A DNA stretch of 64,000 nt from Hyphococcus sp. Lineage in GTDB: Bacteria > Pseudomonadota > Alphaproteobacteria > Caulobacterales > Parvularculaceae. Position numbers and translations under genes: made by a program. The stretch is from assembly GCA_028284345.1 (NCBI GenBank), contig JANQRY010000010.1, positions 248,001 to 312,000 on the forward strand, written 5' to 3'. Shown piece by piece: positions 1-64,000 of this stretch (its first letter is position 1; each line of letters begins with the position of its first letter). Below the pieces are notes generated by a model. The model was not told the DNA's origin, did not search any database, and worked only from the letters and a program-made list of their open reading frames with translations.

Positions 1-1
1 G

Positions 2-1792
2 TTCGCCGTCCTATGGGCCGGCCGCGAAGCGATGGAGGCGGCGTTCGATCTCGACGGCGCCTTCAATGAAGTCGTTCTCGTCACCTCTCGCGGCGCAAAC
101 GAAGACTGGTTGATCGACCGTCTTGACGACATCCTTTCGCCATACGGCGCCACCGGCGCGTTTTCTCGCGACGATCAGCTCTCGAACCGTTTTCTTGTTG
201 AAGAACTGGCTCAACTCAGAACGACCGGCCGCGTCATGCCGCCAATCTTTCTGGGCGTGGCGATCTTCCTATTGAACGTCGTCATTACGCGCCTCGTCCA
301 GACGGAACGCGAGCAGATCGGCTTATTAAAAGCCTATGGCTACACCAATCGGGAGGTCGGCGGACACTATTTCAAGTTTGTCGCGGTCATTGCGATAGGC
401 GGCGCGATCGTCGGCTGGCTCGGCGGGCTTTATCTCGGCCGACTGATCGCCGGTATCTTTCAGAACTATTATCATTTTCCTTTTCTTCTTTACGAACCGG
501 AATTCCGAACCTTCTGGCTTGCCCTTGCCTTCAGCAATATTGCGGCGGCGGCGGGCGCTTTCACCGCAATCCGCGGCGCCGTAACCCTGTCGCCCGCTGT
601 CGCCATGCGCCCGCCCGCTCCGCCAAAATTTAAGCGCGGCGCCGCGGCGGCGCGTTACTTTTTCAGTCTCTTGGACCAGCCGAGCCGCATGATTATCCGA
701 CGTTTGTCGCGCCAGCCAATACGCGCTGCGCTCACAACGCTTGGCATTGGCGCAGCGATGGGCTTGTCGGTGATGATGCGTTTCAACACCGACGCGACGG
801 ACTACATGCTTGATGTCAGCTTCAACGTCATCGACCGCAGCGACGTTTTTGTTTCGTTTGTCGAGCCTCAGTCAGAAAAAACAGTCTACGAATTATCCTC
901 CATCGACGGCATCATCTATGTGGAGCCATTTCGTGCGAGTTCCGTAATGTTCTCTAACGACCGGATCGAACATCTCGGCTCCATCACCGGCTTGCCGGCC
1001 GATCCCGTTCTCAACCGCGCCGTCGATAAAGACCTTCGAAGCGTTGACATTCGCGGCGCCGGGCTCGTCCTGTCTGAACAGCTCGCCGAGCTTCTTGACG
1101 TCAAGGTCGGTGAGACATTAGCCGTCGAAGTACGCGAAGGTCGCCGGCCGCTGCTCGATATCCCGGTCACCGGTCTGGTCGAGGCGATGATCGGCACGCC
1201 GGCCTATATGACGACCGAAGCGCTGAATCGGCAGCTGAAAGAACCAGGCCGCATTTCCGGCGCCTACCTGAAAATCGATCCCGCCAAACGCGATCAGGTC
1301 TATGATGAGCTTAAGAATGTTCCCAAAATCGCCGGCGTTAGCCTGCGCCGCGAAGCCTATGAAAACTTCAAAAAGATGATCGACGAGGGACCCGGCACGT
1401 TTCGATATATCATGACGATATTCGCCGTCGTGATTGCCGTTGGCGTTGTTTACAACGGCGCGCGGATCGCGTTCATTGAGCGTCATCATGATCTCGCCAG
1501 CCTGCGCGTGCTTGGCTTCACAAAGATCGAAACCGGCTATGTGCTGCTTGGCGAGCTCTTTCTCCTCGCCATATTCGCGTTGCCTATTGGCGCGGTATTC
1601 GGATACTGGCTGTGGGCCTATTTCGCCGACGCATTGAGCACGGAGCTTTACCAGATTCCTATTGTCTATCGTGAAGACGGGCTCGGCTACGCCGCAATCA
1701 TCGTCCTCCTTTCCACCATTGCCGCAGGCGCTTTGGTTCAACGCGACATCGGCAAGCTCGACATCGCCTCTGCCTTGAAAGCCCGGGAGTAA
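2..1792 (+). CDS. ABC transporter permease, FtsX/MacB-like (5' partial)
   Basis: The reading frame is open to the first base of the window, so the N-terminus is missing. What remains is about 596 residues with two FtsX-type modules. A first block of membrane segments lies at roughly residues 85-200, a large extracytoplasmic domain follows at about 270-460, and a second set of membrane segments closes the protein. The sequence EQIGLLKAYGY and its second-half counterpart HDLASLRVLGF are the usual FtsX-family repeat after the first helix of each half. The adaptor gene starts 3 bases after its stop, so the two are one operon. The family does mechanotransmission or export of lipids, lipoproteins, peptides or drugs; the substrate cannot be told. 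The ATPase subunit should lie upstream, outside the window. Confidence 0.88.
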   Translation, partial: FAVLWAGREAMEAAFDLDGAFNEVVLVTSRGANEDWLIDRLDDILSPYGATGAFSRDDQLSNRFLVEELAQLRTTGRVMPPIFLGVAIFLLNVVITRLVQTEREQIGLLKAYGYTNREVGGHYFKFVAVIAIGGAIVGWLGGLYLGRLIAGIFQNYYHFPFLLYEPEFRTFWLALAFSNIAAAAGAFTAIRGAVTLSPAVAMRPPAPPKFKRGAAAARYFFSLLDQPSRMIIRRLSRQPIRAALTTLGIGAAMGLSVMMRFNTDATDYMLDVSFNVIDRSDVFVSFVEPQSEKTVYELSSIDGIIYVEPFRASSVMFSNDRIEHLGSITGLPADPVLNRAVDKDLRSVDIRGAGLVLSEQLAELLDVKVGETLAVEVREGRRPLLDIPVTGLVEAMIGTPAYMTTEALNRQLKEPGRISGAYLKIDPAKRDQVYDELKNVPKIAGVSLRREAYENFKKMIDEGPGTFRYIMTIFAVVIAVGVVYNGARIAFIERHHDLASLRVLGFTKIETGYVLLGELFLLAIFALPIGAVFGYWLWAYFADALSTELYQIPIVYREDGLGYAAIIVLLSTIAAGALVQRDIGKLDIASALKARE

Positions 1793-1795
1793 ATC

Positions 1796-3034
1796 ATGAA
1801 GGGCGTTAAATCGCGCACTGTCGTTATCGCTGTCGTGTTGTTGTTTTTTGCAGCTTTCTTCGCGTACGCTTTCTGGCCCCGCGCCGTCAGCGTCGATATG
1901 GCGACGATCGAACGCGGCGCCATGATGGTGACGATCAACGAGGAAGCGAAGACGCGCGTGCATGACGCGTTCGTTGTCTCCGCGCCCGTCGCTGGCCGCC
2001 TGTTGCGCGTTGACGTCGAGCCGGGCGACGCCGTCATCGAAGCCGAGACCGTCGTCGCACGGCTCACGCCCGCCAACCCGTCCGTTCTCGACATTCGCAC
2101 CGAGGAACAGGCTAAAGCGGCGGTCGCATCGGCCGAAGCCGCGCTCACGCTGGCAAACGCCGACGTCGAAAAAGCAACGGCGGATGCTGTCTATACAAAA
2201 GCAGAAGTCGAGCGCGCGCGGGATCTGCGTCCCGACGACGCAGTATCGCAGTCGCAACTTGACGCCGCGGAACGCGCCTGGCGCGCGGCGTCCGCCGCGC
2301 TCGACATGGCGAAGGCCAGCGTGTCCATGCGCGAAGCCGACCTCAAGAACGCCCGCGCCATGCTGATGACGTTTTCGGAGGCGGAGGAACTCAGTATGGC
2401 AATGAACCCGCATCCGAGAGAGGTCCTGTCCTTACGCGCGCCCATATCAGGCCGGGTGCTGCGCGTCATTCAGGAAAGCGAGACCGTGCTTCAGGCTGGT
2501 GCGCCGGTGCTCGAAATTGGCGATCCGCGCGGCGACCTCGAAGTTGTCGCCGAACTATTGTCGACGGACGCGGTAAAAGCGAAAGCCGGCGACCGCGTCA
2601 TCATTGAAAAATGGGGCGGCGATATTCCGCTCGAAGGCGTCGTCGAGCGCATCGAACCGTGGGGCTATACGAAATTCTCCGCCCTCGGCGTTGAGGAGCA
2701 ACGCGTCAACGCTATTATCCAGTTTGCAGGCGAAGAAAGCGCTCGATCCGTTCTCGGCCACGGCTACCGAACGGAAGTGCGGATTGTCATCTGGGAAGAC
2801 GACGATGCGATCAAAGTCCCCGCGAGCGCGCTATTCCGCTCGGGCGATAAGTGGTCCGTATTCAAAGTGACAAAGGGAAAAGCACAGCTGATTGAAATTG
2901 AGATCGGCGAAAACAACGGTTCGGAAGCCGCCGTCCAGTCCGGCCTTTCCGAAGGCGACGAGGTAATCCTCTATCCTGGCAGTCAGGTCGTCGATGGCGC
3001 AAGGGTGAAGCAACGGCGATTGGAAGAGCGTTAG
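1796..3034 (+). CDS. HlyD/MacA-type periplasmic adaptor of the ABC exporter
   Basis: 412 residues. One N-terminal membrane anchor spans about residues 8-27. A lipoyl-like half follows (VSAPVAGRLLRVDVEPGD, about 61-78), then a long Ala/Glu/Lys coiled-coil hairpin at about 100-195, the second lipoyl half (SLRAPISGRVLRV, about 211-223), and beta-barrel and membrane-proximal domains. This is the standard order in membrane-fusion proteins. It starts 3 bases after the permease and is probably translationally coupled to it. Its role would be to link the inner-membrane permease to an outer-membrane channel or the periplasm. No outer-membrane factor is visible here. The gene ends 13 bases before the convergent host-attachment-family gene. 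Confidence 0.9.
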   Translation: MKGVKSRTVVIAVVLLFFAAFFAYAFWPRAVSVDMATIERGAMMVTINEEAKTRVHDAFVVSAPVAGRLLRVDVEPGDAVIEAETVVARLTPANPSVLDIRTEEQAKAAVASAEAALTLANADVEKATADAVYTKAEVERARDLRPDDAVSQSQLDAAERAWRAASAALDMAKASVSMREADLKNARAMLMTFSEAEELSMAMNPHPREVLSLRAPISGRVLRVIQESETVLQAGAPVLEIGDPRGDLEVVAELLSTDAVKAKAGDRVIIEKWGGDIPLEGVVERIEPWGYTKFSALGVEEQRVNAIIQFAGEESARSVLGHGYRTEVRIVIWEDDDAIKVPASALFRSGDKWSVFKVTKGKAQLIEIEIGENNGSEAAVQSGLSEGDEVILYPGSQVVDGARVKQRRLEER

Positions 3035-3047
3035 ATTAGAGTTCGCC

Positions 3048-3503
3048 TCACCATTTCGTCAGCCGTTCCTTGAAATAGGCGAAGAGATCGTTCTCTGACA
3101 ATTGGGTCAATTCTTTGTCGAATACGCCAATAAATTTTTGCGTTACTTCGGGCGCCAACTTCTTTCTGATCTCGCCTAGCGCGCGCGGCGGCAGAGCAAG
3201 GACAAGTTGATCGAAACGCCGATCCTTGTTCGCAGCGTTCAGTTCCGCGGCAAGCGCGCGAAGAAAGTCGTCTTCCAGATCTTCGTCAAGCGTCGGCGCG
3301 CCCATGGCAAAGCGCGCGCCCGAACCCGTCTTCCGACCGCGGCCGGGCCGCTCGCTCCCGAGTTCGCGGGCTGTCTTGCGCGCGTTCCTGACTTCATCCG
3401 TATCGATCAGCGTCCATGGCTTTTTGCTGCCGAAACTCTCGAACAACCGCATGCGGGAACCATCAGCGATCAGAAACCAAGTTGTCCTTCGCGGCGTGAG
3501 CAT
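3048..3503 (-). CDS. Host attachment family protein
   Basis: 151 residues from the chosen ATG, which has the purine-rich site GAAAGGAG about 11 bases upstream; the frame runs 20 codons further up without a better signal. The opening (TWFLIADGSRMRLFES) and the segment FDQLVLALPPRALGEIRKKL match the pattern of the 'protein required for attachment to host cells' family, whose fold resembles eRF1/pelota-type nucleic-acid-associated domains. The biochemical function is not established for the family. A TTGACTTGCATCAA box lies 67 bases upstream of the start, placing the gene in the local FNR/FixK-type regulon. A stress role is an inference from that context. Confidence 0.82.
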   Translation of the reverse strand: MLTPRRTTWFLIADGSRMRLFESFGSKKPWTLIDTDEVRNARKTARELGSERPGRGRKTGSGARFAMGAPTLDEDLEDDFLRALAAELNAANKDRRFDQLVLALPPRALGEIRKKLAPEVTQKFIGVFDKELTQLSENDLFAYFKERLTKW

Positions 3504-3563
3504 ATCCAGGACAACTCCTTTCAACTTGATGGGCAAGGATAAGAAAGCCCAGTCGAAGAGCAA

Positions 3564-3577
3564 TTGACTTGCATCAA
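3564..3577 (-). promoter_or_regulatory. FNR/FixK-type box upstream of the host-attachment gene
   Basis: TTGACTTGCATCAA fits TTGAY-N4-RTCAA. Its centre is about 67 bases from the start codon at 3503. If it sits at -41.5 like a class II activator site, transcription starts near 3529 and leaves a leader of about 26 bases. Confidence 0.6.
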
Positions 3578-3784
3578 CGCTGAAACGCCAAATCGGGCGT
3601 AGACGAATGCTATCGAATACCGCTGATTGCGAGCCTCGTCATGACGAAGAAAATCTGTCTACAGCAGGACCATCCGCATAGCGATCCTTTGCGCCTTTGC
3701 CGCGCCCTGACGGACGCGAAAAAGGAGGCGCACATTGCCAATGGCTAGGGTGCGCCGCCATTCGGACCCTGCGCCGTAAGCGCC

Positions 3785-5038
3785 ATGCCCGTCAGCGACC
3801 TCACATCGATCTACCAACTCGCCATTGCGCTCGCCCTTGGCCTTGTGATCGGGGTCGAGCGCGAATGGCGCGAGCGGGACTTCAAGGGCGGTCGCCGCCC
3901 AGCGGGCCTGCGCACTTTCGGGCTCATCGGACTGAGCGGGGGCGTCGCCGGTCTGATCGGCGATCAGTACGCGCTTTTTCCAGCCATGGGACTCGTCCTG
4001 ACGTTTATCGCCATGACCGCCGCCTATTGGCGTCGCTCGCAAAATGGCAATCTCATGGGCGTGACGACAATATTCGCAACGATGATCGCTTACGGTTGCG
4101 GCGTCCTTGCCGTCATGAATCTGCAGGTTCCCGCGACCGCCGCGGCCGTAACCGTCGCCATGATTTTGGGCGCCAAGGACCGTCTTCATCGTTTCGTGGA
4201 ACGACTGGAGCAAAAAGAAATCTTCGCCGCGCTTCAGTTCATTCTGATCGCCGGCGTCATCCTTCCCCTCATTCCGAATAGATCGATCGGCCCCTATGAG
4301 GCTATAAATCCATTCGAAATCTGGCTCATGGTCGTGCTGATCAGCGGCCTGTCTTTCCTCGGCTACGTCGCGCTGCAGGCATTGGGCGCGAAACAAGGAA
4401 TTATCAGCACCGCGCTGCTCGGAGGCCTCGTGTCGTCCACGGCGACGACGGTCTCTCTTGCCCGGATGGCGCGACGTCAACCTGAGCTGAAGGCCGTTCT
4501 CAGCGTTGGCGTTATTGCCGCCTCCACCATTATGTTTGTCAGGGTCTGCATTATCGCCGGCGTGATATCGCCGGCGTTGCTTCTTCAGATTCTTCTTCCG
4601 ATTAGCATAGTCATTTTTATATCAGCGGCAGGCGCAATCTACTATTCGCAGCAATTTCGCCAACTGACGTTCAGCAAACCGACGGTTTCCAATCCGCTGG
4701 ATATCGCCTCTGCGCTTCTTTTTGCGGCGTTGCTGGGCCTGATTATGGTCGGATCGCGAGCGCTGGAAGGGATGTTTGGCGCTGAAGGCGTTTACGCGCT
4801 CTCCGTGGCCTCCGGCCTTGCCGACGTCGACGCCATCACATTGACGCTCAGCCGGTTTTCTACGGAAAGTCTGGCGACGCGTGTCGCCGCCACCGGCATT
4901 ATGTTGGCCGCGATCACAAATACGCTGGTGAAAATTGCGCTCGCCGCATTCGCAAGCGGCGGCGCTCTACGGCTTGCTTTTGTCGTATTGTCCGCGGCCA
5001 GCGTTGCAGGCGGCGTTGCAGTCTATTTCGCTGTCTAA
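3785..5038 (+). CDS. MgtC/SapB-DUF4010 family membrane protein
   Basis: 417 residues, almost wholly hydrophobic with about 11-13 membrane segments. The N-terminal part carries the MgtC-type signature GLVIGVEREWRER at about residues 18-30 and GLRTFGLIGLSGGV at 41-54. The C-terminal half matches the DUF4010 region (GLVSSTATTVSLARMAR, about 217-233, and SGLADVDAITLTLSR). MgtC-like proteins are inner-membrane factors in Mg2+ limitation and survival, but the long MgtC-DUF4010 form has no firm function. No clear ribosome binding site precedes the ATG, and no FNR-type box was seen upstream, unlike its neighbours. It converges with the BON gene. Confidence 0.85.
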   Translation: MPVSDLTSIYQLAIALALGLVIGVEREWRERDFKGGRRPAGLRTFGLIGLSGGVAGLIGDQYALFPAMGLVLTFIAMTAAYWRRSQNGNLMGVTTIFATMIAYGCGVLAVMNLQVPATAAAVTVAMILGAKDRLHRFVERLEQKEIFAALQFILIAGVILPLIPNRSIGPYEAINPFEIWLMVVLISGLSFLGYVALQALGAKQGIISTALLGGLVSSTATTVSLARMARRQPELKAVLSVGVIAASTIMFVRVCIIAGVISPALLLQILLPISIVIFISAAGAIYYSQQFRQLTFSKPTVSNPLDIASALLFAALLGLIMVGSRALEGMFGAEGVYALSVASGLADVDAITLTLSRFSTESLATRVAATGIMLAAITNTLVKIALAAFASGGALRLAFVVLSAASVAGGVAVYFAV

Positions 5039-5104
5039 TGACACTGAGGTCTTGGCGCGAAACGCCGATCGCGACACCGCGGCCGGCGCTTCGCTCTCTC
5101 CCCC

Positions 5105-5755
5105 TTACGCAACGCGCAAATTGTCTACGACCTGCGTAACGCCCGGCGCGGCCCAAACGGCGTCTTCGACAAGTTTACGTTCGTACCAGGCTTTTACGTT
5201 GCCGCTGAGCGTAACCTTGCCGCCGCTGACGTCAACCTGCACGTGAGAGGATTCAAGATCGGCGTTGCGGTGCAAAGCGCGATTGATTTCTTTCGAAACA
5301 TCGGACTTCGCCACCCGCGGTTTCACATTGATCAAATTACTGACCGCCGTCACGCCGAGAACACTGGAAATCTGGTTGCGTGCAACTTCGCGCTGATAGT
5401 TCCAGTCAACATCGCCGGTCAGGGTGACATATCCGTCTCGCACCTCCGCTTTAACGGTATCGCGCGGGATAGACGTATTCCACTCAATAATGTTAGCAAT
5501 GCGTTTGGCGATTTCTTCGTCGGACACCGTCCTATCGGACGGATATTTGACTTTCATCTCTTCCGCGATGGCGTAAACGCCTTTCACCCTTTTGGCGGCG
5601 CGCTCAGCCGCCAGCTTTTCTGAAAAGCTGCCAACCGTTCCGGCCAGCGTAACGGCGCCGTTTTTGACGGTCACGCCGACCTCTGTCGACTCAATCTGCG
5701 GTTCCCAATCTATTTCAGCAAGGATGTCGTCCCTAATGTCTTCATCCGTCCTCAT
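5105..5755 (-). CDS. Triple BON-domain protein (OsmY-like)
   Basis: 216 residues forming three BON repeats at about 4-72, 78-146 and 150-216. Each has the pattern of a glycine-rich strand such as GAVTLAGTVG, GYVTLTGDV or GKVTLSGNV, followed by a helix and a V-x-x-V-x-N/D-x-L strand. No signal peptide is visible, so a cytoplasmic location is possible, unlike exported OsmY. BON domains bind phospholipid or other ligands and are common in osmotic and general stress proteins. AAGGAGG lies 6 bases before the ATG. An FNR/FixK-type box is centred 67 bases upstream, inside the last codons of the hemerythrin gene, so this gene probably has its own promoter. Confidence 0.92.
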   Translation of the reverse strand: MRTDEDIRDDILAEIDWEPQIESTEVGVTVKNGAVTLAGTVGSFSEKLAAERAAKRVKGVYAIAEEMKVKYPSDRTVSDEEIAKRIANIIEWNTSIPRDTVKAEVRDGYVTLTGDVDWNYQREVARNQISSVLGVTAVSNLINVKPRVAKSDVSKEINRALHRNADLESSHVQVDVSGGKVTLSGNVKAWYERKLVEDAVWAAPGVTQVVDNLRVA

Positions 5756-5812
5756 GTCGGTCCTCCTTATCCTGACGGGAATGACAGTATATAGTTGAAG
5801 GGCAGCGGGGCC

Positions 5813-6382
5813 TCATTGACGCATGTCAATGGCGCCGCCGACCTCATGAGATCTGAACTCGTTGATAACGCTCTTGTAAGCGCGAAGCTCCTCGGCGAGT
5901 TCGCGCCAGTCATCCTCCATCAGATGACGGCGAAGCAAGGGGGTAAGAACACGCTCATCGGCCTTGATCGTCGTTCTTGCGTGGGCTGCATAGTCGGCCA
6001 TCGCTTGCTGGAGGCTTTGCCGTCTGCCTTTTGACGGTTTATCGAGTTCTGAAACGAGCCGCTCCCTGGCGCTGCGCATGGCGGCGTGCTGTTCATCGAT
6101 ATCGAGAACGGAGGGCAAATATCGCCCGCTCCTGAACCAGGCGCGGCGATAGGCTTTTCTTTCCAGAATGTGATGGAAATCGTCTGGCGCATCAATGAAT
6201 TGATCGACGGCCGATACGACGAAATCTTTTCCGAACATGGTTGGACCGCTCTCCGAGAGCTGCGCTTCCAAACGCTCAATGCAAGCGTTGGCCTTCTTGT
6301 GATCGCGCGCCCAATGTCGGAGAACATACGCTGCGGAAGCTGACGGACCAACACGAGATCGTCTTTCGATTGACCCTGACAT
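5813..6382 (-). CDS. Hemerythrin-like HHE domain protein
   Basis: 189 residues, mostly helical. Candidate iron ligands are His23 and His28 (RHWARDH), the DFHHILERK segment, DEQHAAM, YAAHARTTIKADE and LLRRHLMEDDW, an H...HxxxE...H...HxxxE/H order as in bacterial hemerythrins. Such proteins bind O2 or NO at a di-iron centre and act in oxygen sensing or iron and nitrosative stress. It begins 6 bases after the stop of the 63-aa gene, so both form one operon driven by the perfect TTGATCATGATCAA box. A redox- or NO-related role fits the FNR-type control. Confidence 0.85.
   Translation of the reverse strand: MSGSIERRSRVGPSASAAYVLRHWARDHKKANACIERLEAQLSESGPTMFGKDFVVSAVDQFIDAPDDFHHILERKAYRRAWFRSGRYLPSVLDIDEQHAAMRSARERLVSELDKPSKGRRQSLQQAMADYAAHARTTIKADERVLTPLLRRHLMEDDWRELAEELRAYKSVINEFRSHEVGGAIDMRQ
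5816..5829 (-). promoter_or_regulatory. FNR/FixK-type box for the BON gene
   Basis: TTGACGCATGTCAA has perfect TTGAC/GTCAA arms. It overlaps the last codons of the hemerythrin gene and is centred 67 bases from the BON start at 5755, the same spacing as at the host-attachment gene. Confidence 0.65.
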
Positions 6383-6388
6383 AACGCA

Positions 6389-6580
6389 TCATCCGCTCAT
6401 ATAGTCGATCGGATACTCATACTGCCGAATACGTTCCAGAATACGCGTCCAGTTCCGCTCATTCTCGGCGTCGCCTTCCTGACGGCTTTCTTCAACTTTG
6501 CGGAGCGCCCGCAAAGACGCGTCGCCGCCCCACGCCATCATGTTCAGGGCCTCGATTTTTATCTTTTCTGGTGAGAACAT
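6389..6580 (-). CDS. Small 63-aa protein, first gene of the hemerythrin operon
   Basis: 63 residues from the ATG preceded by GGAGGAAACG, a strong ribosome binding site; an 18-codon upstream extension lacks one. The protein is highly charged, with Trp at two places and a Tyr-rich end (QYEYPIDYMSG). It has no membrane segment or recognised domain. Its leader position, 6 bases from the hemerythrin gene and about 60 bases below a perfect FNR-type palindrome, suggests a strongly induced low-oxygen protein, perhaps a partner of the hemerythrin. That function is an inference from position only. Confidence 0.72.
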   Translation of the reverse strand: MFSPEKIKIEALNMMAWGGDASLRALRKVEESRQEGDAENERNWTRILERIRQYEYPIDYMSG

Positions 6581-6633
6581 CGTTTCCTCCGTTTTTTGGA
6601 AGAAAATAAAACGGGCGCTATTCCCGATTTGCA

Positions 6634-6647
6634 TTGATCATGATCAA
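6634..6647 (-). promoter_or_regulatory. Perfect FNR/FixK box, 63-aa-hemerythrin operon
   Basis: TTGATCATGATCAA is a perfect 14-base palindrome matching the FNR/Anr/FixK consensus TTGAT-N4-ATCAA. It is centred 60 bases upstream of the ATG at 6580, giving a predicted transcript start near 6599 for a -41.5 site. Confidence 0.78.
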
Positions 6648-6669
6648 GCGGGCGTCACCTGACGGGAAT

Positions 6670-6897
6670 TTAATCGCCGGGAACGTTCATCAATTTTTTG
6701 GAAGACTTGATTCGCAGAAAGCGCACAAGCCAGCCGGCAACGAATCCAACGGCGAAGCTTGCGAGAATAACGACCGACAGATGCGGCCTTAACACCCAGA
6801 ACAGGACCGCTACGTCAATGCGCGCCATATTCTGCAATGTGAACAGAGTGACGATAACGGCGATCGCAAGCAGAAGCCATTTATAGAACGCTTTCAT
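6670..6897 (-). CDS. LapA-like (DUF1049) small inner-membrane protein
   Basis: 75 residues with two membrane helices (about 5-25 and 35-60) joined by a short loop, and a basic tail (RFLRIKSSKK) on the cytoplasmic side. The pattern of TLQNMARIDVAVLFW and VVILASFAVGFVAGWL is that of the LapA/DUF1049 family, which in enterobacteria takes part in LPS assembly control. GGAGGGTCGCC precedes the ATG. Its FNR-type box is back to back with the box of the divergent P-type ATPase. Confidence 0.8.
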   Translation of the reverse strand: MKAFYKWLLLAIAVIVTLFTLQNMARIDVAVLFWVLRPHLSVVILASFAVGFVAGWLVRFLRIKSSKKLMNVPGD

Positions 6898-6942
6898 GGC
6901 GACCCTCCTGCGACAAGAAAAACGCGACTGTCACAACATGCA

Positions 6943-6956
6943 TTGATCTGAATCAG
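6943..6956 (-). promoter_or_regulatory. FNR/FixK-type box for the LapA-like gene
   Basis: TTGATCTGAATCAG differs from the consensus in the last base only. It is centred 52 bases from the start at 6897. A -41.5 site would start the transcript near 6908, just ahead of the ribosome binding site. Confidence 0.6.
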
Positions 6957-6997
6957 TTGCAGCCCGAGCGCGATTGACGTCAGGTCTGAGGTTGTCG

Positions 6998-7011
6998 TTG
7001 ACCCCAGTCAA
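6998..7011 (+). promoter_or_regulatory. FNR/FixK-type box for the P-type ATPase
   Basis: TTGACCCCAGTCAA has perfect TTGAC/GTCAA arms. It is centred about 69 bases from the ATG at 7073 and predicts a transcript start near 7046. It lies inside the longest possible frame (start 6974), which argues that the upstream starts are not used. Confidence 0.62.
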
Positions 7012-7072
7012 AGCGGATTTCGGCGAAGCCAATATGAACGTGGTCTCGCCCAGAGACAGTCAAAGAATTTTC

Positions 7073-9814
7073 ATGACCATAGAGCCGACCAAGCCCTGGC
7101 ACGCCATGACAGCGAACGAAGCGTTCGCAGCTTTAGGCGCGCGGCCGGAAGGGTTAAGCGCAGTTGACGCCGATACCCGTCTCAACAAGCATGGCCCCAA
7201 TCAGCTCCCGGAGACCGGGCGTCATTCGCGCCTGCTCATTGTCCTCCGGCAATGCAACAATCCGCTTTCGCTGATCCTTTTTGTCGCGACTGTCGTCTCA
7301 TTTGCGCTGGGTGAAAATACTGACGGGTTTTTCATTTTACTTGTCGTCGTCATCAATGTGACGGTCGGCGCATTCCAGGAATGGCGCGCAGAGGCGAGCG
7401 CTGCTTCCCTGAAAAAGACCCTGCGCATCTCGCCGACCATTATTCGCGGCGGCGCTCGCCGTAAAATCGATATCACTGAGATCGTTCCGGGCGATATTGT
7501 CAGCCTGGAATCAGGCGTTGTCGTGCCCGCCGACATACGACTTTCGGCGGCCCATGATCTCAAAATCGATGAGTCGCTGCTTACCGGCGAGTCGAAACCG
7601 GTTGAAAAAGAGCCGGACGGTCAGTGCGAACCGGAAGCGCCGCTCGGCGATCGGATCAACATGGCCTATGCGGGGGCGATGGTGACCGCAGGCCGCGGGA
7701 CCGGCGTTGTTTGCGCCACGGCGGCGAACACGGAGCTTGGCGGCATCGCGCAAGCGCTGGCGGGGCGCGGCGGCCGGCCGCCTCTGCTTGTTCGGATGGA
7801 GACCTTTACGGCCTGGATCGCCGTTGTGACGGTCTTGATCACGCTTCTGTTGGGCGCGGGTCAGTATTTACGCGGCGTCGGGCTCAGCGAGGTCTTTCTG
7901 CTGACGGCCGCGCTTGCGGTGTCCGCCATTCCTGAGGGCCTGCCGATTGCGATCACCGTTGCACTTTCGGTCGCATCAAGCCGCATGGGCAAACGCAACG
8001 TGATTGTGCGCAGCCTACCCGCTGTTGAAGCTCTGGGCTCATGCACGCTGATCGCTGCCGACAAGACGGGAACCCTTACGGCCAACCGTCTGACAATAAA
8101 GAGAATCATACTTGCGGGCGGAGAAGAAATTGACATCGAGGGCGAGGGCCTTGAACTAGAGGGCGAGGCGCGTCTCGCTAACGGCGAGATCGTTCCCGAA
8201 GAAACGCAAAAGCGCGTCGAGCATCTCATCATCACCGGCGCGCTGACCAACGAGGCCGATCTCGTCGTCAACAACGGCGCTGTGGAAGCGCGCGGCGATG
8301 CTGTCGATATCGCGTTTCTTATCCTGGCCATAAAAACTGGGTACGATAGAGAAGCGCTTCTCAATCAATACAACGAACGGAGCGCCATCCCCTACGAGCC
8401 CGACAACGGATTTTCCGCCAGCCTTAATAGAAACGGCGACGGCTTGATCATTTCGGCAAAGGGCGCCCCCGAAGTTGTGTTGCCCATGTGTAAAAACGTT
8501 GACGCCAAAGCGACGGATCAACGCCTGCATCAATTGACGTCAAATGGCTATCGCGTGATTGCCCTTGCGCGCGGCGATCTTGCCTCTGAACCGTCCTCCT
8601 TCGCCGCTGACGACCTCAAAAACCTGGAGTTTCTGGGGTTTGTCGGCCTTATTGATCCGTTGCGCAGCGAGGCGCCGGAAGCCGTCTCGCAAGCCTGCGC
8701 CGCCGGCGTGGATATCCGGATGATAACAGGCGACCACCCGGAAACCGCGCTCGCGATTGCGCAACAATTGGGGCCGCAATGGGCGCCCGATACGGTCCTA
8801 ACCGGCGCGGCGCTGAAAAAGCTGGAGGGAGAAGAGCGCGCCGACGCGATCATGAAAACGCAAGTTTACGCGCGCGTGGAGCCGACCCAGAAAAATCTCA
8901 TCGTCGAAGAACTCCAGGGCCAGGGCCATTTCGTTGCGGTGACCGGCGACGGCGTGAATGACGCGCCGGCTTTGAAAACCGCCCATGTGGGCGTCGCCAT
9001 GGGCGCCGGCGGCACCGACGTCGCGCGCGCCGCATCGGACCTTATCATCACCGACGATAACTTCGCCTCCATTGTCGCCGGCATCGAAGAGGGCCGCGCC
9101 GCCTACGACAATATCCGTAAAATCGTCTGGCTTTTGATCAGCACGGCGATCACCGAAGTGATTGTCTTCACCCTGGCGCTGTTTGCCGGGCTGCCAGTGC
9201 CGCTCACCGCCGTTCAGATCCTTTGGCTCAATCTCGTAACGGAAGGCATACAGGACGTCGCCCTCGCCTTTGAAGGCAAGGAGCCTGACATCATGCGCCG
9301 CGCCCCGCGCAAACCCAAAGAGCCAATCTTCAACCGGCAAATGGTTGAGCAATGCCTGATTGTCGGCCTCTATATCGGCGTGCTCGCCTTCGCCCTCTTC
9401 TACTGGCTCTATGAAGCACAAGGATTGACAGAGGCGGAAGCTCGCAATCTCGTCCTCCTCTTCCTTGTTTCCTTCAACAATTTCCATACGCTGAACTGCC
9501 GATCGGAAACCCGGTCCGCTTTCGCGATACCGCTAAGCGCCAATCCGTTGCTGATCGCCAGCATCGCCGCCGCGCAAGGCCTTCATATCGCAGCGATGCA
9601 TATTCCATTGACGCAGCATGTGCTCGATGTGAACCCCGTCGCCATTCAGGAATGGGCCGGCGCGATCACGCTCGCTGCTTCCGTGTTCGTGCTGGGCGAA
9701 GCTTACAAGCTTCTTGTTTCCCGTCCGCGCGCCCGGCGCAACACGTCATTGGCGAACAACGCTCCGCAAACCGTTACGGCCGCACCGGCGGCTGCATCCA
9801 AAAAGGGAATTTGA
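7073..9814 (+). CDS. Cation-transporting P-type ATPase (P2/Ca2+-type)
   Basis: 913 residues from the chosen ATG. It has the full P-type set: TGES (about 171-174), PEGLP in the fourth helix, the phosphorylation motif DKTGTLT with Asp near 330, MITGDHPETA, and TGDGVNDAP near 624. There are about ten membrane segments. An N-terminal cation-ATPase domain (ANEAFAALG...GLSAVDADTRLNKHGPN) and PEGLP place it with the Ca2+/Na+-type P2 ATPases rather than heavy-metal pumps. The frame could start at 6974 or 7034, but the FNR-type box at 6998-7011 would then be coding, so the ATG after it is preferred even though its ribosome binding site is weak. The ion is not certain. CtpF of the mycobacterial DosR regulon is a functional parallel. 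Confidence 0.92.
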   Translation: MTIEPTKPWHAMTANEAFAALGARPEGLSAVDADTRLNKHGPNQLPETGRHSRLLIVLRQCNNPLSLILFVATVVSFALGENTDGFFILLVVVINVTVGAFQEWRAEASAASLKKTLRISPTIIRGGARRKIDITEIVPGDIVSLESGVVVPADIRLSAAHDLKIDESLLTGESKPVEKEPDGQCEPEAPLGDRINMAYAGAMVTAGRGTGVVCATAANTELGGIAQALAGRGGRPPLLVRMETFTAWIAVVTVLITLLLGAGQYLRGVGLSEVFLLTAALAVSAIPEGLPIAITVALSVASSRMGKRNVIVRSLPAVEALGSCTLIAADKTGTLTANRLTIKRIILAGGEEIDIEGEGLELEGEARLANGEIVPEETQKRVEHLIITGALTNEADLVVNNGAVEARGDAVDIAFLILAIKTGYDREALLNQYNERSAIPYEPDNGFSASLNRNGDGLIISAKGAPEVVLPMCKNVDAKATDQRLHQLTSNGYRVIALARGDLASEPSSFAADDLKNLEFLGFVGLIDPLRSEAPEAVSQACAAGVDIRMITGDHPETALAIAQQLGPQWAPDTVLTGAALKKLEGEERADAIMKTQVYARVEPTQKNLIVEELQGQGHFVAVTGDGVNDAPALKTAHVGVAMGAGGTDVARAASDLIITDDNFASIVAGIEEGRAAYDNIRKIVWLLISTAITEVIVFTLALFAGLPVPLTAVQILWLNLVTEGIQDVALAFEGKEPDIMRRAPRKPKEPIFNRQMVEQCLIVGLYIGVLAFALFYWLYEAQGLTEAEARNLVLLFLVSFNNFHTLNCRSETRSAFAIPLSANPLLIASIAAAQGLHIAAMHIPLTQHVLDVNPVAIQEWAGAITLAASVFVLGEAYKLLVSRPRARRNTSLANNAPQTVTAAPAAASKKGI

Positions 9815-9967
9815 TCCGGCTCAAGGAAATCGGGAGCGAACCTCGTATCCTGGCGCGCAGAGCGATGCGGCGAGGATATCATCGAGTCGTCAGAACAAAC
9901 CAAATCCGGACCCCGGTCCCCGTTCGCCGCCACGGGCGCGCAGCGAAGGCGATGGGTCGCTTTTCTT

Positions 9968-10930
9968 GTGGTCGGCCTCGCCGCTGTCGCAGCAATTGTT
10001 CTCGTCGTCCTCAATGTCGGCGACATCGGCGGCTTCGCGATACAGGCGGCGCGCGCAGAGCCCCGTTGGCTCGCTGCCGCCGCGGCGTCTCAGCTATTCA
10101 CCTACGCTTGCGTCGCCGCGGTGTGGAGCCGCATTCTTCAAAGCATGGGCTATTCAATCAGCCTATTGCGGCTATATCCGCTCGCGATCGCAAAAATGTT
10201 TTCCGATCAAGCCATTCCATCGGGCGGGGTCGCCGGCGCCGCATTTCTGTTCCACGCCCTCGGCCGCAGAAATGTTCCTTATAGCGACGCCTTCACCGTA
10301 TTCAGTTTCACAGCGATTACTTTTCTCGCGGCGTTCCTTGTCGCTGCGATGATCAGCCTGGCGGCGATTGCAACGATTGAAAATGCTTCGCCCGTTTTGT
10401 CGACGAGCATTGCGGCCTTCGCAGCCGTTGTGTTGTTTTTGGTGCTGTTTGTTTCGGCAATCCTTCTTGCGGGCATGAAGCCTCCGCCGGTAGTAAAAAG
10501 AATTCCCCGATACGAAAAAATTCGCGACTGGATTACAAGAACGGCAAAATTCGTGGCCGCGGAGCGTTATCTGTTTCTTGAAGCGACGCTCATCCACTTC
10601 ATTGTCCGCATATTCGACGGTTTGACTTTGTATCTGGTGTCTCTCGCCATTGGCGGTGACGCATCATACGCCGCCTGTTTTTTTGCCGTCGTCATTGCGT
10701 CAGTGGCGGCCACGATGGCGCCGACGCCGATGGGGCTCGGCACGTTCGAAGCCGGCATGATTGCAACGGTAAATATTTTCGGCGTTTCCATCGAAGACGC
10801 TCTCACGGCAACGCTGATATTCAGGGGATTATCTCTCTGGCTGCCTTTGATTCCGGGATTTTATATAATTCAGCGTGAAATTCTCAGCCAAAGCGCTCAA
10901 CCACGTTCAGCCGCATCCGCTATCGAATAA
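9968..10930 (+). CDS. Lysylphosphatidylglycerol synthase TM region/flippase-like membrane protein
   Basis: 320 residues from a GTG, with about 8 membrane helices. The motif IPSGGVAGAAFLFHALGRR (about 80-98) and APTPMGLGTFEAG (about 254-266) match the UPF0104/AglD-type membrane domain seen alone in many bacteria. No catalytic aminoacyl transfer domain follows. The start is uncertain. The frame is open back to the ATPase stop at 9814, and the first helix seems to begin before the GTG (RRRWVAFLVV), yet no ATG or good ribosome binding site lies in frame. The gene is in the same frame as the ATPase, separated only by that stop codon. A role in envelope lipid handling is an inference. Confidence 0.78.
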   Translation: MVGLAAVAAIVLVVLNVGDIGGFAIQAARAEPRWLAAAAASQLFTYACVAAVWSRILQSMGYSISLLRLYPLAIAKMFSDQAIPSGGVAGAAFLFHALGRRNVPYSDAFTVFSFTAITFLAAFLVAAMISLAAIATIENASPVLSTSIAAFAAVVLFLVLFVSAILLAGMKPPPVVKRIPRYEKIRDWITRTAKFVAAERYLFLEATLIHFIVRIFDGLTLYLVSLAIGGDASYAACFFAVVIASVAATMAPTPMGLGTFEAGMIATVNIFGVSIEDALTATLIFRGLSLWLPLIPGFYIIQREILSQSAQPRSAASAIE

Positions 10931-10940
10931 GGCCGCCATG

Positions 10941-10954
10941 TTGATCAAGATCAA
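10941..10954 (+). promoter_or_regulatory. FNR/FixK box for the CBS-domain gene
   Basis: TTGATCAAGATCAA matches the consensus with perfect TTGAT/ATCAA arms. It is centred 132 bases upstream of the chosen ATG at 11080, so a -41.5 site would give a leader of about 90 bases. It overlaps the region just after the flippase-like gene. Confidence 0.7.
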
Positions 10955-11079
10955 CGTGAAAAGCGTGGGCCGCCATTATGATTTCGGTCTCGGTACACTC
11001 AGCACACATCGTCTCACCGACGTCGGCGCTGCAGCTGACGTTTGGGGCGTAGACGATGACGCTAAACTGGAGAAAATTC

Positions 11080-11499
11080 ATGATGAAAGTCAAAGAAGCC
11101 ATGCATAGGAAAGCAGAGTGGCGCGATCCGTCGACGCCCGTATCCGAAATCGCAAAGCTCATGCAAGATGAAGACATCGGCGCCGTCCCGATTGGCGAAA
11201 ATGACCGGCTTATCGGCATGGTCACCGACCGGGACATCGCCCTGCGCGCGGTCGCCAATGGTGCAAACATCGCCAAAACGACGGCGAGGAACGTAATGTC
11301 GAAGGGCGTCGTTTACTGCAAAGAGGACGACAACATCGATGACGCCGTAGACCTGATGGAGGAAAAAGAACTTCGTCGCCTGCCCGTTATCGACGCCAAG
11401 AAACGGCTTGTCGGCATGTTGAGTCTGGGCGACATATCCCATGTTGCGGGACGCGAAGTGTCCGGAGAGCTTCTTCAATCAGTTTCGGCGCACCACTGA
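11080..11499 (+). CDS. Two-CBS-domain protein (Hrp1-like)
   Basis: 139 residues made of two CBS domains, about 1-62 and 68-132. Typical motifs are IGAVPIGENDRLIGMVTDRDI and LRRLPVIDAKKRLVGMLSLGDI. The ATG chosen has GGAG about 6 bases upstream; an ATG at 11056 gives 8 more residues but sits before that site. Stand-alone CBS pairs bind adenine nucleotides and sense energy state. Hypoxic response protein 1 of Mycobacterium tuberculosis has the same size and layout. A strong FNR-type box precedes the gene. Confidence 0.9.
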   Translation: MMKVKEAMHRKAEWRDPSTPVSEIAKLMQDEDIGAVPIGENDRLIGMVTDRDIALRAVANGANIAKTTARNVMSKGVVYCKEDDNIDDAVDLMEEKELRRLPVIDAKKRLVGMLSLGDISHVAGREVSGELLQSVSAHH

Positions 11500-11540
11500 G
11501 TGGGCTTGTGCAGGAGCGCTTTCCAACAAAAATTCATGAA

Positions 11541-11554
11541 TTGACGCGCGTCAA
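11541..11554 (+). promoter_or_regulatory. FNR/FixK-type box for the phosphoribosyltransferase gene
   Basis: TTGACGCGCGTCAA is the core of an 18-base perfect palindrome (AATT...AATT flanks). ATTCATGAA and TTCATGAAT lie on either side. It predicts a transcript start near 11589, leaving a leader of almost 200 bases before the ATG at 11785, unusually long for this set. Confidence 0.68.
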
Positions 11555-11784
11555 TTTCTTCATGAATATAAGCCATACTCTTGATACGCCGCAACGAGGA
11601 GCTGAACTGAAGAAACGTCATCGAGAATTATCCTTTGGATATGATCGATATCGGTAATGCATCAGGAACGCGACGAGCCGCTGCGACGGAGCCCGACGGC
11701 GTTTGGCGCGGAAGGCGTGGGCGGAGCCTTACGCCAAGCGACAACGCCTCGGGCTTTCCTTTCATTTCAGGAAGGCGAAAATCC

Positions 11785-12477
11785 ATGGTGAAATTTCAAA
11801 ATCGGGAACAAGCCGGCCGAATGTTGGCGAAAAAACTTGCGCGCTTCGCCGGACCGAACACCGTTGTTTACGCCCTGCCGCGCGGCGGCGTGCCGGTCGC
11901 CGCGCCGATCGCGGCGGCGCTTGGCGCGCCGCTGTCTCTCCTGTTCGTTCAGAAAATTGGCGCGCCAGCGCATTCCGAGTTGGCCATCGGCGCCATTGTC
12001 GATGGCGAAGATCCGACTCTGATCCGTCAGGATGACGTAATCAACGCCCTTAATGTAAGCGAACTCTACATCGCTGCGGAAAGCGAGGCGGCGCTTCCGG
12101 AAATTGAGCGCAGGAAGGCGCTTTATCGCGGATTGTATCCGCGCACGCCGCCGAACAAAAAAACAGCGATCATTGTCGACGATGGCCTGGCCACGGGCGC
12201 CAGCATGGAGGCGGCGATCAAAGCCGCCAAAAGGTCCGGAGCAAAAAGAGTCATCGCCGCGATTCCCGTCGGCCCACGCGAAACCGTATCGCGCCTAGGC
12301 AAACTCGTCGATGAAATCATCTGTATGAATACGCCGTCATCCTTCTGGTCGGTCAGTAAAAGCTACGATGACTTTCCACAGCTGGAAGACGCCGACGTTA
12401 TGGCGGTTTTGAACGAAGCGTCCCCGGAGAACGGCGAAAACGGGAAACGCCCCTGCCTCGTCAGAAGACGCGCCTGA
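11785..12477 (+). CDS. Phosphoribosyltransferase family protein
   Basis: 230 residues from the ATG with AGGAAGG about 9 bases ahead; the frame is open for 50 more codons without a start signal. The PRPP-binding loop VDDGLATGAS lies at about 131-140, after a long hydrophobic strand. FAGPNTVVYALPRGGVPVAAPIA at the N-terminus is characteristic of stand-alone PRT proteins found in stress regulons, here without a hydrolase partner. The substrate base is unknown. The equivalent domain occurs in Rv0571c of the DosR regulon. The 285 bases upstream hold only the FNR-type box and a GAGGAG-like purine run at about 11596-11602 with no obvious ORF. Confidence 0.87.
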   Translation: MVKFQNREQAGRMLAKKLARFAGPNTVVYALPRGGVPVAAPIAAALGAPLSLLFVQKIGAPAHSELAIGAIVDGEDPTLIRQDDVINALNVSELYIAAESEAALPEIERRKALYRGLYPRTPPNKKTAIIVDDGLATGASMEAAIKAAKRSGAKRVIAAIPVGPRETVSRLGKLVDEIICMNTPSSFWSVSKSYDDFPQLEDADVMAVLNEASPENGENGKRPCLVRRRA

Positions 12478-12500
12478 GCGCTGCTTCAGGGGCGCTCAAC

Positions 12501-12947
12501 TCAAAGCGTCACTTGTTCCGTATGCCCAAACCCCTTTGAGTAGTCGATAAGGGAAATTATTTTCGGATCGATGCGGTAAAGCGCCAGCTCGAATGTGTCG
12601 TCGGGGACGTAATTTTCCGCTTCCGGGAACTTCTTCATTATTAGCGCGCCGACTTTTTCAACCTCTTTCGGATCGGAAACCCGACTTGCAAGCGCGCCCA
12701 TCGACAGGCTACGGATCATCTGCCAGCTCTCATATTCGGGGTCGATTGTGATTGAGACCTTGTTGCTCGTCTCAATATTCTTCGCCTTTTGAGAATCAGC
12801 GGCGGTTCCAAAAAATATCGTCATGCCGTCATTGACGAAGCTGACAGTCGTCGCTTGCGGAAACCCGTCCTCGCGAACGGTGGCGATCGTCATGTCATCC
12901 GTATCCTCGATGGCGGATTTGATGAACTCTTCCTGTTCTTTGTCCAT
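12501..12947 (-). CDS. Pyridoxamine 5'-phosphate oxidase-like protein (general stress protein 26 family)
   Basis: 148 residues from the ATG preceded by AGGAGACAAAATC; the longer frame to 13016 has no such site and would run into the FNR-type box. The split-barrel pattern (TIATVREDGFPQATTVSFVNDGMTIFFGT, then KVSITIDPEYESWQMIRSLSM) is that of small flavin- or F420-type binding proteins annotated as general stress protein 26. Whether it has oxidase activity is unknown. It converges with the phosphoribosyltransferase; a GAGCGC/GCGCTC pair between them (12476-12497) may help termination. Confidence 0.88.
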   Translation of the reverse strand: MDKEQEEFIKSAIEDTDDMTIATVREDGFPQATTVSFVNDGMTIFFGTAADSQKAKNIETSNKVSITIDPEYESWQMIRSLSMGALASRVSDPKEVEKVGALIMKKFPEAENYVPDDTFELALYRIDPKIISLIDYSKGFGHTEQVTL

Positions 12948-13002
12948 GATTTTGTCTCCTTCGGCCGCCGACACAGCCGACACGAAGCGGGTTCCAACCT
13001 CA

Positions 13003-13016
13003 TTGACGCGCATCAA
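13003..13016 (-). promoter_or_regulatory. FNR/FixK-type box for the pyridoxamine-oxidase-like gene
   Basis: TTGACGCGCATCAA is centred 62 bases upstream of the start at 12947, predicting a transcript start near 12968 and a leader of about 20 bases. Confidence 0.65.
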
Positions 13017-13037
13017 CTTTCGCGCATCGGAAACCTT

Positions 13038-13051
13038 TTGACGTAGGTCAA
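13038..13051 (+). promoter_or_regulatory. FNR/FixK-type box for the polymer-forming-like gene
   Basis: TTGACGTAGGTCAA has perfect arms. It lies 22 bases from the box at 13003, serving the divergent gene. The centre is 88 bases upstream of the ATG at 13132. Confidence 0.63.
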
Positions 13052-13131
13052 TTCAGATTTCCGGCGCGTCCGCCATATTTCCCGGCATCGAAGAAAAGCG
13101 CGACGTGTCGCGCGTAAGAAAGGGGCGCCCG

Positions 13132-14313
13132 ATGACAAAACAAAACCGAATGGTTGCGAGATGGATTTTATTTTTGCTGCTTCTGGCGGCGCTGCTCTTT
13201 GCAACCAGCGTCCTAAGGGCCCAGATTTCAACGCGCGCGGACGATACTATAGAAACCGGCGACGTCCTTCCCGATATGGCTTTCTTTTCGGCGGGCGACC
13301 TCAACGTCAGTGCAAAGTCGACCGACGATATTTTTGCTGCAGGCGGCGATGTTTCGTTAAACGAGGCGCAGGCGGATCATATGATCGCCGCAGGCGGCGA
13401 CATAACGATCACTGAGGTCGCCTTTCACGATCTCATCGTAGCGGGCGGCGACATCAATTTCGTCAGCGGCGTCATTACTGACGATGTTGTCGCTGCAGGG
13501 GGCGACCTCAAGATCGATCCGCAATTCAAGATTAAAGGCTCAGCCATGCTGACCGGCGGCGAGGTCGCCATTGACGCGCCCGTTGGCGCAGAGCTGCGCG
13601 CAGCCGCCGGGCGCCTGCGGCTCAATGCCGACGTCGCCGGTGATGCCCACCTCGTCGGCGAAAACGTCGCGATCGGACCGGATGTCATGATCGGCGGCGA
13701 CCTTCGTTATCGCGCGGAGGCGTTCGATATGGATCCGAGCGTCGTCGTTTCCGGCGAGATCATTGAACTTGAGCCCGCGACGCCCGATGTTGAGCGTTGG
13801 GGCGTTCAGGCCGCAGCGGCTCTAGCCGCCTTTGCTTTAGCGTTTTTGATCGGCTTGGCCATTCTCGTTATTGTTATCGCGCTGGTTCTGCCCGGACTGA
13901 TGAACAGCGCGGCGGATATGATCCGCACAAAGCCGTTGACGACATTAGGACTCGGGTTCCTCATCGTTGCAGCCGCACCTGTAGTCATCGCCATCCTCTT
14001 TGCAACAGTTCTTGGTATTCCGCTCGCGTTGATGATCGCCGCGATTTATATCGCCGCCGCTCCCCTCGCCATCGCAGCGTTCATCTACTACGCAGGCATG
14101 ATTGTACGGCGCTTGGTTTCAAATCCTGAATATGTTGCTCCAAGCGCGGCGTCTCGTATTGCCTGGACTGCCCTCGCCGCTGTTGCCCTGGTCTTACTCG
14201 GGCTCATCCCGATCGCTGGCGGCTTTTTCTGGCTTGTCGCCTACACGATTGGCATGGGCGCTGTCATGACTCGCGGCGGAAAGGCGCTGGCGTTACAGAG
14301 AGTCAACACTTAA
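13132..14313 (+). CDS. Polymer-forming (bactofilin-like) repeat protein with C-terminal membrane domain
   Basis: 393 residues from the ATG with GAAAGGGG upstream; a longer frame from 13105 lacks a site. A signal or anchor helix spans about 7-28. Then come repeats of a short beta pattern with AAGGD or similar every 16-20 residues (FAAGGDVSL, IAAGGDITI, VAGGDINF, VAAGGDLKI) to about residue 205, like a bactofilin-type beta helix. The rest is four or five membrane segments (about 225-390). The layout suggests an extracytoplasmic solenoid tethered to the inner membrane. The function is not known. It is the last FNR-boxed gene of the island. Confidence 0.78.
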   Translation: MTKQNRMVARWILFLLLLAALLFATSVLRAQISTRADDTIETGDVLPDMAFFSAGDLNVSAKSTDDIFAAGGDVSLNEAQADHMIAAGGDITITEVAFHDLIVAGGDINFVSGVITDDVVAAGGDLKIDPQFKIKGSAMLTGGEVAIDAPVGAELRAAAGRLRLNADVAGDAHLVGENVAIGPDVMIGGDLRYRAEAFDMDPSVVVSGEIIELEPATPDVERWGVQAAAALAAFALAFLIGLAILVIVIALVLPGLMNSAADMIRTKPLTTLGLGFLIVAAAPVVIAILFATVLGIPLALMIAAIYIAAAPLAIAAFIYYAGMIVRRLVSNPEYVAPSAASRIAWTALAAVALVLLGLIPIAGGFFWLVAYTIGMGAVMTRGGKALALQRVNT

Positions 14314-14467
14314 TGATGCCGGCGTGGACATAGAGAATAGAGGGTCAAAACCGCTTCTTATCTTCGCCTAGATCCTCAATGCAGACATCGTGTTAGCCAG
14401 TGCAATTCGCTGCTTCAAGCGACGAACCTGATAGATTTTCAGTTGTTTGGTTGCCCTGCGATTGCGG

Positions 14468-15787
14468 TCAAGCTGCCCAATCGCGCTTTAATCGCGGCGC
14501 AGTAGCGATGAAGAGCGCCGCTGCGAGAATATAAAAGATTGTTCCGGACAGAATGGCGTATCGCAGCGATTCATCTCCGAACTGCGTTTGCAGGTGGTCT
14601 GAAATGGCGCCGATGGCCAAATTCCCAAGACCAATGCCGATCAAATTATTGATGAACAAGAATATGGCCGACGCCGTTGCGCGCATGTTCGGTTGAACAA
14701 GATGCTGAAACGCCGACAGGACAGGACCGAGCCAGACAAGGCTTAACGCTTGCAAAATCAAAAACGCGGGAAATGCGATCCATAGCGTCGGAGACAATAC
14801 GCCGACAATGAAAAATGGAATTGTTGTCAGGAATGCGATTGCGGGGACGATTGCGTATGCAGCTTTCTTGTCGGGCCCATATCGATCCGCCATGACGCCG
14901 CCAAGCCAGATGCCGGCAATGCCGCCGATCAGCAGAATTGTCGCGTAGAAGTAAGACGCGAACAATAGCGCACTCGGATTTGCAGGGATAAGAAAGTCGG
15001 GCATCCATGCGAAGAACTCCGGCAACGCATCGCCATAACTTCTGACAAAAAACGAAGGCAGCCAGAAAATGAGGCCGTAACCCATCATAGAGGAACTGGC
15101 GGCGCCGAACGATAAGCCCCAAAAGCTGGGCTTTCGAATTAGAGTTGTGGCGACCTCCGAGACTTTTGCAGGAATTGTAATTGCGCCGGCGCCATCGAAA
15201 CCGCCGCGCTTTGGCTCTCGCATGGTCAGGCGGAAAATCGGCGCAATGGCAAGGCCCGCCAGTCCCACGATGACAAATGCGGACCGCCAACCGAGGTAAG
15301 TGGTTAAAACGCCGCCAAGCAGAATCCCGAGCGCAGAACCGATCGGGATGCCAAACGAATAAATCGAAAGCGCGCGGGCGCGCTTTTCAGGCGGAAAATA
15401 GTCGGAAATTAACGAGTATGCTGGCGCGACCCCGCCGGCCTCGCCAACGCCGACACCGAGACGCGCCACGAAAAGCTGTAAGAAGTTTTGTGCGAGACCG
15501 CAGACCGCCGTCATTGCACTCCAGATCGATAACGCCGCTGTCATGATCCATGTACGACTGTACCGATCCGCCAGCATCGCAATTGGAATGCCGAGAAAAG
15601 TGTAGAACAGAGCAAAGGCGAGCCCGCCCATCAGGCTCAATTGCGTATCAGAAAGCGCAAGGTCGGCTTTTATGGGAACTGCGAGAATGCCGACGATCTG
15701 ACGATCAATGAAGTTAAACGTGTAAACGACAACAAGAATGAAGAGGACATACGCCCGATAGAAAGGTGAGGCGGGCTTATCGCTCAT
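14468..15787 (-). CDS. Spinster-type MFS transporter
   Basis: 439 residues with about 12 membrane segments. FNFIDRQIVGILAVPIKADL at about 25-44 and MLADRYSRTWIM carry the features of the spinster-like MFS branch, and GVGEAGGVAPAYSLISDYFP is its motif near helix 5. The ATG directly follows the hydrolase stop (TAAATG), so both are coupled. Members near TonB receptors are usually importers of organic acids, steroids or aromatic compounds. The substrate here is unknown. About 150 bases downstream hold no gene. Confidence 0.9.
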   Translation of the reverse strand: MSDKPASPFYRAYVLFILVVVYTFNFIDRQIVGILAVPIKADLALSDTQLSLMGGLAFALFYTFLGIPIAMLADRYSRTWIMTAALSIWSAMTAVCGLAQNFLQLFVARLGVGVGEAGGVAPAYSLISDYFPPEKRARALSIYSFGIPIGSALGILLGGVLTTYLGWRSAFVIVGLAGLAIAPIFRLTMREPKRGGFDGAGAITIPAKVSEVATTLIRKPSFWGLSFGAASSSMMGYGLIFWLPSFFVRSYGDALPEFFAWMPDFLIPANPSALLFASYFYATILLIGGIAGIWLGGVMADRYGPDKKAAYAIVPAIAFLTTIPFFIVGVLSPTLWIAFPAFLILQALSLVWLGPVLSAFQHLVQPNMRATASAIFLFINNLIGIGLGNLAIGAISDHLQTQFGDESLRYAILSGTIFYILAAALFIATAPRLKRDWAA

Positions 15788-16747
15788 TTATTCGGCCACG
15801 GCTATCGTCGCCGAGGTATCCTCGCGAAGAAATGCAATTGCATCCGCGACGGATTTATCCGGCGCCTCTTCCTGCGCCGCATGGCCAACGCCCGAATAGG
15901 CAATGAGTCGCGCATTGGGGATCGCGCTCTCGATTTTACGGCCTTGATCAATCGGGATCACAATATCGTCTTCCCCCCATAGAATAAGCGTCGGCGCGGC
16001 GATTTGCGATAACGCCTCTGTCGGATCAGGCAGGGTGAACTCCTCCAAGGATGTAATAAGCGCTTCGCCGTTCCCTTCTCTGCGAATCATATCGCGCATG
16101 GCCGCTACTCGGTCCTCAGTGATTTTGGAATCATTCGCATAAATCAGTTTCGCGCTTGCAAGCACGCCAGCTTCTGGCGCCGTCATAAGGTAGGCTTTCA
16201 TCGCCGCCGGGATTTCTGCAGGCGTGTCGCCAACGCCGTTCAATGGGTAAGCGCCCGGTGAAATCAGAATGAGCGCGCCGACCCGGTCCGGATTTTCCGA
16301 GGCAAAACGCCACGCGGCGAGCCCGCCGAGTGAATTTCCGGCAATGGAGGCATTTTCAATATCGAGCGCATCTAGGATTTCGCTGAGAAAGGCAGCCCGC
16401 TCATCGGGGGCGTATCGTTCTTTAGGGTCGGGGCCCGTCAGACCATGGCCCAGAAGATCATAGCGGATAACACGGTACTCTGATTTTAATGCCTTCGCCC
16501 AACCATCCCAGGTTTCAAGGCTATGCGTGAATCCGTGGATCAGTAGGATTGGCGACGAAGTCGGATCGCCTTCTTCGCGGATGCGCACGCGGGCGCCGCT
16601 GATATCGACAAAACGGTCGGCCGGCGTGACGTACTTGGCCTCAAGTTCCGCAGCTGAAACACCTTGCGTCGCCTGCCAGTAATAAATACCGGCGCCAGCA
16701 GCACCGATGACGAGCAACGCCAGAATTGCAAGGAGGAACTTCTTCAT
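15788..16747 (-). CDS. Alpha/beta hydrolase with N-terminal membrane anchor
   Basis: 319 residues. An N-terminal hydrophobic helix (about 3-22) suggests export or anchoring in the inner membrane. The triad is visible: nucleophile Ser near 139 in GNSLGG, Asp in LWGEDD, His in GVGHAAQ. The oxyanion loop is HGFTH near 71. The frame extends 15 codons up to 16792, but that part overlaps a 12-bp hairpin, so the internal ATG is used. Sitting between a TonB receptor and an MFS transporter, it likely cleaves an ester or amide bond of an imported compound. Confidence 0.85.
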   Translation of the reverse strand: MKKFLLAILALLVIGAAGAGIYYWQATQGVSAAELEAKYVTPADRFVDISGARVRIREEGDPTSSPILLIHGFTHSLETWDGWAKALKSEYRVIRYDLLGHGLTGPDPKERYAPDERAAFLSEILDALDIENASIAGNSLGGLAAWRFASENPDRVGALILISPGAYPLNGVGDTPAEIPAAMKAYLMTAPEAGVLASAKLIYANDSKITEDRVAAMRDMIRREGNGEALITSLEEFTLPDPTEALSQIAAPTLILWGEDDIVIPIDQGRKIESAIPNARLIAYSGVGHAAQEEAPDKSVADAIAFLREDTSATIAVAE

Positions 16748-16778
16748 GACAGCGCGGCCTCGATTGGGAAAGATTACA

Positions 16779-16809
16779 GAGGCGGCGATCACTACTCGAT
16801 CGCCGCCTC
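16779..16809 (-). terminator. Hairpin between TonB receptor and hydrolase
   Basis: Perfect 12-bp arms GAGGCGGCGATC/GATCGCCGCCTC with a 7-base loop, 25 bases after the receptor stop. On the minus strand it is followed by TGTAATCTTTCCC, which is only moderately T-rich. It may stop most transcripts after the receptor, or stabilise the receptor mRNA. Confidence 0.55.
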
Positions 16810-16833
16810 ATGTTCCAGGAGAAGTAGGTCTCG

Positions 16834-19218
16834 CTAGAACTGAACTTCGATCGTACCCATAACGCGACGCGGGTCGCCGAAGAACGCTGTCTGCACGCCG
16901 GATAGGCCGAGCGGATTGTTGCCAAGCTCCGGTACGGAGGTAACAAAATCATAGCCGGCGACAATGCATCGCTCGTCGGTCAGGTTTGTGCCGTGCACCG
17001 AAAGTTTCAGTCCGCCATCAGCAGACGTCCAGTAAATACCGGCGTTGAGAAGCGCAAACTGTTCCTGATCGAGCGCGGGGATTTCATAACTGAATTGATG
17101 TGTGAGGCTGCGGTAGGAGACTGACGTGTAGAGTCCCATATCGCCGTCGCGCCCAAACAACGCCTTGGGTTTTGCGTAAGTCAGCTGGTTAAACGCCGTA
17201 AGCTTCGGCGTGTTCTGGAAGACGACAATCGAATCGGCAATGTTAGCGCCGGTTCGACCGATAAACTCATCAAACTCAGGTTCGATATATCCAAGCGAGA
17301 ACTGCCAGTTCAGAGAATCGCCGGGTTTCATCATGTCTTCGGCGAGCGTCGCGAGTCCTTCCAATTCCAGCCCATAAATCGTCGCTTTGGCGGCGTTGGT
17401 TGTGACGCCGGCGAACGTTTCAGCAATGCCGTCCATGTCAGCGTCAACACCGACGGAGCCCGGCACCTGGACATCTTTGTAGTCAGAGTAAAAGAGCGCC
17501 AGGCTGGAGCGGAAACGCCCGTCAAACAGGTTATTTTTCCAACCGATTTCGTAGGTATCGATTTCTTCGGGCTCAAATCGGCAAAAGGCGATCTGATCAT
17601 CGACATCGACGGCGCCGACAAGGCCGTCGCCATCAAGGTCAGGCGCTGCATTGGCGCCGCAGCGCGGGTCAAAGCTGCCGCCTTTGAACCCTTGAGAGTA
17701 AGACGCGTAAAGGCTGTGCTCGTCGGTGGGTTCCCAACTGATGCTGGCGCGCGGGCTAAAATCGGTAAAGCTCGCCGTCGCGTTGATGTCGGCGTCGACA
17801 AGGCTTGGGGGCCGATCTGGGCCGCCAAAAGCCGGCGTAAATCCGGCAGAGAAATAGCGCTGGCGCAGCAAATCAATCGTCCGGTCGTCTTCGGTATATC
17901 TGCCGCCCACGGACACCGAAAGGTTATCAGTCAGATCGTAGGTAAAGTCGCCAAAGACCGACCAGGTCGACGTATCGACATCGCTTGATGTGAAAGCGTT
18001 TAGTCCAGGCAACATGAGAAACGCGGCAAGATCGTCAAGGACAACGTCAAAGACGTTCAACGCGTTGGCGTCGAGATAGTAAAAACCGACGAGACCGTTC
18101 AGCCGGTTGCTTTCGTAAATTATCTGAAACTCTTCGCTAAACTGGCTATTGTCGTAGATAACGGGAACATCCAGGTCGGCAATCGGCAAGCTGTCAAAAT
18201 CGATCGGCGACTCCGTCCGGTCTTCGCGATACGCGATGATGTTTTTCAGCGTAAAGTTTTCACTGACTTGCCATTCCACAACGCCGCTGACGCCCTTAGC
18301 GACAACGCTTTGCTCAGGCGTATTGAGTCCCGCGCGCGTGTCAAATTCATTTGATAGAACCGGAAACGGGCCAAATGGCAAAATGCGATGGCCTTGTTTC
18401 GGGCTAGAACTGTCATCGGTCCAGTCGCCCGTGATGCGGAACGAAATATCGCTTGACGGATTCCACTCAAGCGCCAGACGTCCGGCCAACAAATCTTTGT
18501 CATAGTTGCCAAGATCGTTGATGAGGTTCTCGCCAAATCCGTTGCGGCGCATATAGGCAATAGAGCCGCCTAGCAGAAGATCACCCATCGATGAATCGGT
18601 CGCCAATGGTAGATTGAAAGAACCGACAGCATCAAACTGGCCATACGTTCCGCCGGTCAAGCGAAGTTTTGCGTAAGGCTCGTTGCTAAGGCGTCGCGTG
18701 ACGTACTTAACGGCGCCGCCAATGGTGTTGCGGCCGTAGAGCGTGCCCTGCGGTCCACGCAGAACCTCGATTCTATCAACCTCATAAATGTCGAGAAGCG
18801 CCGCCTGCGGACGATTGAGGTAGACGTCGTCAATGTAGATGCCAACGCCTGCTTCAAAACCGGCAACCGGATCTTGCTGCCCGACACCGCGAATGAAGGC
18901 CGTCAGGGTTGTATTCGTGCTGCGCGACGTTTCGAGCGTAACATTAGGCGTGATCGCTTCAATGTCGGTGAGATCGACAGCGCCGAGATTATCAAGCTCT
19001 TCGCCGCTAAAGGCCGAAACCGCGATTGGCACGTCTTGTAAGGACTCTTCCCGGCGGCGAGACGTCACGACAATGACGTCGCCCGAAGAGTCTTCCGCCG
19101 CTTCATCCTGCGCCAGAACGGTTCCTCCCCCCACTGACAACGATATCGTCGAACAAAATGCGAAGAGCCCTGCCTTCAACCCGACTTTCGCCATCCGTGA
19201 TTTCCTGAATGTCGCCAT
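16834..19218 (-). CDS. TonB-dependent outer-membrane receptor
   Basis: 794 residues from the ATG with GGGAGGTGGAA directly upstream; a GTG two codons earlier is less likely. A signal peptide ends near AQDEAAE at about 37. A TonB-box-like DVIVVTSRR follows, then the plug (DVPIAVSAFSGEEL, RGVGQQDPVAGFE, VLRGPQGTLYGRNTIGGAV) and a barrel ending in an aromatic residue (IEVQF). The plug wording is typical of the sphingomonad-type receptors with broad organic substrates rather than a defined siderophore class. With the hydrolase and MFS gene it forms an uptake and cleavage unit, probably controlled by the AraC regulator 160 bases upstream. Confidence 0.93.
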   Translation of the reverse strand: MATFRKSRMAKVGLKAGLFAFCSTISLSVGGGTVLAQDEAAEDSSGDVIVVTSRRREESLQDVPIAVSAFSGEELDNLGAVDLTDIEAITPNVTLETSRSTNTTLTAFIRGVGQQDPVAGFEAGVGIYIDDVYLNRPQAALLDIYEVDRIEVLRGPQGTLYGRNTIGGAVKYVTRRLSNEPYAKLRLTGGTYGQFDAVGSFNLPLATDSSMGDLLLGGSIAYMRRNGFGENLINDLGNYDKDLLAGRLALEWNPSSDISFRITGDWTDDSSSPKQGHRILPFGPFPVLSNEFDTRAGLNTPEQSVVAKGVSGVVEWQVSENFTLKNIIAYREDRTESPIDFDSLPIADLDVPVIYDNSQFSEEFQIIYESNRLNGLVGFYYLDANALNVFDVVLDDLAAFLMLPGLNAFTSSDVDTSTWSVFGDFTYDLTDNLSVSVGGRYTEDDRTIDLLRQRYFSAGFTPAFGGPDRPPSLVDADINATASFTDFSPRASISWEPTDEHSLYASYSQGFKGGSFDPRCGANAAPDLDGDGLVGAVDVDDQIAFCRFEPEEIDTYEIGWKNNLFDGRFRSSLALFYSDYKDVQVPGSVGVDADMDGIAETFAGVTTNAAKATIYGLELEGLATLAEDMMKPGDSLNWQFSLGYIEPEFDEFIGRTGANIADSIVVFQNTPKLTAFNQLTYAKPKALFGRDGDMGLYTSVSYRSLTHQFSYEIPALDQEQFALLNAGIYWTSADGGLKLSVHGTNLTDERCIVAGYDFVTSVPELGNNPLGLSGVQTAFFGDPRRVMGTIEVQF

Positions 19219-19380
19219 TTCCACCTCCCTACTCGCGTCGTGCTGCGTTCAGCCGACATCGCTTTGGGATTAAAATATGCTGCAGGCGACGCTCGCATAA
19301 TGACAGTATGGCTCACCAACTGTGGACATTTTCGCTCATTTTTCGCACCAAAAGATCGAAATTGTGCGAAAAGAAAGGCT

Positions 19381-20433
19381 CTAAGACCGTGCGGACCGGC
19401 GAACAAACGCTTTCGGAGTGACGCCATTCCAGTCTTTGAACGCTCGATTAAACGCCCGAAACTCCGAGAATCCGAGTGTTTCCGATACATCGGCAACAGA
19501 CTGCTTTTCCAAAAGGAGGCGTTTTGCAGTTTCATTCAAAACCTCTCGACGAAGATCTCGAAAACTCGCACCCTCTTTCGACAAACGCCGACGAAGCGTG
19601 GCCGCGCTTATTCCCATTTGCTCGGCAACATCGCTTTGCTCGACAACGCCGCGTGTCAGGGCGTCGCGCACACGAGCAGAAACGGAATACGTTTCTTCGT
19701 AGTGCGCGTGTTTCCCCGCAACGATATCCACAATCTTTTGATAGACTGCATTAGACGTAAGCGCGTCGGCAGAAGGCATTGTAATATGTTTCAGTGCGAT
19801 CGCTCTATCAAAACTAACTTTGTAAGTTTCAGCGCCGAATTTTATTGGCGTGTTCCAATAGGCCAGATGGGCGCAATCCCCTCCCGGAAGAGGGCGTCGA
19901 ATGTGCAATGCTCTGATTGCGTCCTCCGCGTCTGGCGAGATAGTCATCAACATGCAGTGCAAAAATATCAATGTGCTCTCAATTGAAAAATATTGGTACT
20001 CAGCCTCCAACTCCGGCGCGTATGTAAACTCACGATCATCGATAACGTAATCGATAGATCCCCGGCGTTTGATTACCGAATTATATTCGCCACCGTGAAG
20101 GAGGTTATATGAACGAGCGATAATTCGCATCGCCTCAAATAAGTTTTGTGCGCTATCAACATGCTGTAAAACATAATCGGTGCTGCCTTGTAGCAGCTGG
20201 CGCGATGATAAATGTAGAGTTTCATCGCCAAACAGGATCGCTAGGCGATTTTGGATTCTATAATAATCCGCCAGGGAGATTGTCCTACCCTTCGATGCCC
20301 CGATCAGATTAGAATTGAGATCAAGAGACGTTAACATGGCGCCGACATCTATTTCGGCGGCCCTTGCTTGATCAAACAAAGGCGTCAGTCGCTCTGCCGA
20401 AACCGAAATGGGCTGATCAATCCGATCGTTCAT
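19381..20433 (-). CDS. AraC-family regulator with Arabinose_bd-type N-terminal domain
   Basis: 350 residues from ATG 20433 (MNDRIDQ); the frame starts 12 codons earlier at 20469. The N-terminal 200 residues resemble the sensor domain of OruR/VirS-like regulators. The C-terminus holds two helix-turn-helix units, VAEQMGISAATLRRRLSKEG and VADVSETLGFSEFRAFNRAF, with the usual ending FKDWNGVTPKAF. It precedes the TonB receptor on the same strand and is the obvious candidate regulator of the receptor-hydrolase-MFS genes. Confidence 0.9.
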   Translation of the reverse strand: MNDRIDQPISVSAERLTPLFDQARAAEIDVGAMLTSLDLNSNLIGASKGRTISLADYYRIQNRLAILFGDETLHLSSRQLLQGSTDYVLQHVDSAQNLFEAMRIIARSYNLLHGGEYNSVIKRRGSIDYVIDDREFTYAPELEAEYQYFSIESTLIFLHCMLMTISPDAEDAIRALHIRRPLPGGDCAHLAYWNTPIKFGAETYKVSFDRAIALKHITMPSADALTSNAVYQKIVDIVAGKHAHYEETYSVSARVRDALTRGVVEQSDVAEQMGISAATLRRRLSKEGASFRDLRREVLNETAKRLLLEKQSVADVSETLGFSEFRAFNRAFKDWNGVTPKAFVRRSARS

Positions 20434-20686
20434 ACCGCTGGTTTTGCCGAACAATTTGAATTGCTGCAACTCTGCTAAAATTGCTTCCCGTCCTGATCGC
20501 GTGTCGCAGACTAAGGTACATTTTGATATTTAATCCCATTATGTCCGGTATCTGCTTTTGCGCGCCTTGCAGACAGACCGCCCGTCAGTTTTGTCCCACC
20601 CTTTCCCGCGCCGCAGTCAGCGTTATTCCCTCAACGCGCGCCATTCGATGTGATGCCGCAATCGCCAAAATAAGCTGTCTCGATTG

Positions 20687-20977
20687 TCATTCGTCTTTGG
20701 CGCTGCGTATCTGAACGCGCGGTGGCAACCATCCGTTATCGTCAGACTTGGCCCGCCTGGTTCCGCTCTTTTTGCGTTCGCCCAACCTGCGAATTATCTC
20801 TGCGACAATGTCAACTTGCTCTGAATCGAGAACTTCATGACCGACAAGCCAGTCGGCAAGTTCGTCTATCGGAGCGTGTTCCCAAAGGCGGACGATTATG
20901 TCGGATTCATATGACCAAAAGGTCCGATCGGGCTTCTTGCGGGCAGATGGACCGAGTGACGGTGTGGACGCCCGCAT
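20687..20977 (-). pseudogene. Possible gene remnant
   Basis: A 96-residue frame on the minus strand. Its middle part (IIVRLWEHAPIDELADWLVG and VLDSEQVDIVAEIIRRLGER) has the charge and hydrophobic spacing of a real helical protein end. It has no ribosome binding site, and its first 25 residues look like read-through of non-coding DNA. It may be the C-terminal end of a lost larger gene from an island at the tRNA. The family is not recognised. Confidence 0.3.
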
Positions 20978-21048
20978 CCATCGCAATGCGGAGAATCCGA
21001 CTGGATTAGTTTGTTACTCGTAGAAAAAAGTTACCACCGCATTTTCTT

Positions 21049-21061
21049 GGTAGCTCAGTGG
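21049..21061 (+). other. tRNA D-arm-like fragment
   Basis: GGTAGCTCAGTGG is identical to the D-arm start of the tRNA-Thr(GGU) gene at 36680. No acceptor, anticodon or T arm can be folded around it. It may be a remnant of an attachment site or tRNA duplication. Confidence 0.3.
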
Positions 21062-21133
21062 CGGCATGGTCGCCAAAACTCTATCAGTCAGCAATCGACC
21101 AACAAAGAATTCTACTTGATTTCAAAGGTTTGC

Positions 21134-21209
21134 TGGTGCCGCAAGAGAGACTCGAACTCCCGACCCCCTGATTACAAATCAGGTGCTCTACCAGCTGAGC
21201 TATTGCGGC
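21134..21209 (-). tRNA. tRNA-Thr (UGU)
   Basis: 76 bases including an encoded CCA end. On the minus strand the acceptor GCCGCAA pairs with TTGCGGC. The D arm is AGCTCAGCTGGTAGAGC, the anticodon stem CTGAT/ATCAG encloses the loop TTTGTAA with anticodon TGT, and the T arm is GGGAGTTCGAGTCTCTC. All four arms fold. Confidence 0.97.
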
Positions 21210-21286
21210 CCTTCGCGCCTGCTGCGCGGGCAGCGCTAGATAGGCGAACTCGCGCGCGAAGGCCAGTGGGCGCAGGGGCCAGCGCC

Positions 21287-22120
21287 CTATACGTCGAAAC
21301 CGGGATTTTCGCGGTTCAATCTGCGGATCAGGCCCGGCCAGGCGAGATTATCGCCGAGGCCGGGAACAAAGGCCGGCGCGCCCTGCTGGAGCACCTTTGC
21401 GCCCATGGCGGGCGGTTCTTCCATCGGCGGCTTTGTATCGGACTGCGCGAGGATTTGCGTCCGGCACGCCTGTTCGAGGAAATAGGCGCGCAGGAACGCC
21501 GTCGGACAATTGGCGCCGACGGTCAGCGTGCCGTGATTGCGCAGAATCAGAAACCCGTGATTGCCGATATCCTTGATGAGGCGTTCGCGCTCGTCGAGAT
21601 CGGTCGCGATGCCCTCATAGTCATGATAGGCGACGTCGTCATGGCAGACCATGGCGAACTGCGAATAGCGCTTTAGGCCCCCTTTCTGCGCCGACACCGC
21701 CACGCCATAGGGCGTATGCAGATGGAGAACGGCGTGGGCGTCGTCGCGCGCCATGTGAATGGCGGAATGGATGGTAAAGCCCGCCGGATTGGAAAAATAC
21801 GGCGTCTCGCCGACGACATTGCCATCGACGTCGATCTTCAGAAGACATGACGCGGTCATTTCATCGAAGAAGACGCCGTAAGGGTTGATGAGAAAGCGCG
21901 GCGCGCCGCCTTCGTCCGGACAGCGCACGGAAATATGGGTGAAGATCATGTCGTCCCAGCCATGGAGCGCCGTTAGTCGATAAGTCGCTGCGAGATCGCA
22001 GCGCAAACGCCACTCCTCGTCAGAAACCTGGCCCTTCAGCGACGGCAGGCTCGCCGGATCGGGAATGGAAAACCCGGCCTCGACGCCAAGCGCTTCCGGC
22101 GTTTGCTCTTGTGCGGACAT
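21287..22120 (-). CDS. Class II aldolase/adducin family protein
   Basis: 277 residues. GGAGGTCGCCC precedes the ATG. The zinc-site pattern is present: HLHTPYGVAV (HxH) and the later His in LILRNHGTLTVG. TAYRLTALHGWDDMIFTHISVRCPD at about 47-71 is the phosphate and substrate loop region of the L-fuculose-phosphate-aldolase-like fold. Many alphaproteobacterial members are annotated only by family and their substrate is unknown. The gene lies 67 bases downstream of egtB on the same strand, but a metabolic link is not evident. Confidence 0.88.
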   Translation of the reverse strand: MSAQEQTPEALGVEAGFSIPDPASLPSLKGQVSDEEWRLRCDLAATYRLTALHGWDDMIFTHISVRCPDEGGAPRFLINPYGVFFDEMTASCLLKIDVDGNVVGETPYFSNPAGFTIHSAIHMARDDAHAVLHLHTPYGVAVSAQKGGLKRYSQFAMVCHDDVAYHDYEGIATDLDERERLIKDIGNHGFLILRNHGTLTVGANCPTAFLRAYFLEQACRTQILAQSDTKPPMEEPPAMGAKVLQQGAPAFVPGLGDNLAWPGLIRRLNRENPGFDV

Positions 22121-22187
22121 GGGCGACCTCCACTTTTTCGATCATGTTGCACGGCAATTTACCGCGCCGCCAACGCGGACGCACGGC

Positions 22188-23480
22188 CTAATCGCAGTCT
22201 TGCGCGAGACGCACGCCGGAGAACTGCCAGCGCGCATGCGCCGGGAAGAAATTGCGATAGGAGGCCCGCATATGCCCGGACGGGGTCGCGCAGGAACCGC
22301 CGCGCAGCACCATCTGACCGGACATGAACTTGCCGTTATATTCACCGACGGCTCCGGCCGGCGGCGCGTATTTCGGATAGGCCACATAGGCGCTGGCGGT
22401 CCATTCCCAGCAATCCCCGTAGAGTTGCGCGACGCGCGCATCAGCGGCGGCGCGCTGCGGTTCGCGCGGGCGCCCGCCGTCGCAGAAACGCCCCTCAATG
22501 GAAAACAGCGACGCGGCCGCCTCCCACTCAAACTCCGTCGGCAATCGCGCGCCGGCCCAATAGGCGTAGGCCGCCGCCTCATACTGGCTGATATGGCTCA
22601 CCGGCGCGTGCGGGTCGATCTCTTCTTCGCCGAACAGCGAAAAGCGCCGCCACGTCGCGCCGTCGCGTCGCCAGTAAAGCGGCGCGCGCCAGCCCTCGTG
22701 CTGAATGAGCGCCCAGGCGTCCGAAAGCCAGAGGGCGGGATTTTCGTAGGCGCCGTCTTCAATGAACTCGATAAACTCGCCATTGCTGACAAGACGATTG
22801 GCTAGCCTGAAGGGCTGCAGGAAAACCTTGTGGCGCGGGCCTTCATTGTCGAACGCAAAACCGTCGCCGTTCCAGCCGATATCGCAGAGGCCGCCTTCCA
22901 TCTCCTCAAACCGCAAGGCCACAGGCGCCGCCGCATCATCCGTGTCGGGACGTTCATAAGCCGCCGGACGCAGCGTGTTCTGGAACAGCGCATGCTTGAC
23001 GTCGGTCAGCAACAATTCCTGATGCTGTTCCTCATGCGCAAGGCCCAAGGCGATGAGCGGCGCAATCTGCGATACGACATCGTCCGGCGCGGCGTCGACG
23101 ATGGTTTCGACGGCGCGGTCCACATGCTCGCGATAGGCGCGGATGTCACTGGCGGCCGGGCGCGACAACAGCCCCCGCTCCGGGCGCGGATGCATCTTGC
23201 CGATCTGATTGTAGTAGGAATTGAAAAGATATCCGAATTTCGGGTGAAACTCCGCATAGTCCGGCGCGAACTTTTTCAGAATAAAGGTTTCGAAAAACCA
23301 GCTCGTATGAGCGAGATTCCATTTGACCGGGCTAGCGTCCGGCATGGACTGGAGCATCCAGTCTTCGGCGGACAAGGGATCGGCAAGCGCCAAGCTATGC
23401 GCGCGGGCCCGCCGGTATTGTTCCAGAATCGCAGCGCGATCGGCGAAAATCGGTGAGTCAAAGGCCATAGGCCCATGCAT
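22188..23480 (-). CDS. egtB: Ergothioneine biosynthesis sulfoxide synthase EgtB
   Basis: 430 residues. The N-terminal DinB-like half has the iron-ligand histidines in LAHTSWFFE and HEEQHQELL. The C-terminal formylglycine-generating-enzyme-like half ends in GGSCATPSGHMRASYRNFF. EgtB uses non-haem Fe(II) and O2 to join a cysteine-type thiol to hercynine. The start is open: the ATG at 23480 follows AAAGGA directly, while the ATG four codons later (23468) has a better spacing of about 12 bases. The histidine methyltransferase gene egtD, often adjacent, is not in the window. The gene is divergent from nadK. Confidence 0.9.
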   Translation of the reverse strand: MHGPMAFDSPIFADRAAILEQYRRARAHSLALADPLSAEDWMLQSMPDASPVKWNLAHTSWFFETFILKKFAPDYAEFHPKFGYLFNSYYNQIGKMHPRPERGLLSRPAASDIRAYREHVDRAVETIVDAAPDDVVSQIAPLIALGLAHEEQHQELLLTDVKHALFQNTLRPAAYERPDTDDAAAPVALRFEEMEGGLCDIGWNGDGFAFDNEGPRHKVFLQPFRLANRLVSNGEFIEFIEDGAYENPALWLSDAWALIQHEGWRAPLYWRRDGATWRRFSLFGEEEIDPHAPVSHISQYEAAAYAYWAGARLPTEFEWEAAASLFSIEGRFCDGGRPREPQRAAADARVAQLYGDCWEWTASAYVAYPKYAPPAGAVGEYNGKFMSGQMVLRGGSCATPSGHMRASYRNFFPAHARWQFSGVRLAQDCD

Positions 23481-23550
23481 TCCTTTAACGGGCGGATGCG
23501 CCTAACATACCTTTGCGCATTGGTCCAAATCACGGTTTTAAGCATTTTGC

Positions 23551-24321
23551 ATGATGACGAATAAAAAACTCAGCTTTCTCGCTGGCGACCAACCGGAGGC
23601 GGCGTCAACGCGACGATCCCTTGTTGAACGATATGGCGACGTTTCGCCCGATGACGCCGACGTCATCGTCGCCATCGGCGGCGACGGTTTCATGCTGGAA
23701 ACCCTGCGCGCCTGCATGAATGACGGCAAACCTGTCTACGGGGTCAATTGCGGCACGGTCGGGTTTTTGATGAACCCACAGGATATCGACGGTCTCGCCG
23801 ACAAAATCGACGCGGCCGAGGAAGCAATCATCCACCCCCTCGCCATGGAAGCGACGACCAAGGATGGACGCACCGAGACAGCCCGCGCCATCAACGAGAT
23901 TTCGCTTTTTCGCCAGACCCGGCAAAGCGCGCAGATTCGAATCAAAGTCAACGACAAGACCCGCATGGATTCGCTGACCTGCGACGGCGTCCTCTTGGCG
24001 ACGCCGGCGGGCTCGACGGCGTACAACCTATCCGCCCATGGACCGATCCTGCCAATAAACGCGCAGATGCTCGCGCTGACCCCGATCAGCGCTTTCCGCC
24101 CCCGCCGCTGGCGCGGGGCCCTGTTATCCCACGACGCCGTCGTTCAGTTTGAGACCATCAATCCGGATTTCCGGCCCGTTTCCGCGGTGGCGGACAATTA
24201 CGAGGTCCGCAACGTCACCCGCGTCACCGCGCGGGAGGACCGCTCCATCTCGATGTCGGTCCTCTTCGATCAGGGCCATTCGCTCGAAGAGCGCATCCTG
24301 CGCGAACAATTCGATTATTAA
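23551..24321 (+). CDS. nadK: NAD kinase
   Basis: 256 residues, typical of short alphaproteobacterial NAD kinases. The catalytic GGDG motif is at about 43-46 in AIGGDGFMLETLR. The second signature is NEISLFRQ near 115, and the nucleotide-binding TPAGSTAYNLSAHGPI is at about 150. It phosphorylates NAD+ to NADP+ in the cytoplasm. It is divergent from egtB with a short shared promoter region. Confidence 0.95.
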   Translation: MMTNKKLSFLAGDQPEAASTRRSLVERYGDVSPDDADVIVAIGGDGFMLETLRACMNDGKPVYGVNCGTVGFLMNPQDIDGLADKIDAAEEAIIHPLAMEATTKDGRTETARAINEISLFRQTRQSAQIRIKVNDKTRMDSLTCDGVLLATPAGSTAYNLSAHGPILPINAQMLALTPISAFRPRRWRGALLSHDAVVQFETINPDFRPVSAVADNYEVRNVTRVTAREDRSISMSVLFDQGHSLEERILREQFDY

Positions 24322-24489
24322 TGTTCCGACCCTTTTACGGGCGGTTTACCAAGTGGCGTGAATCGCGGCACTGATCGGGTCTGGCCGTCTGGCGAGGGCA
24401 CGCCCCCGTTCAGCGGGCGTTAACCCGCTGTCACCGACAATAAACACGGTAGGCGCGGGCCAGCCAAAAGGCTGACGGAGGTAAGAGGA

Positions 24490-26277
24490 ATGGGCGCGCA
24501 GGCAGTTCGACTCTCAAATGTCGACATCAATAACGCGCTTGAAAACAAGGACTTCGAGGTCCTCTTTCAACCGATTTTTGATCTCGGCAATGGCGCGCTC
24601 GCCCGCATGGAGACATTCGTGCGCTGGCGTCATCCGTCATTGGGCGTCCTGCCGCCGGGGGCGTTTATCTCCTTCTTTGAGAGCCAGGGCCGAATGGGCG
24701 AGCTGACGCGCTATATTCTTAATGCGGCGCTCGACAGCTATGGCGAATGGCGCGGCCCCTATGCGCCGGGCTTTTCCGTCAATTTATCGCTCGCTGATCT
24801 GGCTGATGAGAGCTTTGCCTCGCACCTAACCACAGCGCTGCAAACCCATGAATTTCCGGCCGATCTCGTAACGCTTGAGTGTCCGATGCCGCCGGTCGAT
24901 TCGGACCTTGAAGGCATGACGGACCGGTTTGCGCGCCTGCGCGAAACGGGCGCTCGCCTCGCCATCGAAGTCCGCGGGCGGGCCAGCGATTTCCTGCGGA
25001 CGGTCGATCCGTTCCCGTTCGACGAGATCAAGACGGGCGGGTCGTCCATTCTGCGCTTTGCCCGCACCGTGCGCGGGCCCGGGCTCAGCGCCATCTCCGA
25101 TCTTCTCGACATCGCGAAAAAAGCCAATGCGGTCACGACGGCGGTCGGGGTCGAGGACCAGGCGTCCCTTTCCGCCCTGCGCGGCCTCGGCTTCACCGCC
25201 GCGCAGGGCAATCACCTGGCGACGGTCGGCGCGTTGAGCGATTTCCGCCCGGCTCGCGTCAATCATGTCCGCGAGTTGCTGGAATTGCCAACACTCAATG
25301 GCGACGAGCTCTCCGCCTTGTTCCGCACGGCGGCGCCGGAACCGAGAGCCGCCGCATCCGATGATGCAGCGGCGAAAGCCGACGGCGAGCACCCAGAAAC
25401 GCCGACCGACGAAGACAAGCAGGCGCTTGTGGCGCGGGCCCGCAAAAAAGCGAAAGCGATCGCTCTCGCAAAACGCGCCAAAGCCCGCGACGCGCGCAAG
25501 GCGGCGGCCATCAAGCGGGCGAAAGCAAAAGTCGCGCTTGCAAAACAACAATCGGAGACCAACGCCGACGGGGCGCAAAACGCAGGCGACGCCCCGCGCG
25601 ACCTTCAAGACCGTATCGTGCAGGAGTTCACCGACGCGCCGGACGATCACGATGATGCCGCGGAACCGGTTGCGGCGGTCGCGCTCGCATCTGCGGAAGA
25701 CGGCGACACGACGTCGCCGGAAGGGAGTGATTCCCATATGACGGAAAAGGACCAGGAAAAGACGCCGCGCGAAACCGACGCGCCTGCGGCGGAATCAAAA
25801 GAAACCGCCGAGGCCGGCGCGCCGCAACAAAGCGACCTAAACATGAATATGCCGGTCGGCGACGCGCGGGTTTATTTCCGTCCGGGCGTCAGTGTCCGCG
25901 CCGAGCTGACGCGGGTCGACGAACTCCAGGGCGCAACAACGCCGGCGGCGGAAGCCGACGTCTCATCCGCCATCGATGTTGCATTCGCAGACGCCGACGA
26001 GGAGAGCGCCGACGACGTTGCGCCAGCCGAAACCGGCGCCGAAGCGCCAGAGCCGGCCGATACCGTATTTGAGACGGCGCCGGAACCGGTAGACAATGAA
26101 GTCGCTTTCAGCGAGATGAGCGACGACGCCGATGCGAAACCGCCACAACGCCGCAGGCAAAAGAATATCCTCCAGCGACGGTATCAGTTCCCGCCGAAGC
26201 ACTTCTGGCCAAAATCCTGGAAACGCGCCTGGCGACGGCGCGCCGCCGCGCGTGAAGAAGCTGCGGCGGAAGCCTAA
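24490..26277 (+). CDS. Degenerate EAL-domain protein with long charged C-terminal tail
   Basis: 595 residues. Residues about 10-260 form an EAL fold: METFVRW (E41), FSVNLSLADL, LECPM and VGVEDQASLSALRGLGFTAAQG. Key metal ligands are altered: the usual KID after the fifth strand is KTG at 181-183, and the first Glu of AEGVE is Val. c-di-GMP hydrolysis is therefore unlikely, though binding is possible. Residues about 300-560 are low complexity, with an Ala/Lys-rich helix at about 315-355 and an acidic Ala/Glu/Asp stretch after it. The last 45 residues are strongly basic. It overlaps the convergent repeat protein of the flagellar operon by 4 bases. Confidence 0.85.
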   Translation: MGAQAVRLSNVDINNALENKDFEVLFQPIFDLGNGALARMETFVRWRHPSLGVLPPGAFISFFESQGRMGELTRYILNAALDSYGEWRGPYAPGFSVNLSLADLADESFASHLTTALQTHEFPADLVTLECPMPPVDSDLEGMTDRFARLRETGARLAIEVRGRASDFLRTVDPFPFDEIKTGGSSILRFARTVRGPGLSAISDLLDIAKKANAVTTAVGVEDQASLSALRGLGFTAAQGNHLATVGALSDFRPARVNHVRELLELPTLNGDELSALFRTAAPEPRAAASDDAAAKADGEHPETPTDEDKQALVARARKKAKAIALAKRAKARDARKAAAIKRAKAKVALAKQQSETNADGAQNAGDAPRDLQDRIVQEFTDAPDDHDDAAEPVAAVALASAEDGDTTSPEGSDSHMTEKDQEKTPRETDAPAAESKETAEAGAPQQSDLNMNMPVGDARVYFRPGVSVRAELTRVDELQGATTPAAEADVSSAIDVAFADADEESADDVAPAETGAEAPEPADTVFETAPEPVDNEVAFSEMSDDADAKPPQRRRQKNILQRRYQFPPKHFWPKSWKRAWRRRAAAREEAAAEA

Positions 26278-28016
26278 CCGCTGAAGAACGCCGCGTAGCG
26301 GTCCTGAAAATCATCCGGCGCGCCGGGCAGGTCGTCCGCAGCAATGGCGTCAAAAAGATCCTTCGCTGGTCCCTCCCCCATGCGGTCAGCGAGATCGTCT
26401 GATAAAGCGCGCAACGCTTTTTCGTCGCCAAGCTGCGCATAGGCCGACGCTGCGAGGATTGCTGCATCAGCTTGTTCCGCGGAAAGGTCGCCATCGCCGG
26501 TCGCCGCAGCAGCGGCGAACGCCGCGCCGGCCTCCGCATGTTCTCCGTGGGCTGACAATATGCGCCCCCGCAACGCCAAGGCCGGGAAATCCCGTCGCTC
26601 ATGAAGGATTGCAAGCGCGCGATCCCCATCGTCGCGCCGGAAATGGGCGTCCGCCTCCAGATAGGCTCGCCGTGCAATAAGAGCGTCCGGCAATCGGCTT
26701 CGGCGGGTATTTTCAATAACCTCAATCGCTGCGGCCGGATCGCCCTTGGCGAGATACAATTCAGCAAGATCGACCGCGACCTTTGACCGTTCGACGCCGC
26801 GCAACCGTTCGAAGACCTGATGGCGCAGCAATTCAGCCGCTTCCGGAAGAAGGTCGAGACCGGCGAGGATGTCCGCCGCATCCCGGATCAAGGCGTCCCC
26901 CTCTGCCCCCGGCGGGGCGAGGTCTATATTGGTGTAGAAAGCTCTGGCCGCATCGCGCGGCGGCAGGGTTTCATCGCTCAGGATGGACGCAAGGGCGGTT
27001 CGAATAGCGCCCGCCGCCGCGCGCGCCGCGTCGGAATCCGGAAAACGGCGCAACAATTTTCGCTGCGCCGCCACGGCGCCGATGACATCGCCCGACATGT
27101 CCAGCAGCGACGCCTCTGTTTCAAGCAATTCCCGTTCAACCGCGCCGCCGCTCCAACGCATGGAAATTTTCTTCACCTGATCGAGCGCAGCCGGTTTCGA
27201 AAGCGCGCCTGAGCGTTGCTTGTGGCGAAGCAGATCGATCTGCGCATGCAAGGAAATCGGCGCTTCGCCCGCGCGGGCAAGCGTATTCAGCAAACTGACG
27301 GCGGTCGCCGTTTCGCCGCGGGCCAGCAGAATGCGCGCTTCCAGCAATCGGCGGCGGTCGCGCTGACGCTGGGTCTCAACACGATTACGAACGTTTTCGA
27401 GCGCCGTGCGGGCGGGATCTATATGACCGATTGCGAGCGCGGCCTGCGCCTGCGCCAGATAATATTGTGTCGCGTGCTTCTCAAAAGGGACCGCCGTTTT
27501 AGCGTTTTGCAGAAGATCAGCGGCGGCGGCGTCGAAGGCACCAAGCTGCACATACGCAATGCCGCGCCATGACACGGCGTCCGGGTGATCGTTCAGCGGC
27601 GGGCGCGACAGCAACGCAACCGCCTCGCACCAACGGCCCATTCTGATCGCCGCAGCGCCCTCAAGAAACGAGAGCGCAGTCGTGCGCTCACCCTCGTCAA
27701 TGGTTCGAATGACGGCGCTCGCCTCAGGGATCAGTCCCATGGCGAAATAAAAATACGCAAGGTCAGCGGCTTCTTCCACCTTGCCGCTCAGGGCCGCCTG
27801 CGAGAGTAAGGCTTCCTCAACGACAAGAAACCCTTCCGCGCGCGCGCGTGCCCGCCAGCTCTCAAAAACGCCGACAAAGTTGACATAGGTGTCGCCGCTA
27901 TTGAACGCATCGTCCGCGACAACGTCCGGCGACTCCGCCGCGGACGCTGATAAGCCCGGAAACGCAAACGCGATCGTCGCCGCCGCAATGGAGAGCGTTG
28001 TTCGGCGGGCGCCCAT
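26274..28016 (-). CDS. Tetratricopeptide-like repeat protein, last gene of the fliL-fliM operon
   Basis: 580 residues with a signal peptide (cleavage after LSASAAES, about 28) and then helical repeats rich in Ala and Leu throughout, consistent with TPR or SEL1-like helix pairs. It should be periplasmic. The start codon touches the motE-like stop (shared base at 28016), so it is co-translated with flagellar genes. Similar large helical proteins in this operon position occur in Caulobacter relatives without a settled function. A scaffold role at the motor or rod is an inference. A conserved enzyme motif was not seen. Confidence 0.8.
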   Translation of the reverse strand: MGARRTTLSIAAATIAFAFPGLSASAAESPDVVADDAFNSGDTYVNFVGVFESWRARARAEGFLVVEEALLSQAALSGKVEEAADLAYFYFAMGLIPEASAVIRTIDEGERTTALSFLEGAAAIRMGRWCEAVALLSRPPLNDHPDAVSWRGIAYVQLGAFDAAAADLLQNAKTAVPFEKHATQYYLAQAQAALAIGHIDPARTALENVRNRVETQRQRDRRRLLEARILLARGETATAVSLLNTLARAGEAPISLHAQIDLLRHKQRSGALSKPAALDQVKKISMRWSGGAVERELLETEASLLDMSGDVIGAVAAQRKLLRRFPDSDAARAAAGAIRTALASILSDETLPPRDAARAFYTNIDLAPPGAEGDALIRDAADILAGLDLLPEAAELLRHQVFERLRGVERSKVAVDLAELYLAKGDPAAAIEVIENTRRSRLPDALIARRAYLEADAHFRRDDGDRALAILHERRDFPALALRGRILSAHGEHAEAGAAFAAAAATGDGDLSAEQADAAILAASAYAQLGDEKALRALSDDLADRMGEGPAKDLFDAIAADDLPGAPDDFQDRYAAFFSG

Positions 28017-28615
28017 TATTCAGCCGCCGGAACGTCGCGTCCGCGATCGGCGAGCATCATCGTCAGTGATCGCGCTTTCACGGGCGCCATTTCCGCGAGC
28101 ACGCCGGCGAGCGCCTGCGTGCGCATCTGCGACGCAACGGTCAGCATGACGTCATCGTCAAGCTCGTTGAAAATCGCGGCGGCGTCGCGCGCTTTCATTT
28201 TTTCGTAAGCGCTGACAAGGGCTTCGATCTCTTCGGTGGACGCCGCTTCGCGTTCCTCGCGCAGCGCGGTGATTTGCGCGCGTTCTTCCTCGAAGTCGGC
28301 GAAACGTTTTTCAAGTTTCGCTTCAGCAGCGGCAATCACGGTTTCACGCAGGGCGACTTCCTGCTCGCGCTCTTCCAGCGCGGCGCGGCGCGCCGCCAAT
28401 CGTTCCAGAATGCGCCGTTCGACTTCACCCGGCGCAATTGCCGGCGATGGCGGCGACGCGGGGGACTGTTGACCATCCGCCGCACGCGGCGGCGTCGGCA
28501 ACTGGGCCTCGGCGCCGGAAAAGGAAAAGTAGACGCCAAGAAGTTTCAGCCCGCCGAAGACGCAAAGACACACAATCAACAGGGAAATGAATTTCGGTCT
28601 TGCTTTTATCGTCAT
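28016..28615 (-). CDS. MotE-like flagellar protein (MgtE N-domain-like)
   Basis: 199 residues. A signal or anchor helix lies at about 8-33, a Pro-rich linker follows, a coiled coil spans about 65-130 (Glu/Arg/Ala heptads), and the C-terminal 60 residues (YEKMKARDAAAIFNELDDDV to MAPVKARSLTMML) match the helical MgtE N-terminal domain used by MotE. In rhizobia MotE is a periplasmic chaperone of MotC. It overlaps the DUF6468 gene by 4 bases upstream and the repeat protein downstream. Confidence 0.8.
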   Translation of the reverse strand: MTIKARPKFISLLIVCLCVFGGLKLLGVYFSFSGAEAQLPTPPRAADGQQSPASPPSPAIAPGEVERRILERLAARRAALEEREQEVALRETVIAAAEAKLEKRFADFEEERAQITALREEREAASTEEIEALVSAYEKMKARDAAAIFNELDDDVMLTVASQMRTQALAGVLAEMAPVKARSLTMMLADRGRDVPAAE

Positions 28616-28962
28616 GACGCCAGCCTGTTTGAACGGGCGCCAACCGCGCGCACGTCGCGCATGGCGGCCTCAATCCGGCCGGCAATGTCGTCGCCAGCGC
28701 TCACCATGACGGAAAGTTCGTCGATCAGCGCGCTGGCGCGCCCAGCGGCCGCCCCAAGGTCGCGGTTCAGCGTCGCCCCGGCGCCCTGCATGGCGTTTAA
28801 GTTCTGTTCCGCACGGCGCGACGCCTCGTCGAAGCGATCAATCGTTGCAAGCAGTTCCGCCTGCCCGTCGCGCAGCTTCTGCAATTTGCGGCTCAGCGTG
28901 ATGCAATAGGCGCAGGTTGCGATGAGCAACAGGCCGACGGATATCTCAAGGACAAGGCTCAT
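28612..28962 (-). CDS. DUF6468-type flagellar-operon protein
   Basis: 116 residues. A single N-terminal membrane helix (about 4-22) is followed by a coiled-coil-like Arg/Ala/Glu-rich helix (about 26-100), so most of the protein is cytoplasmic. It overlaps fliM and the motE-like gene by 4 bases on each side, a tight operon. The family is known only from this genomic position in alphaproteobacterial flagellar clusters; its function is not defined. Confidence 0.8.
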   Translation of the reverse strand: MSLVLEISVGLLLIATCAYCITLSRKLQKLRDGQAELLATIDRFDEASRRAEQNLNAMQGAGATLNRDLGAAAGRASALIDELSVMVSAGDDIAGRIEAAMRDVRAVGARSNRLAS

Positions 28963-30005
28963 TCTTGAGCCGCCTTCCCGTCGATCTCCGACAAGGCGTG
29001 CGCCGTGTCAGCGGTCAGTTGCAGCGCGATCGCATCGGCCTGTCTGCCGACGCGCCCGCGCGCAAGTGGCAAGGTCCCGGCGCGAATCTCTGCGGTTTCT
29101 CCGGTGGCGGCGCCGAACTCGATGGTGTCGCCTTTTTTCAACTGCGCCAGCGCCGCAATCGACATTTCTTTCTCCGCGATCACCGCCTTCAGATCGACGC
29201 GCGAGGCCGAGACGCCGGCGACCAGCGCGTCACGCCAGGCGTCTTCTCCGGCGCAAGCTTCCGAGATGAATTCGCGACGGAGTATTTTCTGGATCGGCTC
29301 CAGCGTCGCGTGGGGGAAAAGGACGGCCGCCCGGCCGCCCCGGTCCTCCACCTCAATGCGGAACTTTGCCAGCGCACAGACACTGGCGTCCTGCGCAATA
29401 GCGGCGAAGCGCGGCGTCGTTTCCATCCGTTCCAGGGCAAACGATAGATCCGATACGGGCGAAAACGCCTTTGCGAAGTCTTCGGCGAGCAGGATCAGCA
29501 CTTTTTCGATCAGGCCGATCTCAATCTGCGTGAAGCCGCGATTTTCAACGTTCAGGACAGAGCCGCCGCGCCGACCGCCGAGCAACAGATCGACAATCGA
29601 AAAAACAAGCGGCCCGTCAACGGCGATCAGGCAATAATTGCTGAGGGCGTCAACGCGCATCACGCCGATAATGGAGGGCGACGGGACCGACTGAATGAAC
29701 TCCCCGAAGCGAAGCGCGCTGACGTCGTCGAGGGCCACCTCGGCATTGTCATTGGTCAGGTGGCGCAGGCTCGTCGTCATCTGCCGCGCAGCGCGGTCAA
29801 AGACAACGTCGAGCATCGGCATCCGGCGATGGGAAACGAAGGCGGAGTTGATCAGCGCGCGAAGACCGGAGCGGTCCTCGCCCTCCTCCGCCGACAGGTC
29901 AAAGCCCAGAATATCGCTTATCTCATCCTGCTTGAGATCGTTGTCCCACTCGACATCGCGGCCGGCGGCGTCGTCGGGAAAATTCGTATGTGCTTCATCT
30001 TTCAT
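28959..30005 (-). CDS. fliM: Flagellar motor switch protein FliM
   Basis: 348 residues. The N-terminal part has ILGFDLSAEEGE-type sequence instead of the classic LSQxEIDALL, then a FliM middle domain (GVMRVDALSNYCLIAVDGPL, LLLGGRRGG). The C-terminal SpoA domain is at about 265-345 (VSASRVDLKAVIAEKEMSI, LKKGDTIEFG). FliM is part of the C-ring and contacts CheY-P at its N-terminus and FliG/FliN. The divergent CheY-binding N-end is common in alphaproteobacteria. It is 8 bases after fliL. Confidence 0.94.
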   Translation of the reverse strand: MKDEAHTNFPDDAAGRDVEWDNDLKQDEISDILGFDLSAEEGEDRSGLRALINSAFVSHRRMPMLDVVFDRAARQMTTSLRHLTNDNAEVALDDVSALRFGEFIQSVPSPSIIGVMRVDALSNYCLIAVDGPLVFSIVDLLLGGRRGGSVLNVENRGFTQIEIGLIEKVLILLAEDFAKAFSPVSDLSFALERMETTPRFAAIAQDASVCALAKFRIEVEDRGGRAAVLFPHATLEPIQKILRREFISEACAGEDAWRDALVAGVSASRVDLKAVIAEKEMSIAALAQLKKGDTIEFGAATGETAEIRAGTLPLARGRVGRQADAIALQLTADTAHALSEIDGKAAQE

Positions 30006-30013
30006 GGCGGCGC

Positions 30014-30526
30014 CTATTGAATGACGAGATCTTCAATCACGACGTCGCGGGCGTCGTGGGGCGAAAGGGCGAGATTTACGCGGCGCAGCATTTCCGCCTT
30101 GACCCTGATCATATTCTCAGAGCCGTCGAAATCTTCCGCGCGCAACTCTCTCAGAAACAGCGTCAAACGTTCGATAATCGCTGGCTTCGCCGTATCGATC
30201 TGCTCGACAGCGTCATTAAGGGCGGCGCTGTTGAGCCGAATGGAAACCTTGAGACGCAGATACGCCGTGCGGCCATCGTCATCCGTACGCAAATCGACAA
30301 GGAACTCAGGGATCGGGTAATACGCCTCGCGCGCGCCGTCGATAGATTTGCGATACTCCACGGCGGCGAAGGCCGCGCGCTTTTCCGCATAGCTGAACCA
30401 AATTCCTGAGGCGAGCGCGACAAGAACAATCGGCGCAAACAGAAACAGGACGATATACTTCCCGGGCGTGTGCGCACGCGCGCGGGAGCCGCCTGTTCCG
30501 TCGTGAAGCGCGAAGGCTTGCGCCAT
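30014..30526 (-). CDS. fliL: Flagellar basal-body-associated protein FliL
   Basis: 170 residues. A basic cytoplasmic start is followed by a membrane helix at about 25-46 and a periplasmic stomatin-like domain with the FliL end pattern (RVKAEMLRRVNLALSPHDARDVVIEDLVIQ region). FliL surrounds the stator around MotAB. It is the first gene of the fliL-fliM-DUF6468-motE-repeat-protein operon, facing flgF across 226 bases. A minus-strand sigma-54 promoter was looked for and not found. Confidence 0.92.
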   Translation of the reverse strand: MAQAFALHDGTGGSRARAHTPGKYIVLFLFAPIVLVALASGIWFSYAEKRAAFAAVEYRKSIDGAREAYYPIPEFLVDLRTDDDGRTAYLRLKVSIRLNSAALNDAVEQIDTAKPAIIERLTLFLRELRAEDFDGSENMIRVKAEMLRRVNLALSPHDARDVVIEDLVIQ

Positions 30527-30610
30527 TTTTCTGGTCCGTTCTGGGCCGCTTAATGCTCTTCCCGCATTCAGCGCCGAACAGGGTTAAAGGACCGTTTCGG
30601 CGGCGAGTTT

Positions 30611-30635
30611 TGCCCGGCAATAATTTCCGCGCACC
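30611..30635 (+). promoter_or_regulatory. Possible FlbD-type enhancer site
   Basis: TGCCCGGCAATAATTTCCGC resembles the CCCGGCAA-containing ftr sites of Caulobacter flagellar promoters. Its position, about 85 bases upstream of the predicted flgF transcript start, suits a sigma-54 activator. Only one half-site is good. Confidence 0.35.
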
Positions 30636-30679
30636 GCCCCGCCGATTTCATAGAACGTTGTTTTATATTGATTTTTCCG

Positions 30680-30694
30680 TGGCACGCCGCTTGC
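30680..30694 (+). promoter_or_regulatory. Sigma-54 (-24/-12) promoter of flgFGAH
   Basis: TGGCACGCCGCTTGC matches TGGCACG-N4-TTGC perfectly, with GG and GC spaced by 10 bases. It predicts transcription from about 30706 and a leader of about 46 bases to flgF. This is the expected class of promoter for rod genes in Caulobacter-like bacteria. Confidence 0.85.
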
Positions 30695-30752
30695 GCCAGG
30701 AACAGACAAATCGCGCGCGAAGACGGCGCGAGCGGAGGCGATGAGTTAACAA

Positions 30753-31484
30753 ATGGAAAACGCGATTACCGCGGCCCTGTCGAAACAGATCGTGTTGTCG
30801 CGCGCGCTCGACATTGCGGCGAACAATGTCGCGAACCAAACGACGACCGGCTTCAAAGCCGAACAGGCCCGGTTCAGCGAATATGTTTCGACCATCGCCG
30901 GAACCGGCGACGAAGATACAACCGTGTCGCTTGTCTACGATCTCGACAGCTATACGGACTTTTCCGCCGGCGGCATACAGGCGACGCATGCGCCGCTGGA
31001 CTTCGCCATTGACGGCGACGGGTTCTTCGCCGTCCAGACCGACGCCGGCCTGCGCTATACGCGCGACGGTCATTTTGAAATCAATTCCTTTGGCGAACTT
31101 GTAGATCGCAACGGTTCGGCGGTGCTGGACGACGCCGGCGCGCGCATCCTGATTGATCCGGAAGCGGGCCCTGTGTTGCTGTCGCCCGATGGCGAGCTGC
31201 AACAGAACAGCGCGCCGGTTGCGCGCCTTGGGGTCTTTGCTTTTGACGATATCGGATCGGTGCGCCGCACAGGGTTCAACCAGTTCGCCAGCGACGCGGC
31301 GCCAGTCGCCGCAACAAACGCGCAGCTTCGCCAGGGCTTTGTAGAAATTTCAAACGTGTCGCCGGTCAAGGCCATGACCGAGATGATCGATATTCTACGC
31401 GCCTATGAGAGCGCCGCGCAGATTATCGAGACGTCGTCGGAGCTTTCCCGCAACGCCGTGCGCACCCTGACCGAAGCGGCCTGA
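30753..31484 (+). CDS. flgF: Flagellar proximal-rod protein FlgF
   Basis: 243 residues. The N-terminal rod motif LSRALDIAANNVANQTTTGFKAEQ lies at about 12-35. The middle DYAIDGDGFFAVQT-type segment reads LDFAIDGDGFFAVQT. The C-terminal VSPVKAMTEMIDILRAYESAA helix completes the FlgF/FlgG/FlgE family plan. It is exported by the flagellar type III system and forms the proximal rod. It is first in the operon flgF-flgG-flgA-flgH under the sigma-54 promoter. Confidence 0.95.
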   Translation: MENAITAALSKQIVLSRALDIAANNVANQTTTGFKAEQARFSEYVSTIAGTGDEDTTVSLVYDLDSYTDFSAGGIQATHAPLDFAIDGDGFFAVQTDAGLRYTRDGHFEINSFGELVDRNGSAVLDDAGARILIDPEAGPVLLSPDGELQQNSAPVARLGVFAFDDIGSVRRTGFNQFASDAAPVAATNAQLRQGFVEISNVSPVKAMTEMIDILRAYESAAQIIETSSELSRNAVRTLTEAA

Positions 31485-31497
31485 TTGGAGAAACGAC

Positions 31498-32286
31498 ATG
31501 AGCGCACTTAACACCGCCGCCACCGGCATGCTGGCGCAGCAACGCAATGTGGAAGTGATTTCCAACAATATCGCCAACCTCAACACGGTCGGCTTTAAAC
31601 GCCAGCGCGCTGAATTTCAGGACCTCTTATATCAGACGCTGGAGCGTCCCGGCGCGATTTCGTCGGAGACCGGCACGGTCGTGCCGAACGGCATTCAGAT
31701 CGGCACCGGCGTGAAAACCGGTTCGGTCTATCGCATCGTCGAACAGGGTAACGTCACCGCCACCGGCAATGATTTCGACATCGCTATTTCGGGCCGCGGG
31801 CTCTTCCGCGTTCTGCTCCCGAACGGCGACGAAGCCTACACCCGCGCCGGCAATTTCGCGATTTCGGCGGACGGTCAGATCGTCACCGAAGACGGCCATG
31901 AAGTGGCGCCCGGCATTTCCATCCCCGACGACGCCATCGACATTTCGATTTCCGAAGACGGCACGGTCGAAGCGCGCATTTCCGGACAGCAAAACCTGCG
32001 CGAACTCGGCCAGCTTGAACTGGTCACCTTTTTCAACGAGTCCGGGCTAGAGGCCATCGGCGACAACCTGCTGCTGGAGACCGCCGCGTCCGGCGAACCG
32101 GTGATCGGCAATCCGGGTGACGACGGCTTCGGCACGATCCTGCAAGGCTTCATCGAGACATCGAATGTCGATCCGGTACAGGAGATCACCGCCCTGATCG
32201 CCGCGCAGCGCGCCTATGAGATGAATGCGCGCGTCATCGAAACCGCCGACCAGATGCTGTCGGTCAACGCCAACCTCCAGAGCTAG
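31498..32286 (+). CDS. flgG: Flagellar distal-rod protein FlgG
   Basis: 262 residues, the usual FlgG length. The N-terminus NTAATGMLAQQRNVEVISNN, the TYTRAGNF-like middle (AYTRAGNFAISADGQIVTEDG) and the terminal SNVDPVQEITALIAAQRAYE are diagnostic. It builds the distal rod that passes the P and L rings. It lies 13 bases after flgF, with a GGAGAAACG site before the ATG. Confidence 0.97.
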   Translation: MSALNTAATGMLAQQRNVEVISNNIANLNTVGFKRQRAEFQDLLYQTLERPGAISSETGTVVPNGIQIGTGVKTGSVYRIVEQGNVTATGNDFDIAISGRGLFRVLLPNGDEAYTRAGNFAISADGQIVTEDGHEVAPGISIPDDAIDISISEDGTVEARISGQQNLRELGQLELVTFFNESGLEAIGDNLLLETAASGEPVIGNPGDDGFGTILQGFIETSNVDPVQEITALIAAQRAYEMNARVIETADQMLSVNANLQS

Positions 32287-32296
32287 AGCCGGTTAA

Positions 32297-33034
32297 ATGA
32301 ACCATCGACACGGCACAGACGATGTTCTTAACGGCGGACGGATGCGCGGCTTCGTCGCTTTCGTTGCGGTCACACTCTGGTTTCTCCTCGCCATTCTCGG
32401 CGCCGGACGCGCCGCAGCGCAGAACGCAACGCTGACGGCGGGCGATATTTTGCCGTCGCTCGAAACGACGCTTGTCGCCAACGGCGCGCCGGAGGACGGC
32501 GTTGTTCATCTCGATAGTCCCGGGCTGACGGTCACGGACGCGGCCATTGCGCACGCCAGTTACAATCCCCTTTCCGGCCGTTTCGTCCTGCGCATGGCGC
32601 AAGGCGGCGCGATCACCGGCGTTGTCGCGCGCACGCAGCGCTACGCCGTTGTCAATCGCGCAATCGAACGCGGCGAGCTGATCAGCGACGCCGACATTGA
32701 CTTCATCGACGCGCCCGCGGCTTCCGCCCGCGGCTTTATCACGGACGCCGAGGCGCTTGTCGGCAAAAGCGCCCGCCGCGCCCTCGCCGCTGACAGACCG
32801 GTTCGCGCCGCCGATGTGGAAACGCCGGTGCTCGTGAAAAAGGGCGCGATCGTCACGCTGACCTATCAAATCGACGGCCTGCGCATGACCCATCAGGGGG
32901 TCGCCATGCATAATGGCGGCGCGGGCGATGTCGTGTCGGTGAAGAACATCAAAAGCGACATCACGCTGAAGGGCGTCGTCGCCGACCGCAACCTTGTTTC
33001 CATCATACCGCTTCACGCGGCGTTCGAAGGATAA
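32297..33034 (+). CDS. flgA: Flagellar P-ring assembly chaperone FlgA
   Basis: 245 residues. A signal peptide follows a second possible ATG at 32342 (MRGFVAFVAV...GRAAAQ), which may be the true start since the first 15 residues add nothing to it. The C-terminal SAF/FlgA domain is clear (AVVNRAIERGELISDADIDF, LVGKSARRALAADRPVRAAD, KGAIVTLTYQIDGLRMTHQG). FlgA assists FlgI polymerisation in the periplasm. The flgI gene itself is 15 kb away in this window. Confidence 0.93.
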   Translation: MNHRHGTDDVLNGGRMRGFVAFVAVTLWFLLAILGAGRAAAQNATLTAGDILPSLETTLVANGAPEDGVVHLDSPGLTVTDAAIAHASYNPLSGRFVLRMAQGGAITGVVARTQRYAVVNRAIERGELISDADIDFIDAPAASARGFITDAEALVGKSARRALAADRPVRAADVETPVLVKKGAIVTLTYQIDGLRMTHQGVAMHNGGAGDVVSVKNIKSDITLKGVVADRNLVSIIPLHAAFEG

Positions 33035-33038
33035 ACCG

Positions 33039-33773
33039 ATGCGCCTGATTTTTATCGCCGCCGTTCTTTTGTTCGCGTCCGGCTGTTCGACCTTCGATCG
33101 CGTCAGCAGCATCGGCGAGGCGCCAGACCTCGCCCCGACGGAGAACCCGGCGGACCTATTCAAAGGGCGCGAAGTCGCAATGCCGATGCCCGCTAGCTAC
33201 GAAGAGGCGCCCCTCAACAATTCGCTCTGGCGCCAGGGATCCCGCTCGTTCTTCAAGGATCAGCGCGCGCGCCGCGCCGGCGACATCGTCACCATCGTCA
33301 TCGACATTGACGACCGCGCGCGCCTCGACAACACCACGGAACGCCGCCGCGCCAATGGCGAAACGGCCGAACTGCCGGCCTTTGGCGGGCTCGAACAGTC
33401 CCTTGTCGACGTTCTGCCCAGCGGCGCCAATGCGGCGCAGCTCGTCGATCTCTCATCGGGCTCAAACTCCCGCGGCGAAGGCAGCGTCGACCGCCGCGAG
33501 GACGTCCAGCTGACCATCGCCGCCGTCGTGACCGAGGTGCTGCCGAACGGCAATCTTGTGGTCGCCGGCAAGCAGGAAGTGCGGGTCAATTATGAACTGC
33601 GCGAATTGACCGTCACCGGCATCATTCGCCCGGAAGACATTTCCAACGCCAATCGCATTCGTCACGAACAAATCGCCGAAGCGCGTATTTCTTATGGCGG
33701 GCGCGGACAATTAACGGATGTGCAGCAGCCCCGCTACGGCCAGCAGCTCTACGATATTCTGTTTCCGTTCTGA
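33039..33773 (+). CDS. flgH: Flagellar L-ring lipoprotein FlgH
   Basis: 244 residues from the ATG at 33039, which has GAAGGATAAACC upstream. A lipoprotein signal with lipobox FASGC gives the acylated Cys near residue 16. FlgH motifs are SLWRQGSRSFFKDQRARRAGD, then the VVTEVLPNGNLVVAGKQEVR strand pair and YGGRGQLTDVQQPRYGQQ near the end. It forms the outer-membrane L ring. It is the last gene before the terminator. Confidence 0.96.
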   Translation: MRLIFIAAVLLFASGCSTFDRVSSIGEAPDLAPTENPADLFKGREVAMPMPASYEEAPLNNSLWRQGSRSFFKDQRARRAGDIVTIVIDIDDRARLDNTTERRRANGETAELPAFGGLEQSLVDVLPSGANAAQLVDLSSGSNSRGEGSVDRREDVQLTIAAVVTEVLPNGNLVVAGKQEVRVNYELRELTVTGIIRPEDISNANRIRHEQIAEARISYGGRGQLTDVQQPRYGQQLYDILFPF

Positions 33774-34118
33774 TGAAAGAGAAAACGCGGCCCGATTGTG
33801 CGTCGGGCCGCGCTTCCCTCACGGAACCCAGTCTGGCCAATGCGGTCGTCTCTAATAAGCATGTTCGCTTGCGCAGGTCGGGTCTGTGAATTTGCTGGTG
33901 CTTTCGAAACGGTGTCCTTTCAGGTTTCGTTGTACCAGTTACGCGTAGGTTTAAGGGAGGGGGAAATCACCTACCCGGGAATGGAAACCCGAAGGCGCTT
34001 TTTGGTCAACGGAAAAGCGCGTTAACCATATTCACTTTTTACTCTTTGTTAACATTCGTAAACGGAACGTTAATGATCCGGATCCGAACCGACCCTGAAT
34101 TAAAAAGAAAACGGAGGA
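33774..34118. other. 345-base region between convergent flgH and DUF2948 genes
   Basis: No coding frame is convincing. It holds the flgH terminator, a weaker inverted repeat (GCGCTTTT/AAAAGCGC, 33995-34020), and two GTTAAC palindromes at 34021-34026 and 34048-34053 with a related GTTAAT at 34069. These are AT-rich and could be promoter or regulator sites for an unannotated small RNA, though no such transcript can be shown. Confidence 0.4.
33786..33812 (+). terminator. Terminator of flgFGAH
   Basis: A perfect 10-bp stem CGCGGCCCGA/TCGGGCCGCG with a 7-base loop, 13 bases after the flgH stop, with an A-rich run before it. The following CTTCCC is short of T, so termination may be partial. Confidence 0.7.
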
Positions 34119-34571
34119 TCAGTCGCTATGGTCCGGCCGCGACCGGGTCCGCCAAGGCTCCGAGAGGTCCGAAAGATAGGCGTTGATAGACTCCACTTCG
34201 AGCCTGACGGCGCCGCCGCCGGCAAGGTCGAGCAACACCGTTCCGCCGCCATCGGCGCCCGGCTCAAATCGCAGCGCCAGTAGCTCAATGACGGCGTCTC
34301 TGGCGTCGGCCCTTAAGTGCTGAAACTGCACTGACATTACGTCATCGAAATGAATGCCGGCGCGCACGCGCAGGAACGGTCCGGTTTTGCGGCCGCCTGC
34401 GCATTCCCAGACGAAACGATTGGCGACAAAGGCAAAACGGCGCTCCGCCGAGACATAGGCGAAGTCGCCGATCTTCGCGATGGCGTCCTGTAGAACGGTT
34501 GAGAGGACGTCGAGATCGGCCTTGTCGCCGGCCATCAGGCGCAGGGGCTGATAATCATTGAGCCCGGCCAT
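34119..34571 (-). CDS. DUF2948 family protein
   Basis: 150 residues from the ATG with GGAGGGGCGG upstream; ten more codons are open before it. The opening LNDYQPLRLMAGDKADLDVLSTVLQDAI, the DFAYVSAERRFAFVANRFVWE segment and the final VRLEVESINAYLSDLSEPW are the family pattern. DUF2948 proteins sit next to murA in many alphaproteobacteria and have no known function. The gene starts 10 bases after murA, in the same operon. Confidence 0.9.
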   Translation of the reverse strand: MAGLNDYQPLRLMAGDKADLDVLSTVLQDAIAKIGDFAYVSAERRFAFVANRFVWECAGGRKTGPFLRVRAGIHFDDVMSVQFQHLRADARDAVIELLALRFEPGADGGGTVLLDLAGGGAVRLEVESINAYLSDLSEPWRTRSRPDHSD

Positions 34572-34581
34572 CCGCCCCTCC

Positions 34582-35841
34582 CTATTCGCTGACGCGTTCA
34601 ATCAGCGCGCCGCATTCGGCGAGCTTTTCTTCGAGACGTTCAAAGCCGCGGTCAAGATGATAAACGCGATTGACCATGGTCTGCCCCTCTGCGCCGAGCG
34701 CCGCGATCACCAGCGACATGGACGCGCGCAGATCCGTCGCCATCACCGGCGCGCCTTTCAGACGCTCAACGCCGGTTACCGTTGCAGTTTGTCCGTCAAC
34801 GGATATTTTTGCGCCCATGCGCGACAGTTCCGGCGCATGCATGAAACGGTTTTCAAAAATTGTTTCCTTGACCCGCGATACGCCGTCCGCCGTCGTCATC
34901 ATGGCCATGAACATCGCCTGTAAGTCCGTGGCGATGCCGGGATAGGGCTTTGTCTCGATATCAACGGCGAGACAGCGGTCGCGTTCTTTCTTGACCTTGA
35001 CGCCGTCATCGGTCGCCGCGAAGGAGAGGCCGGCTTTTTCCAGAATCGGCAACGCCGCGCCGAGCAATTCGACATCAGTGTTCGCAAGCGTCAATTCGCC
35101 GCCGGTCGTGCCGACGGCCATTGCATAGGCGCCGGTCTCAATGCGGTCCGGCAACACCCGATGAGTAACGCCGGAAAGACGGTCCGCGCCGACGACATGG
35201 ATTGCGGACGTTCCCGCCCCGCTGACCTTGGCACCCATGGCGTTCAGGCATTCGGCGAGATCGGCGATTTCCGGCTCGCACGCCGCGTTGGAGATATGTG
35301 TCTCGCCCTTGGCGCGCGCCGCCGCAAGCATCGCATGTTCCGTCGCGCCGACGGAGACGAACGGAAAGGAAATGTCCGCGCCATGAAGCCCGTCCGGCGC
35401 TTCGGCGATAACATAGCCCTCGTCCAGATCGATCTTTGCTCCCATGGCGGCAAGCGCCTGCAAGTGCAAATCGACCGGGCGCGCGCCGATGGCGCAGCCG
35501 CCGGGCAAGGAAACCTTCGCCTTTCCTTCCCGCGCGAGGAGCGGGCCGAGCACATTAAAGCTCGCACGCATTTTGCGCACGAGGTCATAGGGCGCCTCCG
35601 TCGATTTGATGTCCTTCGCGCGCAGGCGAAGCGTTGCGCCGTCAAACGACGATTGCGCTCCGTGCTGATCAAGGAGGCGCATAAGCATGTCCACATCGGC
35701 AAGACGCGGCGCATTTTCGAGGACAATCTCCTCATCGGTGAGCAGCGACGCCGCCATCAGTTTCAGCGCGGAATTTTTTGCGCCGCTGATAGGAACGATC
35801 CCGTAAAGCGGGCGCCCGCCAATAATCGCCAGTTTGTCCAT
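34582..35841 (-). CDS. murA: UDP-N-acetylglucosamine 1-carboxyvinyltransferase
   Basis: 419 residues, the normal MurA length. The catalytic Cys is in LPGGCAIGARPVDLH, and the N-terminal GAKNSALKLMAASLL and the RIETGAYAMA-type segment are present. MurA adds enolpyruvate from PEP to UDP-GlcNAc, the first committed step of peptidoglycan synthesis, and is the fosfomycin target when Cys is present. Its start codon directly follows the stop of the small basic protein (TGAATG). Confidence 0.97.
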   Translation of the reverse strand: MDKLAIIGGRPLYGIVPISGAKNSALKLMAASLLTDEEIVLENAPRLADVDMLMRLLDQHGAQSSFDGATLRLRAKDIKSTEAPYDLVRKMRASFNVLGPLLAREGKAKVSLPGGCAIGARPVDLHLQALAAMGAKIDLDEGYVIAEAPDGLHGADISFPFVSVGATEHAMLAAARAKGETHISNAACEPEIADLAECLNAMGAKVSGAGTSAIHVVGADRLSGVTHRVLPDRIETGAYAMAVGTTGGELTLANTDVELLGAALPILEKAGLSFAATDDGVKVKKERDRCLAVDIETKPYPGIATDLQAMFMAMMTTADGVSRVKETIFENRFMHAPELSRMGAKISVDGQTATVTGVERLKGAPVMATDLRASMSLVIAALGAEGQTMVNRVYHLDRGFERLEEKLAECGALIERVSE

Positions 35842-36030
35842 TCAGGCGTCCTTGTTCTCTTTCTTGCCGCCCGCCTTTCGCCGGCGTAGATTGTCGCGCA
35901 GGGCTTCGGCGAGGCGGTCTTCCCGCGCCGATTTCTTTCTGGCGCCCGTCGGCGGCGTTTTCTGGGCCGTTGTCGGGCGATCGCCGGGCGGCGGCGCGCC
36001 GTCCTTGTCGTGGTCTGCTGGCGTCGGCAT
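35842..36030 (-). CDS. Small basic protein upstream of murA
   Basis: 62 residues from the internal ATG (MPTPADHDKD). The first half is Pro/Lys-rich and disordered; the second half, SAREDRLAEALRDNLRRRKAGG, forms a basic helix. Alphaproteobacteria often carry a protein ending in ALRxNLxRRKAQ in front of murA; its function is unknown. The stop is immediately followed by the murA ATG, so it may act in translational coupling. Confidence 0.65.
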   Translation of the reverse strand: MPTPADHDKDGAPPPGDRPTTAQKTPPTGARKKSAREDRLAEALRDNLRRRKAGGKKENKDA

Positions 36031-36144
36031 GGCGGCGGACCATACGCAAGGGTGGCGCCCGGTCAAGCGCCGCTTTTGCCCCGTTCTGCAACGCGCGCCA
36101 TTGAGCGCCTGATACCGCCGGAAGGCATCGCATTGCGACGATCA

Positions 36145-36597
36145 ATGAAGGGCGAATTCATACTCACCGGCAATCTCACAGGCGCTGATGCATTCGAACG
36201 CGCCGCGATGATGACGCGGACCGCGCGGCCTGAGGACATTGACGAACTCGGCCACGTCAACAACGCCGTGTACCTCGTCTGGGCGCAGGATGCAGCGACC
36301 GCCCACTGGCGCGCCGTCGCCAGCGCGGCGTTGCGCAACGCGTTCGTCTGGGTCGCCCTGCGCCACGAGATCGACTACCGCGATCAGGTGCTGGAGGGCG
36401 AGACGGTTGAAATCCGCACTTGGCTTGGCGCCGCCTCGGGCCCGCGCTTCGCCCGGCATGTGGATATCCGCAAACCCGGCGCCCGGCGCGCCTCGGCGGA
36501 GGTCGTCACCCAATGGTGCCTGATCGATGCGAAAACCCGCAAACCCCGCCGCGTCGGCCGAGAAATTCTTGACCCCTTTGGCGTTTCCGGCGCCTGA
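36145..36597 (+). CDS. Acyl-CoA thioesterase (hot-dog fold)
   Basis: 150 residues from the ATG at 36145; the frame is open 45 codons further up without a good start signal. The 4HBT signature DIDELGHVNNAVYLVWAQ at about 32-49 carries the Asp/His region of this fold. The segment VLEGETVEIRTWLG and RASAEVVTQWCLID follow the hot-dog strand order. The likely activity is hydrolysis of acyl-CoA esters of unknown chain type. It is divergent from the murA operon. Confidence 0.87.
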   Translation: MKGEFILTGNLTGADAFERAAMMTRTARPEDIDELGHVNNAVYLVWAQDAATAHWRAVASAALRNAFVWVALRHEIDYRDQVLEGETVEIRTWLGAASGPRFARHVDIRKPGARRASAEVVTQWCLIDAKTRKPRRVGREILDPFGVSGA

Positions 36598-36674
36598 CGG
36601 AAATCCTGCCCGCCCGCTTCCCATGGGCGGCGCCCCGCGCTATACCGCGGCCTCTTTCGGCAGGGCCGGAAAAC

Positions 36675-36749
36675 GCCGCGGTAGCTCAGTGGTAGAGCGC
36701 ACCCTTGGTAAGGGTGAGGCCGAGAGTTCAATTCTCTCTCGCGGCACCA
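36675..36749 (+). tRNA. tRNA-Thr (GGU)
   Basis: 75 bases with an encoded CCA. Acceptor GCCGCGG/TCGCGGC, D arm TAGCTCAGTGGTAGAGC, anticodon stem ACCCT/AGGGT with loop TGGTAAG region giving anticodon GGT, and T arm GAGAGTTCAATTCTCTC. It is the second threonine tRNA in the window. Confidence 0.96.
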
Positions 36750-37379
36750 TTTTTCCCGACACAAAGAAGTCTAACACACTGAACGCCAATGCAGTTTTGA
36801 TGTTCAAACGCCGGTCGCGAGGCTATAGACGAGCAGCCCGCACCATCGGGGTGCTTCGACGCGTTTATCAGACACAGTGATCACCAATGTTGCCATGAAA
36901 GCTTAAAAAGCTCACCGCTGCTGATGTCCACTTCGGACGTGAGCAAACCATTTTACTCAAAAGAGGAAAGCTCAAATGAAGAAGCATTCGACAAAATGCA
37001 CTTGCAATATACAAACCCCATAGCTTAAATTAAAATCAAATATACGTCCAGCACTCCGTTAAAACATACGCTCAATCACCCCAAATTACTTTATGGAAAA
37101 CAAGGTAGATTGCGGCATTAATTTGCGAAGACCGAATATACGGCTAGGACAAGACAAAACCGGAGAACGATCGAATTTGTTCGCTGATCAGGCGGTCGGT
37201 CTCATGTAAGAAAGGCATTTTGAGTCGTTTTCGAAATCAATCGGAAAAACTTTCCAGAATTCCGTGTGCGCAGAATTTCAAAGCCGGATAAGGTTATTGC
37301 GATACACACGAAATTGACTGTCTAAACATCATGTCCAATTCGCCAATATCGGCCTTGCAATCGAAAGGAGAAATCCAAG
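36750..37379. other. AT-rich 630-base stretch after tRNA-Thr(GGU)
   Basis: No gene is seen. Bases 36961-37080 contain 44 G or C of 120, far below the surrounding sequence. No copy of the tRNA 3' end, no integrase and no terminal repeats were found in it. It borders the small secreted protein gene and may be the remains of an inserted element. Confidence 0.5.
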
Positions 37380-37730
37380 ATGAAAAATGTTTTTATACTG
37401 ATCAGCGCTGCAGTCTGTTTGTGTGGGCAACCTGCTAGCGCCGCAATCATTGGGACCGGCAAGATCACAAACCTAACTGTAAAAGGTAAGGGTTTTCAAG
37501 TCTTTCTTGATACAGCAAACGACTCAAATTGTACAAGCAAGTATCGATGGGACGCCGTAAGAGGAAACGGGTCGGGAGAGTTGGACGCCGAGGATTGGGA
37601 TCTCATGTACTCGGGTTTGCTGGCGGCATATTATGCGGGGCAAACCGTGCAATTGCGATCAAACTCTGATGTTTGTCAGGCTGGCGGTTATGCCGCTGGT
37701 ATTGAATGGGGTTATGTCGTCAAAAATTAA
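37380..37730 (+). CDS. Small secreted protein of unknown function
   Basis: 116 residues with a clear signal peptide (about 1-21, cleavage after ASA). The mature part is short and beta-rich with two cysteines (NDSNCTSKY and SDVCQAGGY) that could form a disulfide, and ends GIEWGYVVKN. AAAGGAG lies 9 bases before the ATG. The composition of the gene and its upstream DNA is AT-richer than its neighbours, which suggests transfer. A GC-rich hairpin follows. No family was recognised. Confidence 0.72.
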   Translation: MKNVFILISAAVCLCGQPASAAIIGTGKITNLTVKGKGFQVFLDTANDSNCTSKYRWDAVRGNGSGELDAEDWDLMYSGLLAAYYAGQTVQLRSNSDVCQAGGYAAGIEWGYVVKN

Positions 37731-37745
37731 CAACGGTTTTGCCGT

Positions 37746-37765
37746 GGGCGGGATTCATCCCGCCC
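37746..37765 (+). terminator. Hairpin after the small secreted protein gene
   Basis: A perfect 8-bp stem GGGCGGGA/TCCCGCCC with a 4-base loop TTCA, 16 bases after the stop. The sequence before it contains TTTT (GGTTTTGCC) but no T run follows, so strength is uncertain. Confidence 0.6.
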
Positions 37766-37861
37766 AATAACGGGTGTTAGGCGAACGTGGAAGGCCGATT
37801 CGTTTTACAGCGGAAAACATATCCGTTGCGACGCCACCCATCCGATGCAATCCTCGCCACC

Positions 37862-38398
37862 ATGGCCCACCATCATGATAAAAACCGTTACGCCCTCGCC
37901 GTGGGCCATATTGCGATTGAGTGGAATTATCTCGAACGGGATTTGCAGCGGCTGGCGCACAGCTACCTCAACGTCGATGAGGAAACAGCCGCGCGCATTT
38001 TCGCCTATATGGGCAACGCATCGCGCGCGGAAATCACCGAGTGGCTGGCGGACCGGTACGAACAGGATGAAACGCTGAAGACGCATATTCTGCATTTCAT
38101 TGCTGTCTTTTGCCGCCTTCGCGCCAACCGGAACATCGTTGAGCACGGCGTCCCGGCGCTGACGCGCGACGGCGCTTTCCTCGGCGAGATCGTCAAGCTT
38201 GGCCGGCGGTCCGGCGACATGCCCTTTGCTGCGTCGCAAGGAACGCTCGATACGTTCCTGAAACACCTGCGGGCCGCGCGCGACTATGCAATCGCCATTC
38301 AGGACGCGCAGGCCGGCCAAGGCGACGCCGCCGCGCTCGTCAAACCGGCCATGCCAAAGCGCATGAAGCCAACGGCGCAAAGGACGGAAGAAGGCTAA
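37862..38398 (+). CDS. Hypothetical helical protein
   Basis: 178 residues from the ATG at 37862. A GTG at 37787 would add 25 residues; neither start has a good ribosome binding site. The sequence is helical throughout (VGHIAIEWNYLERDLQRLAHSYL, ADRYEQDETLKTHILHFIAVFCRL) with NRNIVEHGVP in the middle, a pattern reminiscent of small helical bundle proteins that handle nucleic acids or toxins, but no named family is claimed. It converges with the membrane protein gene. Confidence 0.65.
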   Translation: MAHHHDKNRYALAVGHIAIEWNYLERDLQRLAHSYLNVDEETAARIFAYMGNASRAEITEWLADRYEQDETLKTHILHFIAVFCRLRANRNIVEHGVPALTRDGAFLGEIVKLGRRSGDMPFAASQGTLDTFLKHLRAARDYAIAIQDAQAGQGDAAALVKPAMPKRMKPTAQRTEEG

Positions 38399-38401
38399 TT
38401 T

Positions 38402-38881
38402 CTATTTTCTGTACAAAGATAAATGGTGATCAATGAGCCGCCCGCGATAGACAAAGGCGAGCGCGAGACCGCCGGCCAGCATCACGGCGAGCCAGCAGAC
38501 AAGTTCAAGCAGCACCAGGGGCAGCGGCTCAAGCATGACGTTCCACGGCAGGTAATATTCAAACCAGAAATACGCGATCAGCCAGGCGGCGACCCCATAG
38601 GTTAGCCCGGCGGCGACCCAGTTGCGCGGCAATCCGCGATACAACAGTTGAAACGCCAGGGCGTGAACAAAGCCAAGGCCGATAAACCCGAGCGGATAAA
38701 TGAGCGGCGAGGACGCGGCGCGCGGCGGCGGGTCGCCGTTAAAAGCGTCCAGAAACTTAGCGCTTTGTAATGCAGGATCGGCGAGGACGGCTTGCGCCGG
38801 ACCGAATGTGGCGAGCGACGCCGCAAGCATCGTAAACCCCGCCGCCAGGCCCGCCAGAATGTATCGCAGCATGGGGTTCAA
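38402..38881 (-). CDS. Small four-helix membrane protein
   Basis: 159 residues with four or five hydrophobic segments: about 5-26, 62-82, 88-108, 116-148. The loop between the first and second is periplasmic or cytoplasmic and Pro-rich (FNGDPPPRAASS). No motif identifies it. It lies 19 bases downstream of hisG on the same strand and could be co-transcribed, but a role in histidine synthesis is not suggested by its sequence. Confidence 0.7.
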   Translation of the reverse strand: MNPMLRYILAGLAAGFTMLAASLATFGPAQAVLADPALQSAKFLDAFNGDPPPRAASSPLIYPLGFIGLGFVHALAFQLLYRGLPRNWVAAGLTYGVAAWLIAYFWFEYYLPWNVMLEPLPLVLLELVCWLAVMLAGGLALAFVYRGRLIDHHLSLYRK

Positions 38882-38900
38882 CAGACACGCCCCTCCTTCG

Positions 38901-39785
38901 CTACGCCATCATCTTCTCGATCGGTAAAACAAGTATAGCGCTGGCGCCGAGCTTTTTAAGTTCCTCAAGCTGGTCCCAGAAAACGCTTTCCCGGCACACC
39001 GCGTGGATCGCCACCTTGTCCGGCTGGCCGGCGAGATCGAGAATGGTCGGCGCATCGACCCCCGGCAGGTATTCCGTGATGGCGTCCACCGCCGCCCGCG
39101 GGGCGTTCATCATCACATATTTCGCGTCGCGCGAGGTGATGACGCCGTTAATGCGTTTGAGCAGCGCATCGAAGATGGCCTGCTTCTCCGGAGAGAACGC
39201 CTTTTGATTACGGATGAGCACGGCCTCGGATTCGTAAACCGTCGCCAGCGGTTTCAATCCATTGGCGTCGAGGGTGGCGCCCGTAGAAACGATATCGCAG
39301 ACAGCGTCGGCGACCTTAAGACGCGGCGCCACTTCGACGGATCCTTTCATCATCACCGGCCGCGCCGCAACGCCCTCGCGCTTGAGCCACGCGCCGGTGA
39401 GCCCGGGATAGGACGTCGCGATGCGTTTACCGGCGAGGACGTCGGCGCCATTGTACTCCCATTCCTTCGGACCGGCGATCATCAGCTTACAGCGGGCGAA
39501 GCCAAGCGGCATGACGCGAACCGCCGGCGCATCGTGATTGTCTGCGAGCAAGGACTCTTCAAAAACATTTTCACCGATAATGCCGATGTCGCAGGCGTCG
39601 TCCGCGACAAATTCCGGAATATCGTCATCGCGCAACAGCATGACGTCGATGGGCATTTCCTGCACGCGACCGTAAAGCCGGTCCTTGCCGCGGGAAATTT
39701 TCAGGCCGCAGTTTTTTAACAGCTCAAAAGAGCCGTCCGATAACCGGCCCGATTTCTGGATCGCAATGCGTAGTCGTATCGTCAT
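38901..39785 (-). CDS. hisG: ATP phosphoribosyltransferase
   Basis: 294 residues, the long form with its own C-terminal regulatory ACT-like domain (about 220-294). The phosphate-binding region is DAVCDIVSTGATLDANGL at about 159-176, and the start IRLRIAIQKSGRLSDGSF is typical. It joins PRPP to ATP, the first step of histidine synthesis, and the long form is feedback inhibited by histidine. Its ATG overlaps the TGA of the TrpR-like regulator gene, so the two are translated together. Confidence 0.95.
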   Translation of the reverse strand: MTIRLRIAIQKSGRLSDGSFELLKNCGLKISRGKDRLYGRVQEMPIDVMLLRDDDIPEFVADDACDIGIIGENVFEESLLADNHDAPAVRVMPLGFARCKLMIAGPKEWEYNGADVLAGKRIATSYPGLTGAWLKREGVAARPVMMKGSVEVAPRLKVADAVCDIVSTGATLDANGLKPLATVYESEAVLIRNQKAFSPEKQAIFDALLKRINGVITSRDAKYVMMNAPRAAVDAITEYLPGVDAPTILDLAGQPDKVAIHAVCRESVFWDQLEELKKLGASAILVLPIEKMMA

Positions 39786-40099
39786 GATTTCATCCGTTTC
39801 GAGAACATGAGACGATAGCCCCCGTGAGGCTCGTCATTCAGAAACCGGGCGACGCGCCCGATAGTGGTTGTGGACGCGCCCGTTTCCGCGGCGATTTCCC
39901 GATAGGAATATCGGCCTTCGTTTAACATGCGGGCAATGCGCCAGCGCTCGGCAAAGGCTTCGATCTCCGCCGGCGTCGCAATGTCCTTTAAAAACTGCGC
40001 CGCCTCCGCTGGCGAGGACAACGCGGCGAAAGCGGCGAAAAGCGCCTTCTCGTCCCGCGTTCGCGCCGCGTCGTTGATTTTGGTTCCAGGTCCGCGCAT
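39782..40099 (-). CDS. TrpR-superfamily (YerC/YecD-like) regulator in front of hisG
   Basis: 105 residues from ATG 40099. The helix-turn-helix is GRYSYREIAAETGASTTTIGRVARFLND at about 62-89, and the preceding ALSSPAEAAQFLKDIATPAEIEAFAERW is the YerC-type dimerisation region. Position suggests control of hisG, and perhaps of the whole histidine pathway, as proposed for HisR-type TrpR relatives. A 20-base inverted repeat lies 27-46 bases upstream of the start and fits autoregulation. Confidence 0.88.
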   Translation of the reverse strand: MRGPGTKINDAARTRDEKALFAAFAALSSPAEAAQFLKDIATPAEIEAFAERWRIARMLNEGRYSYREIAAETGASTTTIGRVARFLNDEPHGGYRLMFSKRMKS

Positions 40100-40125
40100 T
40101 TCGCGCCTCCAGATCATTTGTGCAT

Positions 40126-40145
40126 TGTATTAATACGCTAATACA
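40126..40145 (-). promoter_or_regulatory. Candidate operator of the TrpR-like regulator
   Basis: TGTATTA-N6-TAATACA is a perfect 7-base inverted repeat, AT-rich in GC-rich surroundings, 27-46 bases upstream of the regulator's ATG, that is over the expected promoter. TrpR-family operators are palindromes of this size. Confidence 0.6.
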
Positions 40146-40215
40146 GCAAGTCAAGCGTTTTTACGGCTTATGGTTACCGCAATCTGTGGGCCGGAAGCGC
40201 CGCCTGTGGCGACGG

Positions 40216-41550
40216 TCAGTCGGCGCTCTGCAAGACTGCGATGAAAAACCCATCGGCGCGGAGCCTGTCCGGGGTGATGCGCAAGGCGCCCTCCGGCGTG
40301 ACGAGGGGCTCAAGGGCGGCGCGGCCCTCATCCGTCAGGACGCCCGACGCCGCAATGGCGTCGAGGGCGGGCCGTATTTGAAACTCGCTGCGCTCCTTCA
40401 GGAACACCGCGAGTCGGTCTTCGTTTTCTTCCATCAAAAACGAACAGGTGACCCAGACCATGCGCCCGCCGGGTTTGACGAAACGCGCCGCCTCGCGCAG
40501 CACGGCGTCCTGTTCGGCAATCCGCAGGCCAAGCTGTTTTTCCGTGAGGCGCCATTTCGTATCCGGGTGACGCCGCCAAGCGCCAGCGCCAGAACAGGGC
40601 GCATCGACAAAGACAACGTCCATCTTGCCGGCAAGGTCGTCGAGCGTTTCGCCGCCAGCCGGAGAACGCACTTGCAGATTGCGCACGCCGGCGCGTTTAG
40701 CGCGCGCGTAGACCGGCTTCAGCCGGCGCGGATCGCGATCATAGGCGTAGAGCTGGCCAGTGTTTTCCATCATCGCTGCGAGGGCGAGCGTCTTGCCGCC
40801 GCCGCCGGCGCAATAATCAAGCGCCTGAAGCCCCTTAGTTTCGCCGGCCGCCGCCGCGGCGATCTGACTGGCGAGATCCTGCACCTCAACCCAGCCCTTG
40901 TTGAAGGCCGGAATGATCGTGACCGCCGGCGCTTTCTGCGATGGGTCCGGCGCGGCGATGCGCGCGGCCGTCGTCAGTATCGGAACGGCTACGCCTTTGA
41001 CGGACTTCAATGCGGCCAGCGCTTTTTCCGGCGTCGCTTTCAGCGTGTTGACGCGCAGATCGACATCGGCGCGCTCAGCAAAAGCCGCCATGACCGGTCC
41101 GGCGTCGTCGCCAAAAACACGCGTCACTTGCGGCGTTAGCCATTCCGGGAAGTCGCCGAGGATGTGAGGGGCAAGCCCCTCCCCCTGATTTCCCCGGCGA
41201 AAGTCGGGGATGAGTTGTTCAAGGCTCTTGTTCTCGGCATCTGTCAACGCCCCAGGCCCGTGCGGCTCCTCCGCCGCCGCCTCGGACAGTTCGTCAACGG
41301 ACAAACGCCACAGAAACCGCAACGCTCCAAGCGCAAGCGCGCGCGCGCCGTCATCGCCCATGGCGGCGGCAAGCGAGTTTTGCCGCCGCAACACATCAAG
41401 ACAAAGTCCCGAAATCCACGCGCGGTCTTTCGCCCCGGCATAGCGATTGCTCCGCCCCCAGTCGGCAATCGCGGTTTTTAAGGGAACGCGGCGCGCTTCG
41501 AAATCGGAAAGAATTTCAATCGCCGCCGAAAGGCGGCCCGACAGTCTCAT
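40216..41550 (-). CDS. rsmB: RsmB-like 16S rRNA m5C methyltransferase
   Basis: 444 residues. The N-terminal NusB-like part is followed by the methyltransferase. The SAM loop is LDYCAGGGGKTLAL, and both catalytic cysteine motifs are present: DAPCSGAGAWRRHPD and WVTCSFLMEEN. It methylates cytosine in 16S rRNA. A stretch at about 113-130 (LIPDFRRGNQGEGLAPHI) is encoded by two tandem hairpins and looks like an in-frame insertion. It overlaps the FkbM gene by 4 bases. The family also contains RsmF-like enzymes, so the exact target base is not certain. Confidence 0.9.
   Translation of the reverse strand: MRLSGRLSAAIEILSDFEARRVPLKTAIADWGRSNRYAGAKDRAWISGLCLDVLRRQNSLAAAMGDDGARALALGALRFLWRLSVDELSEAAAEEPHGPGALTDAENKSLEQLIPDFRRGNQGEGLAPHILGDFPEWLTPQVTRVFGDDAGPVMAAFAERADVDLRVNTLKATPEKALAALKSVKGVAVPILTTAARIAAPDPSQKAPAVTIIPAFNKGWVEVQDLASQIAAAAAGETKGLQALDYCAGGGGKTLALAAMMENTGQLYAYDRDPRRLKPVYARAKRAGVRNLQVRSPAGGETLDDLAGKMDVVFVDAPCSGAGAWRRHPDTKWRLTEKQLGLRIAEQDAVLREAARFVKPGGRMVWVTCSFLMEENEDRLAVFLKERSEFQIRPALDAIAASGVLTDEGRAALEPLVTPEGALRITPDRLRADGFFIAVLQSAD
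41166..41210. repeat. Two hairpins inside rsmB (palindromic insertion)
   Basis: GAGGGGC-AA-GCCCCTC (41166-41181) and TCCCCG-N8-CGGGGA (41191-41210) lie next to each other in the coding sequence and encode IPDFRRGNQGEGLAPH without breaking the frame. Such pairs are typical of intergenic palindromic elements that have moved into a gene. Confidence 0.5.
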
Positions 41551-42260
41551 GGGCGCCGCTCGAAAATGAAGACTTCGTTCTTGAAGGTTTGCGTCAACTC
41601 AAAGCCCGCGGCTTTTATGGCGTCTTGCACCGCCGTCATCTCGCCGGCGCCGGCGCGTTTCTCATGCAGTTCAATCACGATCAGGCGCAGGCCGGAGAGA
41701 TCAAGCTTCGGCAACAGCGCAAACTCGCCCCCCTCAATATCGCAGATAAAGACGCTCGCGCCCGTTTCGCGAAACAGATCGTTGAGGCCGATCTGGTCAA
41801 CCTCGTCCGTGCGTTGCGTTTGTCCATGATCGATCACCGACGACGCCCAGAAGAGATCGGCGATGTGAAAATCGACCGGCGACCCCGCCTCCGCCGCCGC
41901 CAGCCCGTGATAAATCTTCGGCGCAGCGACGCCATTGTCGCGCCAGTTGCGTTCGATCTCCGGGATCAGGTCCCGGTTCGCCTCAATCATATGAACGTTT
42001 TCAGGGCCGACCGACTTCTGCGCAATGAGGCCGACAAAGCCGATGGCGGCGCCCGCTTCGACGATCACGTCATCGGACCGCAAAAGCCGCGGCAGTTCGC
42101 GCACTTCGAGTCCTTCGTATTTCTCCGCATAGATCGATGCGAGCACGCGGCCCCGCGCGCTTGCCGGCACGTTCAGCTTGACGCCGGCGATCGTGACCTG
42201 TTGCGGCCGCGTCGCCATGCGCCAGCCGTAGCGGATGAGGCGCGGCAATTCGTTGAGCAT
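41547..42260 (-). CDS. FkbM-family methyltransferase
   Basis: 237 residues from the ATG at 42260; the frame reaches to 42317 but that part overlaps guaB. The SAM-binding loop is VIVEAGAAIGFVGLIAQKS at about 65-83, and the acidic residue before the second strand is in VHMIEANRDL. A conserved FICDIEGGEFALLPKL at about 174 carries the FkbM motif DIEGGE. Members methylate hydroxyl groups of glycans or secondary metabolites. It begins 7 bases after guaB and overlaps rsmB by 4. Confidence 0.87.
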   Translation of the reverse strand: MLNELPRLIRYGWRMATRPQQVTIAGVKLNVPASARGRVLASIYAEKYEGLEVRELPRLLRSDDVIVEAGAAIGFVGLIAQKSVGPENVHMIEANRDLIPEIERNWRDNGVAAPKIYHGLAAAEAGSPVDFHIADLFWASSVIDHGQTQRTDEVDQIGLNDLFRETGASVFICDIEGGEFALLPKLDLSGLRLIVIELHEKRAGAGEMTAVQDAIKAAGFELTQTFKNEVFIFERRP

Positions 42261-42267
42261 CGGCGCG

Positions 42268-44284
<2,017 letters not shown>

Positions 44285-44288
<4 letters not shown>

Positions 44289-44860
44289 GACGCAACCTCC
44301 AACGGCGACAGGACGCCGTTCCGGTCAAACGACTGCACGATGAGTTCGCCGGGGCAGTCGACGTCCTTATCAATCGTGATCTGAACGGCGCGCGTTAGGC
44401 GTTCCCGCGGCGATGGTATGAATTCGGCGAGCGCCGCCGCCGCGCCAATCGCAATCTCCATGCCGGACCCTTGCGCCCATAGGGCGCCGCTTTCAACTTC
44501 CGTCAGGCAGAAGGAATTATCGAAATCCCAGATGCGCCCCGACTTGTCGACGAGAAGACCGCTGCCGCAATAGCGTTTGAGGCCCTCATCGGTATCGCCA
44601 ATATCAAACGCGTCATAGGCGCTCTTCATAAATTTCAGAACTTCGAACGGGTGTTCCGCCGGATCCGGAAATTCGTTCCCGTGGGCGTCGAGCGCTTCAA
44701 GTTTTGGCCCCGAGCCGGTGACGCCGATCAGCCAACCGTTCATGGCTTTCCATTTGCGGTCGACCGACGGCGCGCGCAGACTGCCCAGCGTCGCGCGCCC
44801 GTTGGAGCCGACCCAGACGACGTTGTTGGCTGTGTCATTGATGGCGGCAATAATGCTCAC
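44285..44860 (-). CDS. HslV-like Ntn-hydrolase fold protein, no HslU nearby
   Basis: 191 residues from a GTG at 44860 with GGAG 9 bases upstream. This start places Ser2 right after the initiator (M-SIIAAIND), as Thr2 follows Met1 in HslV. The segments VVWVGSNGRATLG, NGWLIGVTGSGPKLEAL and GALWAQGSGMEIAIGAAAALAEF follow the HslV order of strands, including the GSG before the last helix. A longer frame from 44875 or 45064 reads through a palindromic element and is rejected. Self-processing or proteolysis is therefore an inference with Ser instead of Thr as nucleophile. It is coupled to the tyrosine phosphatase gene. Confidence 0.62.
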
Positions 44861-44875
44861 GGGACTGCGCTCCAT

Positions 44876-44993
44876 CCCCCCCTTGAGGGGGGATCGAAAT
44901 CTTTGATTTCGAGGGGGGCCGAAAATAAGCGCTGTTGCCGCCCACCCCCACCCGAAACTGCTACGCAGTTTCGACCTCCCCTCAAGGGGGAGG
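44876..44993. repeat. Palindromic intergenic element
   Basis: About 118 bases. Both ends carry CCCCTTGAGGGG-like arms (44876-44893 and 44976-44993), with two internal hairpins: CGAAATC-TTT-GATTTCG (44895-44911) and CGAAACTGC-TAC-GCAGTTTCG (44953-44973). The whole folds as an extended imperfect palindrome. It lies immediately upstream of the HslV-like gene and ends 36 bases before rlmE. Confidence 0.75.
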
Positions 44994-45029
44994 TAAGAAC
45001 ACGCAACTCGCTGTCGATGCGCCCGAACA

Positions 45030-45845
45030 TCACCCGCGCTCCTTAAACCCCGTCGCGACCACATACTTCTCCGCCGAATCCGACCGAGACGCTTTCGGCT
45101 TGGCGTGTTTCACCGTTGCAAAACGCTGTTTCAGCCGCGTCAGGAGATCGCCCTCGGCGCCGCCAGCGAAAACCTTGCAGACAAAGGCGCCGCCGGGCGC
45201 CAGCACGTCTTCGGCAAAGTCGAGCGCGGCTTCGGCGAGCGCGACAATGCGCAAATGGTCCGTCGCCTTGTGGCCCGTGGTCGGCGCGGCCATGTCGGAG
45301 AGAACGATATCCGCCTGCCCGCCCAGCATGTCTTTGAGAGCGTCCGGCGCCGCCTCATCGAGAAAATCCATTTCGAGGATGTCGGCGCCGGCGACCGCCG
45401 GCATGTTGAGATAATCGATGCCGACGATCTTGCCGCGGCCGCCCGTTTTCTTGACCGCAACCTGCAGCCAGCCGCCCGGCGCGCAGCCGAGATCGACGAC
45501 GCGGGCGCCGGGTTTCAAAAGCGCAAATTTCTCGTCCAGTTCGCTGAGCTTGTAGGCGGCGCGGGAACGGTAGCCTTCCGCCTTCGCCTTGCGCACGTAA
45601 GGATCGTTGAGCTGGCGTTTCAGCCAGAGCGTCGAGCCATAGTCTCTTCGCTTGGCGGTCTTCACGTGAACGTTGAAATCGCGACTCGACGCTTCGCCTT
45701 TCTTGGGCGCTGCGTTTTTGCGGCCGCGCTTTTCCGGTTCCTCACCGAGCGCGGTTTTAGCAATCCTGGAGGGCGCGGCGGCGCTCGACTTTCCCGCGGA
45801 TTTTGGGCCTTTGCCCTTCTGCGATGAAGAATTGCGTCGCTCCAT
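45030..45845 (-). CDS. rlmE: 23S rRNA 2'-O-methyltransferase RlmE/FtsJ
   Basis: 271 residues, with a basic Lys/Ala-rich N-terminal extension of about 60 residues. The RrmJ core is clear: [31 protein letters not shown] loop [34 protein letters not shown] and [15 protein letters not shown], giving the K-D-K-E catalytic set. It methylates U2552 of 23S rRNA in late 50S assembly. The gene is the first of the minus-strand run to rsmB. A palindromic element lies between it and the HslV-like gene. Confidence 0.95.
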
Positions 45846-45969
45846 GGGCCTTCATACCGGAGTCGGGCCGGTGCGCAAGGCGCCGATAATCAAAAAATTG
45901 CGGGCCCGCGCGTCGCGGACTAGGGTGCGCCCCTGGGCGGGTGAAAAACAGGGAAAAGGCGGGACATTC

Positions 45970-46566
45970 ATGTCATTAATGGATCAATTGAGCGACGTTG
46001 TCGTGGGGCGAATGTCGCAACAGGCGGCGCAAAAAACCGGGCTGAACGAAGGGCTGGCGGCGCAGCTTATGCCCATGGCCATGGCGGCGCTCATGGGCGG
46101 GCTGAAAAAGAACGCCTCACAGCCGAGCGGCGCAGACGCCCTAGCCAGCGCGCTCGACCGTCATGACGGCAGCCTGCTCAACGATCTGGGCCGGCTCGGC
46201 CAGGACAGCACGCTGGCGGACGGGCAAAAGATCCTCGGTCACATTCTCGGCGGCAAGCAGGCGCAGACCGAACGGGCGCTTGCCAAAACCGCCGGCGTCG
46301 ATCAGGGCCAGGTCCGACAGTTGCTGGCCATGGCCGCGCCCATGGTCCTCGCCTCCCTCGGCCGCGCCAAGCGCGAACAGGGGCTCGACGCGTCGGCGCT
46401 GGCCGGCCTTGTTACGGAAGAAAGCGTGCGCGTACAGAAAGCGGCGCCGTCGGAGCTTGGCGGTCTGATGCAGTTTCTCGATCAGGACGGAGACGGTGAT
46501 TTCAAGGATGACATGCTGGAGGCGGCGGGGAAGAAACTTCTCGGCGGGCTTTTTGGCCGCAAATAG
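45970..46566 (+). CDS. DUF937 protein with EF-hand-like loop
   Basis: 198 residues from ATG 45970; the frame extends far upstream without signals. The DUF937 core (LAAQLMPMAMAALMGGLKKN, AKTAGVDQGQVRQLLAMAAPMVLASLGRAK) is helical and repetitive. The C-terminus has a calcium-loop-like DQDGDGDFKDDM at about 178-189, frequent in DUF937 proteins. Function unknown. It is followed 24 bases later by the BON-LysM gene, a common pairing. Confidence 0.85.
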   Translation: MSLMDQLSDVVVGRMSQQAAQKTGLNEGLAAQLMPMAMAALMGGLKKNASQPSGADALASALDRHDGSLLNDLGRLGQDSTLADGQKILGHILGGKQAQTERALAKTAGVDQGQVRQLLAMAAPMVLASLGRAKREQGLDASALAGLVTEESVRVQKAAPSELGGLMQFLDQDGDGDFKDDMLEAAGKKLLGGLFGRK

Positions 46567-46590
46567 TCATAATCATCAGGAGACAGACAA

Positions 46591-47019
46591 ATGATTTTCA
46601 AATTTGCCAAAGAAGCCGGCGAAAAATTCCGCGCAGGCGTCACCAATATCGCCGACGGCATTAAGGACCGCATCGCCGGTCACAAAACCGACGTGAAGGA
46701 TCTGGACGTCAAACACGAGGGCGAACGGGTCGTTCTCAAAGGCAAGGCGAAGACACGCGCCGAGGCGGAAAAAGCCATCGTCGCCGCGGGCAACACGCCC
46801 GGCGTCGGCGAAGTTGAGTCCCACATCGATATCGAAGACGAACCGGCGCAGGCGAATTTCTACACAGTGAAATCCGGCGACACGCTGTCGAAAATCGCCA
46901 AGGAATTTTACGGCGACGCCATGAAATATCCGGTAATCTTTGAGGCCAACAAACCGATGCTGTCTGACCCGGACAAGATCTATCCCGGCCAGACGCTAAG
47001 GATTCCCACGGCGAGTTAA
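46591..47019 (+). CDS. kbp: BON-LysM protein (Kbp/YgaU family)
   Basis: 142 residues against about 149 in enterobacterial Kbp. The BON domain is at about 30-85 (VKHEGERVVLKGKAKTRAEAE) and the LysM at about 92-140 (YTVKSGDTLSKIAKEFYGDAM, NKPMLSDPDKIYPGQTLRIP). Kbp is a cytoplasmic K+ binding protein despite its LysM domain, and no signal peptide is present here. AGGAGACAGACA precedes the ATG. It shares a terminator with dksA. Confidence 0.9.
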   Translation: MIFKFAKEAGEKFRAGVTNIADGIKDRIAGHKTDVKDLDVKHEGERVVLKGKAKTRAEAEKAIVAAGNTPGVGEVESHIDIEDEPAQANFYTVKSGDTLSKIAKEFYGDAMKYPVIFEANKPMLSDPDKIYPGQTLRIPTAS

Positions 47020-47062
47020 GGCGGCAAAGCCCGTCCTGCGCTGCGCAGAAAAGAACAATCAC

Positions 47063-47094
47063 CCGCTCATCTCGGCAAATACTGCGATGAGCGG
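47063..47094. terminator. Bidirectional terminator between kbp and dksA
   Basis: Perfect 9-bp arms CCGCTCATC/GATGAGCGG with a 14-base loop, flanked by T-rich stretches on both strands (ATTTTCTG downstream of the plus strand; GTTCTTTTC on the minus strand). Confidence 0.75.
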
Positions 47095-47119
47095 AGATTT
47101 TCTGTTGAGTAAATCGGCC

Positions 47120-47536
47120 TCAGTCGTCGCGATGTACGCGCTCGGAGCGTTCGTGACGCTCCTGCGCCTCCAGGGACATCGTGGCGATCGGGCGCGCATC
47201 CAGACGGCGCAGGGAAATCGGCTCGCCTGTTTCTTCACAGTAGCCATATTCGCCGGTTTCGATCCGGCGCAGCGCCGCGTCAATTTTTGAAATCAATTTG
47301 CGCTGGCGATCGCGCGTTCGAAGCTCCAGCGCCTTTTCCGTTTCGCTTGAGGCGCGATCGGCGATATCGGGCAGGTTCTTGTCGTCTTCCTGAAGATTAT
47401 CGAGCGTGCCTTTGCTCTCCTTCAGGATATCGTCTTTCCAGCCAAGCAGTTTCTTGCGGAAGTACTCTTTCTGACGATCATTCATAAACGGTTCGTCTTC
47501 AGACGGACGATACGCGTCTAACTCGCTTACAGACAT
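47120..47536 (-). CDS. dksA: RNA polymerase-binding factor DksA (zinc-free type)
   Basis: 138 residues from ATG 47536 with GGGAGTCAGGA upstream. The coiled-coil tip residues are in NLPDIADRASSETEKALELRTRD, and the globular end is EYGYCEETGEPISLRRLDARP. Of the four zinc cysteines of the enterobacterial protein only the first remains, as usual in alphaproteobacteria. DksA acts with ppGpp on rRNA and stress promoters. Its neighbour fliX is divergent from flgI. Confidence 0.92.
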   Translation of the reverse strand: MSVSELDAYRPSEDEPFMNDRQKEYFRKKLLGWKDDILKESKGTLDNLQEDDKNLPDIADRASSETEKALELRTRDRQRKLISKIDAALRRIETGEYGYCEETGEPISLRRLDARPIATMSLEAQERHERSERVHRDD

Positions 47537-47702
47537 TCCTGACTCCCTATGCGTGGCGCCGCCCTTTGAACCACCCCGCGACTCGAATGCGAGGCTCTCT
47601 ATAGCGACGGCGCCCCGGCCGCTCAAGCCTTTGTTTCGCCTGCGCCATCGTCACAAAACCTCAATAGAAATCAAATATTGACGATTGGTTTTTGGCGGCG
47701 TC

Positions 47703-48116
47703 TTAGCGGCCAAGTTTCGCCAGTTCAACGCGCGCGCGCAGCGCGATTTCGTCGTAAAGGCTGAGGAGTTTTGCATCCGCGCCCGCATGGGCGCGGAGGG
47801 CCGCCGCCTTTTCCAGCGATTCAACAGCGCGGGCGCCATGCACGCCGTCGAGCAATGCGTGCTGCAGCCGCTCAAGCTCGTCAAGCACTTGCTGCGCTGC
47901 AGCAATGGTTTTTCCGGCGCCGCTCTTGGCGCCTGTATAATCCTCGCTCTGCAACGCAATCAAGGCGCCGAGCGTCGATGTCGCTGGCGCCGCATCGGCG
48001 CGGCTAGCCGTTTCCGCCGGCGCCGATTGCGCCGCGCGAAACGCGTCGCCCGCCGGTTTGGCTTTCGACGCCCCGCCCGGCGCGCCGGTGTTTCCAATGC
48101 GCGTAATTCTGGTCAT
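47703..48116 (-). CDS. fliX: Flagellar assembly regulator FliX
   Basis: 137 residues. Ala/Gly-rich disordered N-terminus; conserved helical core with LGALIALQSEDY near 50, VLDELERLQHALLDG and the terminal YDEIALRARVELAKLG. FliX is the trans-acting regulator of FlbD in Caulobacter, linking basal-body assembly to class III sigma-54 transcription, and is divergent from flgI there too. It supports the reading of sigma-54 promoters at flgI and flgF. Confidence 0.9.
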   Translation of the reverse strand: MTRITRIGNTGAPGGASKAKPAGDAFRAAQSAPAETASRADAAPATSTLGALIALQSEDYTGAKSGAGKTIAAAQQVLDELERLQHALLDGVHGARAVESLEKAAALRAHAGADAKLLSLYDEIALRARVELAKLGR

Positions 48117-48131
48117 CTGGCTTGCGGTTCC

Positions 48132-48160
48132 ATGCGGATGAAACTTTGAAGGGTCCGCAT
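48132..48160 (+). promoter_or_regulatory. Inverted repeat between fliX and flgI
   Basis: ATGCGGA-N15-TCCGCAT, a perfect 7-base inverted repeat near the start of fliX. It may be a regulator site for either gene; its factor is unknown. Confidence 0.35.
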
Positions 48161-48192
48161 AAAGTTTTTGTTAATCACGGCAAAAGTCGCTG

Positions 48193-48206
48193 GGCAAAAG
48201 CTGCCG
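48193..48206 (+). promoter_or_regulatory. Possible FlbD-type enhancer site of flgI
   Basis: GGCAAAAGCTGCCG contains GGCA-N5-TGCC and the CGGCAA/GCCG words of Caulobacter ftr sites. It lies about 115 bases upstream of the predicted flgI transcript start, suitable for a sigma-54 activator. Confidence 0.45.
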
Positions 48207-48290
48207 GCGCCAACGCCGAACGCGGCGTTTCGCGTGGACGACAACGGCCCAACCCCGCATGGTTCCTTGGCTTCAGGCCGGTCACGGCGT

Positions 48291-48306
48291 TGGCACAGGC
48301 TTCGCA
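48291..48306 (+). promoter_or_regulatory. Sigma-54-like promoter of flgI
   Basis: TGGCACAGGCTTCGCA has GG and GC 10 bases apart; only TTGC is changed to TCGC in the -12 element. It predicts a start near 48317 and a 38-base leader to the ATG at 48355, and rules out the longer frame start at 48259. Confidence 0.68.
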
Positions 48307-48354
48307 AATTCATGGCCGCGTATTTTCGCGCACCCGCGCAAGACCGGAATGACC

Positions 48355-49461
48355 ATGAATTTGAAGTCGCTTTTTATCGCCCTCGCCGCCGCTTTCGCCG
48401 CCGTCAATGCGGCGCAGGCGGAATCGCGCATCAAGGACCTCGCCAATGTGGAGGGCGTGCGCGAAAACATGCTGATCGGCTATGGCCTCGTGGTCGGCCT
48501 CGACGGCACGGGCGACCGCATCCGCAATACGCCATTCACGCGCGAAAGCCTTGTCTCCATGCTGGAGCGCATGGGCGTCAACATCCGCTCTGAAGCTCTC
48601 GATACGGATAATATCGCCGCCGTGATGGTGACGGCGAACCTGCCTGCCTTTGCGACGCAAGGCACGCACCTCGACGTCTCGGTCAGCGCCATGGGCGACG
48701 CGGAATCCCTGCGCGGCGGGGTTCTGCTGGTGACGCCGCTGCACGGCGCCGACGGCGAAGTCTACGCCGTCGCGCAAGGCTCCGTCGCCGTCAGTGGGTT
48801 CGCCGCCCGGGGCGAGGCCGCCACCGTGACCCGCGGCGTGCCGACCAATGGCCGCATCGCCAACGGCGCCGTCGTCGAGCGCGAAATCGGTTTCGATCTC
48901 GCCGCCAAGCAAACGGTTAAGCTCGCCCTGCGCAATCCGGACTTTACGACGGCGCAGCGCATCGCCGCCGCCGTCAATGCGCGTCTTGGAAGCGGCGCAG
49001 CGATGGTCGCCGATCCGGGCACCGTGCGCATCACCCGCCCGCAAGGCTTTGACGGCGACATGGTCGCGGTCTTGAGCGCGATCGAAGGGCTGCGCGTCGA
49101 TCCGGACAAATCGGCGAAGGTCGTCATCGACGAAGCCTCTGGCGTCATCGTCATGGGCAGCGACGTGCGAGTGTCAACCGTCGCCATCGCGCAAGGCTCG
49201 CTCACCGTGTCGATTTCCGAGACCCCGCAGGTCAGCCAGCCGAGCCCCTTTTCCGACCGCGGACGCACGGTCGTCGTGCCGCGCACCAGCGCCGGGATCG
49301 ACGAGCCGCCCGCGCAACTTTCCATTGTCGATGGCGGCGTCCGGCTTTCGCAGCTTGTCGACGGGCTCAACGCCCTCGGCGTACCGCCCCGCGACATGAT
49401 CGCCATCCTGCAGGCGATCAAGGCGGCCGGCGCCCTGCAGGCGGATATCGAGGTGCTGTGA
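48355..49461 (+). CDS. flgI: Flagellar P-ring protein FlgI
   Basis: 368 residues from ATG 48355, which has CCGGA 6 bases upstream; an ATG two codons earlier is also possible. A signal peptide ends after NAAQA. The P-ring pattern RIKDLANVEGVRENMLIGYGLVVGLDGTGD is directly after it, and PRTSAGIDEPPAQLSIVDGGV is near the end. It polymerises around the rod in the peptidoglycan layer with help from FlgA. Its stop overlaps the ATG of the flgJ-like gene. Confidence 0.96.
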   Translation: MNLKSLFIALAAAFAAVNAAQAESRIKDLANVEGVRENMLIGYGLVVGLDGTGDRIRNTPFTRESLVSMLERMGVNIRSEALDTDNIAAVMVTANLPAFATQGTHLDVSVSAMGDAESLRGGVLLVTPLHGADGEVYAVAQGSVAVSGFAARGEAATVTRGVPTNGRIANGAVVEREIGFDLAAKQTVKLALRNPDFTTAQRIAAAVNARLGSGAAMVADPGTVRITRPQGFDGDMVAVLSAIEGLRVDPDKSAKVVIDEASGVIVMGSDVRVSTVAIAQGSLTVSISETPQVSQPSPFSDRGRTVVVPRTSAGIDEPPAQLSIVDGGVRLSQLVDGLNALGVPPRDMIAILQAIKAAGALQADIEVL

Positions 49462-49787
49462 TGGAACAGCTCGCCGCCATTTCCGCCGCGCCGTCAACGC
49501 TCAATCAGCACGAGACCGCCGCCATCGAGCGCAAGGCGCAGGAGTTCGAAGCGATCATGCTCGCAGAGCTTCTGAAGCCGATGTTTGAAACCGCGAAAAC
49601 GCCAAGCCTCTTCGGCGGCGACGGCGCCGAGCAATCGATCTTCGGCGCCATGCTTCAGGAAAAATACGCCGAAGCCATGGCCGCGCGCGGCGGCGTTGGC
49701 ATCGCCGATCAGGTGAAAGCCGCCCTCATCGATATTCAAGCGCAAGGACCATACGGGGCCTCAAACGGGGAAGGACATATCTCGTGA
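49461..49787 (+). CDS. flgJ: FlgJ-type rod assembly protein, N-terminal domain only
   Basis: 108 residues. The rod-binding domain is clear (KAQEFEAIMLAELLKPMFETA, GDGAEQSIFGAMLQEKYAEAMA). The C-terminal muramidase domain of enterobacterial FlgJ is absent, as in many alphaproteobacteria, so another enzyme must open peptidoglycan for the rod. The ATG overlaps the flgI TGA, and its stop overlaps the next gene. Confidence 0.88.
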   Translation: MEQLAAISAAPSTLNQHETAAIERKAQEFEAIMLAELLKPMFETAKTPSLFGGDGAEQSIFGAMLQEKYAEAMAARGGVGIADQVKAALIDIQAQGPYGASNGEGHIS

Positions 49788-50215
49788 GCGAACACACTAT
49801 TGATCCGACGGAACGCGTTCGCGCGCTGATGGAAATCACGCAATCGCTGAGCGCGATCTTTGCGAAGGAAAACAAACTGCTTGAAACGCAGCGGCCGCGA
49901 GAAATTGCGCCGCTGCAAGCGGAAAAGGCGCGCCTCGCCGCAGCCTATGCGCAGTCGATCCGCGACGTGGCGCAAAATCGCGCCGCTGTCCAAGGTGCGG
50001 ACGCCGGTCTTCTGAACGAACTGCGCGACATCACTGCGTCATTCGAAGCGCGCGCCGCCCGCCAGCGCGCCCTCCTTGAAGGGGCGGCGAAAGCCGGCGA
50101 AGGCGTCGTCAAGGCGATCGCCGAAGAAGCCGCCGCGCAGGAACGCTCGCAGGCTTACGGAACAGCGGCCGCTGCGCCGAAACCGGCGCCCATCTCAATC
50201 AACGAAAACGCTTAA
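49784..50215 (+). CDS. FlbY/FlgN-like flagellar protein
   Basis: 143 residues, helical. The first 100 residues (ERVRALMEITQSLSAIFAKENKLL, LQAEKARLAAAYAQSIRDV) look like an export-chaperone coiled coil of the FlgN type; the last 40 are Ala/Pro-rich. In Caulobacter a small protein called FlbY occupies this place beside flgI. The exact partner is not shown. It overlaps the flgJ-like gene by 4 bases and ends 4 bases into the convergent YbjN-like gene. Confidence 0.7.
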   Translation: MSEHTIDPTERVRALMEITQSLSAIFAKENKLLETQRPREIAPLQAEKARLAAAYAQSIRDVAQNRAAVQGADAGLLNELRDITASFEARAARQRALLEGAAKAGEGVVKAIAEEAAAQERSQAYGTAAAAPKPAPISINENA

Positions 50216-50925
50216 GGCCGCGTCGCGCCAAATCTCACATCGCCCGTATTGTTGATCGCCGATGCGACGGCACCGCTCAGCGAATAGGGCCCAAACGCCG
50301 CCGTCGCTTGCGCATCGTCATTCGACAAAAGATTGCGGGTTTTGGGTTGCATCGCTTCGTCGTCATCTGCTGACAGAGAAACCGACGTCTGCGGATTTTC
50401 CTCCTCCGCTTCCTGGCCGACCATAAATCTGTCCAGATCGGTCAGGAAGAGAACGATGACAAATTGCATGTTGTCGGCCGAGACGCCGCCGCTCAAATAT
50501 TGCTGGACGCCGAAGATCACGGCGTTTTGATCTGCGACGTTGATCGCCTTCGATACGTTCGACTCCGTGTTGAAACGGTTGAGATCGTCATAGGCAAGGC
50601 CGGCGTTCGAGAAACCGGCGTAGCTTGAAACGCCTTCGCAGCCCTGGCCAACCGCCGGGTCGGCGCAACCGAACAGCGTGACCAGAAATTGACCGCCGGT
50701 CTCGGCGGTCGCCATGATTGTATAGGCTTCGTCATCGCCTTCGTCGAGGGGCGCGACGGCGATCCCCAGAGGTTCGAGAAACCCGGTAATGTCGGCGACG
50801 CTCACTTTTTCGATCATCTTCGCCGGCGCAAGCAACTGTGAATTCGAGGTCGGCTGCGCCTGGACGGCGGTCGCGCCCAGCACCGCGGCGGCGAAAGCCG
50901 CTTTCGTTTTCAACAGATTACACAT
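50212..50925 (-). CDS. YbjN-domain secreted protein
   Basis: 237 residues from the ATG at 50925 with GAGGGG upstream. Signal peptide (cleavage after AVQAQ, about 23). The middle resembles the YbjN fold: VADITGFLEPLGIAVAPL, YTIMATAETGGQFLVTLFGC and DDLNRFNTESNVSKAINV. Cytoplasmic YbjN is a regulator in enterobacteria, but this one is exported. Two cysteines (FGCADPAVGQGC) could be bonded. Function unknown. Confidence 0.75.
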   Translation of the reverse strand: MCNLLKTKAAFAAAVLGATAVQAQPTSNSQLLAPAKMIEKVSVADITGFLEPLGIAVAPLDEGDDEAYTIMATAETGGQFLVTLFGCADPAVGQGCEGVSSYAGFSNAGLAYDDLNRFNTESNVSKAINVADQNAVIFGVQQYLSGGVSADNMQFVIVLFLTDLDRFMVGQEAEEENPQTSVSLSADDDEAMQPKTRNLLSNDDAQATAAFGPYSLSGAVASAINNTGDVRFGATRP

Positions 50926-51069
50926 GAACCCCTCAACCCACATGACGAACTGGCGACAGATGCTACCAGCTATTCACCGAGCGGGCAAAATGGCGGCCTG
51001 AAGCCGCCACGCCGTGTCCTACACATCGCCACATTTCTTGGCTATCATCGCCTCGGTAGTGGCGGGGTT

Positions 51070-52134
51070 GTGCAGGTGAAGATTTCGGCGCGCGGCATAG
51101 AGCTTATCAAACAGTTCGAAGGGCTGGAGCTTGAGGCGTATCAGGATATCGCCGGCGTCTGGACGATCGGATACGGACACACCGGATCCGATGTGGAGCC
51201 CGGCATGCGCATATCGGAGCGCGAAGCCGAAGCCCTGTTGCGGCGGGACCTAAAGTCCCGCGAAAACGCTGTCGAAAATTTTACAAGCGTCGATCTCAAT
51301 CAGAACGAGTTCGACGCGCTGGTCAGCTTTGTCTACAATGTGGGCGCGGAAGCGTATCGCAGATCTACGGCGCGTCGTCGTCTCAACCGGAACGACCGAT
51401 TGGGCGCCGCGGACGCCCTGACCTGGTGGAACAAGGCGACAGTGGGCGGCGTCCTTCGCGAAATCGCCGGGCTGACCCGTCGCCGCGCCGCCGAACGCGC
51501 CCTCTTCCTGACGCCGACCAACCCGCCAATCGTCCGTGAACCAAACAACATAAACGAAAACTCCCGCGTGACGCCGATCGAGGATACGCCGCGCCGGGAC
51601 AACATCGCCGAAAGCCGAACCGTTCAGGGCGCGACCGTCGCCGGCGGCGCGGGCGTCGCCGCCTCGACCATGGGCCGCGACAGCGCCGAAGAACTCGATC
51701 AGCTTGAAACCAATATCGAAGCCGGCCGCGGCGTAACCGAAGACCCCTCGGCGCGCGAAGGCTCAACGCCGCCGCGCAGCCAGGTCGACGACGACGCCGA
51801 AACCGAAGGCGACGCCTCGGAGACAGGCGACGAACCGGCCGCCGATACGCCGGACGACGCCGCAGCGGGCGGCGAAACCGGCGATGAGGAAACGGTCGCC
51901 GCCGATGCGGGCGACGACATCGTCGCAGAGACGGATGACGGCGTCATTAGCGCCGAGGAGGATATTGAACGCGGCGAAATTGTTATGGACGCTACAATGT
52001 CCCAGCGACCGTCCAAGCACGAAGTGCACGCCGTCGAAGCACAGGTGCAGTTCGCGCTGCTCATCCTCATTGTGTTGTCGGTGCTGTTTATCATCATCGC
52101 GCGCGTCGATGACTGGCGTAACTACCGGCGCTGA
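51070..52134 (+). CDS. GH24-type lysozyme with acidic linker and C-terminal membrane anchor
   Basis: 354 residues. The T4/P21-type catalytic Glu, Asp and Thr are in KQFEGLELEAYQDIAGVWTIG (Glu near 17, Asp near 26) with the GYGHTGSD that follows. A helical lobe reaches about residue 150. Residues about 160-310 are an acidic low-complexity linker rich in Asp, Glu, Ala. A single helix ends the protein (about 325-345). No signal peptide is seen; the start is a GTG (another GTG is 6 bases on). The C-terminal anchor would fix it to the inner membrane. No phage genes are near, so a housekeeping muramidase is more likely than a phage lysin. Confidence 0.82.
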   Translation: MQVKISARGIELIKQFEGLELEAYQDIAGVWTIGYGHTGSDVEPGMRISEREAEALLRRDLKSRENAVENFTSVDLNQNEFDALVSFVYNVGAEAYRRSTARRRLNRNDRLGAADALTWWNKATVGGVLREIAGLTRRRAAERALFLTPTNPPIVREPNNINENSRVTPIEDTPRRDNIAESRTVQGATVAGGAGVAASTMGRDSAEELDQLETNIEAGRGVTEDPSAREGSTPPRSQVDDDAETEGDASETGDEPAADTPDDAAAGGETGDEETVAADAGDDIVAETDDGVISAEEDIERGEIVMDATMSQRPSKHEVHAVEAQVQFALLILIVLSVLFIIIARVDDWRNYRR

Positions 52135-52155
52135 ACGAAGGCGCAAAGCGCCCGG

Positions 52156-53031
52156 CTATCGCCGCGCGCAGCGCATGAACAGTATCCGAAGCTGGCCGGA
52201 CTTCAGCGCCTCATAACGCTCCGCCCACAGACGGGCGTGGTCGGCCATGGCGCGCAGCATGTCGGCGCGCAGTGTCGCATCTTCAATCGTTCTGATCGCA
52301 TCGTAAGCGCGCCGCCATCCGGACCAGGCTTTTGCAACTAACGGCATGAACGCCGCCGTATCGTCGCCGGCTTCTTCGATGACAAAACCCGCGGCGCGCA
52401 AGGCATCCCGATATTCGCTTTCCGTCTTCGGCGACGCCCCCGTCCCGGCCGGAAAACACTTCGACAGGCGCGCGCCTTTTCGAACGACAGCGAAATCGGC
52501 GAACACCGCCTTCGCGCCGCTGTCCATAAACTCCGCCGCAAATTCGGCGAAAGCGGCGGGATTGGCGTCGCCGCTCAGTTGGAAGAACGAGAGAATGGCG
52601 TCCGCGTCGGACTTGTTCATCCGCCCCATGGCGCCGCCATAGGACTTCAGATTGCCGCCGGCGGCGGATTTCGACCGGGTAAACCCCTTCACTTTCCAGC
52701 GCGTGCCGTGATCGAGATCGTTGAGAGGACCGCCCGCGCCGGCGCCGAAAACAACCACGTTGGCTTTTACCGGCAGGCCCAGCATCCGCGCATAGCGCAT
52801 GGTGTAGGCCGGCGAGCCCGGCTCAAGACGGCCCGCGCCCCAGATCGCTTCGGCGACGATTTCTTCGGCAGGCCGGCCTGAGGCGCCGCCGCCGATAGGC
52901 AGTCTCGCCTGAAGCGCGGCGCGCTCGGCCGCCTCGTCAAAGGCGTAGCCTTCCCACCAGGCGTGAAACCGCCGGCTCGCCAGCGCGAGCCGCGCGCTCA
53001 TGCTCGGCAGTTTCGCAAATGTCGCAGTCAT
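52156..53031 (-). CDS. Methyltransferase-like protein, degenerate SAM motif
   Basis: 291 residues. VVVFGAGAGGPLNDL near 92-106 is placed like a SAM-binding motif I but is weak, and FADFAVVRKGARL near 178 could be the later strand. The first 70 residues are helical and Ala/Arg-rich. The call rests on the general layout of class I methyltransferases only, so the confidence is low. The gene stands alone, 21 bases after the lysozyme gene on the opposite strand. Confidence 0.5.
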   Translation of the reverse strand: MTATFAKLPSMSARLALASRRFHAWWEGYAFDEAAERAALQARLPIGGGASGRPAEEIVAEAIWGAGRLEPGSPAYTMRYARMLGLPVKANVVVFGAGAGGPLNDLDHGTRWKVKGFTRSKSAAGGNLKSYGGAMGRMNKSDADAILSFFQLSGDANPAAFAEFAAEFMDSGAKAVFADFAVVRKGARLSKCFPAGTGASPKTESEYRDALRAAGFVIEEAGDDTAAFMPLVAKAWSGWRRAYDAIRTIEDATLRADMLRAMADHARLWAERYEALKSGQLRILFMRCARR

Positions 53032-53147
53032 TCTAGAGGCCCGACGTGCAGCGATCGCAATTCCAACGGAAAATCTAGGCGCTGGATGGCTGACAAATCG
53101 TTAAATACGGCCGCTCGCGCGTAGGTCTTACCAGGGCGTTAACAGCG

Positions 53148-53750
53148 TTATTTCATCAACCGCCGCACCCGCCGGCGCAAAGCCGGCAGAACGTCGCTTT
53201 CAAACCATGGGTTTTTCTTCAGCCAGGCGTTATTGCGCCAGGACGGATGCGGCGTCGGGAAGAACGCCGGGGCGACATCGCGCCAGCCCCTTACAGTATC
53301 CGTCAGGCTCTTCGAAGCACGGGCCTTGAGGTGCCATTTCTGGGCATAGCCGCCGACGAGGATCGCCGTTTCAATATTTGGCAGGGCGTCCATAAGCCTT
53401 TCGCGCCAGGCCCGCGCGCATTCCCGGCGCGGCGGCAGGTCGCCGCCCTTTGCATCGTAGCCCGGGAAACAAAAGCCCATGGGAATGATGGCAAGCTTTT
53501 TCGGATCGTAGAACGCCTCGCGCGTGACGCCCATCCAGTCGCGCAAGCGGTCGCCGGACGGGTCGTTGAAAGGAACGCCGGTCTGGTGAACGAGATTGCC
53601 GGGCGCCTGGCCGAAAACGGCGATGCGGGCGCTGCGCGAGGCCTGAAGCACCGGGCGCGGGTCGTGGGGCAGCGGCGCGCGATCCGGCGCGTCAATACAG
53701 ATTCGGCAGGCGCGAATCTCTTTCAGCAACGGCGCGAGCGAGCGCGACAT
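53148..53750 (-). CDS. Uracil-DNA glycosylase family protein (type IV/V-like)
   Basis: 200 residues. The active-site strand is VFGQAPGNLVHQTGVPFNDPSGDRL; the leucine-loop counterpart is FFPTPHPSWRNNAWLKKNPWF. Four cysteines could bind a 4Fe-4S cluster: CRIC at 15-18, then MGFCFPGY and the Cys of PRRECARAW spaced by 16 residues, as in the type IV and V enzymes. It would remove uracil from DNA. It follows the GST gene 14 bases later on the same strand. Confidence 0.85.
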   Translation of the reverse strand: MSRSLAPLLKEIRACRICIDAPDRAPLPHDPRPVLQASRSARIAVFGQAPGNLVHQTGVPFNDPSGDRLRDWMGVTREAFYDPKKLAIIPMGFCFPGYDAKGGDLPPRRECARAWRERLMDALPNIETAILVGGYAQKWHLKARASKSLTDTVRGWRDVAPAFFPTPHPSWRNNAWLKKNPWFESDVLPALRRRVRRLMK

Positions 53751-53764
53751 GAAGCGCCCGGCTC

Positions 53765-54460
53765 TTATTTCGCCCGTTGGCCGAACAGGACTTTCTTCGC
53801 GTCCTCGTCGTCCTGCAAAGCCTTACGCTTTTCCGCGCCGAGCTGCAGTCCGCGCTCAACAGCAGGCCGCGCCAAAACCTGCTCGCGCCAGCGGTGAAAA
53901 TGCGGAAACTCGTCCGGCGTGATCAGGTGTCGCTCCCAAAGCGACATCCATGGTATGATCGCCATATCCGCGATCGAATATTCGTTCCCAGCGATAAATT
54001 CGTGTGCGGACAGCCTCTTGTCGGCTACGCCATACAGACGGTGCGCCTCGTTGGCGTAACGGTCCCGCGCATATTTAATTTCTTCCGGCGCATAGTGATG
54101 GAAATGATGGAACTGGCCGAGCATCGGGCCGGCACCGCCCATCTGCCACATCAACCATTCATCGACCGTGACGCGCGCGCGCTCGTCCGTTGGATAAAAC
54201 TTGCCGGTCTTGCGGCCGAGATATTGAAGGATCGCGCCGGACTCGAATACGGAGATCGGCCCGCCGTCGGGCCCGTCCGGATCGACAATCGCCGGCATCC
54301 GGTTGTTAGGCGAAATCTTGAGAAAATCCGGTTCGAACTGTTCGCCGGCCCAGATATCCACGTAGTTCACATTGTAGGGAATCCCGGCTTCTTCGAGATA
54401 AATCGCAACCTTCCAGCCATTTGGCGTCGGCCAGTAGTAAAGCTCGATTGGCTTCGACAT
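53765..54460 (-). CDS. Glutathione S-transferase (YfcG/Nu-type)
   Basis: 231 residues. The thioredoxin-like N-half begins IELYYWPTPNGWKVAIYLEEAG, with the Nu-class TPNGWK in place of a Cys or Tyr, then NNRMPAIVDPDG and FESGAILQYLG for glutathione binding. The C-half is helical (HEFIAGNEYSIADMAIIPW). Nu-class members act as disulfide-bond oxidoreductases using two glutathiones. Its own promoter region faces the phosphohexomutase gene. Confidence 0.9.
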   Translation of the reverse strand: MSKPIELYYWPTPNGWKVAIYLEEAGIPYNVNYVDIWAGEQFEPDFLKISPNNRMPAIVDPDGPDGGPISVFESGAILQYLGRKTGKFYPTDERARVTVDEWLMWQMGGAGPMLGQFHHFHHYAPEEIKYARDRYANEAHRLYGVADKRLSAHEFIAGNEYSIADMAIIPWMSLWERHLITPDEFPHFHRWREQVLARPAVERGLQLGAEKRKALQDDEDAKKVLFGQRAK

Positions 54461-54647
54461 GTCATCTTCCTTTTGCGCGTGCGACGAAGGCCATGCATAT
54501 ACGGGCCCGGACGCCCGCTTGCAAAGCGCGGCGGGGCCCCGGCTGGTCCGGCAAACGCAATTGTGAAAATCGATTAGCCGACTTGCGGTTTGATGCAGCC
54601 TGGCTTAATCGGCGCGCGACGCTTATCGCATATCAGGACCCAAGGTA

Positions 54648-56135
54648 ATGCTGCCGATCCCCCGCGCCGATCTTGTCGCCAATACGCTGGAATACGAGGT
54701 TACGCCCCTCGTCAAACCGACGGGTTTTCGCGAATATGACGCGCGCTGGATTTTTGAAAAAGAAATCAACCTGCTCGGGATTCAGGCGCTGGGCGCCGGG
54801 CTCGGCACGCTGATCCGGGAAATGGGCAAGGCCCCGCGCATCGTCGTCGGCCACGACTTCCGCAGCTATTCAGCGTCGATCAAACAGGCGCTGACCGTTG
54901 GTTTGATGAGCGCCGGCGTCGAGGTCAACGATATCGGCCTCGCCCTGTCGCCGGTCGCATATTTCGCGCAATTCGATCTCGATATCCCTTGCGTCGCCAT
55001 GGTGACGGCGAGCCACAATGAAAATGGCTGGACCGGCGTCAAAATGGGCGCGGCGCGACCGCTGACCTTCGGTCCCGATGAAATGGGGCGCCTCAAGGAC
55101 ATCGTCCTTAAGGGCGAATACAAGTCGCACGCCGGCGGCGCCTATCATTACGTTTCGGGTATGCGCGAGCGCTACATCGCCGATATCGTCGACGGCGTTT
55201 CGTTCACGCGAAAGATGAAGGTGATCGCCGCCTGCGGCAACGGCACGGCCGGCGCCTATGCGCCGGAAGCACTGTCGCGCCTCGGTCTCGACGTTGTGCC
55301 CATGGACGCCGCTCTCGACCATACTTTTCCGCGATACAATCCGAACCCCGAAGACATGGAAATGCTGCACGCGATGCAGGAAGCCGTGCGCGAGCATGGC
55401 GCGGACGTGGCGCTCGGCTTTGACGGCGACGGCGACCGCTGCGGCGTCGTCGACGATGAAGGCGAGGAAATCTTCGCCGACAAGATCGGCGTGATGATCG
55501 CCCGCGACCTCTCCGCGCTTCATGAAAACGCGCAATTTGTCGTCGACGTGAAATCAACGGGCCTGTTCATGACGGACCCGGTTCTTATCGAGAACGGCGC
55601 CGAGACCGTTTACTGGAAAACCGGCCACTCCTACATCAAACGCAAAAGCCATGAACTGGGCGCGCTGGCCGGGTTTGAAAAATCCGGGCATTTCTTTTTT
55701 AACAAACCCATCGGGCGCGGTTATGACGACGGCTTGGTCGCGGCGATTGCGCTCTTGCAGATGCTCGACCGCAATCCGGACAAAAAACTTTCCGACCTCA
55801 GAAAAGCGTTGCCGAAAACCTGGCAGTCGCCGACCATGTCGCCTCTCTGCGCCGACGAAAAAAAATACGGCGTCGTGGAAAAAGTCGTGGCGGCGCTTTC
55901 CAGCCGCAAGGAAATCATCGGCCAGCCGGTGCGCGACGTTGTCACCGTCAACGGCGTGCGCATCACCGCCAAGGACGGCACCTGGGGCCTCGTCCGCGCC
56001 TCGTCGAACAAGCCTGAACTCGTCGTCGTGGTCGAGAGCCCGGTTTCGGAAGAAAACATGAAGGCGATGTTCGCCGAACTTGACGCCGAGCTGCGAAAGC
56101 ACGGCGACGTCGGAGACTATAACCAGAAAATATAG
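54648..56135 (+). CDS. Phosphomannomutase/phosphoglucomutase
   Basis: 495 residues. The phosphoserine loop is TASHNENGWTG with Ser near 122. The metal loop is DGDGDRCGVVDDEG near 262, and the sugar-specificity region FEKSGHFFFN is near 344. The C-terminal domain carries RASSNKPELVVVVES. It interconverts hexose 1- and 6-phosphates (mannose or glucose), needed for envelope polysaccharides. It could serve the large glycosyltransferase at the window end, but nothing links them directly. Confidence 0.93.
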   Translation: MLPIPRADLVANTLEYEVTPLVKPTGFREYDARWIFEKEINLLGIQALGAGLGTLIREMGKAPRIVVGHDFRSYSASIKQALTVGLMSAGVEVNDIGLALSPVAYFAQFDLDIPCVAMVTASHNENGWTGVKMGAARPLTFGPDEMGRLKDIVLKGEYKSHAGGAYHYVSGMRERYIADIVDGVSFTRKMKVIAACGNGTAGAYAPEALSRLGLDVVPMDAALDHTFPRYNPNPEDMEMLHAMQEAVREHGADVALGFDGDGDRCGVVDDEGEEIFADKIGVMIARDLSALHENAQFVVDVKSTGLFMTDPVLIENGAETVYWKTGHSYIKRKSHELGALAGFEKSGHFFFNKPIGRGYDDGLVAAIALLQMLDRNPDKKLSDLRKALPKTWQSPTMSPLCADEKKYGVVEKVVAALSSRKEIIGQPVRDVVTVNGVRITAKDGTWGLVRASSNKPELVVVVESPVSEENMKAMFAELDAELRKHGDVGDYNQKI

Positions 56136-56217
56136 GGCGCCGCGCTGTCATTTCCCGTCGCGCCGGGCTTGCGGCTCACCTAAACTGCCGCGAGCAGACT
56201 TCCGGAGACGTTCGCCC

Positions 56218-57327
56218 ATGTTTTACGCAGCGCTCGCCGTCGGCGCGCCCGCCGTCGCAGTCGCCGGGGCCGCGGCCGCCGCTGTTACGCGGTTTCATCT
56301 GTCTGGTGAAGATCTGTCGAAATATGACGATGCCGAGTTTCCCGTCGCCTTCCGCCCGCACCCCGATTCGGAAGGACTGCGCAACGTTCACGACTATCTC
56401 ATCGAGAATTTTATCAAACCTGCAGCAGCTTCCGGAACGGCGAAAGAAAAACTCGCCGCCAAACGCAAGCGGTTCGATCAGGTCGGCCTGACGCGCGAAT
56501 TCGATTGCGAATTCCGCGACGACATTGCGCGCGCCGGGAAAATAAAAGTCGCCGGCGAATGGACGCTGCCAAAAGACTGCGACCCGTCGCGGCGCATTCT
56601 GTACCTCCATGGCGGCGCGCACACCGTTGGCAGCGCCCTCAGCCATCGACCGATCATCACCAATATGGCCAACCGCACGGGCTGCGCCGTCTTTGCGCCG
56701 AACTACCGGTTGCTGCCGGAGAACCCGCGCATGGCCGGCGTCGCCGATTGCCGCGCCGCCTATGAATGGATCTGCAAAAACGGGCCCGACGGAGGCGGGA
56801 AAGCGAACAGCGTCGCGGTCGGCGGCGATTCCGCCGGGGGCAATCAGGCGCTTTCGTTGATCAACTGGGTCCGCGATGAAAAAAAGCGCGCGGCCGATGC
56901 GGTGTTCGTGATCTCGCCGGCGACCGATTCAACCTTTACGAGCCCGAGCCTGCGCGAAAACTACAAAACCGACATCATGCTGCAGCCGCTGGCGGAGCCC
57001 ATTCAAAAAATGCCTCATGCGCTGCTTTTATGGGCGATGTGGCGCGGCAACCGAATTTCGCCGGCGAACCCGGCTGTGTCGCCGATTTTTGCGGACCTCT
57101 CGGGCCTGCCGCCGACGCTCATTCATGTGAGCGCCGCGGAGATGCTGCTCGACGATTCCCGGCGCTATGCGGCGAAGCGCGCGGCCCACGGATCGCCGGC
57201 GGACATACAGATCTGGGAGAACATGCCCCATGTCTGGCACGCCTTCGACCGCATGCTGCCGGAAGCGCATGAAGCCATGGACGAAATCGCCGCTTTCCTG
57301 CGCGAGCACGGCGCGGCCGCGCGGTAG
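56218..57327 (+). CDS. Alpha/beta hydrolase of the hormone-sensitive-lipase type
   Basis: 369 residues from ATG 56218; a long open frame upstream overlaps the phosphohexomutase. The first 24 residues are a hydrophobic Ala-rich helix, an anchor or signal. The HSL oxyanion motif is LHGGAHTVGSALSHR, the nucleophile loop GGDSAGGNQAL, and the His is in HVWHAFDRM near the end. It would hydrolyse short esters or lipids. It lies 82 bases after the phosphohexomutase and ends in front of a 286-base gap before the convergent fabH gene, in which no feature was seen. Confidence 0.88.
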   Translation: MFYAALAVGAPAVAVAGAAAAAVTRFHLSGEDLSKYDDAEFPVAFRPHPDSEGLRNVHDYLIENFIKPAAASGTAKEKLAAKRKRFDQVGLTREFDCEFRDDIARAGKIKVAGEWTLPKDCDPSRRILYLHGGAHTVGSALSHRPIITNMANRTGCAVFAPNYRLLPENPRMAGVADCRAAYEWICKNGPDGGGKANSVAVGGDSAGGNQALSLINWVRDEKKRAADAVFVISPATDSTFTSPSLRENYKTDIMLQPLAEPIQKMPHALLLWAMWRGNRISPANPAVSPIFADLSGLPPTLIHVSAAEMLLDDSRRYAAKRAAHGSPADIQIWENMPHVWHAFDRMLPEAHEAMDEIAAFLREHGAAAR

Positions 57328-57613
57328 GGTTGCTTGCGCGGTTGAACGGGGTGCCTCCAACACAACCATAACCCAGTATTCTTTCACGAATCCCGCATTC
57401 AGTGCGTAGTTATGCACGCCCCCGGCGGCGGCCGCATGATCACGTTCGCGTCGACATGCGGTTGATTTCACACGGCGCCGGGCTCTCCATCTTGAAGCCA
57501 GCGCGAACCACGGGAAAGACTCTTGCGGCGACAGGCCGGGGCTTTTTGGCGCCCGATCCAGGCTCTTTGACATCGTGAATCTTTGAGGGACGCTCCTCTT
57601 ACGGATCGGCGCG

Positions 57614-58591
57614 CTAAAACCGCACCAGCGCAGACCCCCAGGCGAGACCGCCGCCGAGGGCGGCGAAGACGAGAAGCTGCCCGCGCTTGATGCGGCCGTC
57701 TCTTATGCCGACGTCAAGGGCAAGCGGGATCGAGGCCGACGACGTGTTGGCGTGCTTATCGATCGTGACGATGATTTTCTCGTCGGCGAGTTCCAGTTTT
57801 TTCGCGCAGGACTGAATGATGCGGATATTGGCCTGATGCGGCACGAACCAGTCGATTTCATGTCGCGACACCTTGGCCCGTTCGGTCACTTCAAAGACGG
57901 CGCCCGCAATCTCCTCCACCGCATTGCGGAACACTTCCTTGCCGTTCATTTTGACGAGACCGACCGTACCCGTGGTCGACGGCCCGCCATCGGCGTAAAG
58001 ATGCGGCGCAAGCCGTCCGTCAGCGGCAAGATAGGTGGCGAGAACGCCGCGGGGGCGCCGCGCCACAGCGGGCTTCTCGCCGCTCAACACGACCGCGCCG
58101 GCGCCGTCGCCAAAGAGCACGCAGGTTGACCGGTCCGTCCAGTCGAGAAAACAGGACAGTTTTTCCGCGCCGATCACCAGAGCGTGCTTAATCTGTCCGG
58201 TCGAGATGAAATTGGTCGCGATGTTCATCGCATAGATAAAGCCGGCGCAGGCGGCCGAAACATCGAACGCAACGCCGGGGGGACAACCGAGTTTTTCCTG
58301 CACGTAAACGGCCGTCGACGGAAAGGTTTTATCGGGCGTCACGGTCGCAACGATAATGAGGCCGATATCGGCGGGCTTGAGGCCCGCGTCGTTGAGCGCG
58401 GACCAAGCCGCCTCCCGCGCCAGATCGGAGGTCGCCTGCCCGTCGGCCGCGAGATGGCGCTGTCCGATGCCGCTGCGCGACCGGATCCATTCGTCAGAGG
58501 TGTCGACGGTTTTGGCGAGTTCCGCGTTTGTCAGAACCCGTTCCGGCAGATAGCTCCCCACGCCGGATAGGATGGTTTCGATCTCACTCAT
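57614..58591 (-). CDS. fabH: Beta-ketoacyl-ACP synthase III
   Basis: 325 residues from ATG 58591. The active site is Cys115 in DVSAACAGF, with His in VPHQANIRI and Asn in KHANTSSASIP, the complete C-H-N triad. It condenses acetyl-CoA (or another acyl-CoA) with malonyl-ACP to start fatty acid synthesis. The usual partners plsX and ihfA are not adjacent, so this could be a second copy with another primer, but the sequence alone does not decide it. Confidence 0.92.
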   Translation of the reverse strand: MSEIETILSGVGSYLPERVLTNAELAKTVDTSDEWIRSRSGIGQRHLAADGQATSDLAREAAWSALNDAGLKPADIGLIIVATVTPDKTFPSTAVYVQEKLGCPPGVAFDVSAACAGFIYAMNIATNFISTGQIKHALVIGAEKLSCFLDWTDRSTCVLFGDGAGAVVLSGEKPAVARRPRGVLATYLAADGRLAPHLYADGGPSTTGTVGLVKMNGKEVFRNAVEEIAGAVFEVTERAKVSRHEIDWFVPHQANIRIIQSCAKKLELADEKIIVTIDKHANTSSASIPLALDVGIRDGRIKRGQLLVFAALGGGLAWGSALVRF

Positions 58592-58697
58592 ATTCGCCCG
58601 CGCTGCAACTGCGAAGACGGTAACAGCAACCACGGCCAAATGATACCGGTTGGCGATTAGAATCCCCCGCGGACGAACGCCGCCGTGAGGATTTCAG

Positions 58698-59528
58698 TTA
58701 TGTAAAGATATCGGCCGCCAGCGACGCCGCAGCGACGAGGACATAGATCGCAAATATGCGCGACAGAAGCGCCGCATTTAACCGATGCGCCAGCCGCGCG
58801 CCGGCCGGCGCCGTCACGCCGGCGGTCAACGCAACGGCGGCGAAAGCCGGCGCATTCACAAAGCCAAGGGACGCCGGCGGCAGGCCCGGCGCGCCCCAGC
58901 CGGACAGGATAAATCCGGCGACGCCGGGAACGGCGACGGCGAGACCGAAGCCGGCCGACGTTGCGATGGCCTGATGCATCGGCCGGCCGGCAAGCGTCAT
59001 CACCATGACGCCCACAGCGCCGCCGCCGAGCCCCATCAACGCCGAAAAAACGCCGGCGCCAGCACCGACCGGTATTTTCAGATACGCCGCGTGAAGATCA
59101 ATATCGCTCGGCGCCTTGTCGGGTTTCACAAAAAGGCGACGAATGGCGATGTAGAAAGCGCCGACGACGAAGACCGCGGCCAGCGCCTCGACAGGAACCC
59201 AGCGCGCGACAGCGCCGCCCATGGCGGCGCCGGCGGCAATCCAGGGGCCCCACCCGACCAGGATGGCGCGATCCACATGACCGGCGCGATGATGCTCCGA
59301 CAGGGAGCGAACCGACGTCACCAGAATGACAGCCAGCGACGTGCCGATGGCGGTTTTAAGGCTCGGATCTTCGCCGACATTGAGCGCATGAAACACGGCG
59401 TAAAGAACCGGCACGGTGATGATCCCGCCGCCAATGCCGAAAAGGCCGGCGGCGAAACCGGTGACGCAGCCGGCCGCCAGCATGCCGGCGAGCAGCCATC
59501 CGTATTCTGATACTAACTCTGGCATCAT
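58698..59528 (-). CDS. TauE/SafE-family membrane exporter
   Basis: 276 residues with eight or so membrane helices. The TauE signature GFAAGLFGIGGGIITVPVLY is at about 25-44 and its counterpart GVFSALMGLGGGAVGVMVM at about 158-176. Members export sulfite, sulfoacetate and similar anions, or import some of them. Its ATG overlaps the TGA of dusA (4-base overlap at 59525-59528), so the two are translated together. Confidence 0.9.
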   Translation of the reverse strand: MMPELVSEYGWLLAGMLAAGCVTGFAAGLFGIGGGIITVPVLYAVFHALNVGEDPSLKTAIGTSLAVILVTSVRSLSEHHRAGHVDRAILVGWGPWIAAGAAMGGAVARWVPVEALAAVFVVGAFYIAIRRLFVKPDKAPSDIDLHAAYLKIPVGAGAGVFSALMGLGGGAVGVMVMTLAGRPMHQAIATSAGFGLAVAVPGVAGFILSGWGAPGLPPASLGFVNAPAFAAVALTAGVTAPAGARLAHRLNAALLSRIFAIYVLVAAASLAADIFT

Positions 59529-60517
59529 ACCGCTTGCGCCGGCATCTGCGCAGCGCGCATTTCATCAAGGGCGCGGTCGAGAATATCGCCGCGGGCCGAC
59601 GGCGCGCTTTCGGACAAAAACCGCCGCCAAACCCGCGCGCCCGGCGCGCCGTGATAGAGGCCCAGCATGTGCCGCGTGATCGAATGGGGTCGGACGCCGC
59701 GCTCGAACGCATCCTTGACGTAGCCGGACATGGCCGCGATCACCGTCTCACGCGTAACGCTGGCTGGCGCGTCGCCAAAAATCATCTCATCGACGTCCGC
59801 CAGCAGGAAAGGCGCGCCATAGGCGCTCCGCCCCAGCATCACGCCGTCAACATCATGCAAGTGCGTTGCAGCCTCCGCCAACGTTTCAACGCCGCCATTG
59901 AGCACAATCGTCAGATCGGGGCGACGCTCTTTCAGCTTTCGAATAAGGCCATAGTCAAGCGGCGGGATGGTTCGATTTTCTTTGGGCGAGAGCCCCTCAA
60001 GCCAGGCCTTGCGAGCATGGACGATAAATATGCGGCAACCGGCTTCGGCGCAGGCGTCGACCAAGGCCGGCAAGGCTTCCTCCGAATCCTGATCATCAAC
60101 GCCAATGCGGCATTTGACGGTCACCGGAATATTGACGGCGTCATTCATCGCCGCAACGCAATCGGCGACCAGCGCCGGCGCTTTCATCAGGCAGGCGCCG
60201 AAAGCGCCAGACTGCACCCGGTCGGACGGGCACCCGACATTCAGGTTGATTTCGTCATACCCGGCCTTAGCGCCGATACGCGCCGCCGCCGCGAGTTTCC
60301 CAGGGTCGCTCCCGCCAACCTGCAAGGCGACGGGATGCTCGCTGCCATGAAAGCCAAGCAGATGGGCGCGGTCTCCATGAACAATCGCCTCGGCGGTGAT
60401 CATTTCCGTATAAAGCCGCGCACGCTTCGTCATCAGCCGGTGAAAATACCGACAATGCCGATCGGTGCCGTCCATCATTGGGGCAACGCAGAAACGATGA
60501 GAATGATTGTTTTTCAT
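59525..60517 (-). CDS. dusA: tRNA-dihydrouridine synthase DusA
   Basis: 330 residues. The FMN-binding barrel carries RFCVAPMMDGTDRHCRYFHRL, the catalytic Cys in LNVGCPSDRVQSGAFGACLM, FIVHARKAWLEGLSPKENR and VMLGRSAYGAPFLL. DusA reduces U20 of the tRNA D-loop with NADPH. The short N-terminus and RAY-type loops match the A subfamily rather than B or C. It overlaps the TauE gene. Confidence 0.95.
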   Translation of the reverse strand: MKNNHSHRFCVAPMMDGTDRHCRYFHRLMTKRARLYTEMITAEAIVHGDRAHLLGFHGSEHPVALQVGGSDPGKLAAAARIGAKAGYDEINLNVGCPSDRVQSGAFGACLMKAPALVADCVAAMNDAVNIPVTVKCRIGVDDQDSEEALPALVDACAEAGCRIFIVHARKAWLEGLSPKENRTIPPLDYGLIRKLKERRPDLTIVLNGGVETLAEAATHLHDVDGVMLGRSAYGAPFLLADVDEMIFGDAPASVTRETVIAAMSGYVKDAFERGVRPHSITRHMLGLYHGAPGARVWRRFLSESAPSARGDILDRALDEMRAAQMPAQAV

Positions 60518-60744
60518 TGTTTTATTTCGATCGACGGATCAGTCGAAGGGATATGACTTTACCCGCGCAATGATATCAAAAGCTACAGCGTTACACTCTT
60601 TCGTGCTACATGCACGGCGCGCTCAAAAGATCATTTCCAGGCAATCCATACCTCGTAGCGGTTCCTCGCAAAGTAAACGCAACGTCGAAATCATATCGCA
60701 CTGCATCTTGCGCTTATGGACTTTGCGCCGCACGTTGCTTGCGC

Positions 60745-63700
60745 CTACGGATTGAATTGTCGTAGTTCACGAATCACAGCCGCCGCAACTCTGGAACGCT
60801 CCCGGTGAACGTGTTCCGGGTCAGAAAACAGTGCGTGTAGCCGCTTCTGGGATTCCATATAGGCGCGCGCAAAGTCCCGGTCTGGAACAAACGAATCGAT
60901 CCGTTGCACCGCTTCCTCGATAGAAGCGCCGTAGAGGTTGATGAACCCGCCTTCAGGCAAGAGATCGTGCACGCGATGTTTCGGCGAGGCATAGTAGAGC
61001 GGAACCGCCAGAGCGGCGAACGCATCAAGAATTTTCTCAGTAATATACTGATGCTGATGCGTATTTTCCAAGCCGGAGAGAATCAATACGCGGCGATCAA
61101 CGGCGATAAGTTTATCCAAATGCCAGTCGGGCAAGCGCTGGCGCATCTTTTGATCCGACCACCCCTTGCCGACACGGACGGCCGCGCCGTCTGAAACATT
61201 CTGGGCCAGTCGCGTGCGATAGACACTTAGGCCATAAACATCGCGATCCGGCAGATGGTAGTCATATTTTTCGTTGTCGCGTTTCTCGGCGAAAAACGCC
61301 GCACGCGTCAGATTCCCGTTCCAGTGGTGAAGAAGTTCATCAACCGTCAAGGCGCTGTTGCGCCGAAAACAGTTGGCGTACCGCACCAGGAAATGGTTAT
61401 TTGTCGTCACGAAATATGGAATCTTATCAAAATTAAAGATCGGCGAATTGAAATGGTTGACGATCTTGTAGCGCAACTCCCCCGCTCGTTCTCTAAAGTG
61501 ATTGACTTTCTCGCTATATTTTTCACTCCACAAGGTATCCCAAAGCGGCTCTTCGGAGAGAATGAGAAAGTGCGTCTGAGGCCGCTCCTTTGCGTGATTT
61601 GAGAGCAAATCGAGGTCGCCGCGAAAGTCCCGGTCGAAACCAGAAACAATGAAATCAGCTTTCTTCTGATCAGTTGTGATCGCAATATTCGCCTCAAAAT
61701 ACGGTCGATAGGCGTCGTATGACAGCGGCGTACGGTGGGAATGCTTGCCGAATAGTGAAACTTTGACTTTGGATTTCCAATGATTGGCCGCTGGTGCAAT
61801 TTGAGCCGACGCTTCCAGTACCGCGTCCTGCGCCAATCGAAAGCGCTGGGCGGCCATACTCAAACCTCGTTCATGCAGGGCAAGCGCACACATGGAACGA
61901 ACATCATTGTCTGTGTTAATCAGATCATTAAATGACTTCTCGTTTAGCAGGAGCCGTGTTGTGCATATATCCAGAAAATGATCGTAGTCGGCGCTGCTAA
62001 CCGTTTCGTTGTCATTCAGTAGTCTGGCAATTGACTGGATCTCGGAATATCGAAGGTGGCTTTTGGCTTTCGCGCTATAGAATAGTTTTTGAATGTCGTA
62101 GATGAACGTGTCCGGGCCATAGAGCAGCCAGAGCTGCTTCAAAAGCTTTCGCTTCTGCCGAATAAGGTTTTTATCTTTTGCAATTTCCTCAAGCCGATCA
62201 GGCAGCGCGCGAACCGCGTCAGGCGTTTCCTTGCAAAAAACGGCCGCAGCGCGCCACAATTCGGGATCACCGGGAGGCGCATAGGTGTCCGCGAGAACTA
62301 CCGGGATCGCGCCCATGCCAATCGCTTCCCAAAGCCGGATTGAGTTTGGCCCGCTACCGGAAGGACAAAGGGCGAAAACGCTATCCTTCATCACCTGCGA
62401 AAATTGCAGACTGGCCTGATCGTCAATGAGCTGTTCACCCTCAGCCGCCCGTTTTCTTATTTGATGCTCATAAACAACTTTATTGTAGTGCCACGTATCG
62501 CGACCAAGCACGAGGCCGCGCCCGTCATCAGGCAGATACTCCAATATCCAATCGCGCACCTTCGTAAGGTACCATTCATTGGATTTCGCCCCAATAAATG
62601 AATACAAGTACTTTCTGTCTTCGTCCTTATTCCACTCATCCGAGGTCGTCACTTGCACTGGATACAGAGGAAAAGGATGTATTTGAATCTTTCGGCCATC
62701 CCGAACAAACGGCTGATCTTTGATCGCATGGGACCAGTATATATCAGTGACGCCCGCCTCAAAGAAGAGTTGCCTATACTGCAATGTTAAAATGTGTTGG
62801 CTTACAGTAACGATTCTGGCGGGCCGTTTCTCGGGCAGATTTAGAGATAGTAATTTACCGAGCAACTCAGGTCCGTCATCGCTGTTATTATTCAGTCTAT
62901 CAATTAACGTCGCCCACGGGAATCCGACGTAGTAAATGTCGTCAACGATCGGCAGAAGTTTTATGGCTTTTTTGAATGCATGCTTTTCGGTGATAGCGGG
63001 AAATTGCCAGTGATCATCATAGCCGACTATATTGTCGACGGCGACAATGTTTGGGTCAGGGACCGCCCCTCCTGCTCGGATTGGGCCGTCGGCGGACGTA
63101 TTTGATAAATGCTGCGAGATTTGTTTATGGGCGAACTCAATGATCTTTTTCTGCCGGCTCCACGCTGAATCATTGGCCGCTTTGCCCGTCGACGTACTGT
63201 CAAAGCCAAATATCAGACCGCGTCGATATTCATAGTGGTTTTCCAGCGATCGGACTTTCTCTGATACTTTGCCAGTGGCCAAATCAAAATGAATAACGTT
63301 TTGATCAAGTTTGGCGCGGTCCAGCGCACCCAATTTCTTACGCCGTTCAAGAGGGGGGACGACTGAATCCATTTCCAGCTGATAAGTCTTTCTATCGCGA
63401 TCGCTCAGCTGATCTTTATGCTGTCGAAAATACCCCATGGGAAAACGCGCCTGATAAAACGCTTCGTGGCCTGCAAACTGACGCCACAGGTTCCAATCTC
63501 CTGCAAGTTTGAATTTACCGAAGCTGGCGTCGGGCTTGATCCGGCGCCACAGCGCGTTGCGAAAGAAAGTGCCTTCCTGCTGAAGAAATTCCCAGTGCAC
63601 GCCATCACATAAACCTTGTCGTAAAATCTCGGCGTTAACCGGTCTGTTGGATTCAGCAACAACAATGTCGTTCCTTATAATCGCGCTCTTCCCACCGATC

Positions 63701-64000
63701 CAATTGACGTGCGCGAGTTCCTGGTCAATTTTGCTTAAAAGCGAGCCGGCACCGTATGCGAGAATGTCGTCGGCGTTGATCCAACCCATCCAATCGTCAG
63801 GATTTATGTTAAACCGTCCGAAACCCTTGGCAATGCCGTCATACATGCTTCGATCGGGCTGAGACTCAAACGAAAAATGGACTTTCCCGCATAGCACGGG
63901 GAAGAGTTCGTTTTTTATTCGACTTTCCCACAAAGAGAGAATTTCAAGCGTGCCGTCATCAGAGCCGCCATCCTGTACGTGATGAAATATCTCAAAGTCG
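60745..64000 (-). CDS. Three-module glycosyltransferase: GT2 + exostosin/GT47 + GT10-like (5' partial)
   Basis: The frame runs off the window at 64000, so the N-terminus is missing. About 1085 residues are visible. At the truncated start VQDGGSDDGTLEIL and then MGWINADDILAYG and AGDWNLWRQFAG give a GT2 domain. The middle (about 62,950-62,050) has FALCPSGSGPNSIRLWEAIG and GAIPVVLADTYAPP, the exostosin/GT47 nucleotide-sugar site. The last third (about 61,700-60,760) has YITEKILDAFAALAVPLYYA, the alpha-1,3-fucosyltransferase (GT10) motif order. The TTG at 63933 is inside the frame and not the start. Such a protein would build a surface glycan; the sugars are not known. Confidence 0.85.
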   Translation of the reverse strand, partial: DFEIFHHVQDGGSDDGTLEILSLWESRIKNELFPVLCGKVHFSFESQPDRSMYDGIAKGFGRFNINPDDWMGWINADDILAYGAGSLLSKIDQELAHVNWIGGKSAIIRNDIVVAESNRPVNAEILRQGLCDGVHWEFLQQEGTFFRNALWRRIKPDASFGKFKLAGDWNLWRQFAGHEAFYQARFPMGYFRQHKDQLSDRDRKTYQLEMDSVVPPLERRKKLGALDRAKLDQNVIHFDLATGKVSEKVRSLENHYEYRRGLIFGFDSTSTGKAANDSAWSRQKKIIEFAHKQISQHLSNTSADGPIRAGGAVPDPNIVAVDNIVGYDDHWQFPAITEKHAFKKAIKLLPIVDDIYYVGFPWATLIDRLNNNSDDGPELLGKLLSLNLPEKRPARIVTVSQHILTLQYRQLFFEAGVTDIYWSHAIKDQPFVRDGRKIQIHPFPLYPVQVTTSDEWNKDEDRKYLYSFIGAKSNEWYLTKVRDWILEYLPDDGRGLVLGRDTWHYNKVVYEHQIRKRAAEGEQLIDDQASLQFSQVMKDSVFALCPSGSGPNSIRLWEAIGMGAIPVVLADTYAPPGDPELWRAAAVFCKETPDAVRALPDRLEEIAKDKNLIRQKRKLLKQLWLLYGPDTFIYDIQKLFYSAKAKSHLRYSEIQSIARLLNDNETVSSADYDHFLDICTTRLLLNEKSFNDLINTDNDVRSMCALALHERGLSMAAQRFRLAQDAVLEASAQIAPAANHWKSKVKVSLFGKHSHRTPLSYDAYRPYFEANIAITTDQKKADFIVSGFDRDFRGDLDLLSNHAKERPQTHFLILSEEPLWDTLWSEKYSEKVNHFRERAGELRYKIVNHFNSPIFNFDKIPYFVTTNNHFLVRYANCFRRNSALTVDELLHHWNGNLTRAAFFAEKRDNEKYDYHLPDRDVYGLSVYRTRLAQNVSDGAAVRVGKGWSDQKMRQRLPDWHLDKLIAVDRRVLILSGLENTHQHQYITEKILDAFAALAVPLYYASPKHRVHDLLPEGGFINLYGASIEEAVQRIDSFVPDRDFARAYMESQKRLHALFSDPEHVHRERSRVAAAVIRELRQFNP

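Follow-up and report, generated by a model that had tools for sequence, protein, structure and literature searches.

FixK/FNR-type boxes cluster around fixLJK-like genes in a predicted low-oxygen survival island of Hyphococcus sp.

Introduction

The low-oxygen regulons of Mycobacterium, Streptomyces, Burkholderia, Bradyrhizobium and Myxococcus draw on common gene families that are placed under different regulators. In Bradyrhizobium diazoefficiens, the FixK2-dependent, box-bearing genes named in the available part of the source include those for host attachment, USP, CBS and PNPOx proteins as well as phaC2 (PMC9104804). Acetate kinase is likewise FixK2-dependent, and the boxes of the host-attachment gene bll4645 and of the PNPOx gene both lie at -69 (PMC9104804 and PMC6515984, as far as their available text goes). 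From the accessible sections of the respective papers, the lxa locus of Burkholderia is tied to anoxic persistence (PMC6127331), and most USP genes of Streptomyces coelicolor lie near osdRK (PMC5069765).

Here we analyse a 64-kb stretch of DNA from the marine alphaproteobacterium Hyphococcus sp. (henceforth the window), in which a preliminary description had reported nine TTGAY-N4-RTCAA boxes, attributed to one CRP/FNR-type regulator of a compact stress regulon responsive to low oxygen or NO. These nine are very probably activator sites of the FixK type and belong to a self-contained island for survival at low oxygen.

Results

Scanning the window for exact matches to TTGAYNNNNRTCAA gave eight sites (3564, 5816, 6634, 6998, 10941, 11541, 13003 and 13038), all inside 3564-13051, whereas dinucleotide shuffles predict 0.21 for the window and none of 100 shuffles reached eight. 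The ninth reported site, at 6943, reads TTGATCTGAATCAG and departs from TTGAY-N4-RTCAA by a single mismatch. As had been described, the rest of the 64-kb window holds zero exact boxes, and only one-mismatch sites occur there (22996, 30099, 40997, 55029 and 62461); the site at 62461, which scored highest among these, was rejected because it falls within a long ORF. Further one-mismatch sites lie within the cluster at 5322, 9811 and 11080. The whole genome contains 29 exact boxes, against 4 for a reversed-pattern control, and 11 of the 29 fall within 25.3 kb (C2:235797-261051). This amounts to 436 boxes per Mb compared with 5.3 in the rest of the genome, a density that none of 20,000 random placements attained, and the genome-wide comparison thus bears out the view that the density is unusual.

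Taking the most plausible start codon of each gene, we measured box centres at 52.5-68.5 bases from the start for six genes, in line with the earlier figure of 52-69. On the minus strand, the exact box at 3564..3577 (centre 67.5 from the start) precedes a gene of the host-attachment family (Hap; Host_attach / baeRF_family12; 3048..3503; Pfam PF10116, E=1.1e-29), and that at 5816..5829 (exact, centre 67.5) precedes a gene for a protein with three BON stretches (5105..5755; PF04972, E=1.4e-46). The latter box is upstream of a gene, as each of the nine had been said to be, but it also lies in the 3' end of a hemerythrin-like ORF (5813..6382, minus strand), whose product scores slightly under the Pfam cut-off (PF01814, 23.8 versus 25.3 bits) and gave nothing in the NCBIfam search. 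The hemerythrin-like gene itself is downstream of the exact box at 6634..6647, as proposed, but as the second gene of an operon. The first gene of this operon (6389..6580) has a GGAGG-like ribosome site and an ATG at 6580, 60.5 bases from the box centre, and encodes a 63-aa protein for which no family was found in Pfam or NCBIfam. Also on the minus strand, the one-mismatch box at 6943..6956 is centred 52.5 bases from the ATG (6897) of a gene for a small LapA-domain membrane protein (6670..6897; PF06305, E=1.3e-8).

On the plus strand, the exact box at 6998..7011 (centre 68.5 from the start) stands upstream of a gene for a P2-type (SPCA/SERCA-like) cation ATPase (7073..9814) that was assigned by Pfam and by matches to Ca2+-ATPases in the PDB (E=1e-134), the NCBIfam PMR1-type model scoring under its cut-off. 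The exact box at 10941..10954, with TATGAT at offset 29, is centred 108.5-135.5 bases from the start of a gene for a two-CBS-domain protein (11080..11499; PF00571, E=6.7e-27), which matches PDB entry 9z6r (E=4.2e-24) and Rv2626c (E=1.7e-17). The next exact box (11541..11554) precedes a gene for a phosphoribosyltransferase-domain protein (11785..12477; PF00156, E=7.2e-14) whose start is uncertain, such that the box centre is about 90 or 237.5 bases away, depending on the start chosen. The exact box at 13003..13016 on the minus strand is centred 62.5 bases from the ATG (12947) of a gene for a PNPOx-like flavin-fold protein (12501..12947, minus strand; PF01243, E=7e-16). The last exact box (13038..13051, plus strand) is centred 60.5 bases from a GTG or 87.5 from an ATG of a gene for a polymer-forming-like membrane protein with a beta-solenoid-like N-terminal part (13132..14313, plus strand); this protein is FapA-like, at 21.8 bits against a cut-off of 31 for PF03961, and gave nothing in the NCBIfam search.

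The boxes of the window mark only the right end of an island that spans about 25 kb. To the left of the window lie genes resembling fixL (for a haem-PAS kinase), fixJ and fixK, followed by genes for APH/AAA, USP, AckA, MaoC-Pta, PhaC, CBS and BON proteins, among which further boxes occur. The fixK-like gene, 10.4 kb to the left of the window, is a candidate for the postulated CRP/FNR-type regulator. The proposed regulon is indeed clustered, but it reaches beyond the window and takes in its own regulators. Judged by the genes alone, the island shows the contiguity and the USP, BON, Pta and PHA content of an lxa-type locus. GC content inside the island (57-58%) matches its surroundings (56-60%), so there is no sign of horizontal acquisition and we rejected this possibility on base composition; no tRNA gene was found in the 36 kb that adjoin the window on its left.

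In 12 island promoters, the score for a -10-like hexamer was highest 29 bases from the box centre (3.40, mean 1.28), the geometry as in class II activator promoters, and none of 20,000 random-offset draws equalled this value. The out-of-sample check in congeners is weaker once the fixJ sites are left out: offsets 28 and 29 tie for the top over 24 promoters (47/20,000), and offset 43 scores slightly higher in a subset of 20.

Conservation of the boxes was assessed for orthologues of the box-bearing genes, apart from those of the 63-aa (6634 box), LapA-like (6943 box) and PNPOx-like (13003 box) proteins. An exact box stands upstream in nine of 11 congener Hap loci, seven of nine USP orthologues, both orthologues counted for BON2, the BON gene at 5105..5755 (2/2), the single orthologue of the CBS gene at 11080..11499 (1/1) and all three polymer-forming-like orthologues (at 100.5-164.5 bases). 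One of three P-type ATPase orthologues and one of three phosphoribosyltransferase orthologues have an exact box, and another of the latter has a one-mismatch box. No exact box was found upstream of neighbouring control genes (MgtC-like, 0/5; LPG-TM, 0/7; HlyD, 0/7, two of these HlyD orthologues having a one-mismatch box) or of APH/AAA orthologues (0/5). The island stretches examined in two congeners hold only part, 11 of 33 (G021) and 4 of 51 (G022) of the genome's exact boxes. Among distant Hap relatives (L085-L095, 11 loci at no more than 42% identity), 10 loci were assessable; two have an exact box (L092 and L093), one has a one-mismatch box (L094) and seven have none, so Hap is not generally under such a box.

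The FixL-like protein combines PAS and HATPase domains, the latter above its Pfam cut-off and HisKA slightly under it (26.1 versus 26.9), and FixL constructs are its top PDB matches. Its PAS domain matches the FixL haem-PAS 1dp6 at 4.8e-25, retains the 'LMPEPDRS-HD-Y' segment and, aligned with 1dp6 and 1d06, conserves the His of 'HD-Y', which we take to be the haem ligand. The protein is thus probably a haem-PAS oxygen sensor kinase, although it scores 362 bits against a cut-off of 850 for the NCBIfam FixL equivalog NF041777, by its name a Rhizobiales model. The FixJ-like protein has receiver (PF00072) and GerE (PF00196) domains, and its gene overlaps the end of fixL. The FixK-like protein has FixK2 (4i2o) as its top PDB match and, as its best NCBIfam match, a model named for Caulobacter FixK (NF050806), whose equivalog cut-off it does not reach (149 versus 300 bits). 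Twelve aligned FixK proteins, some of them aligned without their N-terminus, contain no N-terminal cysteine cluster, and the four-cysteine set of FNR for an O2-labile [4Fe-4S] cluster is absent from the island FixK. In all 12 the recognition helix reads ETVCR with an invariant Cys, where FixK2 and FnrL have Ser; a shared redox switch at Cys183 of FixK2 was rejected, the aligned position being Ser, or Asn in one of the 12.

The region upstream of fixK contains an exact box in none of six cases, one of them having a one-mismatch site. A FixK box is conserved inside the 3' end of fixL. Upstream of fixK, TAMGTA-N4-TAMGTA (0-2 mismatches in 12 genomes) and TAGGTATTCNNCCCAACT (0-5 mismatches) are kept to varying degree, as judged with motifs derived from these same sequences. 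They appear to resemble the published FixJ sites GTAMGTAG and TAAGTAATTTCCCTTA, as given in the available text of PMC4999443.

Each box is assigned to FixK as a prediction, because contig C4 encodes a second regulator, an FnrL-like protein with CX2CX7C and additional cysteines, that would recognise this motif as well; FNR, FixK and DNR motifs are virtually identical (PMC2908626). This protein, with its [4Fe-4S]-type cysteines, could itself be the main activator and sense O2 or NO directly, the island FixK being secondary. Its gene is flanked by cytochrome-oxidase-like and hemN-like genes (named by eye), one box lies between it and the oxidase gene with no good hexamer at the expected offset, and in Sphingopyxis granuli, by the accessible part of PMC7713065, fnrN dominates over a fixK that has four cysteines. 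We consider this unlikely: the box cluster surrounds fixLJK, not FnrL, and in congener G031, where the match to the island FixK is only distant (34% identity), Hap has no box with fewer than two mismatches. The same is true of Hap in congener G009, although fixK is present there.

Hemerythrin-like and PNPOx-like proteins are sometimes tied to NO or redox stress, and boxes of the Dnr/NnrR type belong to the same motif class. That the boxes form an NO or denitrification regulon is nonetheless very improbable, and we rejected NO as the direct signal. Only the FixK-like and FnrL-like genes pass the Pfam cut-offs for a Crp-type HTH (PF13545 gave 13 weaker matches, all below cut-off), the island FixK is much closer to FixK2 (4.1e-28) than to DNR (5.2e-12), and none of the genes seen in the island is of the denitrification kind. 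Chance boxes do occur, since 14 of the 17 exact boxes outside C2:219-261 kb fall within coding sequence (judged by eye), and the island has two BON genes and two CBS genes, but that the boxes are functionless palindromes arisen by chance or from duplicated promoters is scarcely credible given the shuffles, random placements, promoter geometry and conservation, and the boxes are not plain copies because spacer and flanking bases vary from one to the next.

Discussion

The analysis supports the proposal that a single CRP/FNR-type regulator governs a compact regulon for stress at low oxygen. Low oxygen acting via FixL is the likely input, because this FixK lacks the iron-sulphur cysteines of FNR. 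The analysis documents which genes are present, how the boxes cluster, how the promoters are laid out and what is conserved; for oxygen sensing, DNA binding, induction and physiology, we infer a cascade in which O2 would leave the haem-PAS of the FixL-like kinase, the FixJ-like response regulator would be phosphorylated by this kinase, and FixJ-P would switch on fixK via candidate FixJ-type sites that are conserved in the stretch separating the two genes fixJ and fixK. As a class II activator, dimeric FixK would then occupy TTGAY-N4-RTCAA boxes centred near -41.5 and bring in RNA polymerase. The predicted targets would provide fermentative ATP (AckA and MaoC-Pta), carbon storage (PhaC) and USP, CBS and BON proteins, together with the window's Hap, BON, hemerythrin-like, LapA-like, cation ATPase, CBS, phosphoribosyltransferase, PNPOx-like and polymer-forming-like proteins, and the induced set may serve survival of, and re-emergence from, oxygen lack. 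The FixK box in the 3' end of fixL would probably give feedback on fixJ(K). A more speculative extension, which we hold to be possible but rather doubtful, is that the recognition-helix Cys provides a second redox gate on FixK, unlike that of Bradyrhizobium, in a one-locus module with a feedback loop through the fixL box.

Several island families were already known as measured FixK2 targets in Bradyrhizobium or as lxa locus members in Burkholderia. The island is set apart by the presence of predicted sensor, regulator and many predicted targets in one locus, the conserved FixK box within fixL and the invariant recognition-helix Cys. Because a short stretch holds the predicted cascade together with many of its predicted targets, a core set can be read from a single locus and tested by deletion, and the poorly understood host-attachment/baeRF12, BON, PNPOx-like and P2-type cation ATPase families are placed in one predicted oxygen-controlled unit. 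Among the papers listed, judged by titles and the starts of abstracts and with few subscription journals covered, none was seen to describe a comparable island, either for this group or under FixK.

The FixLJ-FixK2 system of B. diazoefficiens is like the present one in cascade type and box (PMC9104804, PMC6515984), and the half-changed box of its phaC2, TTGATGCAGCTCAA, also stands upstream of CBS in two congeners here. In the available parts of these accounts, however, the FixK2 targets bear scattered locus tags, whereas here many predicted targets adjoin fixLJK; in addition, the redox-active Cys183 of FixK2 is Ser here, and the Cys lies in the recognition helix instead. From what is accessible of PMC4999443, fixK of Caulobacterales is controlled from a FixJ-type palindrome, as is predicted for our locus, and FixK is likewise a CRP/FNR regulator; that text describes no stress island beside fixLJK. 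The Burkholderia lxa locus, a low-oxygen locus, is likewise contiguous and has USPs, BON, a phosphate acetyl/butyryl transferase and a PHB-type enzyme, but its candidate regulator BCAM0049 and the FixLJ homologues BCAL2210/2211 are encoded elsewhere, and the gene set is shared only in part, CBS going unmentioned in the available text (PMC6127331).

The DosR/DevR regulon, which contributes the CBS match Rv2626c, and the OsdR region of S. coelicolor likewise have USPs, PNPOx-like and hemerythrin proteins and two-component control, but there, by the accessible account, the response regulator itself binds the targets, at another motif and with no FixK step (PMC5069765). The oxygen-utilisation regulon NmpRSTU of Myxococcus xanthus resembles the island in CBS, USP, hemerythrin and P-type ATPase (a cbb3 oxidase is listed too), in its haem-dependent kinase cascade, which for the island is a prediction, and in a regulatory site inside the upstream gene pilS, comparable to the fixL box; in the portion of the source at hand it differs by an NtrC-like regulator, scattered targets and an ATPase of the copper kind (PMC11841059). 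The predicted Hyphococcus island is thus similar to known regulons for survival at low oxygen, but its parts stand together in one place to an unusual degree.

A dense box cluster and its probable regulator

The preliminary description had placed nine FixK/FNR-type boxes (TTGAY-N4-RTCAA) between positions 3564 and 13051 of the window and had assigned them to one CRP/FNR-type regulator. Pattern searches confirmed the cluster: eight of the boxes are exact, that at 6943 has one mismatch, and the interval contains every exact box of the window, where shuffling expects 0.21. Genome-wide (3.41 Mb, 10 contigs, the window being C2:248001-312000) we found 29 exact boxes and four matches to the reversed pattern. 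Contig C2 bears 12 exact boxes within 219042-261051 and 11 within 235797-261051, the twelfth (C2:219042) lying in an ORF called cyclopropane-synthase-like by eye. In this latter 25.3-kb island, whose bounds were picked from the box positions themselves, boxes are far denser than elsewhere (436 per Mb versus 5.3 per Mb in the remaining genome), and scattering 29 sites at random 20,000 times never gave eight in 9.5 kb or 11 in 25.3 kb. Inspection of all 17 exact boxes outside C2:219-261 kb put 14 inside long ORFs, as judged by eye from a mechanical ORF list; the promoter-like ones are C4:579643, C5:869376 and C7:752215.

The single-regulator reading was likewise supported, as the search for an FNR/FixK gene led to a fixK-like gene left of the window. 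ORF and family searches place fixL-like (C2:234389-235906), fixJ-like (about 235884-236525) and fixK-like (about 236854-237567; L019:6854-7567) genes there on the + strand, and the sequence makes this FixLJ-FixK cascade, just outside the window, the probable regulator of the boxes. On the - strand follow genes for APH/AAA (C2:237635-239155), USP (start 240051), AckA (named by eye; between USP and MaoC-Pta in listed order), MaoC-Pta (241868-243256), PhaC (243270-245222), CBS1 (245376-245810) and BON1 (start 246491), while an ABC exporter with an HlyD-like protein (+ strand, named by eye) reaches into the window. Pattern searches found exact boxes left of the window at C2:235797, 240106 and 245366 and one-mismatch boxes at 240145 and 246569; the window part of the island adds nine further boxes with their genes. 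Here the hemerythrin-like and polymer-forming-like genes score under Pfam cut-offs, and a 63-aa protein has no family match in Pfam or NCBIfam. The window also contains two tRNA-Thr genes, at 21134-21209 (tgt) and 36675-36749 (ggt).

Promoter geometry

When 12 island boxes were oriented by gene, the -10-like hexamer score had its maximum at an offset of exactly 29 bases relative to the box centre (mean 3.40 versus 1.28 at other offsets), a value reached by none of 20,000 mononucleotide shuffles, none of 20,000 random-offset draws and, at any offset, none of 3,000 shuffles. Such spacing is expected, from known CRP/FNR promoters, of class II activation with the site centred at -41.5. The 12 boxes are a subset of 18 oriented rows; left aside were the box of fixJ, the second of the two USP boxes, two shared boxes in their reverse orientation and the C4 box in either orientation, of which the one facing the oxidase gene shows no good hexamer. 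Because the peak was already known before this test, orthologous promoters provide the independent check: 35 exact-box promoters of congeners peaked again at 29 (2.43; next 1.95). Setting aside fixJ, fixL and the ABC gene leaves 24 promoters, which scored 2.14 at 28 and 2.12 at 29; random-offset draws reached the latter value 47 times in 20,000, and for a subset of 20 promoters offset 43 was slightly above 29. The class II-like geometry is thus strong within the island and modest outside it.

Conservation of the boxes in congeners

Within the genus, 12 of 24 genomes, the window's own counted, encode a FixK of at least 63% identity, some of the others being incomplete; any FixK match at 1e-12 occurs in 24 of the 40 genomes searched. 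We compared stretches around fixK in 11 congeners, the host-attachment (Hap) stretch of G022, and G002, counting exact boxes at most 260 bases upstream of an orthologue and excluding matches that start beyond query residue 25 (ABC gene excepted). Such a box precedes 9/11 Hap, 7/9 USP and 9/11 fixJ orthologues (seven of the latter at the fixL-internal place), as well as polymer-forming-like (3/3), BON2 (2/2), CBS2 (1/1), ATPase (1/3) and phosphoribosyltransferase genes (1/3, another with one mismatch). Among control genes, none was found upstream of MgtC-like (0/5), LPG-TM (0/7), APH/AAA (0/5), HlyD (0/7, two with one mismatch) or fixK (0/6, one with one mismatch), and one each upstream of fixL (1/9) and ABC (1/6). 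The BON1 promoter keeps the one-mismatch form TTGAYMTAGCTCAA in 3/3, and CBS1 a similar form in 4/7; the GCTCAA half of this half-changed box (C2:246569 and congeners) recurs at Bradyrhizobium phaC2/CBS. Owing to the residue-25 exclusion, PhaC, Pta and AckA are barely covered, by one boxless orthologue each; the hemerythrin, 63-aa, LapA and PNPOx genes have zero counted orthologues, so that their boxes lack footprint support. Upstream of Hap in G009 and G031 no site is better than two mismatches; L077 and L082, close records beyond the compared stretches, both have an exact box there.

Exact boxes in the compared stretch, out of those in the genome, number 11/33 in G021, 7/25 in G002, 5/27 in G023, 4/25 in G003, 8/54 in G025, 7/51 in G020, 6/49 in G030, 4/34 in G006 and 4/51 in G022, and, on short or broken contigs, 3/32 in G007, 1/24 in G009 and 0/14 in G005. 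Strong concentration is thus clearest in the window's genome and G021. G002, which has no close fixK, carries a comparable box-rich island (L073; G002:C7:172001-192000) with seven exact boxes; a different FixK-like gene lies there, together with genes for an OmpR-like response regulator (by eye) and a distantly related PAS kinase, so that the boxes here may have outlasted an exchange of their regulator.

A box within fixL

The box at C2:235797 (L019:5797-5810) lies among the final codons of fixL, about 80 bases ahead of fixJ. Eight genomes keep the peptide IIDAHQ with identical ATT, CAT and CAA codons (8/8; background in congeners' aligned FixL codons: ATT 165/468 Ile, CAT 83/124 His, CAA 88/178 Gln), and at offset 29 past the box all eight have a hexamer whose second base is A and whose sixth is T. 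The island congeners without IIDAHQ (G005, G009, G025 and G030) have no exact box at that fixL place. Because shared descent is uncorrected, these data suggest, rather than prove, selection on a binding site that would feed back on fixJ-fixK, possibly as their internal promoter.

The regulatory proteins

The FixL PAS domain aligns, with its His segment retained, to FixL haem-PAS chains, which we take to be of Bradyrhizobium and Sinorhizobium type, and the kinase part to the FixL portion of 4gcz. G007 FixL (L069:11769-12902) matches in two pieces, query residues 139-249 of the haem-PAS region being absent through either deletion or assembly error.

The nearest PDB match of the island FixK is FixK2, whose redox residue is Cys183, the solved chain being the C183S form (PMC9104804). 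We located position 183 by counting along the alignment, with Leu195, named in the same paper, as a check: it is the Ser of MSRRD, and the aligned island residue is Ser (Asn in one congener). A different cysteine, that of ETVCR in the recognition helix (Cys198 of the alignment), is invariant in 12/12 island FixKs; Ser takes its place in FixK2 and in the FnrL-like protein. The CRP-type regulator of the G002 island (L073), a different protein, also has a recognition-helix Cys.

The fixJ-fixK gap (L019:6526-6875) contains TAMGTA-N4-TAMGTA and TAGGTATTCNNCCCAACT motifs, common in varying degree to the 12 genomes compared; drawn from these same sequences, they appear stronger in shuffle comparison than they are. 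Both are likely FixJ sites, resembling published ones (PMC4999443).

The FnrL-like gene (CX2CX7C; L021, C4:577600-581700) has a cytochrome-oxidase-like gene on one side and a hemN-like gene on the other; a single exact box (C4:579643) lies between it and the oxidase-like gene.

Comparison with known systems

Of the systems compared, Bradyrhizobium FixK2 is the closest measured case: expression of genes for host attachment, USP, CBS, PNPOx, phaC2 and acetate kinase drops in the fixK2 mutant, and boxes are listed for the transcription units concerned (PMC9104804). The lxa locus of Burkholderia is closest in layout, and the OsdR/DosR regulons (PMC5069765) and NmpR of Myxococcus xanthus (PMC11841059) have gene families in common under other regulators. 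Since these cases match in genes or layout, the kind of system is already known; the variant lies in its compact, probably self-regulated layout, the box within fixL and the recognition-helix cysteine.
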